From positions 1-64,000 of the forward strand of contig JAHKAM010000055.1 of NCBI GenBank assembly GCA_018826515.1: a DNA stretch of 64,000 bases. The letters run 5' to 3'. Under the pieces are notes generated by a model. The model was not told the origin of the DNA, ran no database searches, and saw only the letters and a list, made by a program, of their open reading frames with translations. A program made the position numbers and the translations under genes. Shown piece by piece: positions 1-64,000 of this stretch; the first letter of the stretch is position 1, and every line of letters begins with the position of its first letter. The DNA is from Alphaproteobacteria bacterium (lineage in GTDB: Bacteria > Pseudomonadota > Alphaproteobacteria > Caulobacterales > Caulobacteraceae).

Positions 1-1
1 C

Positions 2-1753
2 GTCCGCGCCCCCGAGCCGCCCACGGCGAAGGCCCGCCGCGCCGCCGCCAAGGCGCCGCCCCGCGCCCGGCCGGCGTTGGAGCTCAACGACGGTCCCGAG
101 GTCCTCGATCCGTCACCGCCCCGGGAAACCCCCGCCCCCGCCCCGGCCCCGGCGCGCGGCGCGCCCGAGCCGAAGGTCGCGGCCGCCCGGGCGCCGAAGC
201 CGCGCCGCGAGGCCGACGACAGCCAGGTCGCCTTCGACTTCGCCCGCCCCTCGACCGGATTCGACCTGCCGCCCCTGTCCATGCTGACCAAGGCGCCCAA
301 GCGCGTGGCCTCGGTCGATGAGGAGGCGCTGAAACAGAACGCGAAGATGCTGGAGGGCGTGCTGCAGGAATTCGGCGTGCGCGGCGTGATCGACCAGATC
401 CGCCCCGGCCCGGTGGTCACCCTGTATGAGCTGGTGCCCGCCCCCGGGGTCAAGCACGGCCGGGTCGTGGCCCTGTCAGACGATATCGCCCGCTCGATGT
501 CGGCCCGCGCCTGCCGCATCTCGGTCGTGCCGGGCCGCAACGCCATCGGCATCGAACTGCCCAACGCCAAGCGCGAGACCGTCTATCTGCGCGACCTGCT
601 GGCCTCGACGGAGTACGACAAGCCGGCGCACCTGCTGCCGCTGGCGCTGGGCGAGACCATCGGCGGCGAGCCCTATGTCGCCGACCTGGCGCGCATGCCT
701 CACCTGCTGATTGCCGGCACCACCGGCTCGGGCAAGTCGGTGGGCGTCAACGCCATGATCCTTTCGATCCTGTACCGTCACTCGCCAGCCGAGTGCCGCT
801 TCATCATGATCGACCCCAAGATGCTGGAGCTGTCGGTCTATGACGGCATTCCGCACCTGCTGGCCCCCGTCGTCACCGATCCCAAGAAGGCGGTCGTCGC
901 GCTGAAATGGACCGTGCGAGAGATGGAGGACCGCTACCGGCGGATGTCCAAGCTCGGCGTGCGCAATATCGCCTCCTACAACGAGCGCGCCCGCGAGGCC
1001 GTGGCCAAGGGCGAGCATTTCGAACGCACCGTCCAGACCGGCTTCGACGAACAGGGCCGGCCCGTCTACGAGTCCGAGAAGATCCGCCCCGAACCCCTGC
1101 CCTTCCTCGTCGTCGTCATGGACGAGATGGCCGACCTGATGCTGGTCGCCGGCAAGGACGTCGAGGGCGCGGTGCAGCGGCTGGCGCAGATGGCCCGCGC
1201 CGCCGGCATCCACCTGATCATGGCCACCCAGCGGCCGTCCGTCGACGTCATCACCGGCACCATCAAGGCCAATTTCCCGACCCGGATCAGCTTCCAGGTC
1301 ACCTCCAAGATCGACAGCCGCACCATCCTCGGCGAACAGGGCGGCGAACAGCTGCTGGGTCAGGGCGACATGCTCTACATGGCCGGCGGCGGTCGCATCA
1401 CCCGCCTGCACGGCCCGTTCGTGACCGATCAGGAGGTCGACGAGGTCTGCAAACACCTGCGCGGCCAGGGCGAGCCCGACTATCTGGACCTGATCACCGA
1501 CGATCCGGACGGCGACGGCGACGCCGCCTTCGACGACGAGGGCGGCGGCGGCTCGGGCGATGACCTTTACGACCGGGCCGTGGCCGTGGTCACCCGCGAC
1601 CGCAAGGCCTCGACCAGCTACATCCAGCGCCGTCTGCAGATCGGCTACAACCGGGCCGCCTCCCTGATCGAGCGGATGGAGCAGGAAGGCGTGGTCAGCC
1701 CCGCCAACCACGCGGGCAAGCGCGACATCCTCGCCGGCCCGCCGCCGATGTAG
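2..1753 (+). CDS. ftsK: DNA translocase FtsK, 5' end outside the window
   Basis: Septum-located, ATP-driven DNA pump that clears and sorts chromosome termini during division. The frame is open from the window edge, so the N-terminal membrane domain lies upstream; about 583 residues are visible. They start with an Ala/Pro-rich linker, then the FtsK alpha/beta motor with Walker A GTTGSGKS near nt 715-738 and Walker B ([10 protein letters not shown]) near nt 1105-1135. The end (nt 1560-1740) is the winged-helix gamma domain that reads orienting sequences. A TTG at nt 77 is only an internal codon. The next gene starts 24 nt after the stop. The family assignment is certain; the true start cannot be seen. 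Confidence 0.96.
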
Positions 1754-1776
1754 GCTGCCCTCCCCCGGAGACGCCG

Positions 1777-1926
1777 ATGACGAAACGCACCCGTATCCTG
1801 TTTCTCGTGTCGGGAATCGTCACGCTCGCCGCGGCGGTCTGGATCGCCGCCAACCTTTGGGGTCGCGAGATCAGCGACACGGACGAAACGGTCGAAATCG
1901 AGCTCATCGCCCCCACCGGATCCTGA
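1777..1926 (+). CDS. Small single-pass membrane protein, 49 aa
   Basis: I do not recognise this protein. It starts MTKRTRILFLVSG, has one hydrophobic segment at about residues 8-27, and ends in an acidic tail (ISDTDETVEIELIAPTGS), which predicts a short inner-membrane protein with its tail outside. A GGAG ribosome-binding sequence (nt 1767-1770) lies 6 nt before the ATG, and the gene begins 24 nt after ftsK, so it is probably co-transcribed. Codon third positions are GC-rich like its neighbours, which supports a real gene. No function can be assigned from sequence; a role near FtsK would be speculation. Confidence 0.6.
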   Translation: MTKRTRILFLVSGIVTLAAAVWIAANLWGREISDTDETVEIELIAPTGS

Positions 1927-2089
1927 CGACGGTTGCGGTCCGGCCGTCCGACAGCGGGATTTGGAACCTCCCAGCCTGAACAGGCCTTCATCGCAGCGCC
2001 GGAATATGGTCAGGCTCGCGTCATGCCCGCGCCATGCGTGACCCTCAAGACGGCATGATCAACAACCATCCCGAACGGGAGAAGACCCC

Positions 2090-2722
2090 ATGACCGTCTC
2101 ACGCCGCGCCTTTGCTTTCGGAACCGCCGCCATTGCGGCCGTCGCCGCCATGCCCGCCGCCGCCCAGTCCAGCCTTTCGGCAGAGGATCGCGCCGTCCTG
2201 GCCCAGGCCCAGGCCTATCTGCAGGGCCTCACCTCGGCCCGGGGCAATTTCGTCGAGACCACGGGCGCCAATCGCCGCGAAGGTCGCTTCTGGCTGCAGC
2301 GCCCGGGCAAGATGCGGTTCGAATACACCAACCCCTCGGGGCTGCTGGTGGTGTCGGACGGTTCGAACGTCAAACGCTACGATCCCCGCCTGAACGTCTT
2401 CCGCCAGGTCCCGCTGAGCGCCACCCCCCTGTCGACCTTCCTCGCCCGCAATGTGCGCTTCGACCAGGGCGTGCGGATCGACCGGGTGACCCGGATGTCT
2501 TCGGGCGCCTTCGCCATCACCGCGCGCGACGCCCGCCGTCCCGAGGAGGGGTCGGTCATCCTGTCCTTCGCGGGCAATCCCGTCCGGCTGCATGAATGGA
2601 CCATCCGCGACGCCCAGGGCGGCAGCACCCGGACCCAGCTGACCTCGCTGACGCCGGCGCCCAACCTGGCCGCGAGCCTGTTCCAGCTGCGCGATCCGAC
2701 GCGGCGTCCCGGCCGGACCTGA
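2090..2722 (+). CDS. lolA: Outer-membrane lipoprotein carrier LolA
   Basis: Periplasmic chaperone that takes mature lipoproteins from the LolCDE complex to the outer membrane. The 210 residues begin with a signal sequence cleaved around AAAQ (residue 25). It contains SRRAFAFG, a twin-arginine-like motif, which is unusual for LolA. The mature part has the LolA pattern: an N-terminal helix with GNFVETTG, then FWLQRPGKMRFEY, and a repeated beta-strand fold to residue 205. A GGGAGAAG sequence precedes the ATG. The ftsK-lolA-xth order is what I recall in Caulobacter relatives. The sequence after the stop holds a 6-bp hairpin (nt 2726-2742) without a clear T run. Confidence 0.88.
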   Translation: MTVSRRAFAFGTAAIAAVAAMPAAAQSSLSAEDRAVLAQAQAYLQGLTSARGNFVETTGANRREGRFWLQRPGKMRFEYTNPSGLLVVSDGSNVKRYDPRLNVFRQVPLSATPLSTFLARNVRFDQGVRIDRVTRMSSGAFAITARDARRPEEGSVILSFAGNPVRLHEWTIRDAQGGSTRTQLTSLTPAPNLAASLFQLRDPTRRPGRT

Positions 2723-2747
2723 TTTCGCTCGAGGGGCGAGCGAGTGT

Positions 2748-2889
2748 TTGACATTTTTCGCCGACCGTGGCACTTTCGTCACAGTTCGGCGGGAACGCTG
2801 ATCTGACCCGCTACGGATTTCATCCCCTTCCCGGCGGCGAGAGAGACGAACCTTTCCAGCGCCCGGTCGCCCCGACCGGGCGCTTTTTT
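2748..2889 (+). ncRNA. Candidate small RNA with its own promoter and terminator
   Basis: A consensus -35 element TTGACA (nt 2748-2753) is followed after 17 nt by a weak -10 (CACTTT, nt 2771-2776). About 110 nt further on is a textbook intrinsic terminator (stem nt 2859-2869 with 2873-2883, then six T). The stretch between contains no convincing reading frame: the only frame (nt 2767 onward, GTG start) runs through the terminator. The predicted transcript is nt ~2780-2889. I do not recognise the RNA family. It could also be the trailer of lolA read-through, since the weak -10 is the softest part of the case. Confidence 0.45.
2859..2889 (+). terminator. Intrinsic terminator upstream of xth
   Basis: A perfect 11-bp GC-rich stem (nt 2859-2869 with 2873-2883) with a CCC loop is followed by TTTTTT (nt 2884-2889). 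This is the strongest rho-independent terminator in the window. It would end the lolA transcript, the candidate small RNA, or both. Confidence 0.85.
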
Positions 2890-2914
2890 ATGGGCGACGA
2901 AGTCGCCCTTGGGC

Positions 2915-2953
2915 GCGCTGACGCTCGCGACGCGTCGCTCGCTGTTTGAGCGC
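2915..2953 (+). repeat. Half copy of a REP-like palindromic element
   Basis: This stretch (GCGCTGACGCTCGCGACGCG and onward to TTTGAGCGC) matches the left arm of the larger palindrome at nt 41265-41355 with few differences. Here the right arm is missing, so it cannot fold into the same long hairpin. It lies between the terminator and the xth start. Confidence 0.6.
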
Positions 2954-3033
2954 GGATCGTGCGCGAAGCGCCAGGGTCGGATCGGGTCGAAAAGGCGGAG
3001 CCTTTTGACCGCGGCCCCACTAAGAAGGCCCCC

Positions 3034-3828
3034 ATGCTTCGTATCGCCACCTGGAACATCAACTCCGTCCGCCTGCGTATCGACCAGGTCGCGCGTTTCG
3101 TCTCCGAAAGCGGGACCGACGTCCTGTGTCTGCAGGAGATCAAATGCCTGGAGGACCAGTTTCCCCGCGCCGCCTTCGAAGCGATGGGCCTGCCCCATCT
3201 GAAGATCGGCGGCCAGAAGGGCTGGCACGGGGTGGCCATCGCCAGCCGCAGGCCGATCACGGAGGCTCCCGCCCTCGATGTCTGCCGTGAACGCCACGCC
3301 CGCTGCGTCGGGGTGATGGTCGAGGGCGTCGAGGTGCAGAATTTCTACATCCCCGCCGGCGGCGACGTGGCCGACCGGGCGCTGAACCCGAAATTCGATC
3401 ACAAGATGGATTTCTACGAGCGGCTGACGGCAGAGATGACCCGGCGTGACAGACAGCGTCCGCTGGTGCTGGCCGGCGATTTCAACATCGCGCCGGGCGA
3501 GAACGACGTCTGGAACCACCGCTACATGTCGAAGATCGTCAGCCACACGCCGCTGGAGGTCGAGACCCTGCGTCGGCTGCAGGCCGCGGGCGGTTTCTGC
3601 GACGTCATCCGCGACCAGATCCCCGAGCCGCAGAAGCTGGCCAGCTGGTGGAGCTATCGCGCCGCCGACTTCCGCAAGTCCAACCGCGGCCTGCGCCTGG
3701 ACCATCTGTGGACCTCGCCCGGCCTGACGCCGGCGGTGACGCCCGGCAGCGCGCGCATCCACGATACGGTCCGCGAATGGACCCAGCCCAGCGACCACGC
3801 GCCGGTGACCATGGACCTGGCGATCTAG
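3034..3828 (+). CDS. xth: Exodeoxyribonuclease III (AP endonuclease)
   Basis: Mg-dependent enzyme of base-excision repair that cuts at abasic sites and removes 3' blocks. The 264 residues carry the exonuclease/endonuclease/phosphatase signatures: WNINSVR at the start, the metal-binding Glu in LQEIK (about residue 34), GDFNIAP near residue 150, and the catalytic SDHAPV at the end. The frame is open further upstream to nt 2959, but that part is repeat sequence, and the ATG at nt 3034 puts the conserved MLRIATWN at the N-terminus as in the family. The bacterial ExoA/Xth subfamily is clear. Confidence 0.93.
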   Translation: MLRIATWNINSVRLRIDQVARFVSESGTDVLCLQEIKCLEDQFPRAAFEAMGLPHLKIGGQKGWHGVAIASRRPITEAPALDVCRERHARCVGVMVEGVEVQNFYIPAGGDVADRALNPKFDHKMDFYERLTAEMTRRDRQRPLVLAGDFNIAPGENDVWNHRYMSKIVSHTPLEVETLRRLQAAGGFCDVIRDQIPEPQKLASWWSYRAADFRKSNRGLRLDHLWTSPGLTPAVTPGSARIHDTVREWTQPSDHAPVTMDLAI

Positions 3829-3836
3829 CCGGGCCT

Positions 3837-5135
3837 CTAGAAGGGGAAGAAGATCGGGATGGCGATCATCGCCGCCACCCAGGTGACGAGGTTCAGCGGC
3901 ACCCCGACGCGCACGAAATCCATGTAGCTGTAGCCGCCGATCTGGAAGACCAGCACATTGGTTTGATAGCCGAACGGCGTGGCGAAGGCGGCGGAGGCGG
4001 CCATCATCACCCCGACGAGGAAGGGGCGAGGATCCACGCCCAGACTGGCGGCGAGGGCGACGGCGACCGGCGTGATCAACACCGCCACGGCCGCGTTCGA
4101 GAGCAGCTCCGTCGCGAACAGGGTCACGCCATACAGGATGATCAGCGCGCCCAGCGGCCCCAGCGGTCGGATCGCGTCGATCAGCAATTCGGCGCCTTGG
4201 CCGGCGAGGCCGGTGATCTCGATCGCCAGACCGACCACCACCATGCCCGCGATCAGCAGCAACACCTCCGGCCTGAGCCCGGCATAGGCCTCGTCCGGGC
4301 TGATCACCCGGAGCAGGATCAACACCACCGCTCCGGCGAAGGCCGAAGCGGCGATCGGCGCGAAACCCAGACCAGCGGCGGCGATCACGATGACAAACAC
4401 GCCCAGGGCGATAAACGCCCGTTTGGCGTCGAACGGCCGGTCGGCGGCGGCGAACAGGGCGGCGTCGCCCAGCTGGCCGTCCCCGGTCTGTTTCTGGGGC
4501 TGGATCGTTCCCGGGGCGTCATCGGCGCGGTTCAGCAGCCGGGCGCCGACGAAATAGAGATAGAGGCCGCCGAACAGGGCGATGACCAGGGCGACGGGCG
4601 TGATTTCGAAGAGGGTGAACACCGGCTGGCCGGCGTTGCGCGCCATGTCGTTGACCAGGAGATTGGTCGAGGTCCCGATCAGGGTGCAGGCGCCGCCCAT
4701 GATGGAGACATAGCTGAGCGGGATCAGGAACCGCTTGGGCGACAGGTTCATCCCCAGCGCCACATCCTTCACCACCGGGGCCGCCAGCACGACGATCGGG
4801 GTGTTGTTGAGGAAGGCCGAGGCGCCGCCGCACAGGGCGATCACCAGCCACAGACCCGCGGCGCCAAGGCGGGCGCACAGCTTGCTCGCCTGACGGATCA
4901 ACAATCCCAGCAGGCCGGACAGCTCGATCGCATAGGCGATCACGAACAGGCTGGCCAGGGCAATGACGGCGGGGCTGGCGAAGGCGCCCTGGACCTCGAC
5001 GGGCCGGATCACGCCCAGCAGCAGCAGGGCCGCGGCGCCGGAAAGCGCGACGACGTCCGAGCGCAGCTTGCCGTGGATCAGCACCCCCACAACGGTGATG
5101 AGGACAACCAGGGCGGCTATCTGATCGAAATTCAT
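3837..5135 (-). CDS. SLC13-type anion/dicarboxylate permease
   Basis: Inner-membrane carrier of 432 residues with about 11-12 hydrophobic segments. Two motifs mark the SLC13/DASS superfamily: FLNNTPIVV in the first half with LIGTSTNLLVN after it, and the matching SNAAVAVLITP plus FGYQTNVLV in the second half, which form the paired hairpins that bind Na+ and substrate. It lacks the TrkA_C domains seen in longer members. The ATG at nt 5135 is preferred over an upstream TTG (nt 5171) because AGGA precedes it. The substrate cannot be told from sequence: dicarboxylates or sulfate are possible. It runs convergent to xth, 8 nt apart. Confidence 0.85.
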   Translation of the reverse strand: MNFDQIAALVVLITVVGVLIHGKLRSDVVALSGAAALLLLGVIRPVEVQGAFASPAVIALASLFVIAYAIELSGLLGLLIRQASKLCARLGAAGLWLVIALCGGASAFLNNTPIVVLAAPVVKDVALGMNLSPKRFLIPLSYVSIMGGACTLIGTSTNLLVNDMARNAGQPVFTLFEITPVALVIALFGGLYLYFVGARLLNRADDAPGTIQPQKQTGDGQLGDAALFAAADRPFDAKRAFIALGVFVIVIAAAGLGFAPIAASAFAGAVVLILLRVISPDEAYAGLRPEVLLLIAGMVVVGLAIEITGLAGQGAELLIDAIRPLGPLGALIILYGVTLFATELLSNAAVAVLITPVAVALAASLGVDPRPFLVGVMMAASAAFATPFGYQTNVLVFQIGGYSYMDFVRVGVPLNLVTWVAAMIAIPIFFPF

Positions 5136-5222
5136 ACTGTCCTGAAGACCCGTCGCCGCAAGCCGCGTCAATGGTCCTGACAGGAAATGCGACAGACGCC
5201 GGTTGTATGCTAGGGTTCTCGC

Positions 5223-6074
5223 ATGCCCGGTTTTTTCCGCAACGTCCCGCGTCCCCTCGTCATCCTGACAACCGCCGCCGCCGCCCTGCTGCTGGCCCAG
5301 TGCGATCGGGACCGACCCGAACCGATCGACGCGGAGCCCGTCGCCGTCGACCCGGCTCCCGCCGAACCCCCCAACATCGTCGTCCCGACGACCCTGACCC
5401 GCGCCAGCCTGCTTGCCGCCACCTCCCGCGCGGCCGCCGCCTACGCCACGGGGGAACAGATGGACGGCGCCGACGCCCTGGTCGGGCGTCAGTTCTCCAT
5501 CCGGATTCCGTTCGGTTGCAGCGGTCCCCAGCCGACCCAGGCGGAAGCCGCCGGCGACGGCCTGGCGCGCTGGTCCTGGGGCCCGGAGAACGAAACCATC
5601 CAGTTGAGCCTGACGCCCGGCGACTGGCTCAACACCGCGCTCATCGCCGGCGCGGGCGACTCAGACTGGGAGGCCGTCGAGGGCTTCTGGATTCCGCGTC
5701 CATGGCTGACCACGGGGAACTGCTCCACGGTGCGCGCCGATCCGCTGCAAAGCGGGGACGGCTCTCCCTCGCCCCAGACTGTGGGCCTCGCCGCCGTGTT
5801 CGGCCCCGACGACTCCCGCGTCGGACGACGTAACGGCCGGGCCTATGCCTTCACCATCCGTCCGACCGGGGATACGCCGCTGACGGCGCCGGCGGGCGGC
5901 TACCGGGTCGTGCTGGAAGGCCGGCTGGCCAGCTTCCCGGACGGGCGGGCGATCCGCTGCCGCGCGTCCAATCCGGATCAACGGCCGGTCTGCATCGCCG
6001 CGATCCGGCTGGATCGCGTCGGCTTCACCAATGCCGACGGCAGCGTCCTGCTCAGCGAGTGGCGGCCGGGCTGA
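5223..6074 (+). CDS. Exported protein of unknown function, 283 aa
   Basis: I do not recognise the family. The N-terminus has basic residues and a hydrophobic run (residues 12-26) ending LLAQC, which resembles a lipoprotein signal, though Gln before the Cys is atypical. A Pro/Ala/Glu-rich linker follows (residues 30-50), then a folded domain containing FSIRIPFGCSG, three further cysteines (GNC, RCR, VCI), and a last segment GYRVVLEGRLASFPDG. It is divergent from the permease and convergent with cenR, 0 nt from that gene's stop. A periplasmic or outer-membrane anchored location is likely. Confidence 0.8.
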   Translation: MPGFFRNVPRPLVILTTAAAALLLAQCDRDRPEPIDAEPVAVDPAPAEPPNIVVPTTLTRASLLAATSRAAAAYATGEQMDGADALVGRQFSIRIPFGCSGPQPTQAEAAGDGLARWSWGPENETIQLSLTPGDWLNTALIAGAGDSDWEAVEGFWIPRPWLTTGNCSTVRADPLQSGDGSPSPQTVGLAAVFGPDDSRVGRRNGRAYAFTIRPTGDTPLTAPAGGYRVVLEGRLASFPDGRAIRCRASNPDQRPVCIAAIRLDRVGFTNADGSVLLSEWRPG

Positions 6075-6761
6075 CTACGGCTGCAGGCGGTAGCCGCCGG
6101 CGTCGGTCAGCAGCAGTCGCGCCTGACCGGGCTCGGGCTCGATCTTCTGACGCAGGCGATAGATGTGGGTTTCCAGCGTGTGGGTGGTGACCCCGGCGTT
6201 GTAGCCCCAGACCTCGGTCAGCAACTCCTCGCGCGACACGGCCTTGGCCCCGGCGCGGTACAGGTATTTGAGAATATTGGTTTCTTTTTCCGTCAGCCGG
6301 ACCTTGCGGGTCTTGTCGTCAATCAGGACCTTGGACGCCGGGCGGAATTCATAGGGTCCGATGCGGAAGACGGCGTCCTCGGACTGTTCATGGCTGCGCA
6401 TATGGGCCCGGATGCGGGCCAGCAGGACGGCGAAGCGGAAGGGTTTGGTGACATAGTCATTGGCCCCCGACTCCAGCCCCAGCACGGTGTCTGAATCCGA
6501 CGCCTGGCCGGTCAGCATGATGATCGGGGTCGAGACCCCGTCCTTGCGCAGCAGGCGACAGGCCTCGCGGCCGTCCATGTCGGGCAGGTCCACGTCCAGC
6601 AGGATCAGGTCGGCGCGAACCTCGCGTCCCATCCGGACGCCCTCCGCGGCCGTGGAGGCCTGGACCGGCCGGAAGGCCTCGTGCAACGCCAGCTGCTCGG
6701 CCAGGGCCTCGCGCAGGTCGTCGTCGTCGTCGATGATCAGGATGGTCTTGGGCGTGGGCAT
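6075..6761 (-). CDS. cenR: OmpR-family response regulator CenR
   Basis: DNA-binding response regulator, 228 residues. The receiver domain has the acidic pocket (IIDDDDD, residues 9-15), the phosphoacceptor Asp56 in LLDVDLPDMDG and Lys106 in VTKPF. The C-terminal winged helix ends with THTLETHIYRLRQKIE. Sequence and position closely match my memory of Caulobacter CenR, which with the kinase CenK controls essential envelope functions; no kinase gene is adjacent here. The ATG at nt 6761 is used; the frame extends to a TTG at nt 6797 without a good ribosome site. The regulator class is certain; the symbol rests on recalled similarity and on neighbours. Confidence 0.85.
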   Translation of the reverse strand: MPTPKTILIIDDDDDLREALAEQLALHEAFRPVQASTAAEGVRMGREVRADLILLDVDLPDMDGREACRLLRKDGVSTPIIMLTGQASDSDTVLGLESGANDYVTKPFRFAVLLARIRAHMRSHEQSEDAVFRIGPYEFRPASKVLIDDKTRKVRLTEKETNILKYLYRAGAKAVSREELLTEVWGYNAGVTTHTLETHIYRLRQKIEPEPGQARLLLTDAGGYRLQP

Positions 6762-6823
6762 GGGTACCAGAATGGCGAGCGTCGCCCGATCCGCCAAGGG
6801 TTGGACTGAAAGCGGAGCGGTTT

Positions 6824-7543
6824 TCAGTCCATAGAGGGTGTTTCAGGGTGTTTTCGTTCCCCGAACAGCGACGAACCGACGCGGACATGGGTGGCGCCGA
6901 AGCGGATGGCGGTCTCAAAGTCGCCGCTCATCCCCATCGACAGGGTCGTGAGCCCGTGGCGTCGGGCGAGCTTTCGCAGCAGGGCGAAATGCGGCCCCGG
7001 CGCCTCTTCGGCCGGCGGAATGCACATCAGTCCCTCGACGACGAGGCCGGCAGCCCGGGCATGGTCGATCAACCCGCCGGTTTCGCCGGGCAGCACGCCC
7101 GCCTTCTGGGGCTCGGCGCCGGTGTTGACCTGGATCAGGACGTGGACGGGCTTGCCGGCGCGAAGGCCGGCCGCGGCGAGGGCATCGGCCAGTTTCGGTC
7201 GGTCGAGCGTTTCGATGACATCGAACAGGGCGACGGCATCCGCGGCCTTGTTCGACTGCAGCGGCCCTATCAGCCTGAGTTCGAGCCCCTCGACAACGGT
7301 ACGGCGGTCGCCCCAGCGGGTCTGCGCCTCCTGGACCCGGTTCTCACCGAAGACCCGCTGGCCTGCGGCGAGCGCGGCGTCGATGGCCTCGGGCGGCTGG
7401 GTCTTGGAGACGGCGGTCAGGCTCGCCTCGTCGTCGGACCGGCCGGAGGCGCGGCTGGCGGCGACGATGCGTCGGCGGATGTCGCCCAGCCGCGCGGCGA
7501 CGGCGCTGGACGGGGGAACGGGATCGGGAGAAGAGAAGGTCAT
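6824..7543 (-). CDS. yggS: YggS-family pyridoxal-phosphate homeostasis protein
   Basis: Cytosolic PLP-binding protein (PROSC/YggS/YBL036C family) that buffers free vitamin B6; no enzymatic activity is established for the family. The 239 residues show the PLP lysine in LTAVSKTQP (Lys47), FGENRVQEAQ, LIGPLQSNKA and the closing signature MGMSGDFETAIRFGATHVRVG. The usual length is 220-240. The chosen ATG (nt 7541-7543) overlaps the ATG of the divergent ThiE-like gene, so each leader lies inside the other gene; the frame continues to a TTG at nt 7606. Confidence 0.93.
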   Translation of the reverse strand: MTFSSPDPVPPSSAVAARLGDIRRRIVAASRASGRSDDEASLTAVSKTQPPEAIDAALAAGQRVFGENRVQEAQTRWGDRRTVVEGLELRLIGPLQSNKAADAVALFDVIETLDRPKLADALAAAGLRAGKPVHVLIQVNTGAEPQKAGVLPGETGGLIDHARAAGLVVEGLMCIPPAEEAPGPHFALLRKLARRHGLTTLSMGMSGDFETAIRFGATHVRVGSSLFGERKHPETPSMD

Positions 7544-8192
7544 GAACCGGGCGGACGCCGAAATCCTGTGGGAAGTGGCCAGCGTCCTCGCACGGGACGC
7601 GGCCAAAGTCAGCCGGACCCGTGGCCGCTCCGACCGGGGCCTGCCCCCGATGCTGTTCTTTACCGACCCGGACCGGACCCCTCGGCCATGGGAGACCGCA
7701 GCGCGGCTGCCGATCGGCGCGGGCGTTGTCTTCCGTCACTTCGGCCGGGCGGACGGGCGTGAAACGGGATTGCGCCTGCGCGACGCCACGCGGGACCGGG
7801 GCGGCCTGCTGCTGATCGGACTGGACGCCGAACTGGGCGAGACGGTCGGGGCCGATGGCGTGCATCTGCCCGAGCGGGCATTGGGTCAGGCCGCCGCGAT
7901 CCGGTCCGCCCGGCCGGACTGGCGGATCACCGGCGCGGCGCACGCCCGGACCGCTCTGGATGCGGCCGATCTGGACGCCCTTGTCGTGTCGCCGGTCTTT
8001 CCGGCCGGCGGCGCTTCGGCGGATCGACCGGCGCTGGGCCTACCGACCCTCACCGACTGGACCGGGATGGCGCGCCGTCCCCTCTATGCCCTCGGCGGGA
8101 TCCACGGCGGAAACGCGCGCGGCCTCATCGGCTCGGGCGCGTGCGGAATTGCGGGGGTTTCGGCGATCCGGGCGGCGTTCGGGCCGGACTAG
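7542..8192 (+). CDS. Thiamine-phosphate synthase-like (ThiE/TenI) protein
   Basis: A 216-residue TIM-barrel protein of the TMP-synthase/TenI family. Supporting motifs are LFFTDPDRTPRP at the N-terminus, a central GADGVHLPE, VVSPVFP (phosphate-binding region) and YALGGIHGGNA near the end. ThiE joins the pyrimidine and thiazole halves of thiamine; TenI members are related but not always catalytic, and key ThiE residues are not all clear here. GAGAAGG precedes the ATG. No thi genes are adjacent. The start codon overlaps that of yggS on the opposite strand in a shared CATG. Confidence 0.78.
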   Translation: MNRADAEILWEVASVLARDAAKVSRTRGRSDRGLPPMLFFTDPDRTPRPWETAARLPIGAGVVFRHFGRADGRETGLRLRDATRDRGGLLLIGLDAELGETVGADGVHLPERALGQAAAIRSARPDWRITGAAHARTALDAADLDALVVSPVFPAGGASADRPALGLPTLTDWTGMARRPLYALGGIHGGNARGLIGSGACGIAGVSAIRAAFGPD

Positions 8193-8605
8193 AAGCGGAA
8201 GATCGATTCCAGCCGGAAGCGCGGCGCGGTCCGGCGGTCGGTCTGCGGCGCGCGGGCCGGATCGCTCTCGGGCTCGGCCAGACCGGCCGCGGCGCCGACC
8301 CGGAGGCGCGGATTGACCCGATAGTAGGCGCCGGCCTCGACATCCCCGAGATCGCTCTCTCGGCCGACCGGCTGACTGAGGTTCAGATCCAGGCCCCAGC
8401 GGCCGCGCTCGGTGAAACGCAGGCGCGACGAGCCGGGCTGGGCCGCGGCGGCGCGGGCGGCCTGGGCGTCGGAGAGGGAGACGGCGGGCGCACGGGCGCG
8501 GGCCCCGGCGGCCTGGGCCGAGGCGACGTCGGCCATGGCCAGAAGGGCAAGCCCCCCGGCCAGTCCGGCGATCAGAGCGCCCGTCTTGCGCGTCGTTCGG
8601 CGCAT
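8189..8605 (-). CDS. ntrZ: NtrZ-like periplasmic regulatory protein
   Basis: A 138-residue exported protein: a basic start, a hydrophobic run and cleavage near ASAQA (about residue 31). The mature C-terminal half has DVEAGAYYRVNPRLRVG and ends RFRLESIFRF, the pattern I recall for the NtrZ family, which in Caulobacter acts in the periplasm on the sensor kinase NtrY. The position next to the DUF3576-leuS genes agrees with the Caulobacter locus as I remember it. The stop overlaps the stop region of the ThiE-like gene (convergent). Neither ntrY nor ntrX is in the window. Confidence 0.75.
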   Translation of the reverse strand: MRRTTRKTGALIAGLAGGLALLAMADVASAQAAGARARAPAVSLSDAQAARAAAAQPGSSRLRFTERGRWGLDLNLSQPVGRESDLGDVEAGAYYRVNPRLRVGAAAGLAEPESDPARAPQTDRRTAPRFRLESIFRF

Positions 8606-8798
8606 ATCCTGCCCTTCACCTCACGACGGAATACATCGTGATCACCAACAGATAGACACCGCTGGCCAGCCCGGTCAACGGAACGGGGATGCCCCGACCC
8701 GGTTCCATGCGACTCTGAAAGACTCCTGTGGCGCGAGCGTCACGGGCCCGGCGGTCCCCCCGCACGACCGCCGGTCGCGTGTTCGAATGCGCTTCGCC

Positions 8799-8828
8799 TT
8801 GTCATGGCCCCTTTTCGCCGTGTTATAG
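8799..8828 (+). promoter_or_regulatory. Putative housekeeping promoter for DUF3576-leuS-lptE
   Basis: TTGTCA (nt 8799-8804) and TTATAG (nt 8823-8828) are separated by 18 nt and lie about 92 nt before the DUF3576 start. This is the only good promoter match I see in the 315-bp gap nt 8606-8920. The gap holds no gene I can support; a T-loop-like GTTCGAATG at nt 8781 is not part of a tRNA. Confidence 0.5.
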
Positions 8829-8920
8829 AGCGACGCTTCGGTCCGGACCGTGTTCGGGAGGGCCGGCGCGTGCGTTGGAACCGGTCCGCCGCACGTCAAT
8901 GATCGTATGGAGAAGTCTCT

Positions 8921-9436
8921 ATGGTGCTGGTTCGCGGCGCGGCGCTCGCCTTGATCACCTCCTGCGTTCTGCTGGGCAGCTGTGCGCCCGGCCGCCCGTT
9001 CGGCCCGACCGTGGGCGAGGTGTTCGGCGGCATGACCGACGCACGGGCTGCGGCGGACGCCCAGACCGGTATCGGCGTCAATGCCTATCTGTGGCGCGCG
9101 ACCCTCGACACCCTGAGCTTCATGCCGCTGGCCAACGCCGATCCCTGGGGCGGCGTCATCAACTACGGCTGGTACATCGACCCACAGACGCCGAACGAGC
9201 GCTTCAAGGCGACCGTCTTCATTCTTGACCGCCGCCTCCGCGCCGACGCCCTGAACGTCAGCATCACCAAACAGGTCCTGCGCCCCGGCTGCACCCCCAA
9301 CCCGGCTGATGCCGACGCGGAAGTCGACACCGCCGGCTGCTGGACCGGCGCACGGGTCGCGGCCCAGACCGAAACCGATCTGGAAAACGCCATCCTCACC
9401 AAGGCGCGCCAGCTCAACCTCTCGAACGCCGGCTGA
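8921..9436 (+). CDS. DUF3576 lipoprotein
   Basis: A 171-residue lipoprotein with lipobox LLGSC (Cys21). The conserved core is typical of DUF3576: IGVNAYLWRATLDTLSFMPL, then DPWGGVI, then TVFILDRRLRADALNV. Biological role is unknown; the family is confined mainly to alphaproteobacteria and usually sits just before leuS, as here (64 nt gap). Signal and lipobox predict periplasmic or outer-membrane anchoring. GGAG lies about 10 nt before the ATG. A promoter match is upstream at nt 8799-8828. Confidence 0.9.
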   Translation: MVLVRGAALALITSCVLLGSCAPGRPFGPTVGEVFGGMTDARAAADAQTGIGVNAYLWRATLDTLSFMPLANADPWGGVINYGWYIDPQTPNERFKATVFILDRRLRADALNVSITKQVLRPGCTPNPADADAEVDTAGCWTGARVAAQTETDLENAILTKARQLNLSNAG

Positions 9437-9500
9437 TCGCCCTCCCCACCGCCTAGCCTCCGTCGGGCCTGTTCCTGAAGGAGCAGCCTGAAAGATTCCC

Positions 9501-12068
9501 GTGACCAGGACCCCGGTTCGCTACGAACCCAAGACCGCCGAGCCCCGCCAGCAGGCCCGCTGGGCGGCCGCCGACGCCTTCCGCATGCCGACCGAAGGCA
9601 CGGGACGCCCCAAATACTATGTGCTGGAGATGTTCCCCTATCCGTCGGGGGCCATCCACATGGGCCACGCCCGCAACTACGTCATGGGCGACGTCGTGGC
9701 GCGGTCGAAGCGGGCCCAGGGCTTCGACGTCCTGCACCCCATGGGTTGGGACGCCTTCGGCCTTCCGGCCGAGAACGCCGCCATCGAGCGCGGCGTCCAT
9801 CCCGGCGACTGGACCTGGTCCAACATCGCCGCCATGCGAGACCAGCTGAAACTGCTGGGTCTGTCGCTGGACTGGAGCCGCGAGTTCGCCACCTGCGACC
9901 CGGCCTACTACGGCAAGCAGCAGGCATGGTTCCTGGAACTGCTCAAGCGCGGCCTAGTCTACCGCAAGGACTCCATCGTCAACTGGGACCCCGTCGACAA
10001 CACCGTCCTGGCCAATGAGCAGGTGGTCGACGGGCGCGGCTGGCGTTCGGGCGCCGTGGTCGAGAAGCGCAAGCTGAACCAGTGGTTCCTGCGCATCACC
10101 GACTATGCCGACGACCTGATCGAGGGTCTCAAGGAACTGGAGGGCCGCTGGCCGGACAAGGTCCGGCTGATGCAGGAGAACTGGATCGGCCGGTCCAAGG
10201 GTCTGCAGATGACCTGGAATTGGGCTGGAGACGCGCCCGCCGCGGCGCCCGGCGGGCTGGAGATCTACACCACCCGGCCCGACACCCTGTTCGGCGCCAG
10301 CTTCATGGGCATCGCGGCGGACCACCCGGTCGCCCGCGAGCTGGCCGCGACCCATCCGGCCGCCGCCGCCTTCGTTGCCGAATGCCGCAAGGGCGGCTCG
10401 ACCCAGGCCGAGATCGAACAGGCCGAAAAGATCGGCTTCGACACTGGCCTGAAGGTCCTCCATCCGTTCGACGGACGCGAGGTCTCGGTCTGGATCGCCA
10501 ACTTCATCCTCTCGGAATACGGCACCGGCGCCATCTTCGGCTGTCCAGCCCATGACCAGCGCGATCTCGACTTCGCCCGCAAATACCGTCTGCCTGTCGT
10601 CCCGGTGGTGAGACCTGACGGAGCGGGCGAGGATTTCGATGTAGAGTCAGAAGCTTATGTCGGGCCTGGACGGTTGTTCAACTCGGACTTCCTGAACGGG
10701 CTCGAGATCGAGGCGGCCAAGGCCGAGGCCATTCGCCGGATCGAGGCGGCCGGTTACGGCCAAGGGGCGACCATCTATCGCCTGCGCGACTGGGGCGTCA
10801 GCCGCCAGCGCTACTGGGGATGTCCCATCCCCGTGATCCACTGCACGACCTGTGGCCCGGTGGGCGTGCCGGCGGAGCAGCTGCCCGTCGAACTGCCGAA
10901 GGACGTGACGTTCGACACCCCCGGCAACCCGCTCGACCGCCACCCGACCTGGAAGCATGTCGCCTGTCCGTCCTGCGGCGGCGAGGCGGTGCGTGAGACG
11001 GACACGCTCGACACCTTCGTCGACTCCAGCTGGTATTTCGCCCGCTTCACCGATCCGACCGCGGCCGAGCCGATCTCGAAGGTCGCCGCCGACAAATGGC
11101 TGCCGGTCGACCAGTATATCGGCGGGGTCGAGCATGCCGTCCTGCACCTGCTCTACGCCCGCTTCATCAGCCGCGCCCTCTCTGACGCCGGTCTGATGTC
11201 CGTGCGTGAACCCTTCGCCGGCCTGTTCACCCAGGGCATGGTGGTTCACGAGACCTATCGCCGCGCCGACGGCGCCTGGGTCGAACCCACCGACGTCGAA
11301 CTGACCAATGACGCCGGCAAACGCTTTGCCCGGCAGCTGTCCACCGGGCAAGCGCTCGTCATCGGCGACATCGAGAAGATGTCCAAGTCGAAGAAGAACG
11401 TGGTGGCCCCGCAGGAAATTCTCGGCGCCTACGGCGTCGACGCGGGCCGACTGTTCGTCCTGTCCGACAGCCCCCCCGAGCGCGACGTGCAATGGACCCC
11501 GGGCGGCGTCGAGGGCGCCAGCCGGTTCGTCCAGCGCGTCTGGACCGAGGTCGACAGCTCCGATCCCGCCGCGCCCGCCCATGAGTCGGATGCGTCGCTG
11601 ATCCGCGAGACGCACAAGGCGGTGAAGGCTGTCTCGGAGGGCGTCGGCGGTTTCCGGTTCAACTCGGCCATCGCCAAACTCTATGCCTTCGTGGCGACGA
11701 TCCGCGACCACGCCGCGGCGGGCGGCGCCGCGCGGCATCAGGCCCTGTCCGCCCTGGTCCGGCTGATCGCCCCCTTCACCCCTCACCTGGCCGAGGAGTG
11801 CTGGACGCGGCTCGGCGAAGGGGGGATGGTGCTGGACGCGCCCTGGCCGGAGTTCGATCCGGCGTTGGCGGCCGACGACGAGGTGACCCTGCCCATCCAG
11901 GTCAACGGCAAACGCCGCGGCGAAATCCGCGTCGCGCGCGGGCTTGAACCGGCGGAGGTCGAGGCCATCGTCATGGCCGATCCCGATGTCCAGGCGCGAC
12001 TGGAGGGTCAGACGGTGAGGAAGATCGTGGTGGTCAAGGATCGCATCGTCAATCTGGTGGTCGGCTGA
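9501..12068 (+). CDS. leuS: Leucyl-tRNA synthetase
   Basis: Class I aminoacyl-tRNA synthetase charging tRNA-Leu, 855 residues (normal for the family). HMGH (residues 53-56) is the HIGH motif and KMSKSKKN (about residue 626) is the second ATP signature. The middle insert carries the editing domain (TTRPDTLFG). The C-terminus [13 protein letters not shown] is the tRNA-binding end. The start is GTG with a GGAG farther upstream; no better start is available before the conserved [15 protein letters not shown]. The stop overlaps the lptE start (ATGA), so the two are translationally coupled. Confidence 0.98.
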
Positions 12069-12544
12069 TGCGCGCGCTCGTCCTGGCGGCTGTCGCGCTT
12101 GTGGGACTGACGGGGTGCGGCTTCACGCCCCTGTATGGAGAGACCGGCGTCGGCGCGTCCCTGTCGCGTATCGCCGTCACCACCCAGGACGACCGGCTCG
12201 GCTACCGGGTGCGGGAACAACTCGAGGACGCCCTCGGTCGCGACGGGGCCCAGGCGCCGCTGTGGCGGCTGGAGACCGCGCTGGAGCAATCGCGGCGTCC
12301 GCTGGGCCGGCGCATCGACGACACCGCCACCCGCTATGAACTCACCGTCCGCGGGGCCTGGACCCTGACGCCGGTCTCGGGCGGCGCGCCCGTCACGGGC
12401 GTCGAGACCGTCACCACCACCTACGCCGCCGCCGACCAGCCGTTCGCGGCCATCGCGGCCCAGCAGGACGGAGAAGAACGCGCCGCCGCCGAGCTGGCCC
12501 GCCTGATCCGGCTCGACCTGATGCGGGCCCTGTCGGACCAGTGA
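12068..12544 (+). CDS. lptE: LPS-assembly lipoprotein LptE
   Basis: Outer-membrane lipoprotein that plugs the LptD barrel during lipopolysaccharide insertion. The 158 residues show lipobox GLTGC (Cys17) followed by the family hallmark GFTPLYG. A central beta-strand region (YELTVRGAWTL) and a C-terminal helix (RLIRLDLMRAL) also fit. It overlaps leuS by one base pair of codons (ATGA) and precedes holA by a 55-bp repeat; leuS-lptE-holA is a widespread arrangement. Confidence 0.92.
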   Translation: MRALVLAAVALVGLTGCGFTPLYGETGVGASLSRIAVTTQDDRLGYRVREQLEDALGRDGAQAPLWRLETALEQSRRPLGRRIDDTATRYELTVRGAWTLTPVSGGAPVTGVETVTTTYAAADQPFAAIAAQQDGEERAAAELARLIRLDLMRALSDQ

Positions 12545-12550
12545 CGGCCG

Positions 12551-12600
12551 CCCCCTCCCCCATGCTGCGCATGGTCCCCCTCCCCCATGGGGGGAGGAGA
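12551..12600 (+). repeat. CCTCCCCC/GGGGGAGG palindromic repeat, copy 1
   Basis: The gap lptE-holA is filled by C-rich tracts around CATGCTGCGCATGG and ends CCCCCATGGGGGGAGGAGA. Its last bases form the ribosome-binding sequence of holA, and the final A is the A of the holA ATG. Related copies lie at nt 16257-16367 and 19627-19761. Confidence 0.8.
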
Positions 12601-13652
12601 TGATCCTGGCGAAACGCCCCGAGGTCGATCGCTTCCTCAAGTCGCCGGACCGGGGCGTCCGCGCCGCCGTGATCCACGGCAAGGACCGGTCGGGCGTCGG
12701 TGAACGCGCCGGGATCCTGTGCAGGGCGATCACGCCGGATCTCAACGATCCGTTCAACGTCACCGTCCTGACGGACAGCGACATCGACGGCGACGACGCG
12801 CGGCTGGAAGAGGCCCTGACCGCCTTGTCCATGATCGGCGGCCGTCGCCTGGTGCGCGTTCGGCTGGGGTCCGAGAAGGCGTCGATCGACAAGCAGCTTG
12901 CGGCCGCGCTCAAGGTCCATGCCGAGGGAGGCTTCAATCCCGACGCCATGCTGGTCATCGAAGCCGGGGCCCTCGGCCGCGATTCGGCGCTGCGCAAGGC
13001 CGCCGAGGCTTCCCAGGGAGCCGTCGGCATCGCCTGCTATGAGGACGAGGCCGGCGACATCGCCCGGATGACGCGCGAGGCCCTCGCCGCCGACAAGGTG
13101 GGCCTGACCGGGGACGCCCTCGACCGGTTCGTCAGCCGCCTGCCCCGCGAGCGCGGCCTGATGCGTCAGGAAATCGAACGGCTCGCCCTCTATATCGGGC
13201 CCGGCTCCGGCAAGACCATCGATGTGGAGGAGCTGGAACAGCATCTGGGCGTCGAGGCGGACGCCTCCCTGCAGGACGCGGCGCTCCAGGCCTTCGGCGG
13301 CCGGCCCGCCCCCGCCCAATCCGGGCTGCGACGCGCCCTGGCCGAGGGAGAATCCCCTGTCATGGCGGTGAGACAAGCCTCCATCCACCTCGGCAAACTG
13401 CGCCGTATCAATGTGCTCCAAGCCAACGGCGCCGGGGCCAAGGAGGCGGCCAAATCCGCGGGCGTATTCTGGAAACAGGAGGCCGAAATGCTGCGCCAGG
13501 CGCGCAGCTGGCGGCTGGAAGACCTCGATCGAGTGCTCGACAGCGTCAATACGGCCGACATCGCGACCAAAACGACCGGTTCGCCGGACCAGCTGATTGC
13601 GGAGCGACTGCTTCTGGAAATATCCGCGCGGGCGCGACGGCTGGGGCTGTAA
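12600..13652 (+). CDS. holA: DNA polymerase III delta subunit
   Basis: Clamp-loader subunit that opens the beta sliding clamp. The 350 residues have the HolA three-domain layout: an N-terminal AAA-like domain lacking Walker motifs (VIHGKDRSGVGERA), a middle helical domain (FVSRLPRERGLMRQEIERL), and a C-terminal collar domain with HLGKLRRINV and WKQEAEMLRQARSW. Its GGGGAGGAG ribosome site is part of an intergenic repeat directly abutting the ATG. It is the last gene of leuS-lptE-holA and convergent with the small gene at 13689. Confidence 0.94.
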   Translation: MILAKRPEVDRFLKSPDRGVRAAVIHGKDRSGVGERAGILCRAITPDLNDPFNVTVLTDSDIDGDDARLEEALTALSMIGGRRLVRVRLGSEKASIDKQLAAALKVHAEGGFNPDAMLVIEAGALGRDSALRKAAEASQGAVGIACYEDEAGDIARMTREALAADKVGLTGDALDRFVSRLPRERGLMRQEIERLALYIGPGSGKTIDVEELEQHLGVEADASLQDAALQAFGGRPAPAQSGLRRALAEGESPVMAVRQASIHLGKLRRINVLQANGAGAKEAAKSAGVFWKQEAEMLRQARSWRLEDLDRVLDSVNTADIATKTTGSPDQLIAERLLLEISARARRLGL

Positions 13653-13688
13653 AGGCGCCCGTCGCGCCTCGCGCGACCGGAGGCGCGG

Positions 13689-13874
13689 TCAGCCGCGCTT
13701 CGACGCCTTGCGGAAGGCGGGCTTGGCAAGGGCCGCGCTGCGGGCCTGCTGCGCCTTTTCCTCGGCCCGCGCGGAGCCCTGCAGGCCCCCGTGGGACGGC
13801 CCGCCCCCGGCCTTCTTGGCGGCAAGGGCGCGTTTCATGGCTTCGGCGGTCGGATTTGAAGGCTTGTCGGTCAT
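13689..13874 (-). CDS. Small basic protein, 61 aa, unknown function
   Basis: A short Lys/Ala-rich protein starting MTDKPSNPTAEAMKRALAAK with GGGPSHGG in the middle and a basic tail. It looks disordered, with no membrane segment. I recall similar small proteins next to parB in Caulobacterales but cannot name a function. It follows parB, 25 nt after that stop, on the same strand, so it is probably the last gene of the parA-parB transcript. Confidence 0.65.
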   Translation of the reverse strand: MTDKPSNPTAEAMKRALAAKKAGGGPSHGGLQGSARAEEKAQQARSAALAKPAFRKASKRG

Positions 13875-13899
13875 GCCGTCAGCCTAGCACAGGCGGGCC

Positions 13900-14787
13900 T
13901 CAGCCGCGCATCAATCGGCGACACAGGTCATCGAGCTGCTCCAGCGTGCCATAGCGGATGGTCAGTTCGCCCTTGCCGCCGCGGTCGGCCAGCTGGACCT
14001 TGAGGCCGAGGGCGTCGGCGAGGTCCTGTTCCAAGGCCGCGACATCGGCCGCACCCTCCCCGCTCGCCGAAAACGCCACCGCCTTGCGAGCTTTCGGTCC
14101 CTCGGCGGCCCGGCGGGCCAGGGCTTCGGCCTGACGGACGTTGAGCCCCTCGGCCACGATCTGATCGGCCAGGGCGCCGGGATCGGGCGCCGTGATCAAC
14201 GCGCGCGCATGACCGGCGCTGAGCTTGCCGGACCGGACGTGCTGAAGGACCTCTTCCGGCAGCTGCAGCAGGCGCAGGGTATTGGCCACATGGCTGCGGC
14301 TCTTGCCGACCACGCCGGCGACGGCGTCCTGGGTGCGGCCGAACCGCTCCATCAGCATACGATAGGCATCGGCCTCCTCCAGCGGATTCAGGTCAGTCCG
14401 CTGGACATTCTCGATGATGGCGACCTCGAACACCGCGACGTCATCCATCTCCTTGATGATGATCGGCGCCTCGGTCAGCCGGGCCAGCTGGGCCGCGCGC
14501 CAGCGCCGCTCGCCGGCGATGATCTGCCAGACGCCGTCCTCTTTCGGATGGGACCGGACAAGGATGGGCTGGAGCACCCCCTTGTCGCGGATCGAGGCCG
14601 ACAGCTCCTCCAGATCCTCGCGGTCGAAGATCTTGCGGGGCTGGTCCGGATTGGGCTTGAGGCTCTCGATCGGCGCCATGCGCACACCAACGGGCGCGGG
14701 GGCGCCGTCGACCGGGGCGCTCTCGGCCACCTGTTCTCCGAGAAGGGCCGAAAGACCCCGTCCAAGACCGCGCTGACGTTCGCTCAA
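13900..14787 (-). CDS. parB: Chromosome-partitioning protein ParB
   Basis: CTP-dependent DNA clamp that loads at parS and spreads to build the segregation complex. The 295 residues have the N-terminal ParA-contacting GLGRGLSALLG, the CTP-binding ParB/Srx fold (GERRWRAAQLA, then ENVQRTDLNPLEEA), a helix-turn-helix (VAGVVGKSRSHVANTLRL) and a C-terminal dimer domain. The start is TTG (TTGAGCGAACG), the only codon that keeps the conserved N-terminus. Three candidate parS targets lie at nt 15449, 18292 and 20008. It follows parA by 28 nt. Confidence 0.96.
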   Translation of the reverse strand: MSERQRGLGRGLSALLGEQVAESAPVDGAPAPVGVRMAPIESLKPNPDQPRKIFDREDLEELSASIRDKGVLQPILVRSHPKEDGVWQIIAGERRWRAAQLARLTEAPIIIKEMDDVAVFEVAIIENVQRTDLNPLEEADAYRMLMERFGRTQDAVAGVVGKSRSHVANTLRLLQLPEEVLQHVRSGKLSAGHARALITAPDPGALADQIVAEGLNVRQAEALARRAAEGPKARKAVAFSASGEGAADVAALEQDLADALGLKVQLADRGGKGELTIRYGTLEQLDDLCRRLMRG

Positions 14788-14815
14788 CTGTTTGATTCCG
14801 TTCTTTTAATCATGC

Positions 14816-15643
14816 TCAGGCGGCCTGCAGGCGGCGGGACTTTTCACGCGCCACGACCTCGCGGGCGAGACGCAGATAGGCCTGGCTGCCGGCGCATTTC
14901 AGATCGTAGATCAGCGCCGGCTTGCCGAACGACGGCGCTTCCGCGACGCGGACGTTCCGCGGGATCACCGCCTCATACACCTTGTCCCCGAAATGGTTGC
15001 GCACATCGGCGGCGACCTGGCCGGACAGGGTGCTGCGGCGATCGTACATGGTCAGGACAAGGCCCTGGATCTCCAGCGTCGGGTTCAGGCTCTGCCGCAC
15101 CATCTCGATGGTCTTCATCAGCTGGGTCAGGCCCTCGAGGGCGAAAAACTCACATTGCAGCGGCACCAGAACCGCGTCGGCGGCGGCCATGGCGTTGAGC
15201 GTCAACAGGTTGAGCGAGGGCGGGCAGTCGATCAGCACATAGTCATACCGGGTCTGTCCTTCGGACCCCTGTGCGCGCAGGGCGTCGCGGAGACGATAGG
15301 AGCGGCGATCCGCCTGGCTGAGCTCGATCTCGACGCCCGACATATCGGCGTCGGCCGGCACAATATCGAGCCCCGGCACGGTCGTCGGAACAGCGGACTC
15401 GTCCACGGAACGCCCGTCCACCATCACATCATAGATGGTCACCCGCCGTGTTTCACGTGGAACACCCAGACCCGTGGAGGCATTGCCCTGGGGATCCATG
15501 TCGACGATCAGCACCTTTTCGCCGATCGCGGCCAGCGCCGTGCCGAGGTTGATCGCCGTGGTGGTCTTGCCCACCCCGCCCTTCTGGTTAGAGACGGCGA
15601 GGACTCTCGTTCGACCTTGGGGGGTCTTACCGGCTTTGAACAC
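14816..15643 (-). CDS. parA: Chromosome-partitioning ATPase ParA
   Basis: Deviant-Walker ATPase that moves the ParB-parS complex across the nucleoid. About 275 residues: QKGGVGKTTTA (residues 20-30) holds the signature Lys, then VDMDPQGNASTGLG, IDCPPSLNLLTLNA and the DNA-binding C-terminal part. The start is uncertain: I prefer the GTG at nt 15643 because GGAG lies 8 nt upstream and the resulting N-terminus (MFKAGKTPQGRTRVLAV) is close to other chromosomal ParA proteins. A GTG at nt 15685 is also in frame. It overlaps the end of rsmG, and contains a parS-like site at nt 15449-15464. Confidence 0.94.
   Translation of the reverse strand: MFKAGKTPQGRTRVLAVSNQKGGVGKTTTAINLGTALAAIGEKVLIVDMDPQGNASTGLGVPRETRRVTIYDVMVDGRSVDESAVPTTVPGLDIVPADADMSGVEIELSQADRRSYRLRDALRAQGSEGQTRYDYVLIDCPPSLNLLTLNAMAAADAVLVPLQCEFFALEGLTQLMKTIEMVRQSLNPTLEIQGLVLTMYDRRSTLSGQVAADVRNHFGDKVYEAVIPRNVRVAEAPSFGKPALIYDLKCAGSQAYLRLAREVVAREKSRRLQAA
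15449..15464. other. parS: parS-like site inside parA
   Basis: TGTTTCACGTGGAACA differs by one base from the perfect ParB palindrome TGTTTCACGTGAAACA. It lies within the parA coding sequence, where codons constrain drift, and less than 1 kb from parB. Confidence 0.82.
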
Positions 15644-16247
15644 GTCGGAGGCTCCGGACGGAAACGATACGGCCGCGCGGATCACTGCGCGAGACGGAGA
15701 GGTCGCTGTCGAACTGCCAGACCTTGCGGGCTTCGATCAACTCAGCCTCGGCCTTTTCCCCCTTGAGAAACAGCCCCTGTGCGCCCCGCTGTAGATAAGG
15801 CTGTGCATAGCCGAGCAGCCGGTCCATCGGGGCCAGGGCCCGGGCGGTCACGACATCGACCTTGATCCGCTGTTCCTCGGCCCGGCCGTTGACGACCGTG
15901 GCCCGCAGCGACAGGGCGTCGACGGCTTCCTGCAGGAAACGGCAGCGTTTGCCGAGACTGTCGATCAGCCAGACATGACTGTCGGCGCGGTCCTTGAGCA
16001 GGATTGCGAGCACCAGTCCGGGGAAGCCGGCGCCGGCCCCGAGGTCGGCCCAGGTGCCCGCCTTCGGCGCCAGGTCGAGCAGCTGCGCGGAGTCAAAGAT
16101 GTGCCGGTTCCAGACGTCGGGGATGGTGTCGGGTCCGACGAGGTTCATCACCGCATTGGCCGCGGTCAGCCGCTCTATCAGGGTCTCGAGATCGGCCATC
16201 TGGGCGGGTGTGGCGGAGCGCTGGGTCTGGAATTCGGAGGGGGTCAT
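15627..16247 (-). CDS. rsmG: 16S rRNA (guanine-527-N7) methyltransferase
   Basis: SAM-dependent enzyme that methylates G527 of 16S rRNA (GidB). The 206 residues show the SAM pocket WADLGAGAGFPGLVLAI, then LIDSLGKRCRFLQEAV and the catalytic region VVTARALAPM. The frame remains open upstream through a C-rich repeat (to nt 16370), but the ATG at nt 16247 gives the normal N-terminus. The repeat's GGGGGAGGAG lies about 13 nt before this ATG. The mnmG-rsmG-parA-parB order is the classic near-origin cluster. Confidence 0.95.
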   Translation of the reverse strand: MTPSEFQTQRSATPAQMADLETLIERLTAANAVMNLVGPDTIPDVWNRHIFDSAQLLDLAPKAGTWADLGAGAGFPGLVLAILLKDRADSHVWLIDSLGKRCRFLQEAVDALSLRATVVNGRAEEQRIKVDVVTARALAPMDRLLGYAQPYLQRGAQGLFLKGEKAEAELIEARKVWQFDSDLSVSRSDPRGRIVSVRSLRRVQSR

Positions 16248-16256
16248 CGGACGACG

Positions 16257-16367
16257 TCTCCTCCCCCTCTTGGGGGAGGGGGACCATGCGAAGCATGGTG
16301 GAGGGGGCCCTCCCCCTCCGTCACGCCGAAAGCGCGGCGCGCCACCTCCCCCGGGAGGGGGAGGAGA
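16257..16367. repeat. CCTCCCCC/GGGGGAGG palindromic repeat, copy 2
   Basis: A 111-bp element with terminal inverted repeats TCTCCTCCCCCTC (nt 16257-16269) and GAGGGGGAGGAGA (nt 16355-16367). Inside are the smaller palindrome CCATGCGAAGCATGG and CGTCACGCCGAAAGCGCGGC, also seen in copy 3. It fills the rsmG-mnmG gap. Confidence 0.85.
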
Positions 16368-16383
16368 CATGTTGTCGACTCCC

Positions 16384-18240
16384 TCACGCCGAAACCTTCG
16401 CCTTCTTCACATGCGACAGCAGGGCCGTCAGGGCCCCGGGGGTCATGCCTTCAATGCGACCGGCCTGACCGAGGGTCCGCGGCTGGATCAGGGTCAGTTT
16501 TTCGCGCACTTCGTTGGAGAGGCTGCCGACGGCGGCGTAGTCGAGGTTGAACGGCAGGGCCAGGGCCTCTTCGTGCCGCAGGGCCGCCGCGTCCGAGGCC
16601 TGTCGGTCCAGGTAGCCGGCATAGCCCGCGTCGATCTCCACCTGTTCACGGACCTGGGCGGACCAGTCCGCGATCGCCGGGTAGGCCTCGGTGAACTGCC
16701 GCAGGTCGACACCGGGAAAGGCCAGCAGGTCGCGGATCGAGCGCCGCTGGCCATCGGCGTTGACAGCGATTCCAAAGGCCGCGGCCTCCTTGGGCGTGAA
16801 GGTCTGTTCCCTGACCAGGGCCGTGGCCCGGGCCAGTTCCACCGCCTTGGCCCCGAAGGCGGCGCGGCGGGTCGAAGAGACAATCCCGGCGTCCATCGCG
16901 AGGGGTGTCAATCGTTGATCGGCATTGTCGGCACGCAGCGTCAACCTGTATTCCGCCCGGCTGGTGAACATCCGGTAGGGCTCGGTCACCCCGCGTGTGA
17001 CCAGGTCGTCGACCATGACGCCGATATAGGCCTGTTCGCGGCCGAGGATGACGGGGTCGGAGCCCGCGGCGGCGCGGGCGGCGTTCAGTCCGGCCAGCAG
17101 CCCCTGGGCGCCCGCCTCCTCATAGCCGGTGGTGCCGTTGATCTGGCCGGCCAGATACAGGCCGGGCCGCTTCTTGACCTCCAGCGCCGGGGTCAGCTCG
17201 CGCGGGTCGACATAGTCGTACTCGATGGCGTAGCCGAAGCGGAACACCTCGACCGCCTCGAGTCCCGGTATGGTGCGCAGGAAGGCAGCCTGGGTCGTGT
17301 CCGAGACCGAGGTCGAGATGCCGTTCGGATAGACCGTCGGATCGTCGAGCCCCTCGGGCTCGAGGAAGATCTGGTGCGAGGTCTTGTCGGCGAAACGAAC
17401 GACCTTGTCCTCGATCGAGGGGCAATAACGCGGTCCGCGGCCGGACAGATGGCCGCCATAGACGGCGCTGTCGCCGAGATTGTCGGCGATAATCCGGTGG
17501 GTCTCTTCCGTCGTGTGGGTGACGCCGCAGGCGATCTGGGGCACGTCGATCCGGTCGGTCAGGAAGCTGAAGGGCACGGACTCGGCGTCGGCCGCCTGCA
17601 TCTCCAGCCGGTCCCAGGCGATCGTGCGGCCGTCCAGCCGCGCCGGCGTGCCGGTTTTCAGCCGCCCCATCTGCAGGCCGGCGCCGTAGAGGTCGGCAGC
17701 CAGACCGGTCGAGGGCGCCTCCCCATGACGGCCGGCGGGAATCCGCTGGTCGCCCTTGTGGATGACGCCGTTGAGGAAGGTGCCTGTAGTCAGAACCACG
17801 GCGCCGGCGCGGAGCTCGGCCCCCTCGCCCGTCAGGACGCCGACGACGCGGTCGCCGTCGAGGATCAGGCTCTCGGCCGTGCCGGCCATCAGGGTCAGGT
17901 TGGGGGTCTGGGCCAGTTCGGCCTGCATCGCCTCGCGATACAGCCGGCGGTCGATCTGGCTGCGCGGCCCCCGGACCGCCGCGCCCTTGGAGCGGTTCAG
18001 AAGCCGGAACTGGATGCCGGCCCGGTCGCCCAGCCGCCCCATCAGCCCGTCCATGGCGTCGATCTCGCGCACCAGATGGCCCTTGCCCAGGCCGCCGATG
18101 GCCGGGTTGCAGGACATCTCGCCGATGGTCTCGAGCTTCTGGGTCAGCAGCACGGTGCGGGCGCCCGCGCGCGCGGCGACGGCCGCGGCCTCGCAGCCGG
18201 CGTGCCCGCCGCCGATGACGATGACATCGAAACCCTTCAT
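16384..18240 (-). CDS. mnmG: tRNA uridine-5-carboxymethylaminomethyl synthase subunit MnmG
   Basis: FAD-binding partner of MnmE in making the cmnm5U modification at the tRNA wobble position (GidA). The 618 residues have the dinucleotide fold [12 protein letters not shown] at the start, the two GidA signatures ([15 protein letters not shown] and [16 protein letters not shown]), and the helical C-terminal domain. The usual length is about 620-630. The ATG at nt 18240 was chosen since [12 protein letters not shown] is the standard beginning. A parS site lies in the gap to mnmE. Confidence 0.97.
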
Positions 18241-18291
18241 GGGCGGGCACATAGGGCAAAACCGGCCCCTTCGCCACCTTGGCCGACGTCC

Positions 18292-18307
18292 TGTTTCACG
18301 TGAAACG
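18292..18307. other. parS: parS site between mnmG and mnmE
   Basis: TGTTTCACGTGAAACG keeps the 14-bp core GTTTCACGTGAAAC of the universal ParB palindrome. It sits in the 69-bp gap between mnmG and mnmE, about 3.5 kb from parB. Confidence 0.88.
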
Positions 18308-18309
18308 GC

Positions 18310-19617
18310 TCATTTGCCGATGCAGAAGGTCGAGAAGACCTCGCCCAGGATGTCCTCGACGCCGATCGCCCCGGTGACCCGCGCAAGGGCATCGGCCGCG
18401 CGGCGCAGGTCGTCGCCGGCCATTTCCGGCGCGACTTCGAGTGCGTCGCGGCCCAACTCCGCCGCAGCCAGCGCCTCGGCGAGGCGGCGGCGGTGTCTCT
18501 CTCGCGTGACAGACGGAAAGTCCGTCCCGGACAGGTCGCGGGCGAGACGGGCGGCGATCCAGTCGTGAAGGTCTGACAGACCCGCCCCGGTCCTCGTGCT
18601 CAGGGACAGGGTTTCGAAATTCCCGACGGCAGCGGCTGTCCCGAGGTCGGCCTTCGTCAGGACCAGCAGATCGCCCGGGCGAACGAAGCGGGCGGCGTCG
18701 CCCTCCGCATCGTCAGGGCCCCGGACCCAGAGACGCAGGTCGGCCGCCTCGGCGCGGGCCCGGGCCCGGCGCACGCCCTCGGCCTCCACAGGGTCCTCGC
18801 TGTCACGCAGCCCGGCGGTGTCGGACAGGGTCACCGCATAGCCGCCGATGATCAGATCGGCGTCGAGCACATCGCGGGTGGTGCCGGCGATCGGCGTGAC
18901 GATGGCCGCCTCGCGCGCGACCAGGGCGTTGAACAATGAGGACTTGCCGGCGTTGGTTTCGCCGATCAGGACGATACGATAGCCCGCCCTGACCCGCTCG
19001 CCGCGCCGGGCGTCGGCCAGGGCGGCCTTGAGGTCGGCGATGAGTCGGTCCAGCACCGGGCCGGCGGCGCGCGCGAGGTTGTCGGGCACCTCCTCGTCGG
19101 GAAAGTCGATCTCCGCCTCGACCAGGGCCAGGGCCGTCAGCAGATCGCGGCGGAATCCGGCATAGGTCTGGCTCAGGGCGCCGTCGAGCTGGCCGAGGGC
19201 CTGGCGGGCCTGGGCCGCGGTCTCGGCGTCGATCAGGTCGGCGACCGCCTCGGCCTGGGCCAGATCCATCCGGCCATTCTCGAAAGCCCGGCGCGTGAAC
19301 TCGCCCGGATCCGCGAGGCGCAGGCCGAGGGCGACCAGCGCTTCGCCCGCCGCCTCGACCACCGCCCGGCCGCCATGCAGATGCAGTTCGGCGCAGTCCT
19401 CGCCGGTGTAGGAGTTTGGCGCCGGAAAGCACAGCACGAGGGCCTGGTCGATCGGCCGGCCGTCGTGGCCGAGATCGCGAAGCGAGGCGAGCCGGGGTTT
19501 GAGACCGCCGGCGCCGAGGGCGGTCAGGGCGGCGTCCGTCCCGGGGCCTGTCAGGCGCAGGATGGCGATGGCCCCCCGGCCCGGGGGGGTGGCGAGGGCG
19601 AAGATGGTGTCGGTCAT
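18310..19617 (-). CDS. mnmE: tRNA modification GTPase MnmE
   Basis: GTPase partner of MnmG in wobble-uridine modification (TrmE). The 435 residues show the N-terminal formyl-THF-binding domain (IFALATPPGRGAIAILRLTGP), an inserted G domain with the P-loop GETNAGKSSLFN (about residues 218-229), G2/G3 IAGTTRD and DTAGLRDSED, G4 TKAD, and the invariant C-terminal CIGK. The ATG at nt 19617 is preceded, 9-12 nt away, by the AGGAG of a repeat element. Confidence 0.97.
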   Translation of the reverse strand: MTDTIFALATPPGRGAIAILRLTGPGTDAALTALGAGGLKPRLASLRDLGHDGRPIDQALVLCFPAPNSYTGEDCAELHLHGGRAVVEAAGEALVALGLRLADPGEFTRRAFENGRMDLAQAEAVADLIDAETAAQARQALGQLDGALSQTYAGFRRDLLTALALVEAEIDFPDEEVPDNLARAAGPVLDRLIADLKAALADARRGERVRAGYRIVLIGETNAGKSSLFNALVAREAAIVTPIAGTTRDVLDADLIIGGYAVTLSDTAGLRDSEDPVEAEGVRRARARAEAADLRLWVRGPDDAEGDAARFVRPGDLLVLTKADLGTAAAVGNFETLSLSTRTGAGLSDLHDWIAARLARDLSGTDFPSVTRERHRRRLAEALAAAELGRDALEVAPEMAGDDLRRAADALARVTGAIGVEDILGEVFSTFCIGK

Positions 19618-19626
19618 AACGAGCGG

Positions 19627-19761
19627 TCTCCTCCCCCCTTATGGGGGAGGTGGCGCGCCGCGTCCGCGGCGTGACGGAGGGGGCTGAACGCATCCGCCGG
19701 CGAATGGGTCTGGCCCCCTCCACCGCTGCGCGGTCCCCCTCCCCCATAAAGGGGGAGGAGA
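19627..19761. repeat. CCTCCCCC/GGGGGAGG palindromic repeat, copy 3
   Basis: A 135-bp element with terminal inverted repeats TCTCCTCCCCC and GGGGGAGGAGA. Its left part is a close inverted match to the right part of copy 2 (shared CGTCACGCCG and GGCGCGCCACCTCCCCC on opposite strands). It fills the gap between mnmE and the DUF6489 gene. Confidence 0.85.
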
Positions 19762-19768
19762 CCCTGGC

Positions 19769-19996
19769 TCACGGCTTGACGGCCGCTTCCATCAGTTTGC
19801 GGAACTGGTCCTGCGCCTGCATGCCGAAACTGGTCCAGGTCTTCATCAGCTCGTCGGGCTGCATGGCGGACATGTTCTCGTCCATGCGCCGCTTCATCTC
19901 GGCGACGAGATGATCGTTCAGCGGCGCGACGTCGGGCAGACCCAGAAAGGCGCGCGCCTCGGCTGGCGTACATTCGACCTCGACATTGACCTTCAT
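19769..19996 (-). CDS. DUF6489-like small protein, 75 aa
   Basis: A short, probably helical cytosolic protein: MKVNVEVECTPAEARAFLGL then MKRRMDENMSAMQPDELMKTW and MQAQDQFRKLMEAAVKP. It matches my memory of DUF6489, an alphaproteobacterial family of unknown function that sits next to mnmE. The second half resembles the short amphipathic helices of phasin-like proteins, but this is only a resemblance. A perfect parS site lies just upstream of the ATG. Confidence 0.75.
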   Translation of the reverse strand: MKVNVEVECTPAEARAFLGLPDVAPLNDHLVAEMKRRMDENMSAMQPDELMKTWTSFGMQAQDQFRKLMEAAVKP

Positions 19997-20007
19997 CGCC
20001 CTGCTCC

Positions 20008-20023
20008 TGTTTCACGTGAAACA
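20008..20023. other. parS: parS site, perfect 16-bp palindrome
   Basis: TGTTTCACGTGAAACA is the exact bacterial parS consensus. It lies in the 42-bp gap between the DUF6489 gene and the rho stop codon, about 5.2 kb from parB and 4.2 kb from the predicted origin. Confidence 0.93.
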
Positions 20024-20038
20024 GCGGCCATACCGCCG

Positions 20039-21451
20039 TCAGGTGTTCATCGACTGGAAGAAGTCCGCATTGTTCTTCGACTGACGCAGCTTGTCGATCA
20101 GGAACTCGATCGCGTCCTGCGGGCCCATCGGATTGAGGATGCGGCGCAGGACATAGGTCTTGGCCAGCTGGTCCTTGGGCGTGGTGAGCTCTTCCTTGCG
20201 GGTGCCCGACTTGAGCACGTCGATGGCCGGGAAAATGCGCTTGTCGGCGACCTTGCGGTCCAGCACGATCTCCGAGTTGCCGGTGCCCTTGAACTCTTCG
20301 AAGATCACCTCGTCCATGCGCGAGCCGGTGTCGATCAGGGCGGTGGCGATGATGGTCAGCGACCCGCCCTGCTCGACATTCCGCGCGGCGCCAAAGAACC
20401 GCTTGGGCCGCTGCAGGGCGTTGGCGTCGACGCCGCCGGTCAGGACCTTGCCCGACGACGGCACGGTGGCGTTGTAGGCGCGGCCCAGGCGGGTGATGGA
20501 GTCGAGCAGGATGACGACATCCTTCTTGTGCTCAACCAGACGCTTGGCCTTCTCGATCACCATCTCGGCGACGGCGACGTGGCGGGTGGCCGGTTCGTCG
20601 AAGGTCGAGGCGATGACCTCGCCCTTCACCGTGCGCTGCATGTCGGTCACTTCTTCCGGCCGTTCGTCGATCAGCAGGACGATGAGGAAGACCTCGGGGT
20701 GGTTCTTCTCGATCGATTTGGCGATGTTCTGCAGCATCACCGTCTTGCCGACGCGCGGCGGAGCGACGATCAGGCAGCGCTGGCCCTTGCCGAGCGGGGC
20801 GACGATATCGATCACACGGCCCGAACGGTCCTTCAGCGTCGGGTCCTGGATTTCCATGTGCAGCCGCTCTTCGGGATAGAGCGGGGTCAGGTTGTCGAAC
20901 AGGACCTTGGTCTTGACCGTCTCGGGGTCCTCGAAATTGATCGTGTCGACCTTGAGCAGGGCGAAATAGCGCTCGCCCTCGCGCGGCCCGCGGACGGCCC
21001 CGTGGATGGTGTCGCCCGAGCGCAGGCCGAAGCGGCGAATCTGCGAGGGCGAGACATAGACATCGTCCGGACCCGGAAGATAATTGACATCCGGGCTGCG
21101 CAGGAAGCCGAAGCCGTCAGGCAGGATTTCGAGCACGCCGTCGGCGATGATCTCGACTTCCTCGTCGGCCAGGGTCTTCAGGATGGCGAACAGGAGATCC
21201 TGCTTGCGCAGATTGCCGGCGTTCTCGATCTCGAGGCTCTCGGCGAAGGCGACCAGGTCTTCCGGCGTCTTCTCGTTCAGCTCCTGCAGGGTGATCCGGC
21301 CGTTGGGGACGATCGGCTCGCCGTCGTCATCCTCGTCGCCCGACTCCTGGTCGACCATGGGCAGGTCGACGGCCGCCATTTCATTGCCGGCCTCGGGGAC
21401 TTCGGTCCCGGCGGCAGGTTCGGTTTCGGGGGCGTCGGTGGGATCGGTCAT
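20039..21451 (-). CDS. rho: Transcription termination factor Rho
   Basis: Hexameric RNA helicase that ends transcription. The 470 residues have an acidic, Pro/Glu-rich extension (1-45) typical of alphaproteobacteria, the helix bundle ([15 protein letters not shown]), the RNA-binding cold-shock domain ([20 protein letters not shown]), the P-loop [12 protein letters not shown], Walker [11 protein letters not shown] and the R loop. The ATG at nt 21451 was chosen over an upstream TTG. The 200 bp upstream (21461-21658) hold no gene I can support and may be an autoregulatory leader. Confidence 0.97.
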
Positions 21452-21658
21452 GGCGTGCAATCATAAGCATCGCCGCGAGACAGGGCGTCGCGCGGGCGGA
21501 AAATCCAGCGATGTCTGGCCTCGCGGCCGGGTGGAGAGGCGACGGGTCGTCCCGGCGAGATCGGCGGGCGTCGCGAAGAGGGGGACCGCCCCAGACTCCT
21601 GCAGGGCGGTTCGCGGTCAGCGAAACCACGCGGGGTCCTTCAGGTCAAGCGGGGCAGC

Positions 21659-22126
21659 TCAGCCGAAGGTCCATTCCGTGGTCACCGACAGCACCATGAC
21701 GATGGCGATGACAAAGGGGATCTCGTTGGTCATGCGCCAGAATTTGCCGGACCGGGTCGAGGTCCCGGCGGCGATCTTCCGGCGCTCCCCGGCAAGAAAG
21801 CCGTGCCAGGCCGACAGGGCGGCCACCCCGGCGAGCTTGGCCACCATCCATGGCTGGTGAAGGACGCTCCAGTCCGCCCCCTCGCCGCTGCGCAGCCACA
21901 GCAGCCAGCCGCCGAAGATGAAGGCCACGATCATGGCCGGATTGACGATGATGCGCAGCAGGCGGGTTTGCCACAGGCGCAGCAGGGCCTGCATCTCCCC
22001 TCGCAGCGGCTCGGCCTTGCCCGCCTGTTCGGCGTCATAGGCATAGAGGCGCGGCAGGAAGAGCATCCCGGCCATCCAGGCGATGACGGCCAGAATATGC
22101 AGGCCGCGCACGATCTCGAAGGTCAT
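21659..22126 (-). CDS. hemJ: Protoporphyrinogen oxidase HemJ
   Basis: Membrane enzyme converting protoporphyrinogen IX to protoporphyrin IX. The 155 residues form about four transmembrane helices. The conserved His is in VRGLHILAVIAWMAGMLFLPRLYAYH-type sequence (His10), with the second pattern KLAGVAALSAWHGFL. It overlaps the end of hemH by four bases (ATGA), and the hemE-hemH-hemJ set gives three late steps of haem synthesis. HemJ is the usual oxidase in alphaproteobacteria lacking HemG and HemY. Confidence 0.92.
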   Translation of the reverse strand: MTFEIVRGLHILAVIAWMAGMLFLPRLYAYDAEQAGKAEPLRGEMQALLRLWQTRLLRIIVNPAMIVAFIFGGWLLWLRSGEGADWSVLHQPWMVAKLAGVAALSAWHGFLAGERRKIAAGTSTRSGKFWRMTNEIPFVIAIVMVLSVTTEWTFG

Positions 22127-23160
22127 GCCGTCCCCCGCTCACAGGTCCGGGGACAGGCCTTCCAGTCCGCCCGGCAGCCAGGACCCCAGGGCGCCGTCCC
22201 GGTCCGCGGCAAGGCGTCGACCACGGCCTCGGCCAGTGTCCGGATGAAGGGTGCCGCCACGCCCACCGCCGGGCTGCGCAGGTAGGGGGTCACGCCCTGT
22301 TCGTGGGCCAGTTCGGCGTATTCGATGTCCAGCTCGACCAGGGTCTCGATGTGTTCGGAGACGAAGGCGACCGGCGTCACCACCACCCCGACCCCGTCGC
22401 GACCCGCCTGGGCGATCGCGTCCGGGGTCGACGGCCCCAGCCATTTCATCGGCCCGACCCGGCTCTGGTAGCAGATCGCCCAGTCGGTCAGCCCGGCATG
22501 GGCGGCGATGGCGGCGCAGGTGGACTCGATCTGCTCCTGATAGGGATCGCCCTTCCGGGTGATCAGGCTTTCGGGAATACCGTGGGCCGAGAACAGGACG
22601 CGGACCCGCCGGTCGCCGGCCTCCGCCAGCTTCGCCCGGACCCCGTCGGCCTGGGCCTCGATCCAGCCCGCCGCCTCCGGATAGCAACAGACCGTCCGGC
22701 TGGCGCCCGACCCCGCATAGACCTCCGACCAGCGTTTCAGCGAGGACTCGGTCGTCGTGGTCGAGAACTGCGGATACAGCGGCAGGAGAACGATTTCATC
22801 CGGCCCGAACGCGGCCACGTCCACCGCCGTCTCCTCGGTCAGGGGCGACCAGTAGCGCATGGCGATGAAGGCGCGGATCTCGTCGTCCGGAAGCAGGCCG
22901 GCCAGGGCCTGCGCGAGAGCGTCCGCCTGTCTGCGGGTCTCCGGCAGCAGGGGCGACCCGCCGCCCATCAGAGCGTAGTTGGCCTGGGCCCCCTTTTCGC
23001 GGCGACTCGAGATCAGCCGGGCCAGGGCGGTGCGGAACGGATTGGGCAGGCCGATGATGGCCGGATCATTGAACAGGTTGAACAGAAAGGGCCGGACGGA
23101 CGCCTGATCATCAGGGCCCCCGAGGTTGAACAGAACAATCGCGATGCGGCGACCGGTCAT
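22123..23160 (-). CDS. hemH: Ferrochelatase
   Basis: Inserts Fe2+ into protoporphyrin IX, the final step of protohaem synthesis. The 345 residues show VLFNLGGPD at the start, the active-site His in LFSAHGIPESL, then CYQSRVGPMKWLGP and the metal-site Glu in PVAFVSEHIETLVELDIEY. The C-terminus is Cys-containing (KACPRTCERG), seen in some bacterial ferrochelatases with an Fe-S cluster, though cluster binding here is unproven. Starts and stops overlap hemE and hemJ (ATGA each). Confidence 0.96.
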   Translation of the reverse strand: MTGRRIAIVLFNLGGPDDQASVRPFLFNLFNDPAIIGLPNPFRTALARLISSRREKGAQANYALMGGGSPLLPETRRQADALAQALAGLLPDDEIRAFIAMRYWSPLTEETAVDVAAFGPDEIVLLPLYPQFSTTTTESSLKRWSEVYAGSGASRTVCCYPEAAGWIEAQADGVRAKLAEAGDRRVRVLFSAHGIPESLITRKGDPYQEQIESTCAAIAAHAGLTDWAICYQSRVGPMKWLGPSTPDAIAQAGRDGVGVVVTPVAFVSEHIETLVELDIEYAELAHEQGVTPYLRSPAVGVAAPFIRTLAEAVVDALPRTGTAPWGPGCRADWKACPRTCERGTA

Positions 23161-24203
23161 TGGGCGCCAATCCGTTTCAGAACCTGTTCGACGTGGGCGA
23201 TCGGCACGTCCGGCAGGATGCCGTGGCCGAGGTTGAAGATCCATGGCCCCTGCCCCCAGGCCTCGAGCAGCTGGTCGACGCGACGATCCAGCATAGGTCC
23301 CCCGGCGCGCAGCAGCAGGGGATCGAGCGCCCCCTGGATCGGCTTGATCGCCTGGACGCGGCGGCCGATGTCGAGGGGACAGGCCGTATCGAGCGCCACC
23401 GCCTGGACGTCCACCTCGGCGGCATAGCGCTCGGCCAGGGCCGCCGATCCCCGCGGAAAGCCGATCAGCGGAACGGTCACCCCCAGCTCCCGGACCCGCC
23501 TCACCAGCTTCTGATGCGGTCGCAGAACGAGACTTTCGAACAGATCCTCCGGCAGACCCTCGGCCCAGCTCTCGAAGATCTTCAGCACCTGGGCGCCGGC
23601 GTCGGCCTGCATCTTCAGATAATGGGCCGTGGCCTCGACCAGCACATCCAGAAGCGCCGCGACCTCTTCCGGCTCGGCATAGGCATAGGTGCGGGCCTGG
23701 GCCCGTTCGCCCTTGCCGATCGAGCGGGACTCGCCGTCCAGCATATAGGTGGCGACTGTCCAGGGCGCGCCGGCGAAGCCGATCAGGGCCCGCCCGGGGT
23801 CCAGTTGCCCACGCACCAGGGACAGGGTCTCGCCGACCTGTTTCAACGCCTCGCCGGCCGCGCCGGTCAGCGCTTCCATGGTCGCCACCGGCGGCAGGGC
23901 GCCCAGCCGGGGTCCCTCGCCCGCCTCGAACCAGACCTCCTGGCCGAGGGCGCGGGGGATCAGCAGAATGTCCGCGAAGACGATGGCGGCGTCGAAGCCG
24001 AACCGCCGCATCGGCTGCAAGGTCGCCTCGGCCGCCTTTTCCGGGTCAAGGCAGAAGGAGATGAAGTCCGGGGTGGTCGCCCTCAGGGCGCGGTATTCCG
24101 GCAGGTAGCGCCCGGCCTGCCGCATGAACCATACCGGAGGCCTCGCGGTCGCCTCGCCGGCGAGAACCTTGAGCAACAGGGGCGTATCGGGGGAGAGGGT
24201 CAT
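23157..24203 (-). CDS. hemE: Uroporphyrinogen decarboxylase
   Basis: Decarboxylates uroporphyrinogen III to coproporphyrinogen III. The 348 residues include both family signatures: PVWFMRQAGRYLPEYR (residues 23-38) and GFAGAPWTVATYML, and the active-site Asp in FADILLIPRALGQ. It is the first gene of hemE-hemH-hemJ and borders the predicted replication origin, the same flank as Cori in Caulobacter, where hemE transcription starts inside the origin. Confidence 0.97.
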   Translation of the reverse strand: MTLSPDTPLLLKVLAGEATARPPVWFMRQAGRYLPEYRALRATTPDFISFCLDPEKAAEATLQPMRRFGFDAAIVFADILLIPRALGQEVWFEAGEGPRLGALPPVATMEALTGAAGEALKQVGETLSLVRGQLDPGRALIGFAGAPWTVATYMLDGESRSIGKGERAQARTYAYAEPEEVAALLDVLVEATAHYLKMQADAGAQVLKIFESWAEGLPEDLFESLVLRPHQKLVRRVRELGVTVPLIGFPRGSAALAERYAAEVDVQAVALDTACPLDIGRRVQAIKPIQGALDPLLLRAGGPMLDRRVDQLLEAWGQGPWIFNLGHGILPDVPIAHVEQVLKRIGAQ

Positions 24204-24426
24204 ATGCTCCCGGTCCTACCGGGGGGCCGGGTCCGGCTCAAGCCCGTCCCGCGTCGCACCCTCCAATCCTTCTCAAGAAAAGAATCGAAAGATTTGGAAG
24301 TAGAAGACAGGGCCGGGGACGAAGGGGACAAAAGCCCTGTTTGGACCGTCTCCGGACGGGTTTTCCGCAAACGGTCACCGGGCGGCGCCCCGGCGTCCAC
24401 GGCGTTGGTGAAAGCGGGGATAAATC

Positions 24427-24441
24427 CTAACGAGGCCTTAA
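24427..24441. promoter_or_regulatory. CtrA-binding site, one mismatch
   Basis: CTAA-CGAGGCC-TTAA fits the CtrA consensus TTAA-N7-TTAA with one mismatch. It lies 4 nt from a DnaA-box-like 9-mer (24415-24423), the kind of overlap by which CtrA represses initiation in Caulobacter. Confidence 0.65.
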
Positions 24442-24487
24442 CGCGGGGTCTCAACGGCCGACAGCGGCGCGAAGGGGCTGGGCGCCG

Positions 24488-24502
24488 TTAACGTCTCATT
24501 AA
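24488..24502. promoter_or_regulatory. CtrA-binding site, perfect TTAA-N7-TTAA
   Basis: TTAA-CGTCTCA-TTAA matches the full CtrA consensus with exact 7-nt spacing. It is followed after 2 nt by the DnaA-box-like ATCTCCACA. Confidence 0.8.
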
Positions 24503-24504
24503 GG

Positions 24505-24513
24505 ATCTCCACA
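24505..24513 (+). promoter_or_regulatory. DnaA-box-like 9-mer next to the CtrA site
   Basis: ATCTCCACA matches TTATCCACA at 7 of 9 positions, including TCCACA. Degenerate boxes of this sort are used in Caulobacter. Its position beside a perfect CtrA site is the main reason to take it seriously. Confidence 0.5.
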
Positions 24514-24690
24514 GGCGGACCGGCGTCCGCGGACCGCCTTGGGATGAAAGCGTCCGCCGCCGCCGCCGTCATCCACCTCTGTCCCCGCTCGCGGCCCGCC
24601 TCCGGCGCCGCTATAGGGAAAGACGGGCCTTTCGCCCCCGACGGCGCCCCGGCCCGTCCACAGGAGTCTCGCAATCATGGACAGCTGCCG

Positions 24691-25572
24691 ATGAGCCCGG
24701 GATCAGGATCGGGCCGCACCTCGGGCCCGTCACGGCTGGCGACCTATTTCCATGTGCACCTGGTCTCGGATTCTACAGGAGAGACCCTGAACGCCATGGC
24801 CAAGGCCGTGGTGGCCCGGTTCGACGGCGTTATCCCGATCGAGCACATCTATGCCCTGGTCCGCTCGGGCAAACAGATGGAGCGGGTGCTGGAAGAGGTG
24901 GCCGCGTCGCCGGGCGTGGTCCTGCACACCCTGGTCGACCGCGACCTGCGCGAACAGCTGGAGCAAGGCTGCCGGACGCTGGACATGCCCCAGATCGCGG
25001 CCCTTGATCCGCTCGTCGGGGCCCTGTCGCGCTATCTCGGCGCCGCCCTGTCGACCCGGGTGGGTGCGCAGCACGCGCTGGACACGGACTATTTCAACCG
25101 CATCGCCGCCCTCGACTACGCCATGGCCCATGACGACGGACAGGGCACGGCAGTCCAGTTGGAGGGCGCTGACGTCGTGCTGTGCGGGGTCAGCCGCACC
25201 TCCAAGACCCCGACCTGCATCTATCTGGCTCACCGGGGCGTCCGCGCCGCCAATGTGCCGCTGGTGCCCGGCCAGGAGGATGGGGAGCGGCTGGTCGGGC
25301 TGAAGAATCCGCTGGTGGTCGGCCTGACGGTCTCGCCCGACCGGCTCGTGCAGATTCGACGGAATCGGCTGGACGGGCTGAACGCTGACCGGGCCAGTTC
25401 GTATGTCGATCACGAGGCGGTGCGCGAAGAGACGGTCAAGGCCCGGCGCGCCTTTGAACGGCGCGGCTGGCCGGTCATCGACGTGACCCGCCGGTCGGTC
25501 GAGGAGACGGCGGCGGCGGTCATCAACCTGCTCAACGAGCGCCGCACCCGGCGGCTGGCGGCCTCATGGTGA
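24691..25572 (+). CDS. ppsR: PPDK/PEP-synthase regulatory kinase-pyrophosphorylase (DUF299)
   Basis: Bifunctional ADP-dependent kinase and Pi-dependent pyrophosphorylase that switches pyruvate-phosphate dikinase or PEP synthase off and on. The 293 residues have the family start FHVHLVSDSTGET and the P-loop CGVSRTSKTPTCIYLA. The target is not in the window. The ATG at nt 24691 overlaps the stop of a five-codon frame (nt 24677-24694), which has a GGAG upstream. First gene right of the origin and the start of an overlapping run with maf, aroE and coaE. Confidence 0.92.
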   Translation: MSPGSGSGRTSGPSRLATYFHVHLVSDSTGETLNAMAKAVVARFDGVIPIEHIYALVRSGKQMERVLEEVAASPGVVLHTLVDRDLREQLEQGCRTLDMPQIAALDPLVGALSRYLGAALSTRVGAQHALDTDYFNRIAALDYAMAHDDGQGTAVQLEGADVVLCGVSRTSKTPTCIYLAHRGVRAANVPLVPGQEDGERLVGLKNPLVVGLTVSPDRLVQIRRNRLDGLNADRASSYVDHEAVREETVKARRAFERRGWPVIDVTRRSVEETAAAVINLLNERRTRRLAASW

Positions 25573-26171
25573 CCGCCCCGACCGAGCGGCTGATCCTCGC
25601 GTCGAAAAGCGCGGCGCGGCGGTCGATGCTGACCGGCGCCGGCGTGCCCTTTACGGTCCAGGTCGCCGATGTCGATGAGGACGCCGTCAAGGCGACGCAT
25701 GATCCGGCCGATGCCGCGGGGCTGGCGATTGAACTGGCGCGTGCCAAGGCATTGGCTGTGTCCCGCCACGACGCCGACGCCTGGGTGCTGGGCGCGGACC
25801 AGACCCTGGCGTTGGACGGCGGTCTGCTGTCGAAGGCGGGATCGCTGGAAGCGGCGCGGGTGCAGCTGGAGGCGATGCGCGGCCGGGTCCATCATCTGCA
25901 CTCGGGCGCCGCCCTCGCGCACAACGGCCAGATCGTCTGGTCGGGCGTGGATACGGTCACGATGCGGGTCCGGCCGTTTTCCAACGCCTTCCTGGACGCC
26001 TATCTGGCGGCCGAGGGCGAGGGACTTCTGGCCTGTGTCGGCTCCTACCGGCTGGAGGGCATGGGCGCCCAGCTGTTCGAGGCGGTGGAGGGCGACTATT
26101 TCACCGTCCTGGGCCTGCCGCTCTGGCCTGTGCTGGCCGAGCTGCGCCGGGCCGGGGTGTTGAAGTCATGA
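25566..26171 (+). CDS. maf: Maf-family nucleoside-triphosphate pyrophosphatase
   Basis: House-cleaning enzyme that hydrolyses non-canonical or UTP-type nucleotides to monophosphates. The 201 residues begin with the Maf signature [14 protein letters not shown]; the acidic motif VLGADQTL and the C-terminal signature [15 protein letters not shown] also match. Overlaps ppsR by 7 nt and aroE by 4 nt, which implies co-translation. Assignment to a substrate subgroup is not possible by eye. Confidence 0.92.
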
Positions 26172-26965
26172 CGATGCAGGCGGGCGTCGCGGGCCAGCCC
26201 ATCGCCCATTCGCTCAGTCCCCTGATCCACGCCGCCTGGATCGCGGCGGCCGGCCTGGACGCCGCCTACCAGGCCTGGGGGCCCGCGGATGCCGACGAAT
26301 TCGCCGCCCTCGTCGCCGAAGGGCGCGCCGGCAGGCTGCGCGGGATGAACGTCACCGCCCCGTTCAAGGAACAGGCGCTGGCTATGGCGCAAGAGGCCAG
26401 CGCCACGGCGAGAACCTGTGGATCGGCCAATCTGCTGTTGTTCGGGGGCGGCCGGGTCCGGGCCGACAGCACCGATGGCGCAGGGCTGATGGCGGCGCTG
26501 GCCGAACAGGCGCCGCAGCTGGATGTGAACGGCCGTTGGGTGATGGTGCTCGGCGCGGGGGGCGCCGCGCGGGCGGCGGTCGCGGCGCTCAAGGCCGCCG
26601 GCGCCGAGGTCGGGGTGCTGAACCGGACGCGGGCGCGGGCCGAAGCCTTGGGATCGGACCTCGGCGTGGTCGTCGCGGAACCCGGCGCGCTGGCCGGGGC
26701 GGCGCTTGTGGTCAATGGGCTCAGCGTGCGACCCGATATCGACCTTTCGGGACTGCGGGACGACGCGGTGTTGATGGATATGACCTATCGTCCGCTCATG
26801 ACGCCCTTTCTGGCGCAGGGTCGGGCGCGCGGTCTGGCGACGGTGGATGGTCTGGCCATGCTGATCGGCCAGGCGCGGCCCTCGTTCCAGGCCTTGTTCG
26901 GTCAGGCGCCGCCGGATGTGGACGTGCGCTCAGTCGCGCTCCGAGCGCTGGAGAGCGGGTCATGA
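26168..26965 (+). CDS. aroE: Shikimate dehydrogenase (NADP)
   Basis: Reduces 3-dehydroshikimate to shikimate in aromatic amino-acid synthesis. The 265 residues have the substrate-binding start [13 protein letters not shown] (Ser-x-Ser), the catalytic Lys in [18 protein letters not shown], the NADP fold [15 protein letters not shown] and the end loop [19 protein letters not shown]. Overlaps maf and coaE by 4 nt each. Complete. Confidence 0.95.
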
Positions 26966-27603
26966 TCGTGCTCGGCCTGACCGGCTCCATCGGCATGGGC
27001 AAGTCGACGACGACGGCGATGTTCGCCGATGCCGGGGCCATGGTCTGGAACGCGGACGACGCCGTGCACGGCCTCTATGCGAAAGGCGGGGCGGCCGTCG
27101 GACCGGTGGGCGAGGCGTTCCCCGGCGTGGCGGTCGACGGGGCCATCGACCGGACCCTGTTGGCGCAGGCCCTCGGCAAGGACGGAGAGGCGTTCCGACG
27201 GCTCGAGGCCATCGTCCATCCGCTGGTGATGAAGGGGCGGCTGGAGGATCTCGCGACGGCGGAGGCCCGGGGCGTGAAGCTGGCGGTGCTGGACATCCCC
27301 CTGCTGTTCGAGACCGGAGGCGATGCGGCGGTCGACGCCGTGGTGGTGGTGACCGCCCCGGCCGCGGTCCAGGCGGAGCGGGTGCTGGCCCGGCCCGGCA
27401 TGACCCGGGAGCGGTTCGACGCCATTCTGACGCGCCAGCTGCCCGATGCCGAAAAGCGCCGCCGGGCCGATTTCGTCATCGACACCAGCGTCGGACTGGA
27501 GGCGGCCCGGGCGCGGGTCGAGGAAATCGTGGGGATGGTTCTGGCGGAAGGGTGGACGCCGCCCCGACGCGGTCTTCCGAAAGCGGACGAACCATCCCAA
27601 TAA
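26962..27603 (+). CDS. coaE: Dephospho-CoA kinase
   Basis: Last step of coenzyme A synthesis: phosphorylates the ribose 3' position of dephospho-CoA. The 213 residues start with the P-loop [35 protein letters not shown] and [12 protein letters not shown] are typical CoaE motifs. ATGA overlap with aroE and 5 nt before dnaQ. The enzyme's partner coaBC also lies in this window (49818-51044). Confidence 0.95.
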
Positions 27604-27608
27604 GGGTC

Positions 27609-28334
27609 ATGTCCCGCGAAATCGTCCTCGACACCGAAACCACCGGCTTCGACCCGCGCACGGGCGATCGGATGATCGAGGTCGGCTGTATCGAGATTGA
27701 GGATCTGCTGCCCACCGGCCGGACCTTCCACCGGCTGATCCATCCCGAGCGGTTGATCCCCGCCGACGCCATCCGGGTGCACGGCATCACCGACGAGAAG
27801 GTTCGCGACGCGCCAAAATTCGCCGAGATCGTCATCGACCTCTGCGACTTCATCGGCGACGCCCCGATCATCGCCCACAACGCCCAGTTCGATCGCAATT
27901 TCATCGACCATGAGTTCGGCCGCTGCGGCCGGGCCCTGTTTCCCGAGGATCGCTGGATCGACACGCTGAAGCTGGCCCAGACCCGGTTTCCCGGCATGGC
28001 CAATTCGCTGGACGCCCTGTGCAAGCGGTTCAAGGTCTCGCTGGTCGAACGCACCCTGCACGGCGCCCTGATCGACGCCCGCCTGCTGGCGGAGGTGTAT
28101 CTTGAGCTGAAGGGCGGCAAGGAACGGCGGCTGGACCTGTCGGCCTCGCGCACCGTCACGGCCGCCGCGACCGCCCTGGCCGCCCAGGGCTATGGACCGC
28201 GCCCCCGGCCCCTGCCCCTCCGGTCCAGCGAGGCCGAGCAGGCGGCGCATCTGGCCTTCCTGCAGACCCATCTCAAGGACCGGTCGTTGTGGGCGGCCTA
28301 TGGCCTGGACATGGAAAAGGCGTCCGCCGCCTGA
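27609..28334 (+). CDS. dnaQ: DNA polymerase III epsilon subunit (3'-5' proofreading exonuclease)
   Basis: Proofreading exonuclease of the replicase. The 241 residues have all DEDDh motifs: Exo I VLDTETTGFD, Exo II IAHNAQFDRNF, and Exo III with HGALIDARLLAEVY. The C-terminus is the short region that binds DnaE. Last gene of the plus-strand run from the origin, convergent with secB. Confidence 0.96.
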   Translation: MSREIVLDTETTGFDPRTGDRMIEVGCIEIEDLLPTGRTFHRLIHPERLIPADAIRVHGITDEKVRDAPKFAEIVIDLCDFIGDAPIIAHNAQFDRNFIDHEFGRCGRALFPEDRWIDTLKLAQTRFPGMANSLDALCKRFKVSLVERTLHGALIDARLLAEVYLELKGGKERRLDLSASRTVTAAATALAAQGYGPRPRPLPLRSSEAEQAAHLAFLQTHLKDRSLWAAYGLDMEKASAA

Positions 28335-28369
28335 CGGACGCCTGATCGGGCTCTATCGCTTGAGAGCGC

Positions 28370-28879
28370 TTAAGCCTGGCCGGTCTCGGCCGGGCCGCGG
28401 GCGATGGACTGCTGGCGGGCCACATAGATGCCGGCGAAGTCGATCGGATCCAGCATGAAGGGCGGGTAGAAGCCGCCGTCCGAGGTGGCGCGGGCGATAA
28501 TCTCGCGGGCGAACGGGAACAGATAGCGCGGGCATTCGATCAGCAGCAGCGGCTCGATGTCCTGCTCGGGCACGCCCTGCAGGGCGAACAGGCCGCCGTA
28601 CAGCAGTTCAACGTTGAAGACCGTCATGGCGTCGGTGGTGGCCTTGATGGTCAGGCGCAGGTCGACCTCGAACAGACCGTCTGGACGGCCCTGGGCGTTC
28701 ATCTCGACGCCCATGTCGATGGCCGGCTTGCCGTCGACGCGCAGGCTGTCGGGCGCCTTCGGGTTCTCGAAGGACAGATCCTTGACGTATTGGGCGACAA
28801 TGCGGAAGCCGGGGCCCTGCGGGGCGCCGTCGGCGGGCTTGGCGGTGTTGGCGTCAGAGGGAGGCGCGGCGTCGGTCAT
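28370..28879 (-). CDS. secB: Protein-export chaperone SecB
   Basis: Cytosolic tetrameric chaperone that holds precursors unfolded and hands them to SecA. The 169 residues have a disordered start, then [19 protein letters not shown], a beta-sheet region ([13 protein letters not shown]), and the SecA-contact helix [19 protein letters not shown], with [14 protein letters not shown] at the end. Typical length. Divergent from the Tim44-domain gene, sharing a 195-bp upstream gap. Confidence 0.96.
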
Positions 28880-29074
28880 CGGGCGGGTCTGTCTGAAAGA
28901 GTGGGCGGCGTCCGATTGCGGCGCCGGGAAGGCGCGGCGACTAGCACGAGGCGCCGGGTGCGGCAACGATGCTCGCCGACCGGAGAAGCGGTTCCGGTTG
29001 CGTGTGCCTATATCAATCCCTAATCGTCTCCCGTCGCGTCCGGTCCCCCGCCGGCCGCCAGCCAAGGTTTGCCA

Positions 29075-29716
29075 GTGCCGCCGGTTCCGATCCAGATCGT
29101 CATCTTCGCCGTTATCGCCGCCGTCGTCCTGTTTCAGCTCTATAATGTGCTGGGCAAGAAGGTGGGTCGCCAGCCGGAAGAGGACGCCCGCGCCAAGCCC
29201 GCCACCGCTCCGGCCGCGCCCGGCGCCGATCCGGCGGCCAATGGCCGGCCCAATGTTCTGGACGCGGTCACCCTGGCCTCGATCGCCGGGCTGAAGGCGC
29301 GCGATCCGAATTTCGACCCCATCCGCTTCCTCGACGGCGCCCGTCAGGCCCATGAGACCATCGTCCGCGCCTATGCCGCCGGCGACCGCGAGACGCTGAA
29401 ACCCCTGCTGACCGCGACGGTGATGGACTCGTTCGAGGCCGGCATCGCCGCCCGGGAGACCCGTGGCGAGACCGAAGTGGCCGAGTTCCTCCACCCCGCC
29501 CGGGCAGACCTGGAGCTGGCGACGGCCGAAGAGAACCGCGCCACGGCCAAGGTCCGGTTCCTGGCCGAGCTGCGCAATACGGTGACCCCGGCCGACGCTT
29601 CGGCCGAACCCCAGGTCGAGGAACGGCGCGTGGCCGAGCTGTGGACCTTTGAGCGCACCCTCGGCGCCAGCGACCCCAACTGGGTCCTGGCCCGCACCGA
29701 GCCCGCCGCCGCATGA
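29075..29716 (+). CDS. Tim44/TimA-domain membrane-associated protein
   Basis: An N-terminal membrane anchor (residues 4-20, [20 protein letters not shown]) is followed by a charged linker and a C-terminal Tim44-like domain ([25 protein letters not shown] to the end). Alphaproteobacterial relatives are ancestors of mitochondrial Tim44; their job is not well defined and may involve membrane-protein handling. The GTG at nt 29075 was chosen over TTG at nt 29069 because AAGG lies at proper distance only from the GTG. Overlaps mltA by 4 nt. Confidence 0.85.
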
Positions 29717-30879
29717 TCGGCGGCGGCGCGCGCCGCTGGAGACGTCCCGGAACGGCGGCCCTGCTGGGTCTCGCCCTGACCCTCGCCGCCTGCGCCAGCA
29801 CGCCGTCCGCGACCCCGCCGGCGCCGGTCCCGCCCGTTGTCGACGCCCCCGCTCCCACGCCCGCTCCGCCTCCGCCTCCGCCTCCGCCTCCGCCTCCGCC
29901 TCCGCCGGCGCCCGCGACCGTGGGACCGGGGCCCGGGACCCTGCCCGGCTGGAGCGACGAGGACCATCTGGCCGCCTTTGAGGCCTGGGCCGGCGGCTGC
30001 AGCGTCGCCCGCGACGCCGCTTCGCGCACCCAGTGCGACCGGGCCATGTATATCAAGCAGACGTCCCGCCCGGTGACGCCCTCCGCCGCCCGCGCCTTCT
30101 TCGAGAGCGGTTTCACCGTCGTCGCTGCGGTCACGCCGGACGGCGGCCCCGGCCTGCTGACCGCCTATTTCGCTCCGGAATATCAGGCGCGCCGCGCGCC
30201 GGACGGTGAGTTCGACATGCCTGTCCGGCCCCGGCCGGAGGGCTGGACACGCGGCCAGACCCTGCCTGTCCGGTCCGACATCGAGGCGGCGCCGACGGCC
30301 GACGCCCTCGCCTGGATGCGGGCCGAGGACCTGTTCTTCATGCAGATCCAGGGCTCGGGCTATCTGACCTTTGAGGACGGCTCACGCGCCCGCGCCGCCT
30401 ACGCCGCCGATAACGGCCGGCTTTTCACCGGCATCGCCCGGCCGATGGCGGAACAGGGGCTGCTGCCGGCCAACGGGACGTCGGGCGAGGCCATCCGCGA
30501 CTGGCTGGCGGCGCATCGGGGGCCGGAAGCGCGGGCGGTGATGGCGCTGAACGCGCGCTACATCTTCTTCGCCATGGATCCCGACGACAGCGGCCATCCG
30601 AACGGCGCGGCCGGCATTCCCCTGACCGCCCGCCGGTCGATCGCCGTTGACCCGGCCCACTGGCGCTATGGCGATCTGGTGTGGATTTCAGCCGACGGCG
30701 GCAATCTGCGCGGCGCGCGCGCCAGCTATCAGGGTCTGGTCGTGGCGCTGGACACAGGCTCCGCGATCCGCGGCCCGGTGAGAGCCGACTTCTATATGGG
30801 TCGTGGGGCGGCGGCGGGCGAAGAGGCGGGTGCGGTGCGCCATCCCCTCAGGATGTGGCGGCTGGTTCCGCGGCCGTAA
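29713..30879 (+). CDS. mltA: Membrane-bound lytic transglycosylase A with poly-proline linker
   Basis: Outer-membrane lipoprotein that cleaves peptidoglycan glycan strands to 1,6-anhydro products. Lipobox LTLAAC (Cys27), then a Pro-rich linker with about 14 consecutive Pro encoded by seven TCCGCC hexamers (nt 29865-29906). The MltA domain shows [11 protein letters not shown] and the 3D domain at the end with the catalytic Asp region ([16 protein letters not shown] and [20 protein letters not shown]). 388 residues. Co-translated with the Tim44-domain gene. Confidence 0.94.
29865..29906 (+). repeat. Seven tandem TCCGCC hexamers in mltA
   Basis: A perfect 42-bp microsatellite of seven TCCGCC units encodes the poly-proline linker. 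The unit is a multiple of three, so slippage would change linker length without breaking the frame. Confidence 0.9.
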
Positions 30880-30880
30880 A

Positions 30881-31038
30881 TTCCTTCTCCCGTTGGGAGA
30901 AGGTGGCCCGGAGGGCCGGATGTGGGTCGGCTGGTTGAAGCGGCGAAGCCGCCCCCCGGGGGACGACCCACACCCTTTCGCGCAAGGACGACCGCTACGC
31001 GCTCGTGCGCTCAAGCCCTCTCCCAATGGGAGAGGGTG
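30881..31038. repeat. Double-hairpin intergenic repeat, copy 1
   Basis: Starts with the hairpin CCTTCTCCC-GTT-GGGAGAAGG (30883-30903) and ends with CCCTCTCCC-AAT-GGGAGAGGG (31016-31036). Between them is GTGGCCCGGAGGGCCGGATG and a segment that includes GGTTGAAGCGGCGAAGCCGC. The second copy is at nt 51953-52108. It fills the gap between the convergent mltA and HerA-like genes. Confidence 0.9.
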
Positions 31039-31042
31039 CGGA

Positions 31043-32608
31043 TTAACGCCGCCGCAATCCGCCGAGCAGACCGCGCAGCAGTTCCCGCGTGATCGTGCTC
31101 CCCGCCGTGCGCAGGACCGACTTGGTCGCGGCCTCGATCGGGGTCTCACGGGTCGAGCGACGGGCCGGCGCACGCGGGCGGGCGGCTTCGCGCTCATAGC
31201 GGGCCTGTTCACGAGCCTCCAGCTTCTCGCGGGCGGCGGCGGCCTTTTCGGCCTCTTTCGCGGCCGCGGCGTCAGCCTTGGCGCGGGCCTCGGCCAGTTT
31301 GGCGTCGGCGGCGTCCTGATCGGCCTCCCCCCGGCGGACGGCGAGGATTTCCTCGGCGGATTCCCGGTCGATGACGGTTTCGTAGAGCCCGCGTACCGGG
31401 CTGGCGGCCATGACGGCGGCGCGTTCGGCGTCGGTGGCGGGGCCGAGGCGGCTGTCCGGCGGGCGGATCATGGTGCGGGCGACGACGTGGGGGGCGCCCT
31501 TTTCGTCGAGGGTCGAGACCAGGGCCTCTCCGACGCCCAGGCCCTGGATGGCCTCGGCCGTGTCAAAGGCGGGGTTGGCGCGGAAGCTCTGCGAGGCCGC
31601 TTTCAGGCCGCGCTGTTCGGCCGGGGTGTAGGCGCGCAGGGCGTGCTGGATACGATTTCCCAGCTGGGCGAGGACGCTGTCGGGGATGTCGGCCGGGTTC
31701 TGGGTGACGAAATAGACCCCGACGCCCTTGGAGCGGATCAGGCGCACGACCTGTTCGACCTTTTCCCTGAGCGCGTCAGGCGTGTCGTTGAACAGCAGAT
31801 GGGCCTCGTCGAAGAAGAAGACGAGACGCGGCTTCTCGGGGTCGCCGACCTCGGGCAGCTGTTCGAACAGTTCCGACAGCAGCCACAGCAGGAAGGCGGC
31901 GTAGAGGCGCGGGCTGGCCATCAGCTTCGTGGCGTCCAGGACATTGACCTGGCCGCGGCCGTCGAGGCCGGTGCGCATCATGTCTTCCAGCCGCAGGGCC
32001 GGTTCGCCGAAGAAGGCCTTGCCGCCCTGCTGCTCCAGCTGAAGGATCGACCGCTGGATGGCGGCGATGGAGGCGGGCGCGACATTGCCGACCTCGCGGC
32101 CGATGCGTTCGGCGTTCTCGCCGACATGGACCAGCATGGCGCGCAGGTCGTCGAGGTCGAGCAGCAGCAGGCCTTCCTTGTCGGCGACGTGGAAGACCAC
32201 CGACAGGACGCCTTCCTGGACGTCGTTCAGGTTCAGCATCCGGGCCAGCAGAAGGGGGCCGATCTCGCTGACGGTGGTGCGGATCGGGTGACCCTTGAGG
32301 CCGTAAAGGTCCCAGAACACGGTCGGGGCGGCGCGCGGCGTCAGGGTCAGCCCCATGCCGGCGGCGCGAGCCAGCAGTTTCTCGTTCGGCGAACCGGGCA
32401 CGCAGATGCCCGAAAGATCGCCTTTCACATCGGCGCAAAAGACCGGGACCCCGGCGTCGGAAAACCCCTGGGCCATGATCTGGAGGGTGACGGTCTTGCC
32501 TGTGCCGGTGGCGCCGGCGACCACGCCGTGGCGGTTGGCGCGGTGGAACAGAAGCTGTTCCGACTTGTCAGACTGGCCGAGGAACAGGCCGGGGGCGGCG
32601 TCAGGCAT
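31043..32608 (-). CDS. HerA-like (DUF853/YjgR family) ATPase
   Basis: A P-loop ATPase of the HerA/FtsK superfamily, about 521 residues. Walker A is [11 protein letters not shown] (residues 30-40), followed by [10 protein letters not shown]; Walker B is [12 protein letters not shown], and an arginine-finger region ([31 protein letters not shown]) follows. After residue 400 comes a Lys/Ala/Glu-rich coiled-coil tail. YjgR proteins have no settled function. No NurA-like nuclease is nearby, so it is not an obvious HerA-NurA pair. The ATG at nt 32608 has GGAG 5 nt upstream; an in-frame ATG at nt 32638 is an alternative. Confidence 0.88.
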
Positions 32609-32701
32609 GGGAACTCCGTGCGGGGGGTCGGCGCTCATGCTCTACCGGCGGCGTTCCCGGTTCAAGGCTGGATTGACGCCGACCGCCCGGACCTTGACCA
32701 T

Positions 32702-33838
32702 ATGCCGATGAAACCCCCCCTGATCGTCCCGACGTCGACCGTCTCGCGCAATGCCGTGGTGCTGATCGCGACCATAGCCGCGGGGGCGGCCGTTTACTGG
32801 CTGCGTGACATCCTGACGCCGTTGGCCATGGCGATCTTCCTGCTGATCATGATCGACGGGCTGAAGCGCTGGATCGAGCACCGGACGCCCGTCCCGGAAC
32901 GCTGGGCCGGATTGTCCGCCCTCATCGTGGTGATCCTCGGCTTCCTCGCCTCGATCGCCATCATCGTCCAGGGCGCGCGCGGATTCTTCACCCAAGCCTC
33001 GGAAGATACGGTGCTGCTGGGGCCGCGGCTCGACCAGATTCTCGCCGACACCTACCGGTTGTTCGACATGCCCGGGGCCCCGACCGCCAGCGAGCTCATC
33101 GGCCGGATCGATGTGTCGACCTATTTCGCCACCGTGGCGATGCAGGCGCAGGGCGCGGTCACCGGCGCCATTTTTGTCATGATCTATCTCGGCTTCCTGA
33201 TGGCCTCGCAGAGCGGCTTCCGTCGCAAGCTGGTCGGCATGTTCCCGGACCGGGGCTCGCGCTCCGAGGCCATGGGGGTGTTCCAGAGGGTGCGCGGCGG
33301 CGTCGAGGGCTATCTCTGGGTCCAGGCCGTGACCGGCGTGCTGATTTGCGCCGTCGCCTGGGTGCTGATGCGGGCCGTCGGTCTTCAGAACGCCGAATTC
33401 TGGACCTTCGTCATCTTCGTGGTCGGCTTCATCCCGGTCCTCGGCGGGGCGGTCGCCGGTCTGGCTCCGCCGTTGGCCGCCCTGGTGCAGTTCGAAAGCT
33501 ACTGGCCGGCCCTGATCCTTCTGATCGGGCTCCAGGCCATCCTGTTCATCAGCGGCAATTTCCTCCAGCCGCGGATGCAGGGCGACAATCAGAATATCGA
33601 TCCGGTGGTGGTGCTTCTGTCGCTGGCGTTGTGGGGCCACCTGTGGGGCGTCGTCGGCATGTTCCTGTCGACGCCGCTGGCGGTCATGGCCATGGCGGTG
33701 CTGGCCGAGTTCAAGGGCTCGCGCTGGATGGCCATCCTTCTGTCCGGGGACGGCGAACCCTATGCCGACGAGGACGACAGCCCGCCGCCGAAGGCGAAGC
33801 GGGGCCGCGTCAACCCGCCGCAGTCCGCGGGCCGCTGA
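32702..33838 (+). CDS. AI-2E family transporter
   Basis: Inner-membrane protein of 378 residues in the UPF0118/AI-2E family with 7-8 predicted transmembrane segments. Motifs include LRDILTPLAMAIFLLIMIDGL near the N-terminus and the family mark FIPVLGGAVAGLAPPLAALV and NFLQPRMQGDNQNIDPVVVLLSLALWG with GMFLSTPLAVM. Despite the family name only some members export autoinducer-2; others are Na+/H+ antiporters, and the substrate here is unknown. The C-terminus is a Lys/Pro-rich tail. Divergent from the HerA-like gene. Confidence 0.88.
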   Translation: MPMKPPLIVPTSTVSRNAVVLIATIAAGAAVYWLRDILTPLAMAIFLLIMIDGLKRWIEHRTPVPERWAGLSALIVVILGFLASIAIIVQGARGFFTQASEDTVLLGPRLDQILADTYRLFDMPGAPTASELIGRIDVSTYFATVAMQAQGAVTGAIFVMIYLGFLMASQSGFRRKLVGMFPDRGSRSEAMGVFQRVRGGVEGYLWVQAVTGVLICAVAWVLMRAVGLQNAEFWTFVIFVVGFIPVLGGAVAGLAPPLAALVQFESYWPALILLIGLQAILFISGNFLQPRMQGDNQNIDPVVVLLSLALWGHLWGVVGMFLSTPLAVMAMAVLAEFKGSRWMAILLSGDGEPYADEDDSPPPKAKRGRVNPPQSAGR

Positions 33839-33972
33839 GCCGCTTCCGCCGCCCTTGATTGGCCACAAGCGGCGCCTATTTCCCACCTGTCGCCGCGGCC
33901 CTCCCCTCCCCCCAAGCCGCGGTGGAATAGATCGGCGCCAACCCTCCCCCTCCTGGGCGCCGATCCGAAGCA

Positions 33973-34008
33973 GGCCGCCGAACGCAAGTTCGGCGGCCTT
34001 GTCGTTTC
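33973..34008 (+). terminator. Hairpin terminator-like element after the AI-2E gene
   Basis: A perfect 11-bp stem (33973-33983 with 33988-33998) has a GCAA tetraloop and is followed by TTGTCGTTTCC. It lies 135 nt after the AI-2E stop. The rest of the 322-bp gap 33839-34160 contains no gene I can support; the last 30 nt hold an AAAGGA ribosome site. Confidence 0.6.
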
Positions 34009-34160
34009 CGGAACGGAGGTCGCGGTTTCGGCGCCACAGGCCGGTTGCTGCGCCTCCGATCGCCGTCCCTTGCGGGAACGGGCGGCGCATTGCCCGCGTT
34101 AGCGGCGATGGAAGGGCGAATCGCGGGTGTTCCGCGCAGAGCTCAAAGGATACTTCCCTG

Positions 34161-35000
34161 ATGATGAAGACGATTTCCGCGGCGTCCCTGACGCTGCTCC
34201 TGGCCGGCGTGGCTTCCCCCGCCCTGGCCCAGTCTGCTCCCGACTGGAGCGGGCCTTACATCGGCGTCTACGGCGGCGTGCTCGAGAACAATGAAGACGC
34301 TGGCGAACAGCTGATCTTCGACCGTGATTTCGACGGCGATTTCGATGACACCGTGGTTCTGAACGGCACCACCAACAGCGCCTTCAGCCCCGGCTCCTGC
34401 GACGGGGCCGCCCTGGGTCAAACCCCGGCGGACGGCTGTGACGTTGACCCGACCGGCGTCGAGGGCTCGGTGCGCCTCGGCTACGATATGCAGTTCGGTT
34501 CCTTCGTGGTCGGCGCCGTCGGCGAACTGAGCGTCGCGGACGTCGAGGACTCGGTCACCTCGTACAGCACCACGCCGGCGGCCTATGCCTTCACCCGCGA
34601 GCTCGAGACCATGGCGGCCCTGCGGCTGCGCGCCGGCTTCGCCGCCGGCCCGGCCCTCTACTATGTGACGGGCGGCGGCGCGAAGGCCAAGATCCAGAAC
34701 AGCTTCCGCACCACCAACGGCGCCAACAGCTTCACCGAAACCGTCAATGACGACGAGGCCGACGGCTACCAGCTCGGCGCCGGCGTTGAATGGCGCCTGG
34801 CCCCGAACCTTTCGCTGACCGGCGAATATCTGTTCACCAACCTGCAGCCGGGCGACTATGTCGTGCGCGCCGGACCGGGCACGGCCGGACCGACCAACCC
34901 CTTCATCCTGCCGCCGAACACGGTCGGCACCGATATCGTGCGCAGCAATGACGCGATGGAGCTGCACGCCATCAAGCTGGGCATGAACGTCCGCTTCTGA
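34161..35000 (+). CDS. Outer-membrane beta-barrel protein (OmpA/porin-like fold)
   Basis: A 279-residue exported protein. Signal sequence cleaved after SPALAQ (residue 24). The mature part begins SAPDWSGPYIGVYGGVLENN, the standard start of alphaproteobacterial 8-strand barrels (Omp25/31-like). It has alternating strands such as VEGSVRLGYDMQFGSFVVGAVGEL and ends with the outer-membrane signature LHAIKLGMNVRF. A region of Asp repeats (DRDFDGDFDDT) suggests metal binding but is not a clear motif. Function beyond structure is unknown. AAAGGA lies 10 nt before the first of two adjacent ATG codons. Confidence 0.88.
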   Translation: MMKTISAASLTLLLAGVASPALAQSAPDWSGPYIGVYGGVLENNEDAGEQLIFDRDFDGDFDDTVVLNGTTNSAFSPGSCDGAALGQTPADGCDVDPTGVEGSVRLGYDMQFGSFVVGAVGELSVADVEDSVTSYSTTPAAYAFTRELETMAALRLRAGFAAGPALYYVTGGGAKAKIQNSFRTTNGANSFTETVNDDEADGYQLGAGVEWRLAPNLSLTGEYLFTNLQPGDYVVRAGPGTAGPTNPFILPPNTVGTDIVRSNDAMELHAIKLGMNVRF

Positions 35001-35032
35001 CCCCGCGGTCCGGTTGATCCATGACCGGCGCG

Positions 35033-35069
35033 ACGCCGGCTCCGGAAACGGGGCCGGCGTTGTCGTTTT
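35033..35069 (+). terminator. Intrinsic terminator after the barrel gene
   Basis: An 11-bp stem with one G-T pair (35033-35043 with 35050-35060) encloses GGAAAC and is followed by TGTCGTTTTG. The tail TTGTCGTTT is the same as after the hairpin at 33973. Confidence 0.72.
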
Positions 35070-35204
35070 GGGGGTTCCCGCCGCACGCCGGACGGCCTAG
35101 TCAGCGCGCTTCGGACAGAGCTCTTGCCCCGGTGGCGAACCGGCCTAGTCTGACCCCATCTCCGGCGGCCCGTTTGAGCGGTCGCGTCTACAAGAGACCT
35201 GCCC

Positions 35205-38200
35205 ATGTCCGGCGAAACGGCCCCCTCGCACCCTCAGGCAATCACCCTGGAGGCGCTGGAGGCGAGCTTTGCAGCCACGACCGGGGCGGCTCCGGGTCCG
35301 GACGCCCGATCCTATCTGGTTCAGGCCTGGGACGACTATGTCGCCGACGAAACGCCCGAGCTGGGCGGCGCTGACCTCGGGGCGCTTCTGACCTCGGCGT
35401 GGACCCTGGCCAACGCGCGCAAGACCGGCGAACCTGCGCGCATCACCATTGGCCCGCTGACGGGCGCCGACGGCCGGCCCGCCGGCTATGACAGCATCAC
35501 CATCGTCCAGGACGACCGGCCCTTCCTCGTCGACAGCGTCATGGGCGAACTGGCCGAGGCGGGCGTGACCGTCCGCTCGATGTACCACCCGATCGTCGAG
35601 ATCGCGGGCGGACGGGTGTCTGTGATCATCGTGGTTCTCGACCCTCTTCCGCAGGAGCGCCGTGACGCGCTCGGCGAGGGCCTGGCCAGGACGATGGCGG
35701 ATGTCCGCGGCGCCGTGACCGACCACGCGGCCATGAACGCCCTGATGGCCCGCTCGATCGCCCATCTGGAAGCCTCGCCCCGTGGCGTCGACGCCGAGGT
35801 GCTGGCCGAGAACCTGGCCTTCCTGCAGTGGCTGCAGGCCGATCATTTCGTCTTCCTCGGCGCCCGTGACTACGACTATCCGCGCAGCAAGGACGGCGGC
35901 TACGAAGCCGAAGCGCCCCTGTCGCAGTCGGGCGTCGGCCTCGGCGTGCTGGCCGACCCCGAACGGACCGTCCTGCGCCGCGCGAACGAGCCGGCGGTTC
36001 TGACCCGGTCGATGAAGAAGCAGCTGGACCTGTCGGAACCGGTGACGGTGGCCAAGGCCAACATCCGGTCGCACGTCCATCGCCGGGCCTATATGGACTA
36101 TATCGGCGTCAAGCGGTTCGGGCCTGACGGTCGTCCCTCGGGCGAGACCCGGTTCGTCGGTCTGTTCACGGCCGAAGCCTATGACCGCACGGCCTCCCAG
36201 GTGCCGCTGGTGCGCCGCAAGGTGGCCAACGCCCTGACCCGCGCCGGCAAGGCGACGGGCAGCCACAGCGAGAAGCGGCTCAGGAACATTCTCGAAAACT
36301 ATCCTCGCGACGAGCTTTTCCAGATCACGGAGAGCGAGCTGCTGGAAATCGCGCTCGGCATCCTGCACCTGCACGACCGGCCGCGGATCAAGACCTTCAC
36401 GCGCAAGGACCCGTTCGACCGTTTCGTCTCGATCCTCGCCTTCATCCCGCGTGAGAGATTCGACGCCTCCGTCCGTGAACGGATCGGGCGCATCCTGGCC
36501 AAGGCCTGGGGCGGGCGGTTGTCGGCCTGGTATCCCCAGCTGTCCGACCAGCCGCTGGTCCGGATCCATTATATTATCGGCGTGACGCCGGGCGATCATC
36601 CGTGCCCGGATATGGCGGCTCTTGACGCCGAGGTGGCCGAGGCGGGACGGAGCTGGATCGACCGGTTCGAGAGCGCCCTGCGCGCCGCCGATGTCGACGA
36701 TGTCGCCGTCGGACCGCTGAGCGCGCGCTGGGCCGAGGCCTTCGGCGCCGGCTACCGCGATCGCTACAATGCGGCCGAGGCGGTGCTTGACCTGCGGGCC
36801 GTCGATGTCCTGAACGATTCCGGTCTTAACGACGGCGGCGAGCCGGTGGCGGTCCGCGCCTTCCGCTCCCCGTCCGACGGCCCGCTGAATTTCCGCTTCA
36901 AACTCTATCGCCGCGACGCGGCCGTCCCGTTGTCGGACGTGCTGCCGATCCTTGCGGACATGGGGCTGAAGACGCTTGAGGAATGGGGCCATGCCCTGCG
37001 GCCCTCCGGCGACTCCTACATCCATGTGCATGAATTCCTCATGGAGGATCCGCGCGGCAACGACCTGCGGTTCGAGGATGTGAAAGGTCCGTTCGAGGCC
37101 GCCTTCTCGGCGGTCTGGGCAGGCCGCACCGAGAGCGACGGCTTCAACCGTCTGGTGCTGGAACTGGGCGTCGATTGGCGCGAGGCGGCGCTGGTGCGAA
37201 CCCTGGCGCGCTACCGCCAGCAGACCGGCCTCGATCCCAGCCAGGCGCTGCAGGAAGAGGCGTTGCGCGACTATCCCGCGGTGGCGCGGGGCCTGCTGGC
37301 CCTGTTCGCGGCGAAATTCGACCCGGCCGCGGGGGGCGACGCCGCCTCACGCGAGGCCGCGATCGACACTCTTGTCGAGCAGATCAACGGCCTGCTGCAG
37401 GAGGTCAAGAGCCTCGACCACGATCGCGCCCTGCGCCGGATGGTGCTGCTGGTCCAGGCGATCAAGCGTACGAACTACTACCAGGCCGGTCCCGACGGGG
37501 CCCCCAAGTCGCACATCTCGATCAAGATCGCCTCGCGCGAACTGGCCGACCTGCCCCTGCCCAAGCCGTTCCGTGAGATCTTCGTCTGGGCCCCGCATAT
37601 CGAGGGCGTTCACCTGCGCTTCGGCCCGGTGGCGCGCGGCGGGCTGCGCTGGTCCGATCGCCGCGACGACTTCCGCACCGAGGTTCTGGGCCTGGTGAAG
37701 GCGCAGCAGGTCAAGAACGCCGTCATCGTGCCGGTCGGCTCCAAGGGCGGCTTCTTCCCGAAACATCTGGCGGCCATCGTCCGCGCCGGCGGCGACCGCG
37801 ACGCCCAGCAGGCCGAGGCGATCCGGGCCTACAAGACCTTCCTGTCGGGACTGCTCGACATCACCGACAACATCGACATGTCCGGCGCCGTGGTTCCCCC
37901 GGCGGCGGTGGTCCGCTTCGAGGGCGACGACCCCTATCTGGTCGTGGCCGCCGACAAGGGCACGGCGACCTTCTCCGACATCGCCAACGGCATCTCGGCC
38001 GACTACGGCTTCTGGCTGGACGACGCCTTCGCCTCCGGGGGATCGGTCGGCTATGACCACAAGGTCATGGGCATCACCGCCCGCGGCGCCTGGGAGGCGG
38101 TCAAGCGCCACTTCCGCGAGATGGGCAAGGACATCCAGTCCGAACCCTTCACCGTGGTCGGCGTCGGCGACATGTCGGGCGATGTGTTCGGCAACGGCAT

Positions 38201-40070
38201 GTTGCTGTCGAAGGCGATCAAACTGGTCGCCGCCTTCGACCACCGCGACATCTTCATCGATCCGAACCCCGACCCGGCGACCAGCTGGGTCGAGCGCGAC
38301 CGGATGTTCAAACTGCCGCGCTCGTCCTGGCAGGACTACGACAAGTCGAAGATTTCCAAGGGCGGGGGGGTCTTCCCCCGCTCGGCCAAATCGATTGAGC
38401 TGAGCCCTGAAATCAAGGCGGCGCTGGATATCCAGGACGATGTGCTGGATCCGGCGGCGCTGATGAAGGCCATCCTGCTGGCCCCGGCGGAGCTGCTCTA
38501 TTTCGGCGGCATCGGCACCTATGTGAAGGCCGCCCACGAGACTGACGCCCAGGTCGGCGACAAGGCCAATGACGCCATCCGCGTCGACGGGGTCGAGGTG
38601 CGCGCCAAGGTCATCGGCGAAGGGGCCAATCTGGGCCTGACCCAGGCCGGACGCATCGGCTTCGCGCTCAACGGCGGCCGGATCAACACCGACGCCATCG
38701 ACAACTCGGCCGGGGTCGACAGCTCCGACCACGAGGTCAACATCAAGATCCTGACCGGCGCCGCCATCGCCTCGGGCGCGCTGAAGTCGGAGGACCGCAA
38801 CGCCCTGCTGGCTTCCATGACCGACGAGGTCGGGCTCAAGGTGCTGGTGCACAACTATGACCAGACCCTGGCGGTGTCCCTGCAGGAGGCCGAGGGCGCC
38901 GCGGCGCTCGACGCCCAGCAGAGGTTCATGCAGTGGCTCGGCGCCAAGGGGAAGCTGGACCGCAAGGTCGAGGGCCTGCCCGACGATGCGAAGCTGGCGG
39001 AACGCAAGATGGCCGGACAGGCCCTGACCCGGCCCGAGCTGGCCGTTCTGACCGCCTATTCCAAGCTGGAGCTGTTCGACGACATCGTCGGCTCGACGGC
39101 GCCGGACGACCCCTTCTTCAAACAGACGCTGGTGCGCTATTTCCCGGCCCCGCTGGCGCAGTTCGAAGCCGACATGCAGCGCCACCGTCTGCGCCGCGAG
39201 ATCATCTCGACCATACTGTCGAACGAGATCGTCAACATGTGCGGCCCGACCTTCCCCGAGCGGCTCCGCATCTCGGCCCGCTGCGACACGGCGGCCATGG
39301 TCCTCGCTTTTGAAACGGCGCGTCAGGTCTTCCGTCTCGACCAGGCCTGGGACCAGGTTTCGGCTCTGGATCTGACGATTTCGGCGTCGGCCCAGACCGT
39401 CCTCTATCAGGAGATCGCCACCGTCCTGCGGCGCCAGACCTTCTGGCTGGCGCGGCGGGCGATGCGCGCCGACTGCACCGTGGACGCCCTGGTCGCGGCC
39501 TACCGACCGGCGGCGGATGCCCTGCGCGCCGCGGGCGGATCGGTTCTGTCCCGCTTCGAACAGGCCCAGCTGGAGAGCCGGGTCCAGAGCTTCATCGCCC
39601 TGGGCGTTCCCGAAGCCATGGCCCGCGACTTCGCCATGTTGCGTCCGCTGGTCGCCACCGCCGACATCGGCGACCTGTCGCGGCAGGCCGGCTGGCCCGA
39701 GCCGGCCATGGCCATGCTGTATCACCAGGTCGGCGCGGCCTTCGACTTTGACCGGCTGCGCGCCGGCGCCGGCAATGTGCCCTCGGCCGACCATTTCGAC
39801 CGTCTGGCGGTCCGGCGCCTGATCGAGGATCTGATGGCCGAACAGGCGACCCTGACCCGCGCGGTGGCCAAGGCCTCGACGGTCGCGGTCGGCGCCAGCG
39901 AGGCCGCCGCCGAGGCCGCCGTGGACAGCTGGATCGGGCCGCGTCAGGGGCTGGTCGAGGGCGTTCGCGTCGCGGTCGACGAGATCGAGGCCTCGGGCTC
40001 GGGCTGGACCTTCGCCAAACTGACCATCGCCAACAGCGTCATCCGTGAGATCGCATCGTCAGCGGACTGA
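35205..40070 (+). CDS. gdhZ: NAD-dependent glutamate dehydrogenase, large (180 kDa) type
   Basis: Converts glutamate to 2-oxoglutarate and ammonia with NAD. At 1621 residues it belongs to the large bacterial L_180 type. A long N-terminal regulatory part includes ACT-like regions (DDRPFLVDSVMGELAEAGVTVRSMYHPI) and precedes the catalytic core, which shows GPVARGGLRWSDRRDDFRTEVLGLVKAQQVKNAVIVP-type sequence and a following dinucleotide-binding region (VVGVGDMSGDVFGNGML). In Caulobacter the orthologue GdhZ also helps disassemble the Z-ring with KidO; kidO is not in this window. ATG at nt 35205. Confidence 0.96.
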   Translation: MSGETAPSHPQAITLEALEASFAATTGAAPGPDARSYLVQAWDDYVADETPELGGADLGALLTSAWTLANARKTGEPARITIGPLTGADGRPAGYDSITIVQDDRPFLVDSVMGELAEAGVTVRSMYHPIVEIAGGRVSVIIVVLDPLPQERRDALGEGLARTMADVRGAVTDHAAMNALMARSIAHLEASPRGVDAEVLAENLAFLQWLQADHFVFLGARDYDYPRSKDGGYEAEAPLSQSGVGLGVLADPERTVLRRANEPAVLTRSMKKQLDLSEPVTVAKANIRSHVHRRAYMDYIGVKRFGPDGRPSGETRFVGLFTAEAYDRTASQVPLVRRKVANALTRAGKATGSHSEKRLRNILENYPRDELFQITESELLEIALGILHLHDRPRIKTFTRKDPFDRFVSILAFIPRERFDASVRERIGRILAKAWGGRLSAWYPQLSDQPLVRIHYIIGVTPGDHPCPDMAALDAEVAEAGRSWIDRFESALRAADVDDVAVGPLSARWAEAFGAGYRDRYNAAEAVLDLRAVDVLNDSGLNDGGEPVAVRAFRSPSDGPLNFRFKLYRRDAAVPLSDVLPILADMGLKTLEEWGHALRPSGDSYIHVHEFLMEDPRGNDLRFEDVKGPFEAAFSAVWAGRTESDGFNRLVLELGVDWREAALVRTLARYRQQTGLDPSQALQEEALRDYPAVARGLLALFAAKFDPAAGGDAASREAAIDTLVEQINGLLQEVKSLDHDRALRRMVLLVQAIKRTNYYQAGPDGAPKSHISIKIASRELADLPLPKPFREIFVWAPHIEGVHLRFGPVARGGLRWSDRRDDFRTEVLGLVKAQQVKNAVIVPVGSKGGFFPKHLAAIVRAGGDRDAQQAEAIRAYKTFLSGLLDITDNIDMSGAVVPPAAVVRFEGDDPYLVVAADKGTATFSDIANGISADYGFWLDDAFASGGSVGYDHKVMGITARGAWEAVKRHFREMGKDIQSEPFTVVGVGDMSGDVFGNGMLLSKAIKLVAAFDHRDIFIDPNPDPATSWVERDRMFKLPRSSWQDYDKSKISKGGGVFPRSAKSIELSPEIKAALDIQDDVLDPAALMKAILLAPAELLYFGGIGTYVKAAHETDAQVGDKANDAIRVDGVEVRAKVIGEGANLGLTQAGRIGFALNGGRINTDAIDNSAGVDSSDHEVNIKILTGAAIASGALKSEDRNALLASMTDEVGLKVLVHNYDQTLAVSLQEAEGAAALDAQQRFMQWLGAKGKLDRKVEGLPDDAKLAERKMAGQALTRPELAVLTAYSKLELFDDIVGSTAPDDPFFKQTLVRYFPAPLAQFEADMQRHRLRREIISTILSNEIVNMCGPTFPERLRISARCDTAAMVLAFETARQVFRLDQAWDQVSALDLTISASAQTVLYQEIATVLRRQTFWLARRAMRADCTVDALVAAYRPAADALRAAGGSVLSRFEQAQLESRVQSFIALGVPEAMARDFAMLRPLVATADIGDLSRQAGWPEPAMAMLYHQVGAAFDFDRLRAGAGNVPSADHFDRLAVRRLIEDLMAEQATLTRAVAKASTVAVGASEAAAEAAVDSWIGPRQGLVEGVRVAVDEIEASGSGWTFAKLTIANSVIREIASSAD

Positions 40071-40166
40071 TGAGGCATTTCCCGGCGCGCCGTGGTCTTC
40101 AGACGGGCGTCGGCCTTCGCGCTCGGCTCCGGGTTCTGCTAGCGTCGGGGGCCGAGGGAGAGGCTG

Positions 40167-40637
40167 ATGCCGCGCAAGTTTCTGGTGGTGGTCGACGACA
40201 GTCCGGAGTTCGAGACGGCGCTGCGCTATGCGTCGCGTCGGGCGCGGTCGACGGGCGGGCGGGTCACCCTGCTGCGCGTCATTCCCGCGGCGGCCTCGGA
40301 CGCCCATTGGGCCGGGGTGCGAGAGGAGATCGAGCGCCAGACCCGTCTCGATGCCGAGGCCTCGCTCAACAAATGGGCCGGGGAGGCGGCGGAGCGGTCC
40401 GGCGCCACGCCCGTGCTGCTGATCGAGCGCGGCGAGCCGCAGGATGCGATCCGCAAGGTCGTCGGCGAGGATGCCGAGATCAAGATTCTCGTTCTCGCGG
40501 CGAGCAGCGGCGGACGCGGCCCGGGCCCCCTGGTCGCCGCCGTGGTCAAACAGGGCGCCGCCTTCACCGGGCGCAAGCTGCCGGTGACCATCGTGCCCGG
40601 CGAATTGACCGAGAATGATATCGAGGATCTGGCCTGA
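40167..40637 (+). CDS. Universal stress protein (UspA fold)
   Basis: A 156-residue cytosolic single-domain protein. It begins KFLVVVDDSPEFETALRYA and has the C-terminal nucleotide-binding pattern ILVLAASSGGRGPGPLVAAVV with the G-x2-G-x9-G(S) spacing altered, so ATP binding is unsure. Starts 96 nt after gdhZ and 63 nt before the NfuA-like gene. Specific role unknown. Confidence 0.9.
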   Translation: MPRKFLVVVDDSPEFETALRYASRRARSTGGRVTLLRVIPAAASDAHWAGVREEIERQTRLDAEASLNKWAGEAAERSGATPVLLIERGEPQDAIRKVVGEDAEIKILVLAASSGGRGPGPLVAAVVKQGAAFTGRKLPVTIVPGELTENDIEDLA

Positions 40638-40700
40638 CGCGAGGGCGTGGGGAGGCCTCGAGCCCTTGAACCGGCCGCCACGGCGGCGCACTTACGTCTC

Positions 40701-41258
40701 ATGTTCATTCAGACCGAACCGACTCCGAATCCCAACGCCCTGAAATTCCTGCCCGGCCGGGATGTCGCCTCCGACCCGAGGGATTTCGTCAACCTGGACG
40801 AGGCCGCCGCCTCACCTCTGGCCGAGGCCCTGTTCGCGCTCGAAGGGGTGGCCGGCGTCTTCTTCGGCTACGACTATGTCTCCGTGACCCGCGGTCCCGA
40901 CGGTCCCGACTGGGCGGTGATGAAGGCCCCCATCCTGGCCGCCATCATGGATCATTTCGTCTCCGGCGCGCCGCTGATGCGCAGCGGGACGGAGATCAAC
41001 GACGCCGGGGCCGGCGACGACTCGGAAATCGTGATCGAGATCAAACAGCTGCTGGACAGCCGGGTCCGTCCGGCCGTGGCCCAGGACGGCGGCGACATCC
41101 TGTTCGATGCCTTCGACGAGTCGACAGGCGTCCTGACCCTTCGCATGCGCGGCGCCTGCGCCGGCTGCCCCTCGTCCACGGCCACCCTGAAGTCGGGGGT
41201 CGAGCAGATGATGAAACACTACATCCCCGAAGTGACCAGCGTCGAACAGGTGATCTGA
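40701..41258 (+). CDS. nfuA: NfuA-like Fe-S cluster scaffold/carrier
   Basis: Carries Fe-S clusters to target proteins. The 185 residues have an N-terminal Nfu domain (MFIQTEPTPNPNALKFLPG) and a C-terminal NifU domain ending RMRGACAGCPSSTATLKSGVE with the CxxC cluster ligands. Alphaproteobacterial Nfu proteins of this architecture resemble mitochondrial NFU1. The ATG at nt 40701 was chosen as the frame upstream adds unrelated residues. Followed by a TTTTTT run at nt 41259-41264 and a long palindrome. Confidence 0.94.
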   Translation: MFIQTEPTPNPNALKFLPGRDVASDPRDFVNLDEAAASPLAEALFALEGVAGVFFGYDYVSVTRGPDGPDWAVMKAPILAAIMDHFVSGAPLMRSGTEINDAGAGDDSEIVIEIKQLLDSRVRPAVAQDGGDILFDAFDESTGVLTLRMRGACAGCPSSTATLKSGVEQMMKHYIPEVTSVEQVI

Positions 41259-41264
41259 TTTTTT

Positions 41265-41355
41265 CGACGCTAACGTTCGCGACGCGGTCGCTCGCTGCTT
41301 GAGCGCCCTGAGCCCGCGCTCAAGCAGCGAGCCGCCGCGCGGCGAGCGATAGCGC
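41265..41355. repeat. REP-like palindrome, full copy
   Basis: A 17-bp perfect stem (41290-41306 with 41316-41332) with a 9-nt loop forms the core. Flanks extend the symmetry imperfectly to about 41268-41354 (CGCTAACGTTCGCG against CGCTATCGCTCGCC on the other strand). A half copy lies at nt 2915-2953. It sits between the NfuA-like gene and an XRE regulator and could fold in either transcript. Confidence 0.8.
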
Positions 41356-41416
41356 CCTGACAACCTGAAACGAATCCGTCCTCGCTTCCGGGAGCGGACG
41401 GCGCCATCATCGGTCC

Positions 41417-41971
41417 ATGCCCCGTTTCCAGAGCGACAACGATGCCCGGCGTCTCGGCGAGGCCCTGGCGGCCCTGCGCCGCGATCGCGCCCTGTCACAG
41501 GCCGAGGCCGGCCGTCGGGCAGGCATGACCAGCCAGGGTTGGGGTCTGTATGAGACCGGCAAACGCTCCGGTCTGTATCGTCCCGATGTGCAGCGCCGGC
41601 TGACCGCCGCCCTGGGCGCGACGCCGGAGGAGTTGCTGGCATGGCAGGGGGCCCCCGGCATGGCGAGCGAAGGCCGGGCCTTTGACCATGGGGCTGCGAT
41701 CCCGCGCCGCCTGCAGCTGTCCAATGACGATCTCGCGCCCTGGGCGGCCTCGGGCGTGGTGGTGGAGTACGAGCCGGGCCGCTGGCCGCGGCGCGAACAG
41801 GGCTGCGTCATCGAGATGGCCGACGGCGAGATCCGGGTCCGGGTCTATGAGGGGGCCGGGGCGGACGTTCTGACGGTGCGCGGCGGACCAGGCGGTCTGG
41901 AGACGCGCGAAACAATTATCCGCTCCGAAACCCGCGCCGTATCGGCGGTCGTGGCGCGACTGGAGCCTTGA
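41417..41971 (+). CDS. XRE-family regulator with LexA/CI-like C-terminal domain
   Basis: A 184-residue DNA-binding protein. The N-terminal helix-turn-helix is ALSQAEAGRRAGMTSQGWGLYETGKRSG (residues 26-53). The C-terminal part (SGVVVEYEPGRWPRREQGCVIEM) resembles the S24/LexA peptidase fold, but no Ser-Lys catalytic pair is clear, so self-cleavage is unlikely. Target unknown. Upstream lies TGAAACGAAT (41366-41375), a motif repeated downstream at 41973. Confidence 0.82.
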   Translation: MPRFQSDNDARRLGEALAALRRDRALSQAEAGRRAGMTSQGWGLYETGKRSGLYRPDVQRRLTAALGATPEELLAWQGAPGMASEGRAFDHGAAIPRRLQLSNDDLAPWAASGVVVEYEPGRWPRREQGCVIEMADGEIRVRVYEGAGADVLTVRGGPGGLETRETIIRSETRAVSAVVARLEP

Positions 41972-41972
41972 A

Positions 41973-42003
41973 TGAAACGAATTGATTGCAACGTTTACGT
42001 TTC
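41973..42003. promoter_or_regulatory. Possible operator between two XRE regulators
   Basis: GAAACG (41974-41979) and CGTTTC (41998-42003) are inverted repeats with an 18-nt gap. The left half TGAAACGAAT also occurs at 41366-41375, upstream of the first XRE gene, and a further GAAAC follows at 42007. This is a plausible shared operator; no binding is proven. Confidence 0.35.
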
Positions 42004-42044
42004 CATGAAACAGTTCGCTCTCGAACGGGAGGTGACGGACGACC

Positions 42045-42434
42045 ATGGCGAGGATCGGCGGACGGGACGAAGTCGACGCCTATGTCGGCGCGCGCATCGG
42101 GTTGAGGCGGTCGGCGCTGGGCCTGTCGCAAAGCGCCCTCGCCCAGCAGTTGGGGATAAGCTTCCAGCAGGTCCAGAAATACGAAACCGGTCAGAACCGC
42201 ATTTCGGCCTCGCGGCTGCACCGGGCAGCGACAGTGCTCGGGACCTCGGTGGAGACCTTCTTTCCGCCGGTCGAGACGGCGCGCGGCGCGGCCGACGACG
42301 GCTGGGAGCAGATGCGGTTCATCACCGCGACCGCCGACGGCCGGACCGTGGCGGCGGGGTTTCCGCTGATCGAGGATCGCGATCTGCGCAGGGCCGTGGC
42401 GCGCATCGTCCGGGCGCTGGCGCGGGACGACTGA
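42045..42434 (+). CDS. XRE-family transcriptional regulator
   Basis: A 129-residue DNA-binding protein with helix-turn-helix SQSALAQQLGISFQQVQKYETGQNRISASRL (residues 29-59), the pattern of a common alphaproteobacterial XRE subfamily. The C-terminal part is short, with no sensor domain. It is related to the regulator at 48743-49159, which shares QxQKYExGxNRISAS. GGAGG precedes the ATG. Followed by tsaB after 25 nt. Confidence 0.88.
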   Translation: MARIGGRDEVDAYVGARIGLRRSALGLSQSALAQQLGISFQQVQKYETGQNRISASRLHRAATVLGTSVETFFPPVETARGAADDGWEQMRFITATADGRTVAAGFPLIEDRDLRRAVARIVRALARDD

Positions 42435-42459
42435 CGGTTCACGGCGTCGGAGCGACGTC

Positions 42460-43164
42460 GTGAGGTTGATGGTCATCGATACGACATTGGGCCTGTGCAC
42501 CGCCGGGGTGTTCGAGGTCTGCGGCGCGGCCGGGGCGGGGGGCGCGGACCCGCGCCGGCTGGGCCTGCGGTCCGAGCCGATGGTGAAGGGCCATTCCGAG
42601 CGGATCGCCGGCTTCGCCCGGGATGCGGCGGCCGAGGCGGGCGTCGGCTTCGCGGACCTTGACCGGATCGGCGTCACCGTCGGGCCGGGGTCGTTCACCG
42701 GCCTGCGCGTCGGCCTCGCCTTCGCCCAGGGACTGGCGGCGGCCCTGAACCGGCCGCTGGTGGGCCTGTCGGCGCTCGACGCCCTGGCCGCCTCGGTGGA
42801 CGCGGCGCCGGCCTCAGCGGCCCTGATCGACGCCCGTCGGGGACAGGTCTACGCCCGCTTCTGGCGCGACGGCGTGGCTGAAGGGCCGGCCGAGGCCCTG
42901 ACCCTCGAGACGGCGGCGGACCGGATCGGACGCATGGGGTCCGGCGCGGTGCTGGTCGGGTCCGGGGCGCCCCTGTTCGCCGAAATCGCCCCCGGCGCGG
43001 CGCGGCGGGCGCTGGAAGGCCCCGCGCCGGAAGCGCTCGCACGGCTGGCGGCGGCGGCCGATCCGAGGCTCGGCCCGGCCCGCCCCCTGTATCTGCGCGC
43101 GCCCGACGCGACGCCGCCCACGCGCCTGCCCGGTCAGGCCCGGACCCCGGCGACGATGTCATGA
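42460..43164 (+). CDS. tsaB: tRNA threonylcarbamoyladenosine protein TsaB
   Basis: Partner of TsaD in making t6A at tRNA position 37. The 234 residues open with VIDTTLGLCTAGVF and carry VTVGPGSFTGLRVGLAFAQGLA, the TsaB hallmark. The start is GTG with GGAG 7 nt upstream; an in-frame ATG lies three codons later. It overlaps rimI by 4 nt, the usual tsaB-rimI pair. tsaD is not in the window. Confidence 0.94.
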   Translation: MRLMVIDTTLGLCTAGVFEVCGAAGAGGADPRRLGLRSEPMVKGHSERIAGFARDAAAEAGVGFADLDRIGVTVGPGSFTGLRVGLAFAQGLAAALNRPLVGLSALDALAASVDAAPASAALIDARRGQVYARFWRDGVAEGPAEALTLETAADRIGRMGSGAVLVGSGAPLFAEIAPGAARRALEGPAPEALARLAAAADPRLGPARPLYLRAPDATPPTRLPGQARTPATMS

Positions 43165-43592
43165 ACCGGCAGGCTGACAGGGCCGCGCGTCTGGCCGACG
43201 TTCACGCCGAGGCCTTTCCCGCCCCCTGGGACGCCGCCGCCCTCGAGGCCCTGCTGGACCAGGACGGCGTCTTCGCCCTTGAGGATCCGGACGGCTTCAT
43301 CCTGCTGCGCGCGGTCGCAGACGAGGCCGAGATTCTGACGCTCGCGGTGCGGCCCGCGGCGCGTCGGCGGGGCCTCGGCGCCCGGCTGGTCAGCGAGGGC
43401 GGGACGGCGGCGGCGCGCGGCGCTGCCCGGCTGTTTCTGGAAGTGGCCGATGACAACGCCGCCGCCCTTGCGCTCTATGCGCGGGCCGGCTTCGTCGGGG
43501 CGGGCCGTCGGCCGGGCTATTACGCCCGCCCCGACGGCGGCCGGCAGGACGCGCTGATTCTGGCTCTCAACTTGCCCGTAACGCTTCCCTAG
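43161..43592 (+). CDS. rimI: Ribosomal-protein-alanine N-acetyltransferase-like GNAT enzyme
   Basis: GNAT acetyltransferase, 143 residues; RimI acetylates the N-terminus of S18. The acetyl-CoA loop is VRPAARRRGLGARLV, and AAALALYARAGFVGAGRRPGYY is the typical RimI C-terminal motif. ATGA overlap with tsaB. Substrate is inferred from position and family. Next is fur, 28 nt later. Confidence 0.9.
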   Translation: MNRQADRAARLADVHAEAFPAPWDAAALEALLDQDGVFALEDPDGFILLRAVADEAEILTLAVRPAARRRGLGARLVSEGGTAAARGAARLFLEVADDNAAALALYARAGFVGAGRRPGYYARPDGGRQDALILALNLPVTLP

Positions 43593-43620
43593 CGCGGTCG
43601 GCCCGCCTATCCTGCCCGCC

Positions 43621-44103
43621 ATGGACCGGATCGAGAGACTCTGCGCCGACCGCGGCATGCGCATGACCGAGCAGCGGCGGGTGATCGCCCGGGTGCTGTC
43701 GAGCGCCGATGACCATCCGGACGTCGAGGAGCTGTATCGCCGCGCCTCGGCCATCGATCCGCATATCTCGATCGCCACCGTCTATCGCACCGTCCGCCTG
43801 TTCGAGGAGGCCGGGGTGGTCGAGAAGCACGACTTCGGCGACGGGCGCAGCCGTTACGAAGAGGCGGGCGACGACCATCACGACCACCTGATCGACACCC
43901 GCACCGGCGAGGTGATCGAATTCTTCGACGCCGAGATCGAGCGGCTGAAGACCGAGATCGCCGAACGGCTGGGTTTTGAACTGATCGGCCACAAGCTGGA
44001 GCTTTACGGCAAGGCCATTGAGGGGGCGGAGCCGTCCAGTCGTGACGGCCTGATCTTCACCCGCCACGCCCACCGGGTCGATCCGGACAAGCTGGATATC
44101 TAG
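43621..44103 (+). CDS. fur: Ferric uptake regulator family protein (Fur)
   Basis: Metal-responsive repressor, 160 residues. Winged helix at residues 5-80 (MTEQRRVIARVL then HISIATVYRTVRLFEEAGVV), followed by the metal-binding dimer domain with the His cluster DDHHDHLI and ELIGHKLELYG. The Cys pair of E. coli Fur is absent, as is usual in alphaproteobacterial Fur/Mur. Caulobacter has Fur at the same position before miaB, as I recall. Whether iron or manganese is sensed cannot be told by eye. Confidence 0.93.
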   Translation: MDRIERLCADRGMRMTEQRRVIARVLSSADDHPDVEELYRRASAIDPHISIATVYRTVRLFEEAGVVEKHDFGDGRSRYEEAGDDHHDHLIDTRTGEVIEFFDAEIERLKTEIAERLGFELIGHKLELYGKAIEGAEPSSRDGLIFTRHAHRVDPDKLDI

Positions 44104-44157
44104 GCCGACGGCCCCGATGTGGCGCGTGGCCCGTCGCCGCGCTATCAAGCCAGCCTC

Positions 44158-45555
44158 ATGACAGAAACCTTCGCTCCGCTGCCGGACGGACAGGTCGCGC
44201 CCAGGCGTCTGTTCATCAAGACCTACGGCTGCCAGATGAATGTCTACGACAGCGAGCGCATGGCCGATGTGCTGCGCCCGCTGGGCTATTCGACGACGGA
44301 CACTGCCGAGGGCGCGGACTTCGTCATCCTCAACACCTGTCACATTCGCGAGAAGGCGGCCGAAAAGGTCTATTCCGAGCTCGGCAAGCTGCGCGAGATG
44401 AAGGACGCACGGGCGGCCGCGGGGCAGGGGGCGATGACCATCGCCGTGGCCGGCTGCGTCGCCCAGGCCGAGGGCGAGGAGATCATGCGCCGGCAGCCGG
44501 CGGTCGATCTGGTCGTCGGGCCGCAGGCCTATCACCAGCTGCCCGAGTTGCTGACCCGCACGGCGCGGGCGCGGGGCGAGCGGATCGGCGCGGACTTCGC
44601 CCCGGTCGACAAATTCGACGCCCTGCCGGGAACGCGGGGCGTGGACGGGCCGACGGCCTTCCTGACGGTTCAGGAGGGCTGCGACAAATTCTGCACCTTC
44701 TGCGTCGTGCCCTATACGCGCGGCGCCGAGTGGTCGCGACCGGTCGCGGCCGTGCTGGCCGAGGCGCGGGAACTGGCCGACAAGGGCGTGCGCGAGGTCA
44801 CGCTGCTGGGACAGAACGTCAACGCCTATGACGGCGAGGGCGCCGACGGAAGCCCCTCGACCCTCGCGCGGCTGGCCCATGAGCTGGCGGAGATCCCGGG
44901 CCTCGACCGCATCCGCTACACGACCAGCCACCCCAACGACATGTCGGAAGACCTGATCGCCGCCCATGCTGAACTGGACGCGCTGATGCCGTGGCTGCAC
45001 CTGCCGGTTCAGTCGGGCTCGGACCGGGTCCTGCGGGCGATGAACCGCAAGCATGGACGGCAGAAATATTTCGAACTGATCGACCGCATTCGCGCGGCCC
45101 GGCCCGACATCGCCCTGTCGGGGGATTTCATCGTCGGCTTCCCCGGCGAGACCGACGCCGATTTCGAACAGACGATGGATCTGGTGCGGCGGGTTGGTTA
45201 CGCGTCGGCCTTCTCCTTCATGTATTCCCCGCGCCCCGGCACGCCCGCCGCGACCATGGGCGCGCAGGTTCCGGCTCCGGTCGCCCGCGAGCGGCTGCAC
45301 GCGCTGCAGGCCTTGCTGTGGGAGCAGCAGACCGCCTTCAACGCCGCCACGGCCGGTCGGACCATGGATGTGCTGTTCGAGAAGAAGGGCCGTCACGGGA
45401 CACAGGCCATCGGCCGCTCGCCCTGGCTGCAGTCGGTCCATGTCGAGGACGCGGATCATCTGATCGGCCGGATCGTTCCGGTCGAGATCGAACACGGCCA
45501 GCAGAACTCCCTCAAGGGTCGGCTGGTGAAGCAGAAGGCGGTTCATGGCGCGTGA
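44158..45555 (+). CDS. miaB: tRNA-2-methylthio-N6-isopentenyladenosine synthase MiaB
   Basis: Radical-SAM methylthiotransferase that adds 2-methylthio to i6A37 in tRNA. The 465 residues show the N-terminal UPF0004 domain with three Cys ([26 protein letters not shown]), the radical-SAM CxxxCxxC in [16 protein letters not shown], and the C-terminal TRAM domain. The ATG at nt 44158 was chosen because upstream codons are not conserved. Overlaps phoH by 11 nt. Confidence 0.97.
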
Positions 45556-46540
45556 GAGTGAGTTCCTGGCCCTGGGCGACACCGCCCTGCGCGCCGTCAT
45601 CGGCCCCAGCAGCCGCCACCTCGCCCTGATCGAGGACCGGTTCAAGGTGCTGGTCGAAACCCCCGGCGGCGGCGTCTCGATCAATGGCTCGGCCCGCGAC
45701 CGGGCCCAGGCCAAACGGGTCATCGAGACCCTCGTCACGCGCGCCGACGCCGGCGCCGAGATCACCGAAGCCGATGTGCGCACCGCCCTGGGCGCTGCTG
45801 TGGCCCAGCCGCGGGCAGGGCAGGGGAGTGTGGCGCCGGACGCCGTCGCGCTGCCGGTCGGGCGGCGCGGGGCGATCGCCCCCAAGACGGCGGCCCAGGC
45901 CAATTATCTGTCGTTGTTGAACCGCTGCGAACTGACCTTCGGCGTCGGGCCGGCCGGCACGGGCAAGACCTTCCTGGCGGCGGCCTATGGCGCCTCCCTG
46001 CTGCGCCGGGGACAGGTCGACCGGCTGGTCATCACCCGGCCGGCGGTCGAGGCGGGCGAGAAGCTGGGCTTCCTGCCCGGCGATCTGAACGAGAAGGTCG
46101 ATCCCTATCTGGCCCCCATCTGGGAGGCGCTGAATGACATCCTCGGCCCCGACGACGTGCGCCGCCGGCGCGACAAGGGCGAGATCGAGGCCGCCCCGAT
46201 CGCCTTCATGCGCGGCCGCACCCTTGCCCATGCCTTCATCATCGTCGACGAGGCCCAGAACACCTCGCGGCTGCAGATGAAGATGGTGCTGACGCGGCTG
46301 GGCGAGGGCGCGCGGATGGTGGTCACCGGCGATCCGTCGCAGGTCGATTTGCTGAATCCGCGCGACTCCGGCCTGAAACACGCCCTGCGCATCCTCGAGG
46401 ATGTGAAGGGGGTCGGCGTCCAGCGGTTCGAGGCCCAGGACGTGGTCCGCCACGCCATGGTCGAGCGGATCGTGCGCGCCTATGACGCCGACGCCGCCAG
46501 CCGCCGCCCGGCCGCCGACCTCGAGGACCCGGATTCGTGA
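45545..46540 (+). CDS. phoH: PhoH-family ATPase (YbeZ)
   Basis: Cytosolic P-loop ATPase, 331 residues, thought to work with YbeY in ribosome and RNA quality control. An N-terminal KH-like region precedes the PhoH domain: Walker [18 protein letters not shown], then [19 protein letters not shown] and Walker [12 protein letters not shown]. Overlaps miaB upstream and ybeY (GTG start inside its end) downstream; miaB-phoH-ybeY is a conserved run. Confidence 0.95.
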
Positions 46541-46998
46541 TCGAGGTCGAAATCGAGGAAGAGGCCTGGACCGCCGCCCTGCCGGACGCCGCGGCGCTGG
46601 TCGAGCGCGCGGCGGCAGCCGCCCTTGGGGCGGTCGAGGGCGATGTCGTCGTCCTGCTCACCGACGACGCGGCGGTGCGGGAGATCAACGGCCGGTACCG
46701 CGACCGGGACCAGCCGACCAATGTCCTGTCCTTCCCGGCTGCCGAAAGCGCGGCCCCACACCTGGGCGATCTGATGCTGGCCCATGGCGTTTGCGCCGCC
46801 GAGGCGCGGGCGCAGGGCAAGACACTGTCCGACCACCTGACCCATCTGGTCGTGCATGGCGTGCTGCATCTGCTGGGCCGCGACCACGAGGCCGATGAGG
46901 AGGCCGAGGCGATGGAGGCCGAGGAGCGAAGCCTGCTTGCCAGCCTCGGCGTCGCGGACCCATACAGACCCGATGAATTTCCTGACAGCGACGCTTGA
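46537..46998 (+). CDS. ybeY: Endoribonuclease YbeY
   Basis: Zn-dependent single-strand endoribonuclease for 16S rRNA maturation and ribosome quality control. The 153 residues include DQPTNVLSFP and the metal motif HLVVHGVLHLLGRDHEADEEA (H-x3-H-x5-H type). Starts with GTG, overlapping phoH by 4 nt. The corC-type gene often found next is absent; lnt follows directly, overlapping by 26 nt. Confidence 0.95.
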   Translation: MIEVEIEEEAWTAALPDAAALVERAAAAALGAVEGDVVVLLTDDAAVREINGRYRDRDQPTNVLSFPAAESAAPHLGDLMLAHGVCAAEARAQGKTLSDHLTHLVVHGVLHLLGRDHEADEEAEAMEAEERSLLASLGVADPYRPDEFPDSDA

Positions 46999-48601
46999 CG
47001 ACAACGGTCCCCGCGCGCGGCTGACCCTGCGCCTCGGCCGGATCGGTCTGGCCCTGGCGGCCGGTGCAGCGGCGGCGCTGGCGCATCCGCCCTTCGGGTT
47101 TTTGCCCGGTCTGCTGGGCTACGCCCTGCTGATGTTCCTGGCCGAACGGGCGACGTCGGTGCGCGGCGGCTTCTGGATGGGCTGGCTGGCCGGCTTCGCC
47201 TATTTCTTCATCAGCTGCTGGTGGGTGGCGGAGGCGTTTCTGGTCAATCCGGCCCAGGCCTGGATGGCGCCGTTCGCGGCGTCGCTGCTGCCGATCGGCC
47301 TGGGCCTGTTCTGGGGGACGGCGACGGCCCTGTATCGCCGCTTCCTGCCGGCCGGGGTCAAGCGGGTCCTGTTCTTCGCCGCCCTGTTCTGCCTGCTGGA
47401 ATGGTTGCGCGGCCACGTCCTGACCGGCTTCCCGTGGAATCCCGCCGGGGCCAGCTGGAAGGCCGGTTCAGCGGCCTCGCAATTCGCCTCGATCGGCGGA
47501 GTCTATGGCCTCAGCTTCGTCACTGTGGCCGCCGCCGCCGCCTTCGGACCGCTGCTGGGCGCCGGACCGCGCAAGGCCCGCATCGGGGCGGCCGTGCTGG
47601 GCGGACTGGTGATCGTCGGCCTGCTGATCGGCGGGGCCGTGCGCCTGTCCCAGGCGCGGCTCGATCTCACCGACACCCTGGTCCGTATCGTCCAGGCCGA
47701 CGTCGACCAGGAGTCCAAATGGACGCCCGAGGCCTATCGCGGCATCGTTGATCGCTATGTCAATCTGACCGCCCGGCCCGGCGCGGCGACGCCCGACCTG
47801 ATCATCTGGCCCGAGGGCGCCCTGCCGGCCTCGGCCAACCGGGTGTTCGCGCCCGGTTCGCCGGAAGCCGCAGCCATCGCCCGCGCGGTGCAGCCGGGCC
47901 AGAGCCTGATCATGGGACTGGGCCGCGGCCTGCCCGATCCCGCCGCGGCCGGCGGCGCTCGCTATTTCAACAGCCTGTTCGTGCTGACCGACCAGGGCGG
48001 CGACGGCCTGACCATCAGCGCCGTTTATGACAAATACCGCCTGGTGCCGTTCGGCGAATATTTGCCGGCCGGCGGCGTGCTCGGCGCGCTGGGCGTGCGC
48101 AGCCTGACCCATATGCCGACGGACTTCAGCCCCGGTCCGCGCCCCGCGCCGATCGACATTCCGGGCGCGCCGCGGGCCCAGCCCCTGATCTGCTACGAGA
48201 GCCTGTACCCCGGCTTCACCCCCGGCGCCGGAGGGCGGCCCGAATGGATCGTCAACATCTCCAATGACGCCTGGTTCGGCCGCAGCTCGGGTCCGCTCCA
48301 GCATCTCAACCTCGCCAGCTATCGCGCCATCGAGACGGGCCTGCCGATCGTGCGGTCCACGCCGACCGGGGTGTCGGCCATGATCGATCCGTGGGGCCGG
48401 GTGGTCGGCGACCAGAGGCTGGAGCCGGGCGAGAGCGGGGTCATCGACGCCCGTCTGCCGCGTCCGGCGAAGGTGACCTTCTACGGTCGCTTCGGCGACC
48501 TGCTGTTCTGGCTGGCGGCGCTCGCGGGTTTGTCGACCGTGGTTCCGTGGACGCGAATCGCTGAACGCCGAATCAGCCCTGAAAACCCCGGCGCCGCCTG
48601 A
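46973..48601 (+). CDS. lnt: Apolipoprotein N-acyltransferase
   Basis: Inner-membrane enzyme adding the third acyl chain to lipoproteins. The 542 residues have six to eight N-terminal membrane helices, then a periplasmic nitrilase domain with the catalytic triad: Glu in IIWPEGALP, Lys in YDKYRLVPFGEY, Cys in LICYESLYPG. A last helix near residue 515 closes the protein. The ATG lies within the end of ybeY. It serves the many lipoproteins in this window. Confidence 0.95.
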   Translation: MNFLTATLDDNGPRARLTLRLGRIGLALAAGAAAALAHPPFGFLPGLLGYALLMFLAERATSVRGGFWMGWLAGFAYFFISCWWVAEAFLVNPAQAWMAPFAASLLPIGLGLFWGTATALYRRFLPAGVKRVLFFAALFCLLEWLRGHVLTGFPWNPAGASWKAGSAASQFASIGGVYGLSFVTVAAAAAFGPLLGAGPRKARIGAAVLGGLVIVGLLIGGAVRLSQARLDLTDTLVRIVQADVDQESKWTPEAYRGIVDRYVNLTARPGAATPDLIIWPEGALPASANRVFAPGSPEAAAIARAVQPGQSLIMGLGRGLPDPAAAGGARYFNSLFVLTDQGGDGLTISAVYDKYRLVPFGEYLPAGGVLGALGVRSLTHMPTDFSPGPRPAPIDIPGAPRAQPLICYESLYPGFTPGAGGRPEWIVNISNDAWFGRSSGPLQHLNLASYRAIETGLPIVRSTPTGVSAMIDPWGRVVGDQRLEPGESGVIDARLPRPAKVTFYGRFGDLLFWLAALAGLSTVVPWTRIAERRISPENPGAA

Positions 48602-48742
48602 TTCGCGCCATGCGGGCGAGGTAGAACCGGTTACGCAACCCCTGCTGGGCGGGGCGCCGCTGTTTTTGCATTTTTTGATGACAGGGGCGACTCCGGGGCG
48701 CATTCAGGCTTTGCGGTAACGTAACCGAAGGACGAACGGACG

Positions 48743-49159
48743 ATGGCGAGAGGCAAGGGCGAGGATGGTCCTCATCCCGTGGACCGGCATGTAGGCCGGC
48801 GCGTATGCGAAAAGCGCCTGGCGCTCGGTTATAACCAGAGCGATCTTGGACGGGCCCTGGGGCTGACCTTTCAGCAGATCCAGAAATACGAGAAGGGCGC
48901 CAACCGGATATCGGCCTCCAAACTCTGGGACATCGCGCGCTTCTTCAAGGTCGACATCGGCTATTTCTTCGAAGGCCTGACGGGCGCCCAGATCGCCGGC
49001 ATGGCCGAGGGCGGCTCCGCCTTCGAGCACGACTTCCCGGCCACGCGCTACACCATCGAGATCAGCCGCCTCGCGCCCCAGCTGTCGACCCGCCAGCAGA
49101 AGCTGGCCCTCGAGCTGATCCGCGACATGGCCGAGCGCAAGGAGACGGACGAGGCCTGA
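48743..49159 (+). CDS. XRE-family transcriptional regulator
   Basis: A 138-residue regulator with helix-turn-helix NQSDLGRALGLTFQQIQKYEKGANRISASKLWDIARFF (residues 31-68), nearly the same recognition pattern as the protein at 42045. The C-terminal half (YTIEISRLAPQLSTRQQKLALELIRDMA) is likely a dimer helix. It is widespread in Caulobacterales after lnt. GTAACGTAACC lies about 25 nt before the start. metK, which I recall next to it in Caulobacter, is absent here. Confidence 0.88.
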   Translation: MARGKGEDGPHPVDRHVGRRVCEKRLALGYNQSDLGRALGLTFQQIQKYEKGANRISASKLWDIARFFKVDIGYFFEGLTGAQIAGMAEGGSAFEHDFPATRYTIEISRLAPQLSTRQQKLALELIRDMAERKETDEA

Positions 49160-49179
49160 CGCCTCGCCCGATCCGGCTT

Positions 49180-49695
49180 CTATCTTTCCGGAGACTCTGC
49201 CCGTCGCCGACCGAAATCCGGCGCGGCGGCCTTCTGTTCGGCCCAGTAGGCGGCGCCGTCTCGCGGCTTGAACATGGTCTTGGCCACGCCGTCGCGCGAC
49301 ACCACGGCGAAGGTGTTGGTCGAGGCCTGGTACAGCAGAACGTCGCCGTTGGGCCGCTCCACGCGGTCCGTGCCGGCCGGCGGACGGGTTGTGAAGGCCT
49401 GGACCTTGGCCAGGTAGTCCTCGGCCGTCCTCGCATCGAAATCGGCGCCGTTGCGCTCGAACAGGCGAGCGATCTTCGCATCGACCGTCTCGCGCCGGTT
49501 GGCGGTCAGAACGGGCCGCGCCTCGTCGCGGGCCGCCCCGCCCGCACCGGACGGCGCGCCCGGAGCCGCGGTGATTGTCGCCGCCGCGCCCTCCGCCACG
49601 CGGTCGCGCGTTTCCACGGCCGAGCCGCCGTTGCCGCATCCGGCGAGACCCAGCAACGCCGCTGTGAGCCACATCAAACCCTTGTTGGCGAACAC
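49180..49695 (-). CDS. Lipoprotein of unknown function, 171 aa
   Basis: The GTG at nt 49695 gives a clean lipoprotein signal: [20 protein letters not shown] with Cys20 in the lipobox; GGGAGGGATTC precedes it. An Ala/Gly-rich linker (residues 25-65) is followed by a folded part (DYLAKVQAFTTRP then VLLYQASTNTFAVVSRDGVAKTMFKP). The latter pattern is seen in many alphaproteobacterial short proteins annotated only as hypothetical. Convergent with the XRE regulator. No function can be named. Confidence 0.75.
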   Translation of the reverse strand: MFANKGLMWLTAALLGLAGCGNGGSAVETRDRVAEGAAATITAAPGAPSGAGGAARDEARPVLTANRRETVDAKIARLFERNGADFDARTAEDYLAKVQAFTTRPPAGTDRVERPNGDVLLYQASTNTFAVVSRDGVAKTMFKPRDGAAYWAEQKAAAPDFGRRRAESPER

Positions 49696-49817
49696 GAATC
49701 CCTCCCATGGTTGAAACCCGCCACAAGCAAGATAACCACAGGTCATGTGTTCTGGCAATGTTCCAGTTCGGCCGGCTTCCTCTCGACGACGAGGGGCTGC
49801 ATCGCTAGATCAGCGGC

Positions 49818-51044
49818 ATGACCACCGCCTCGCTGTCCGGACGCAAGATTCTGTTGATCGTCGGCGGCGGCATCGCCGCCTACAAGGCTCTGGAGCTTAC
49901 ACGGCTGCTGAGGAAGGCCGGGGCGGAGGTCCGGACGATTCTCACAGCGGCCGGCGCGTCCTTCGTCACCCCCATGTCCCTCGCCGCCCTGACCGGCCAT
50001 CCGGTACGCAGCGAGCTGTTCATGCCCGAGGACGAGACGGCCATGGGCCATATCGAACTGTCGCGCTGGGCTGATGTGGTGGTCGTGGCGCCGGCGACGG
50101 CGGGGCTGATCGCCAAGGCCGCCAACGGTCTGGCGGACGACCTGGCCTCGACCACGCTTCTGGCCACCGACAAGCGGGTGCTGCTGGCCCCGGCGATGAA
50201 CGTGCGGATGTGGCTGCATCCGGCGGTACAGGCCAATGTCGAGCGGCTGAAGGGCTTCGAGGGTTTCCATGGCGTCGCTGTGGTCGGGCCGGACGAGGGC
50301 GAAATGGCCTGCGGCGAGTTCGGCCCGGGCCGCATGGCCGAGCCGGCCGCTATCATGGACGCCGTCGAGGGCCTTCTGGCGGGGCCGGACGGCCGGCCGC
50401 TGGCAGGGCGCAAGGCCGTGGTCACCGCCGGCCCCACCTTCGAGCCGATCGACCCGGTGCGCGGCCTGACCAACCGCTCCAGCGGCAAACAGGGCTACGC
50501 CATCGCCGAGGCCCTCGCCCGGCTGGGGGCCGAGGTGACGCTGGTCTCGGGTCCGGTGTCTCTGGCCGCCCCCGCTGGCGTCGACCGGGTGTGGGTCGAG
50601 ACCGCGCGGGAGATGCAGGCTGCCGTGGCGACGGCCCTGCCCGCCGATATCGCGGTGATGAGCGCCGCCGTGGCCGACTGGCGCGTCGACGGCGTCGCCT
50701 CGGGCAAGATCAAGAAGGCGCCGGGCGGCCCGCCGTCCCTGTCGCTGATCGAGAACCCGGACATCCTCGCCGGCGTCTCCGCGCCCGGGAAGAAACGGCC
50801 GAAACTGGTGGTCGGCTTCGCCGCCGAGACCGCCGACCTCGAGGCCAACGCCCGCTCGAAGCTGTCGCGCAAGGGCTGCGACTGGATCGTCGGCAACGAC
50901 GTGTCCGACGACGTCTTCGGCGCCGACGGCAATACGGTCACCCTGTTCACCAAAGGCGGTTCGGCGGAAGCCTGGCCCCGCCAGTCCAAGGCCGAGGTGG
51001 CGAGGAAGCTCGCAGCCCGCATCGCCGACCATTTCAAAGCCTGA
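49818..51044 (+). CDS. coaBC: Bifunctional phosphopantothenoylcysteine decarboxylase / synthetase
   Basis: Two steps of coenzyme A synthesis in one chain (Dfp). The 408 residues have the CoaC flavoprotein domain first ([22 protein letters not shown], catalytic His in [20 protein letters not shown]), then CoaB ([28 protein letters not shown] and KIKK). 13 nt before dut, the common coaBC-dut pair. Together with coaE (26962) it covers most of the CoA pathway in this window. Confidence 0.96.
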
Positions 51045-51057
51045 AAGCCCCGTCCGC

Positions 51058-51507
51058 ATGACCACCGTCCGCGTCGAACGCCTGCCCCATGCCGAAGGCC
51101 TGCCGCTGCCGGCCTATGAGACCGGCGGCTCGGCCGGGATGGACCTGCGCGCGGCGGTGCCGGACGACGCGCCGCTAACCTTGGCGCCGGGCGCCCGGGC
51201 GCTGGTGCCCACGGGGCTGAAGATCGCGCTGGAGCCCGGCTACGAGGCCCAGGTGCGGCCCCGCTCGGGACTGGCGCTCAAACACGGCCTGACCTGTCTG
51301 AATTCACCGGGCACCATCGACAGCGACTACCGCGGCGAGGTCGGGGTCATCCTGATCAATCACGGGCAGGAGCCCTTCATCATCCGGCGTGGCGAACGCA
51401 TCGCCCAGATGGTCATCGCCCGGCATGAGCAGGCGGTCCTGGTCGAGGTCGGGGCGCTGGACGAAACCGTGCGCGGGGCGGGGGGGTTCGGCTCGACGGG
51501 CCGTTAA
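51058..51507 (+). CDS. dut: dUTP diphosphatase
   Basis: Trimeric enzyme hydrolysing dUTP to dUMP. The 149 residues contain the five motifs: [49 protein letters not shown] and C-terminal [11 protein letters not shown], which closes over the active site. ATG 13 nt after coaBC. Complete. Confidence 0.97.
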
Positions 51508-51580
51508 GCGGAGCCATTCCGGCGGAGCCGCGTTAACCCCGGGTCCGGCCAAGCTTGGGCCGCATCCAGGAGGTTGGCGT

Positions 51581-51946
51581 ATGGAGTCCCTGTTCGCTTC
51601 GATCGGCGTGTTTCTCACCGGCCTGTTCGGCCTCGCCCAGGGCGGGTTCGACACCATCAATCAGGTCACCGGCCTGATCATCGCGGTGATCGCGACCCTG
51701 ATGATGCCCGCCTGGAGCCGGCTGTGGGCCACGGCCCTGGGGTCGGCCTTTGTCTTCATCCTGGTGGGCCTGGTGCGTCCGATGCTGGACGGCGGCGCCT
51801 TCGTCATGCCGCCGCTGCTGACCGTGGGCTTCTGGATGACGGTGCTGGCGCTGTTCCTCGGCTTTGCCGTGGTGATCGCGGTGATGTTCTTCATCAAGTC
51901 GCTGTTCGTCGGTCGCGGACACGGTCACCGCCGGCACGCGCATTAG
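51581..51946 (+). CDS. Small membrane protein, 121 aa, three or four helices
   Basis: I do not recognise the family. Hydrophobic stretches lie at about residues 5-20, 30-45, 52-70 and 78-105, ending with a His/Arg-rich cytosolic tail (GRGHGHRRHAH). The tail could bind metal, but this is only a composition remark. AGGAGG precedes the ATG by 8 nt, and the gene is 73 nt after dut. It is convergent with dapB, with a double-hairpin repeat in between. Confidence 0.75.
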   Translation: MESLFASIGVFLTGLFGLAQGGFDTINQVTGLIIAVIATLMMPAWSRLWATALGSAFVFILVGLVRPMLDGGAFVMPPLLTVGFWMTVLALFLGFAVVIAVMFFIKSLFVGRGHGHRRHAH

Positions 51947-51952
51947 ACATCG

Positions 51953-52108
51953 TTCCTTCTCCCGTTGGGAGAAGGTGGCCCGGAGGGCCGGATGTGGGTC
52001 GGCTGGTTGAAGCGGCGAAGCCGCCCCGGGACGGTCGACCCACACCCTTTCGCCTTGCCGGTCGCTTCACTCCCGGAGGCTCAAGCCCTCTCCCAATGGG
52101 AGAGGGTT
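51953..52108. repeat. Double-hairpin intergenic repeat, copy 2
   Basis: Hairpin CCTTCTCCC-GTT-GGGAGAAGG at 51955-51975 and CCCTCTCCC-AAT-GGGAGAGGG at 52086-52106. The first 70 nt are identical to the copy at 30881; the middle diverges. It fills the gap between the convergent membrane-protein gene and dapB. Confidence 0.9.
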
Positions 52109-52111
52109 CAA

Positions 52112-52861
52112 TCAGGCCTGCCGAAACCCCAGTACATCCTGCATGTCGTAGAGACCGGGCTTGCGGCTGCGGACCCAGGCCGCGGCGGCGACGGCGCCCC
52201 TGGCGAACAGGGACCGGTCGATGGCTGAATGGCTGAGGGTCAGGGTCTCGTCCTCGGAGGCGAACAGGACGGTGTGTTCGCCGATCACCCCGCCGGCCCT
52301 CAGCGAGGCGAAGCCGATCTTGCCCGGTTCGCGCTCGCCCGTGATGCCGTCCCAGGGCGCGGTGCGGACATCGACCAGATCCTCGCCCCGGCCGTTGGCG
52401 GCGGCCTCGCCCAGCATCAGGGCGGTGCCGGACGGTGCGTCGACCTTGCGGCGATGATGGGTCTCCAGCACCTCGATGTCCCAGTCGGCGGCGTCCAGCC
52501 GCTGGGCGGCGTGTTCGACCAGGCCGATCAGGATGTTGACGCCCAGCGAGAAATTTCCGCTGCGGACGATGGCGATCTTCTCGGCCGCCTTGTGGATGTC
52601 GGTCTCCTGCTCGGGCGTCAGGCCGGTCGAGCCGATGACCAGGGCCGGGCCGCCGCGTTCGGCGCAGATTCGGGCCAGCTCGACCGAGGCGTCGGGGGTG
52701 GAGAAGTCGATGATCACGTCGCACAGCGACAGGTCGGGCGTCTCGCCGCGATCTAACCGGGCGGCGACGACGACGTCCTCGCGGGCGTCCAGCACGGTTG
52801 AGACGGCCCGGCCCATCCGGCCGCGCGCGCCGGAGATGCCGGCGTGGAAGATGGCGCTCAA
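52112..52861 (-). CDS. dapB: 4-hydroxy-tetrahydrodipicolinate reductase
   Basis: NAD(P)H enzyme of the lysine/diaminopimelate pathway. The 249 residues begin with the dinucleotide fold AGISGARGRMGRAV. IIDFSTPDA, GSTGLTPEQ, the catalytic signature VLETHHRRKVDAPSGTAL and FASEDETLTLSHSAIDRSLFARGA follow. The start codon is TTG (TTGAGCGCC): no ATG or GTG lies before the conserved fold. Ends just before the double-hairpin repeat. Confidence 0.94.
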   Translation of the reverse strand: MSAIFHAGISGARGRMGRAVSTVLDAREDVVVAARLDRGETPDLSLCDVIIDFSTPDASVELARICAERGGPALVIGSTGLTPEQETDIHKAAEKIAIVRSGNFSLGVNILIGLVEHAAQRLDAADWDIEVLETHHRRKVDAPSGTALMLGEAAANGRGEDLVDVRTAPWDGITGEREPGKIGFASLRAGGVIGEHTVLFASEDETLTLSHSAIDRSLFARGAVAAAAWVRSRKPGLYDMQDVLGFRQA

Positions 52862-52923
52862 CTCAGACCCCTGTCAGTTCGCGGCGATTGTGACGGCATT
52901 CGTGCGCGCCGTCATCAACCGGC

Positions 52924-54105
52924 CTACTGCGGCGTTTCCGAACCCAGTATGTCGGCCCAGAAGCGTTTGGCCTTGCCGGCGAAGGAGGAGTTGCGCGGGG
53001 TCTGGCTCTCGCCCAGCGAGGCGGCCAGTTCCTGCAGCAGTTCCTTCTGGTGCGCGGTCAGCTCGGTCGGGGTCTCGACGAACAGCTCGACCACCAGATC
53101 GCCGCGCTGGCGGCCGTTCAGGTGCGGCATGCCCTTGCCCTTGATGCGGACGGTCTTGCCGGTCTGGGCCCCGGCGGGGACGCTGACGGGCGCGCGGCAG
53201 CGGCCGTCGCAGGCCTCGGAGGTCAGGCAGGGGGCGTCGATCTCGCCACCCAGGGCCGCGGTCGTCATGGGGACGGGCACAGTGACCAGCAGATCGAGAC
53301 TGTCGCGCTCGAACAGCTCGTGCGGCGTCACCGACAGGAAGACATAGAGGTCGCCGCGCGGCCCGCCGCGGGCGCCGGCGTCGCCCTCGCCCGACAGGCG
53401 GATGCGCGAGCCGTCGTCGACCCCGGCCGGGACCTTGAGCTGCAGCTTGCGGGTCTTGCGCACCTGGCCATGGCCGGCGCAGGCGGTGCAGGCGTCTGCT
53501 GCGGCCAGACGGGAGCCGGCGCCGCCGCAATGGGGGCAGGTGCGCTCGACCTGGAAGAAGCCGTTGGCGGAGCGGACGCGGCCCTGTCCCTGGCAGGTCG
53601 AACAGGTGGAGGCCTTGGCGCCCTTTTTCGCGCCGGAGCCTTCGCAGGCCTCGCAGGCAGCGGTGGTGGGCACCGCGATCTCGACGTCGGCGCCCTTGTA
53701 GGCCTGTTCCAGGGTGATCTCGAGGTCGTAGCGCAGGTCCGAGCCGCGGCGCGGTCCGTGCTGGCGGGCCCCGCCGCCGCGGGCGCCGAAGACGTCGCCG
53801 AACGCCTCGCCGAAGACCTGGGAGAAGATGTCGTTAACGTCGGTGAAGCCCTGCCCTTGGCCGCCGAACCCGCCGCCCCCGTTGACTCCGGCGTGGCCGA
53901 ACCGGTCGTAGGCGGCGCGTTTCTGGTCGTCCGAGAGCACGGAATAGGCTTCGGAAATTTCCTTGAAGCGCGCCATGGAGTCTTCGCACCCGCCGTTCTT
54001 GTCGGGATGGTGCTTCATGGCCAGCTTGCGATAGGCCGACTTCAGGCCTGCGGCGTCGATGGTCCGTTCGACCTCGAGAACCTCGTAATAGTCACGCGTC
54101 GCCAT
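52924..54105 (-). CDS. dnaJ: Chaperone DnaJ
   Basis: Co-chaperone that stimulates DnaK ATPase. The 393 residues have the J domain with KHHPDKNG, a Gly/Phe-rich linker (GGGGFGGQGQGF), four zinc-finger repeats (CEACEGSG, CSTCQGQG, CPHCGGAG, CTACAGHG), and two client-binding domains. It lies 168 nt after dnaK with a strong hairpin in the gap. Confidence 0.96.
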   Translation of the reverse strand: MATRDYYEVLEVERTIDAAGLKSAYRKLAMKHHPDKNGGCEDSMARFKEISEAYSVLSDDQKRAAYDRFGHAGVNGGGGFGGQGQGFTDVNDIFSQVFGEAFGDVFGARGGGARQHGPRRGSDLRYDLEITLEQAYKGADVEIAVPTTAACEACEGSGAKKGAKASTCSTCQGQGRVRSANGFFQVERTCPHCGGAGSRLAAADACTACAGHGQVRKTRKLQLKVPAGVDDGSRIRLSGEGDAGARGGPRGDLYVFLSVTPHELFERDSLDLLVTVPVPMTTAALGGEIDAPCLTSEACDGRCRAPVSVPAGAQTGKTVRIKGKGMPHLNGRQRGDLVVELFVETPTELTAHQKELLQELAASLGESQTPRNSSFAGKAKRFWADILGSETPQ

Positions 54106-54221
54106 GCGGCGTTCGTCCTCTTACCCTTGCCGACGGGCCCCGCCTCTTCGTGGGCGATCGAACCGTAGCGGCTGACCGGGCTGACATGGGCGCCCGGCAA
54201 AATGATGCAAGTTTCGTGAAA

Positions 54222-54252
54222 CGGCCCCGTCTGTCTGCGACAGACGGGGCCG
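54222..54252 (-). terminator. Hairpin between dnaK and dnaJ (attenuator)
   Basis: A perfect 14-bp stem (54222-54235 with 54239-54252), loop TGC, read leftward is followed by TTTCACG. A second small palindrome GTTTCGTGAAAC is next to it (54211-54222). It could end most dnaK transcripts or protect the dnaK mRNA end, leaving dnaJ at a lower level. Confidence 0.7.
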
Positions 54253-54273
54253 GGGTCACTACAGGCCCGTGGC

Positions 54274-56190
54274 CTAGGCGCTCTTCTTGTCGTCGTCGCC
54301 GGCGTCGGGCGAGACTTCCTCGAACTCGGCGTCGACCACGCCGTCGTCGGCGGGGGCGTCAGCCGCATCGCCGTCGCCGGCGCCCTGTTGCGAGGCGTAC
54401 ATGGCCTCGCCCAGCTTCATCGAGGCCTGGACCAGGGTGTTGGTCTTGGTCCGGATGTCTTCCGGGTCCGTGCCGTCCTTCGCCGTCTTCAGCTCGGCAA
54501 GGGCGGTTTCGATCGCGGCCTTCTCGTCGGCCCCGACCTTGTCGCCGTGCTCGGCCATGGCCTTTTCGGTCGAGTGGATCAGGCTGTCGGCGGCGTTGAC
54601 CGCCTCGACCATTTCCTTTTTCGCCTTGTCGGCCGCGGCGTTGGCCTCGGCTTCCTTGACCATCTTGTCGATGTCGGCGTCCGAGAGGCCGCCGTTGGCC
54701 TGGATGCGGATCGACTGTTCCTTGTTGGTCGCCTTGTCCTTGGCGGTCACGTGCACGATGCCGTTGGCGTCGATGTCGAAGGCGACCTCGATCTGCGGCA
54801 TGCCGCGCGGCGCCGGCGGAATGCCCATCAGGTCGAACTGGCCCAGCACCTTGTTGTCCGAGGCCATCGGGCGCTCGCCCTGGAAGACCCGGATGGTCAC
54901 GGCCGACTGGTTGTCGTCGGCGGTCGAGAAGACCTGGCTCTTCTTGGTCGGGATGGTCGTGTTGCGCTCGATCAGCGGCGTGAAGACGCCGCCCAGGGTC
55001 TCGATGCCCAGGGTCAGAGGCGTCACGTCCAGCAGCAGCACGTCCTTGACGTCGCCCTGCAGAACGCCGGCCTGAACGGCCGCGCCGAGGGCGACGACCT
55101 CATCGGGGTTCACGCCCTTGTGGGGCTCCTTGCCGAAGAATTTCTTCACGGCTTCCTGGACCATCGGCATGCGGGTCATGCCGCCGACGAGGACGACCTC
55201 GTCGATGTCCGAGGCCTTCATGCCGGCGTCCTTCAACGCCTTGGCGCAGGGCTCGATGGTGCGCTGGACCAGGTCGTCGACGAGGGCTTCGAGCTTGGCG
55301 CGCGACAGTTTGATGTTGAGGTGCAGCGGGCCCGAGGCGTTCATGGTGATGAACGGCAGATTGACCTCGTACTGGGTCGTGGAGCTGAGCTCCTTCTTGG
55401 CCTTTTCGGCCTCTTCCTTGAGGCGCTGCAGGGCCAGTTTGTCGGAGCGCAGGTCGACGCCCTGCTCCTTCTTGAACTCGTCGGCCAGGTAGTCGACCAG
55501 ACGCAGGTCGAAGTCCTCGCCGCCCAGGAAGGTGTCGCCGTTGGTCGACTTCACCTCGAAGACGCCGTCGCCGATCTCGAGGATCGAGACGTCGAAGGTG
55601 CCGCCGCCGAGGTCGTAGACGGCGATCTTCTGGCCGTCGTTCTTGTCCAGGCCATAGGCGAGGGCGGCCGCGGTCGGCTCGTTGATGATGCGCAGGACCT
55701 CGAGGCCGGCGATCTTGCCGGCGTCCTTGGTCGCCTGACGCTGGGCGTCGTTGAAATAGGCCGGGACGGTGATGACGGCCTGGGTCACGGTCTCGCCGAG
55801 ATAGGCCTCCGCGGCCTCCTTCATCTTGCCGAGGGTGAAGGCCGAGATCTGCTGGGGCGAATAGTCCTTGCCGTTGGCGCGCACCCAGGCGTCGCCGGTC
55901 GGTCCCTTGACGATCTCATAGGGGACCATCTTCTTGTCCTTGGCGACCACGGGGTCGTCGAACGAGCGGCCGATCAGGCGCTTGATGGCGAAGAAGGTGT
56001 TGGTCGGATTGGTCACGGCCTGCCGGCGCGCCGGCTGGCCCACAAGGGTCTCGCCGCCGTCCTGGATGGCGATGACGGAGGGCGTGGTGCGATTGCCCTC
56101 GGCGTTCTCGATGACCTTGGGGTTCTTGCCGTCCATGACGGCGACACACGAGTTCGTGGTGCCCAGGTCGATGCCGATGATCTTGGCCAT
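54274..56190 (-). CDS. dnaK: Molecular chaperone DnaK (Hsp70)
   Basis: Main Hsp70 chaperone. The 638 residues show all three Hsp70 signatures: [28 protein letters not shown] and [14 protein letters not shown]. The linker [15 protein letters not shown] leads to the substrate-binding domain, and the acidic C-terminus ends GDDDKKSA. The ATG at nt 56190 is the family start. A sigma-32-like promoter lies upstream. Confidence 0.98.
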
Positions 56191-56345
56191 TGGTGGTCTT
56201 TCACTCCATTTCGGCGGGCGATGCGGCGGCCTTTTGAAGCGAAGCGCCGCGCATGACCGCCCCCGGTGTCAGGGTATTCAGTCGGTTGGTACGGTTCCGG
56301 CCGCAAAGCCCCACGAACTTCGGGGATTTACGGCGGTTGAGGCCG

Positions 56346-56373
56346 ATATGGGAAACACCCCCCGGGCTGCAAG
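56346..56373 (-). promoter_or_regulatory. Sigma-32 (RpoH) type promoter of dnaK
   Basis: Read on the minus strand, CTTGCAG (56373-56367) and CCCATAT (56352-56346) are 14 nt apart, close to the heat-shock consensus CTTGAAA-N13-17-CCCATNT. It lies about 155 nt upstream of dnaK. No CIRCE element is visible, so HrcA control of dnaK is unlikely. Confidence 0.72.
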
Positions 56374-56495
56374 CCCCAAACGCCATGGGCGGGCGATTCT
56401 ACCGTCAGGGTCCGTCAGATGCTTCGGCCCCTGGCGGATGGCATAACAGCGTCATCGCCGCACCGATGGTGGTCCGGCCGCTGGGAGAGACTGAC

Positions 56496-56894
56496 GTGAA
56501 AACCTTCAAGACTATCGCCCGCGCCGCGCTGATCGTGGCCGCCATGGGTTCCGCTTCCGCCGTCGCCGCCGCCGAACCGGTGGTCGCCGTCGAAAGGACC
56601 GCCGTTTCGGCGCCGGCCCAGTCGCGCGACGGCCTGAACCGCCGGGTGCGTATTCACAACAACACCGGCTGGACCATGCTGCGCTTCTATGCGTCGGACT
56701 CGCGCGTCACCAGCTGGCAGGAAGACATGCTGGGCCGCGGCACCCTGGCCGCCGGCCGCAGCATCATGATGAACATCGACGACGGTTCGGGCGCCTGCCT
56801 GTATGACTTCAAGGCCGAGTTCACCAACGGCCAGGTGCTGACGCGCTTCAACGTCAACGTCTGTCAGATCGCCGACTACTATTACACGCGCTGA
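56496..56894 (+). CDS. Small exported protein, 132 aa
   Basis: I do not know the function. The GTG at nt 56496 has GGAG 8 nt upstream. Signal peptide: KTFKTIARAALIVAAMGSASAVAAA cleaved about residue 26. The mature part VRIHNNTGWTMLRFYAS, then DMLGRGTLAAG, IDDGSGACLYDFKAEF and FNVNVCQIADYYYTR, is a conserved beta-rich domain with two Cys that could form a disulfide. It lies divergent from dnaK. The stop codon lies inside a 10-bp terminator stem. Confidence 0.82.
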   Translation: MKTFKTIARAALIVAAMGSASAVAAAEPVVAVERTAVSAPAQSRDGLNRRVRIHNNTGWTMLRFYASDSRVTSWQEDMLGRGTLAAGRSIMMNIDDGSGACLYDFKAEFTNGQVLTRFNVNVCQIADYYYTR

Positions 56895-56920
56895 GGCGCG
56901 GAGCGCCTCAGCTTGGTTGT
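56890..56920 (+). terminator. Terminator hairpin overlapping the stop codon
   Basis: GCTGAGGCGC (56890-56899) pairs perfectly with GCGCCTCAGC (56903-56912) around GGA, followed by TTGGTTGTT. The stop codon TGA of the preceding gene is inside the stem. Confidence 0.68.
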
Positions 56921-56978
56921 TGGGCCTAACGCCCTTCGGGCTACTTGAGGCCGGGCCTCGCGTTCCTACCTTTCGGGG

Positions 56979-57614
56979 GTGAATGGGCCGCGCGAGATCG
57001 ATACGGGAATGGAGGGCTTCCGGTTCTGGCCGGGAGCCCTCTGCGCGTCCGGACAGGCGGGTCTGCTGGCCGAGGCGCTGCAGACCGCCGAACAGGCCCC
57101 CTTCTACCGGCCCGTGACGCCGGGCGGGCGGCCGTTCTCGGTCGAGATGACCGGCATGGGGCCGCTGGGCTGGGTCTCGGACCGGGCCGGCTATCGCTAC
57201 CAGCCCACCCACCCGGTCACCGGCGCCCCGTGGCCGCCGATGCCGGAGCGGCTGACGGAGCTCTGGCGTGAGCTGACCCGCTGGCCGGAACCGCCGGACG
57301 CCTGTCTGGTCAACCTCTACCGGGGACCGGCGAAGATGGGGCTGCATCAGGACCGCGACGAAGAGGATCCCAGCGCGCCGGTGCTGTCGGTTTCGCTCGG
57401 CGACACGGCGGTGTTCCGGATCGGTGCGGCGGGAGGCGGGCCGACGCGGACGGTCCGGCTGGCCTCGGGCGATGTCTGCGCCCTGACGGGTCCGGCGCGG
57501 CTGGCGCGGCACGGGATCGACCGGGTGATCGTGGGCTCCTCGACCCTCATTCCCGGCGGCGGCCGGATCAATCTGACCCTCCGCAAGGCCGGCCCCGCTT
57601 CACGGCAAACGTGA
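56979..57614 (+). CDS. alkB: AlkB-type alpha-ketoglutarate-dependent DNA dealkylase
   Basis: Fe(II)/2-oxoglutarate dioxygenase that removes alkyl groups from damaged bases. The 211 residues have NLYRGPAKMGLHQDRDE (HxD iron ligands) and later ARHGIDRV (iron His), and INLTLRK with the 2-oxoglutarate-binding Arg. RYQPTHPVTG fits the substrate region. Start is GTG at nt 56979; an in-frame ATG at nt 57009 is an alternative. The next gene begins after a short overlap of open frame. Confidence 0.92.
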   Translation: MNGPREIDTGMEGFRFWPGALCASGQAGLLAEALQTAEQAPFYRPVTPGGRPFSVEMTGMGPLGWVSDRAGYRYQPTHPVTGAPWPPMPERLTELWRELTRWPEPPDACLVNLYRGPAKMGLHQDRDEEDPSAPVLSVSLGDTAVFRIGAAGGGPTRTVRLASGDVCALTGPARLARHGIDRVIVGSSTLIPGGGRINLTLRKAGPASRQT

Positions 57615-57673
57615 CTCGACGGCGGACGGCGTCGCGGTCAGAGTTCCGTCCTCGCCCAGACCGGAGCCGCTTG

Positions 57674-58579
57674 ATGCCGACCCTGATCCGCCCCGAGGGA
57701 CCCGAACCCGAAGATTTCCGCTTCAGCCGCCGCGCCCTGGCGACCGGAGCCCTCGGCGGACTGGCCTTCGCCGGCTATGCCCCGGCGGCGCTGGCCCGGC
57801 AGGCCGCGCCGGTCACCACCCCCGATGACGGCCTGACCATCGAACAGACGACCTGTCCCGCGCCGGACGGATTCGACCTGCCGATCTATGTGGCGCGCCC
57901 TGCCGGCGACGGCCCCTGGCCCGTGGTGATCGTAGCCTCCGAGATCTTCGGCGTTCACGAATACATCCGCGATGTTTGCCGCCGCCTCGCCCGGGCCGGC
58001 TATGCGGCCATCGCTCCAGCCTTCTTCGTGCGGGTCGAGGACCCGGCCCCCCTGGCCGACATGGCCAGGGTGCAGCAGATCGTCGCCGCCGCCGGCTATG
58101 AACAGGTCATGGGCGACATCTCGGCCTCGCTCGACTGGGTCAGCCAGCAGCTGTGGGCCAATGCCGACAAGGTCGGCATCACCGGCTTCTGCTGGGGCGG
58201 CAAGGTCGTTTGGCAGGCCTGCGCCCGGTTCGCCGTTCTGGACGCCGGGGTGGCCTGGTACGGACGCCTCGCCCCCGCGCCCACGGCGACGCCGGAACAG
58301 GTCGCCGGGGGGCAGCCCTGGCCGGTGGATGTGGCGGCCGATCTCAAGGCGCCGGTGATGGGCCTGTATGGCGAGGCTGACCGCGGCATCCCCCTGCCCA
58401 GCGTCGAGGCCATGCGCGCGGCCCTGCAGCGCGCCGGGCAGACCGACAGCGGCATCCATGTCTATCCCGAGGCGCCGCACGGCTTCCATGCCGATTATCG
58501 CGACAGCTATCGCCCGGCGGACGCCGCCGACGGCTGGGCGAAGCTTCTCGCCTTCTTCGAACCGCGGCTGAAAAACTAA
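57674..58579 (+). CDS. Dienelactone hydrolase family protein with Tat signal
   Basis: An exported alpha/beta hydrolase, 301 residues. The N-terminus has the twin-arginine motif FSRRALATGALGG then AFAGYAPAALAR. The nucleophile elbow is GFCWGGKVVW with Cys, as in dienelactone hydrolases; the catalytic Asp lies in YGEADRGIP and His in APHGFHADYR. Glu in ASEIFGVHE completes the set. Natural substrate unknown. GGAG lies 7 nt before the ATG. Convergent with grpE. Confidence 0.9.
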   Translation: MPTLIRPEGPEPEDFRFSRRALATGALGGLAFAGYAPAALARQAAPVTTPDDGLTIEQTTCPAPDGFDLPIYVARPAGDGPWPVVIVASEIFGVHEYIRDVCRRLARAGYAAIAPAFFVRVEDPAPLADMARVQQIVAAAGYEQVMGDISASLDWVSQQLWANADKVGITGFCWGGKVVWQACARFAVLDAGVAWYGRLAPAPTATPEQVAGGQPWPVDVAADLKAPVMGLYGEADRGIPLPSVEAMRAALQRAGQTDSGIHVYPEAPHGFHADYRDSYRPADAADGWAKLLAFFEPRLKN

Positions 58580-58582
58580 GAC

Positions 58583-58716
58583 CCGCTCATCCCGGCGAAA
58601 GCCGGGACCCAGTGCTTTGGGTGATGCGGCGGAGCCAAAAATCCGCGCCCGCCAATCCCGAAACGCCGGCGTCAAGCTGGACAGAACTGGGTCCCGGCTT
58701 TCGCCGGGATGAGCGG
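58583..58716. repeat. 134-bp element with perfect 31-bp inverted ends
   Basis: Arms nt 58583-58613 and 58686-58716 are exact inverted repeats (CCGCTCATCCCGGCGAAAGC...). Each arm also contains its own hairpin, CCCGGCGAAAGCCGGG. The 72-bp centre has no gene. It lies between the convergent hydrolase gene and grpE. No target-site duplication is obvious. Confidence 0.9.
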
Positions 58717-58725
58717 ATCAAGAAA

Positions 58726-59379
58726 TCAGGCCTTGCCGTCGAACTGGCCGCCGGTGTCGCCGGCGGCGGCATAGGCCGCACTGCCCGCCGCCGCGTCGGC
58801 GGCGTTGGTCCGGGCGCCGGAGCCCCTGGCGGCGACCACCACCATCGCCGGGCGCACGGTGCGGCCGAACAGGGCGTAGCCGGCCTGCAGCGTCTGGATC
58901 ACCTGACCGCCCTGGATGGTATCGGACGGCTGTTCCATCATCGCCTGATGCAGATGCGGGTCGAAGGCCTCGCCCGGCTCGGGCGCGACGCGCTTGAGGT
59001 TGTTCGACTCGAAGGCCTGCAGCAGGGATTTCTGGGTCAGCTCCAGCCCGGTCACCAGACCGGCCTCGCCGGCGTCGGCGTCCCTGGGCGCCGCCGCAAG
59101 AGCCCGTTCCAGATTGTCGGCCACGCCCAGAAGGTCGCGGGCGAAACGCTGGATGGCGTAGGCGCGGGCGTCGTTCGACTGGGTCTCGGCCCGCTTCTTC
59201 GTGTTCTCGGCCTCGGCCACGGCGCGCAGGGCGCGATCCTTCCACTGGTCGCGCTCGGCGATCAGGGCGTCGATGGGACCAAGGCCGTCGTCCAGCCCGG
59301 CCTCGGCGTTCGCCTCGGACTCCGCGATATCGGCCGCCAGCTCTTCGGAGGTGGGGAAGTCGTCGTGTGTGTCGCTCAA
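58726..59379 (-). CDS. grpE: Nucleotide-exchange factor GrpE
   Basis: Releases ADP from DnaK. The 217 residues have a long N-terminal coiled coil ([23 protein letters not shown]-type region), the four-helix part ([17 protein letters not shown]) and the beta domain with the signature around [16 protein letters not shown] and [24 protein letters not shown]. Start is TTG, sharing TTGA with the stop of hrcA. The C-terminal tail is Ala/Gly-rich. Confidence 0.95.
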
Positions 59380-60470
59380 GTCTCTTGTCCGTCCAGAATT
59401 CGCCCCAGCACCCGGGCGGTATAGTCCACCAACGGGATGATGCGGGCATAGTTCAGTCGCGCGGGTCCGATCACGCCGATGGCGCCCAGAACCCGCTGGC
59501 GGCCCGTCATATAGGGCGCCGCGATCACGGCGGAACCCGAAAGCGAAAAGAGTCTGGTTTCGGCGCCGATGAAGATGCGCACGCCCTGGGCCGCGGAGAC
59601 CCCGTCGAGAAGAACGATCAGCTGTTCCTTCTGCTCCAGGTCGTCGAACAGGATGCGGACCTTCTCCAGGTCCTCGGCGGTCTCGCGGTCGTGCAGCAGA
59701 TTGGCCCGGCCGCGCACGATCAGCGACCGCTCGCGCTCGGCCCCGCCGGACCAGGCGGCCATGCCGTCCTCGACCAGGCGGGCGGCGGTCTCGTTCAGTT
59801 CGCGCCGGGCGGCGTCCAGCTCGGTGCGCATCTCGGTGCGCGCCTCATGCAGGGGCCGACCCTTGAGCCGGGCGTTGAGGAAGTTGGACGCCTCCTGCAG
59901 GGTCGAGGGCGTGACCCCGGCCTTGAGCGGCATCAGCCGGTTCTCGACCGAGCCGTCGTCGCCGACCAGCACCGCCAGGGCCTGATCGCGGCCGAGGGCG
60001 ACGAATTCAACATGCTTGACCCCGGCCTCGCGGATCGGGCTGGCGACGATGCTGGCCCCCCCGGCGAGACCGGACAGGAGGGATGAGGCCTCGTTCAGAG
60101 CCTCGTCGAAGCTGCGGCCGCGGCCGGCCAGCCGGGCGTCGATCTCGCGCCGCTCTTCGGTTCCGACGTCGCCGATCTCCAGCAGACCGTCGACAAACAG
60201 CCGCAGGCCCGCATGGGTGGGGATCCGCCCGGCCGACGTGTGCGGCGCCCCCAGCAGACCGGCCAGGGTCAGGTCCTGCATGGTGTTGCGGATCGAGGCG
60301 GGGGAGAGCGAGACCCCGGTCATGGACAGGGTCCGCGAGCCGACGGGGTCGCCGGTCTCCAGATAGGTCTCGACGATGCGCCGGAAGATGTCGCGCGCGC
60401 GTTCGTCCAGGGCGGCCAGACCGGCCGGGCTGCCGCCGAACGGCGAAGGGTTGGGGGCATACAGGCTCAC
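59376..60470 (-). CDS. hrcA: Heat-inducible transcription repressor HrcA
   Basis: Repressor that binds CIRCE at groESL-type promoters and is helped by GroEL. About 364 residues: the N-terminal winged helix ([29 protein letters not shown]), the dimer region, and a C-terminal inserted domain with [39 protein letters not shown] prefer the GTG at nt 60470; an ATG at nt 60512 would leave only 16 nt to the divergent rph. Neither start has a good ribosome site. Stop overlaps grpE (TTGA). Confidence 0.92.
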
Positions 60471-60528
60471 GGTTTCAGGATAAGCAGCGCCGCCGCCTCG
60501 TCCAAGCGGCATCCGAGGAAATCACCCC

Positions 60529-61266
60529 ATGACTGCCGCCACGCCCACCGCCCGCCCGTCCGAACGTCTGCTCGACCAGCTCCGCACCGTGACCCTGGAG
60601 ACCGGCGTCAATCGCTATGCCGAAGGTTCCTGCCTGGTGTCATTCGGCCATACGAAGGTGCTGGTCACGGCCTCGGTCGAGGAGAAGGTCCCGGGCTGGA
60701 TGCGCAACAGCGGGCAGGGCTGGGTCACCGCCGAATACGGCATGCTGCCGCGCGCCACCCACACCCGCGGCCGTCGCGAGGCGGCCGCCGGCAAGCAAAG
60801 TGGCCGGACGCAGGAAATCCAGCGGCTGATCGGACGCTCGCTGCGCGCCGTCGTCGATCTCAAGGCCCTGGGCGAACGTCAGGTGTCGCTCGACTGCGAC
60901 GTCATCCAGGCCGACGGCGGCACCCGCACGGCCGCCATCACCGGCGCCTGGGTCGCCATGGCCAGCGCGTTTGACTATCTGCGCGCCGAGGGCGTGCTCC
61001 AGGCCGACCCCATTCTCGATCAGGTCGCGGCCGTCTCGTGCGGCGTCTGCAACGACCAGCCCGTGCTGGACCTCGACTATGAGGAGGATTCCACCGCCGA
61101 GGCTGACTCCAACTTCGTCCTGACCGGCGCCGGCGCCATCGTCGAAATCCAGGCCACCGGCGAAAAGCGCGGCTTCTCCCGCGCCGAGTTCGATCGGCTG
61201 TTCCAGCTGGCCGAGGGCGGCTGCGCCGAACTGTTCGCCCTGCAGCGGGCCGCCCTCGGACGCTAG
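60529..61266 (+). CDS. rph: Ribonuclease PH
   Basis: Phosphorolytic 3'-5' exoribonuclease that trims tRNA 3' ends. The 245 residues contain [23 protein letters not shown], the family signature [35 protein letters not shown]-type region, [22 protein letters not shown], and the end [28 protein letters not shown] precedes the ATG. Divergent from hrcA. Confidence 0.96.
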
Positions 61267-61343
61267 TGCCCGGGCGCGGGCGCTTCCGTGGAGCCGGGAA
61301 CCGTGTCTATGCTGCGGCACCCCGCGACTGATCGGAGCGCCTG

Positions 61344-61715
61344 ATGTATCGGACCGTCCTCGCCTGCATGGCCGTGACCGCCCTGGTCGCCGGCTGCGAA
61401 CGACCTGCCGGGCCCGCCGCGGACAGGCCCGCCGAGGCCGCGGCGCCGACGCCGGAGATGCCGGCCGACGCCCCGCCGCAGGAAGAGGTCGATCCGGCCC
61501 TGGTCGTCACCCCGGCCGGTGCGCCGGTCTCGTGCCTGAACGACATCGGAGCCGAGGCGGCGCAGCGGCTGGTCGATCGTTGCATCGCCGTCAGTCCGGC
61601 GACTCACCCGCCCTGCAACGTCGCCAACCCCTGCGAGATGATCCAGGGCGAGATCGACCGGTCCTGCGAGATGTACGGGCCGGACGAGGAGAAGCCCTCG
61701 CAGTGCGCCGCTTAA
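61344..61715 (+). CDS. Small Cys-rich lipoprotein, 123 aa
   Basis: Lipobox ALVAGC (Cys18), an Ala/Pro linker to about residue 60, then a Cys-rich end: VSCLNDIG, VDRCIAVS, PPCNVANPCEMI, SCEMYGP and SQCAA (six Cys after the signal). The spacing hints at disulfides in the periplasm. I do not recognise the family. GGAG lies about 8 nt before the ATG. Confidence 0.8.
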   Translation: MYRTVLACMAVTALVAGCERPAGPAADRPAEAAAPTPEMPADAPPQEEVDPALVVTPAGAPVSCLNDIGAEAAQRLVDRCIAVSPATHPPCNVANPCEMIQGEIDRSCEMYGPDEEKPSQCAA

Positions 61716-61749
61716 CGGTTCCTAGAGCCTGACAGCCTAGTCTGGCGGC

Positions 61750-62892
61750 ATGACGCCTGTCCCGACACCGCCCGATCTGCGCGCCCTCACCACCCTGCGG
61801 TTTCTCGCCGCCCTCTGGGTCGTCCTCTACACGGCCTGGCCGCATCTGGATGTCGGCTTCGTTCCCGTGGCCGTGACCAAGGGCTATCTGGGCGTCGAGA
61901 CCTTCTTCATCCTGTCGGGATTCATTCTCAGCCACGTCTACCTCGAGGCGGCGGGAGAGAAGCGGTTCCGCTATGGCGGCTTCCTGTGGGCGCGGATCGC
62001 GCGGGTCTATCCGCTGCATCTGGTCACCCTGTTCGGCATGATCGGCCTGGGCCTCGTCGCCGGGATCGCCGGTCTGGGCATTGACGGCAGCCTGACCGAC
62101 TGGCGGTCGTTGCCAGCGAACCTGACCCTGACCCATGCCTGGGGCCTCGCCCCGGGCTCGGCCTTCAACCATCCGTCATGGTCGATTTCGGCGGAGTGGT
62201 TCGCCTATCTCAGCTTCCCCGCCTTCGCCTTCGTAGCCTGGCGGCTGAGGGAGCGGCCGATCCTGGCGACGGTGCTGGCCGCGGGGTTCGCGCTGGGCCT
62301 CTACGCCGCCTTCCAGCCGCTGGCCGGCTATTCCCTGACCGAGGCCACCTTCCGCTGGGGCGCGCTGCGCATCGTCCCGTGTTTCGCCCTCGGCTGCGCC
62401 CTCTATCTGGTCCATCGCCGCGGGGGCGTTCCGCTTGCGGGACCGGTCGCCCTGGTCAGCGGCGCGGCCGTTCTGGTCAGCGCCTCCCTGGGCCTGTGGG
62501 ACGCCCTCACCGTGCTGTCGGCCGGCGGCCTGATCCTTGGCCTCGCCTCGCTCGAAAACAACCGCGCCGGGGTGTTCGGCTCGAAGGCCGGCGTCTATCT
62601 CGGCGAGATCAGCTATTCGATCTACATGGTCTGCGCGCCGGTCCTGCTGCTGATGACCAATGTGGCGGCGCTGATCACAGGCGCGGACGACAAGCGGTTT
62701 CCCATCATTGTATGGCTGGCGCTGGTCGCGACGATTCCGGTGGCGGCGATGCTGACCTATCACCTCGTGGAACGCCCGGCCCGCAAAGCGATGCGCGGGT
62801 GGTCCGACCGGCGCGCAGCGCGGTCCACTGCGGCGAAAGCGCGCACGGATTCGCCTGAGAGGGTTCTTCAACCCTCGGAAACTATCGTCTAA
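61750..62892 (+). CDS. Acyltransferase-3 family membrane protein
   Basis: A 380-residue inner-membrane acyltransferase with about ten hydrophobic helices. Family motifs: LRFLAALWVVLY at the first helix, VETFFILSGFILSHVY, RIARVYPLHLV and SWSISAEWFAYL. The usual His after the first motif (FHLxP-type in O-acetyltransferases) is replaced: the text reads LYTAWPHL, with Thr at that place and a His four residues later. Such proteins modify surface polysaccharide or lipids; the substrate is unknown. C-terminal 25 residues are basic and likely cytosolic. Confidence 0.88.
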   Translation: MTPVPTPPDLRALTTLRFLAALWVVLYTAWPHLDVGFVPVAVTKGYLGVETFFILSGFILSHVYLEAAGEKRFRYGGFLWARIARVYPLHLVTLFGMIGLGLVAGIAGLGIDGSLTDWRSLPANLTLTHAWGLAPGSAFNHPSWSISAEWFAYLSFPAFAFVAWRLRERPILATVLAAGFALGLYAAFQPLAGYSLTEATFRWGALRIVPCFALGCALYLVHRRGGVPLAGPVALVSGAAVLVSASLGLWDALTVLSAGGLILGLASLENNRAGVFGSKAGVYLGEISYSIYMVCAPVLLLMTNVAALITGADDKRFPIIVWLALVATIPVAAMLTYHLVERPARKAMRGWSDRRAARSTAAKARTDSPERVLQPSETIV

Positions 62893-62930
62893 GGCTAGCG
62901 CGACGAAAACAGGTCGGGACTTTCGCCAGC

Positions 62931-63455
62931 ATGATGAAACGGATCACAGCCGCTGCGGTTGCAGCGACCCTCGGTTTTTCTGTGCTGGGCTATGCGCCCG
63001 CCGCGAAGGCCGATGATCCGTACTGGCAGTGCGTGACCTTTGCCCGCATGTTTTCGGGCATCAACATCTTCGGCGACGCCCTGACCTGGTGGCGTCAGGC
63101 CCAGGGCAAGTTCCGCACCGGCGAGCGTCCGGAGACCGGTTCGGTGCTGGCCTTCCAGCCCAGCGGCCGGATGACCCGCGGCCACGTCGCCGTCGTCTCC
63201 GAAATCCTGACCGATCGCGTCATCCGCGTGACCCACGCCAACTGGGGCGGCAGCCGCGGCCGGGTCGAGGAGAATGTCACCGTCGTCGACGTCTCGAACC
63301 GCGGCGACTGGACGGCGGTCAAGGTCTGGTACAATCCGATCAACGACCTGGGCACCTCGGTCTATCCGACCTACGGCTTCATCCACAAAGCCCCGGCCCA
63401 GCCGTCCGACGGCATGCTCATGGCCTCGGCCCCGCCGGCCAGCGGCCAGCCCTGA
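62931..63455 (+). CDS. Secreted CHAP-domain protein
   Basis: A 174-residue exported protein with a CHAP-type cysteine peptidase/amidase domain, probably acting on peptidoglycan. Signal peptide cleaved near AKADD (residue 27). The catalytic Cys is in WQCVTFARMFSG, the His in TRGHVAVVSEI, with HANWGGSRG following. The domain is short. ATG ATG pair at nt 62931; the second is equally possible. Confidence 0.88.
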   Translation: MMKRITAAAVAATLGFSVLGYAPAAKADDPYWQCVTFARMFSGINIFGDALTWWRQAQGKFRTGERPETGSVLAFQPSGRMTRGHVAVVSEILTDRVIRVTHANWGGSRGRVEENVTVVDVSNRGDWTAVKVWYNPINDLGTSVYPTYGFIHKAPAQPSDGMLMASAPPASGQP

Positions 63456-63529
63456 TCGCCTGAGCCCCGGATCCGGACTTGACCCCGAGGGGGCGTCCGC
63501 GCTTCCTGCCGGCGAACCCGGAGTCTCCC

Positions 63530-63979
63530 ATGCGTTCTGTTCTCGCTGTACTCTCCGTCCTTTCGGTATGCGCCTGCTCGCCGTCTGAAGAGGCGGCGCC
63601 GCCCGCCGCGCCGCCGGCGCCGGCGCCCGTGCTGGGCGGCGTCGACCTGACCGGGCCGGTCCGCGCCCTCGGCACGGAACCGTTCTGGAGCGTCGAACTG
63701 ACCGGCACCGGGATGGTTTATACGACCCCCGACCTGCCCGAACAGCGTGCGCCCCGGCCCGCTGCCGTCGTCCAGGGGACGACGGCGACCTTTACGGGCG
63801 AAACCGCCGACGGGACGGCGCTCAGCGTCACCCTGATCGCGACGGAATGTTCGGACGGCATGAGCGACCGCACCTATCCGCTGACGGCCATGGTCACGGT
63901 CGGCGAGCAGGAGCTGACCGGCTGCGCCGCCGCCTCGGCCGCCATCATGTCCAGCGGCGAAAGCGGCCCCGTCGTCTGA
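63530..63979 (+). CDS. Lipoprotein, COG3650-like, 149 aa
   Basis: Lipoprotein signal LAVLSVLSVCAC with two possible Cys; a Pro/Ala-rich linker follows. The domain VRALGTEPFWSVELTGTGMVYTTPD matches the start of a family of short periplasmic proteins (COG3650) whose function is unknown, and a later Cys pair (ATECSDGMSDRTYPLTAMVTV and LTGCAAA) fits a disulfide. GGAG is 6 nt before the ATG. The last 21 nt of the window hold no feature. Confidence 0.85.
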   Translation: MRSVLAVLSVLSVCACSPSEEAAPPAAPPAPAPVLGGVDLTGPVRALGTEPFWSVELTGTGMVYTTPDLPEQRAPRPAAVVQGTTATFTGETADGTALSVTLIATECSDGMSDRTYPLTAMVTVGEQELTGCAAASAAIMSSGESGPVV

Positions 63980-64000
63980 CGGCTCAGCCGGCCGGATCGC

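Follow-up and report, generated by a model that had tools for sequence, protein, structure and literature searches.

The intergenic gap between hemE and ppsR raises the question of whether it is the chromosomal origin of replication, as the initial annotation had proposed. The gap occupies 487 bp (24204–24690) of the window, the 64,000-nt stretch of DNA analyzed here, which represents the first 64.0 of the 73.8 kb of contig C5 in a 94-contig, 3.25-Mb draft genome. We concluded that the gap is very probably the sole, DnaA-dependent origin in the chromosome of a Brevundimonas, situated in the place of Caulobacter Cori, because the orthologous locus, the cluster of sites, an unstable A-rich segment, the adjoining parS cluster, and the conservation of the sites all agree with this reading. 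The gap would thereby anchor the origin-proximal end of this draft Brevundimonas genome. No published Brevundimonas origin appeared among the matches listed from the open-access literature (titles and abstract starts).

Gene context and sequence elements of the gap

Base-level reading showed that both flanking genes are transcribed away from the gap, as the initial annotation had stated. On the left, hemE (23157–24203, minus strand) encodes uroporphyrinogen decarboxylase (PF01208 and TIGR01464, URO-D), and on the right, ppsR (24691–25572, plus strand) encodes a COG1806-type kinase-pyrophosphorylase (PF03618, Kinase-PPPase; NF003742; PRK05339). These families confirmed that the flanking genes are those of Caulobacter Cori, for which the same pair has been published (PMC1914354). 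Family models further identified hemH, a UPF0093 membrane protein gene, rho, mnmE, mnmG, rsmG, parA, and parB toward the left of hemE, and maf, aroE, coaE, and dnaQ toward the right of ppsR, with maf and aroE scoring below the curated cut-offs. A 1621-residue ORF at 35205–40070 gave no NCBIfam match at 1e-10. The ppsR start was assigned to ATG 24691, which the alignment of relatives favored over an in-frame ATG at 24544 that lengthens the gene. The claim that the gap holds no gene was also borne out, since base-level reading and the ORFs revealed none within 24204–24690. A long ORF reaching into the gap (23160–24491, plus strand) was rejected as a mechanical frame antisense to hemE. An Rfam scan of 23900–25000 gave two matches, both far under the gathering scores.

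Next, we analyzed the CtrA-type sites and GANTC motifs. As claimed, two CtrA-type sites were present on the plus strand. The one at 24427–24441 (CTAA-N7-TTAA), identified by motif scan and alignment, had one mismatch, and its position carried an exact TTAA-N7-TTAA in L003, L012, L014, L015, L019, L094, and L096. The other, at 24488–24502, was itself TTAA-N7-TTAA and was the sole exact copy within the window. The two sites were spaced 61 bp apart. Only 0.02 sites within one mismatch were expected in the tested region (24138–24750, the gap plus short coding ends), and none of 200 dinucleotide shuffles gave two. Three of the window's 11 TTAA copies fell in the gap. The count of a single GANTC was in error; the motif scan detected two of these CcrM-type sites, at 24282–24286 and 24664–24668, neither assigned to a strand.

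The degenerate DnaA boxes that had been described were likewise present as sequence. Four 9-mers lay within two mismatches of TTATCCACA, compared to 0.5 expected from shuffles of the same region. Exact TTATNCACA, TGATCCACA, and TCCCCA were absent from the gap in the motif scan, TGATCCACA was absent from the whole window, and neither of two IHF consensus forms had a match in the gap. Two boxes on the minus strand adjoin the A-rich DNA, namely CGTCCCCGG (24313–24321), a putative weak box proposed from the alignment, and the hemE-proximal TTGTCCCCT (24323–24331), which differs from TTATCCACA by three mismatches and keeps its position in the gaps of relatives. The alignment and the shuffle test further gave TTTTCCGCA (24361–24369, plus strand; two mismatches), also found in L002–L006 and L008; TTATCCCCG (24415–24423, minus strand; two mismatches), 3 bp from the first CtrA-type site; and ATCTCCACA (24505–24513, plus strand), 2 bp past the second one, which is possibly a degenerate counterpart of the G-box/CtrA composite. 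Closer to ppsR, the alignment showed the paired weak boxes TCATCCACC and CTGTCCCCG (24569–24587, plus strand) and CGTCCACAG (24655–24663, plus strand), whose TCCACA was present in 17/17 aligned gaps.

A candidate duplex-unwinding segment was identified at 24253–24364, without strand assignment, by a nearest-neighbor stability scan. Across the 64 kb, duplex stability was lowest in the segments starting at 24265 (40 bp), 24253 (60 bp), and 24265 (100 bp), in agreement with the A-rich stretch that had been reported, and the 60-mer with the highest content of a single base, A or T, started at 24275. Mean A+T content was ordinary, at 33.3% over 24204–24680 vs. 30.8% in the window. A putative DnaA-trio-like CTT CTA CTT (24298–24306, minus strand) adjoins the boxes at 24313–24331.

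Promoter-like elements were recognized at both gap ends. A probable hemE promoter (24213–24241, minus strand) consists of TTGAGC (24236–24241), a 17-bp spacer, and TAGGAC (24213–24218), and its CTCAA was found in 17/17 aligned gaps. For ppsR, a probable −10 element GCTATA was located at 24610–24615 on the plus strand, with GCTAT in 13 of the 17. A 5-codon ORF (MDSCR, 24677–24694) preceded by AGGAG overlaps the start of ppsR through an ATGA at its 3′ end. This overlap was kept in 12/12 genomes of the group L002–L012 plus L095 despite differing ORF sizes (5, 6, 10, or 14 codons), which suggests translational coupling. In most other gaps of the genus, a short ORF before ppsR was absent or was present without AGGAG, and L094 apparently has two such ORFs chained, as judged by eye. 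The ppsR leader (24620–24690) also carries GGCGCC-type repeats (TCGGCGCCC or ACGGCGCCC), seen by eye in one or two copies in many relatives.

By analogy with Cori, where DnaA on weak boxes melts an A-rich segment and CtrA excludes DnaA (PMC4468827, PMC4285127, PMC8959179), protein binding, melting, repression, and the start of replication at the gap can be proposed as follows. DnaA would gather on the weak boxes TTGTCCCCT and CGTCCCCGG (24313–24331), TTATCCCCG (24415), ATCTCCACA (24505), and the pair at 24569–24587. From the hemE-side boxes, it would spread along the trio-like strand, and the A-rich DNA at 24253–24310 would melt toward hemE. In the non-replicating cell type, CtrA~P on 24427–24441 and 24488–24502, abutting two DnaA boxes, would block this melting. 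The new chromosome copies would be drawn apart via parS sites 4–9 kb away.

Specificity, conservation, and comparison with known origins

We then analyzed how specific these elements are to the gap. A simple gene caller delimited eight intergenic regions of 250 bp or more on the 73.8-kb contig, and CtrA sites with no more than one mismatch occurred solely in the hemE–ppsR gap. For the closed relative G012, a sampled 0.8 Mb supplied 101 regions of 300 bp or longer; the gap ranked first in density of CtrA- and DnaA-type sites and tied for first in site count with a 4.4-kb region, in a comparison that counts degenerate sites and covers our own contig plus a quarter of one relative.

The locus and its sites were conserved among relatives. 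Out of 118 genomes of the order that were searched, 77 had the 5′ side of hemE covered, and hemE and ppsR were divergent neighbors in 73 of them; in two of the four misses, the ppsR motif was not recognized (L108, L219), and in the other two, the contig ended (L110, L206). Conserved blocks in an alignment of 17 chosen Brevundimonas gaps were the box pair adjoining the A-rich stretch, CGGGGA(T)AA near the first CtrA-type site, TCC(A/C)CA after the second one, the surroundings of TCCACC and of TCCCCGCTCGC, and TCCACAGG ahead of ppsR. In 32/38 gaps of the genus and 13/18 gaps of other genera of the family, a DnaA-type box was directed toward the A-rich DNA and lay about as far from hemE, compared to 8% and 12% of the respective shuffled gaps.

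The gap was compared with C. crescentus Cori by published features; a comparative study of Caulobacter origins reportedly dates from 2009. The proven origin of C. crescentus lies between hemE and ppsR (COG1806), and so does the Rickettsia origin (PMC1914354). As described for Cori (hemE-CC0001), the gap separates these two genes in divergent orientation and has CtrA sites that abut DnaA boxes, an A+T-rich segment, weak boxes, and parS within about 8 kb (PMC1914354, PMC4468827, PMC4285127, PMC8959179). The inventory of sites differs: Cori has five CtrA sites, whereas the Brevundimonas gap has two within one mismatch, and the two G-boxes TGATCCACA, five W-boxes TCCCCA, and IHF site of Cori have no match in the gap, where TCCCCG-type weak boxes are found instead. 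A+T content is 33%, compared to the 43.6% reported for Cori. In C. crescentus, the 182-nt ncRNA gene ccnA lies between CtrA boxes, whereas the CtrA-type sites here are 61 bp apart; ccnA was looked for by the Rfam scan described above. The Brevundimonas gap very probably belongs to a known kind of origin without duplicating the layout seen in C. crescentus. The Rickettsia hemE-COG1806 origins share the flanking genes but are far more A+T-rich, at about 82% (PMC1914354).

The A-rich side of the gap also resembles the basal unwinding system described for Bacillus and others, with a minus-strand box pair, a GC-rich spacer, CTT-CTA-CTT, and A-rich DNA (PMC8287927). The published rule (PMC8287927) allows up to two mismatches in a box within 16 bp of at least three trios, whereas here the box has three mismatches, with a spacer of 16 and three trios. 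When this rule was loosened, the layout was found only in part of the relatives.

Position of the gap on the chromosome

The position of parS relative to the gap was analyzed by motif scan. Three parS-type sites with up to two mismatches were detected in the genome, all in this contig and 4–9 kb from the gap, namely an exact palindrome at 20008–20023 and sites with one mismatch at 18292–18307 and 15449–15464, none assigned to a strand. Nearby, on the minus strand, were parB (13900–14730; PF02195, PF17762, PF23552) and the gene of a parA-type ATPase (14816–15685; PF13614, PF01656). In four closed Brevundimonas genomes, no parS-type site (of 4, 4, 4, and 3, respectively) was farther than about 10 kb from the gap. 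The dnaA gene of our genome is on another contig (C60), and in the four closed genomes, it lies about 137–529 kb from hemE on either side. The closed assembly G036 starts at dnaA (0.6 kb), and its parS sites and motif polarity put the origin near 531 kb.

The polarity of FtsK motifs was then employed, using GGGNAGGG, which we take to be the FtsK motif. In G012, GGGCAGGG was approximately threefold commoner than its mirror image (302 + 303 vs. 100 + 113). Positions were compared by log-likelihood with a free terminus. In G036 (95 motifs, 20 stretches), polarity fitted best at the gap (−53.7, vs. −63.0 at dnaA), and the nearest motifs, 4.7 kb to the left and 4.8 kb to the right of the gap, point apart. 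The best position in G012 (216 motifs, 40 stretches) was near 192–200 kb, 13–20 kb from the gap at 211.7 kb, with −124.7 at the gap vs. −143.4 at dnaA. In G009 (108 motifs, 20 stretches), it was near 931–936 kb, about 40 kb from the gap at 893 kb, and dnaA (−57.2) was better than the gap (−60.7) by 3.5 units. The 920-kb contig of G001 (147 motifs, 20 stretches) switched at 566–576 kb, 150–160 kb from the gap at 727 kb (−80.7 vs. −98.6 at the gap). G105, from another genus (142 motifs, 20 stretches), was uninformative, with −95.2 at the gap and a best value of −92.1 at 805 kb. On our own contig, the hemE side had 1 plus and 11 minus motifs and the ppsR side had 6 plus and 9 minus; the change was nearer 38–44 kb than 24 kb. 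Motif polarity supports the region rather than the exact gap. Its use as a sharp locator was rejected; that impression came from a restricted search range, was softened by wider searches and two more closed genomes, and was contradicted at fine scale by G001.

GC skew was likewise rejected as an origin locator, as the window profile, 20-kb samples, and a strand-corrected fit were all weak and scattered. The distance between the gap and the switch in strand-corrected skew at fourfold sites was 124 kb in G012, 391 kb in G036, 173 kb in G009, and about 1 Mb in G105; on our own contig, the best position was 11 kb, with support over 5–25 kb. Because the genome is a 94-contig draft and the skew switches in sampled relatives are far off, a distant GC-skew minimum, which the initial annotation had named as refuting the origin, cannot serve for that purpose here.

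In four of the five Brevundimonas data sets (our own contig, G012, G009, and G001, but not G036), the polarity offsets were all toward ppsR, and in the same four, the motifs immediately beyond the gap toward ppsR (24691–40000 in our genome) point the wrong way. These switches would fit an origin 10–160 kb away on the ppsR side, with the gap serving as a divergent promoter region to which CtrA and DnaA bind. We consider this very unlikely, given that the switch in G036 is at the gap, that parS lies on the hemE side, and that the seven other intergenic regions of 250 bp or more on the contig have neither a one-mismatch CtrA site nor a near-consensus DnaA box, although two have one TCCACA core each. 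The data sets are also not independent because of shared ancestry, and the offset varies by genome, as would result from inversions that have one end near the origin. Such inversions, which have been described for Caulobacter (PMC4221894), would do as an explanation of the ppsR-ward offsets.

An origin adjoining dnaA, as in many bacteria, agrees with the start of the G036 assembly and with the slightly better fit of dnaA in G009, but the gap is favored over dnaA by 18.7 log-likelihood units in G012 and 9.3 in G036, and the distance and side of dnaA vary, whereas parS, hemE, and ppsR remain together. This placement appears highly improbable, and the data suggest that dnaA, where the G036 assembly begins, is not the origin in Brevundimonas. 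The gap could also be solely a bidirectional hemE/ppsR promoter without initiation, on which CtrA and DnaA act as transcription factors; the promoter-like elements at its two ends fit this, and both proteins are also transcription regulators in Caulobacter (PMC4468827, PMC8959179). Against it stand the location of the window's least stable segment in the gap, the directional layout from boxes to A-rich DNA, the parS cluster, and the proven orthologous origin, and we regard it as extremely improbable. An origin within the hemE–ppsR gap is accordingly retained as the preferred reading.

CtrA sites across Brevundimonas

Finally, the CtrA sites of the gap were compared across the genus. At least one site within one mismatch was present in 32/39 gaps and none in L010, L016, L017, L018, L021, L022, and L023. 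The gap of G024 (L029), which was outside the count of 39 since its hemE motif was not matched and was added later, likewise had no such site; the gap of G023 was dropped because of a contig end. What is new here is that 8 of 40 gaps of the genus are without a one-mismatch CtrA site and that seven of them need three changes on the hemE tree. Loss of CtrA sites at origins was the subject of no title among the matches listed from the open-access literature. In all eight genomes, a 1.9-kb stretch that begins 600 bp inside hemE and runs into ppsR was likewise free of CtrA sites with up to one mismatch. The hemE tree comprised 38 rows (32 from the genus and 6 others, without L029), and bootstrap trees required 3–4 changes. 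On it, the seven site-less gaps formed one five-genome group and two single lineages, and firmly supported branches force only one change.

Full-length CtrA, with 87–89% identity to the C. crescentus protein, was found in six of the seven site-less genomes searched; none was found in G005, which is 66% complete. In the site-less genomes G001, G026, G031, G018, and G036, 3–4 parS-type sites cluster at 4–9 kb from the gap, toward hemE. The short contig of G007 has one parS-type site, and the sole site of G005 carries two mismatches and lies toward ppsR. Several site-less genomes have further parS-type sites elsewhere. Among the site-less genomes, motif polarity supports the gap only in G036, and that of G001 is displaced as described above.

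These observations raise the tentative possibility, which we hold to be somewhat less than even, that the origin was kept and CtrA control was lost in Brevundimonas, apparently three or more times. If so, the site-less lineages would initiate replication under DnaA control alone. A gap without a near-consensus site does not equal a gap without CtrA binding, because a degenerate CtrA site with TAAA/TTAG half-sites is used at sciP of B. subvibrioides (PMC7987155) and because G036 retains TTAG-N7-TTAG at about the place where the window has its second CtrA-type site. The genus set offers natural variants that have near-consensus CtrA sites and others that lack them, for asking whether CtrA gates replication outside Caulobacter. 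In our own genome, ctrA was found in two pieces, with residues 1–137 encoded from base 2 of contig C47 and residues 111–228 at 89707–90060 of contig C14, and this split is probably an assembly break.
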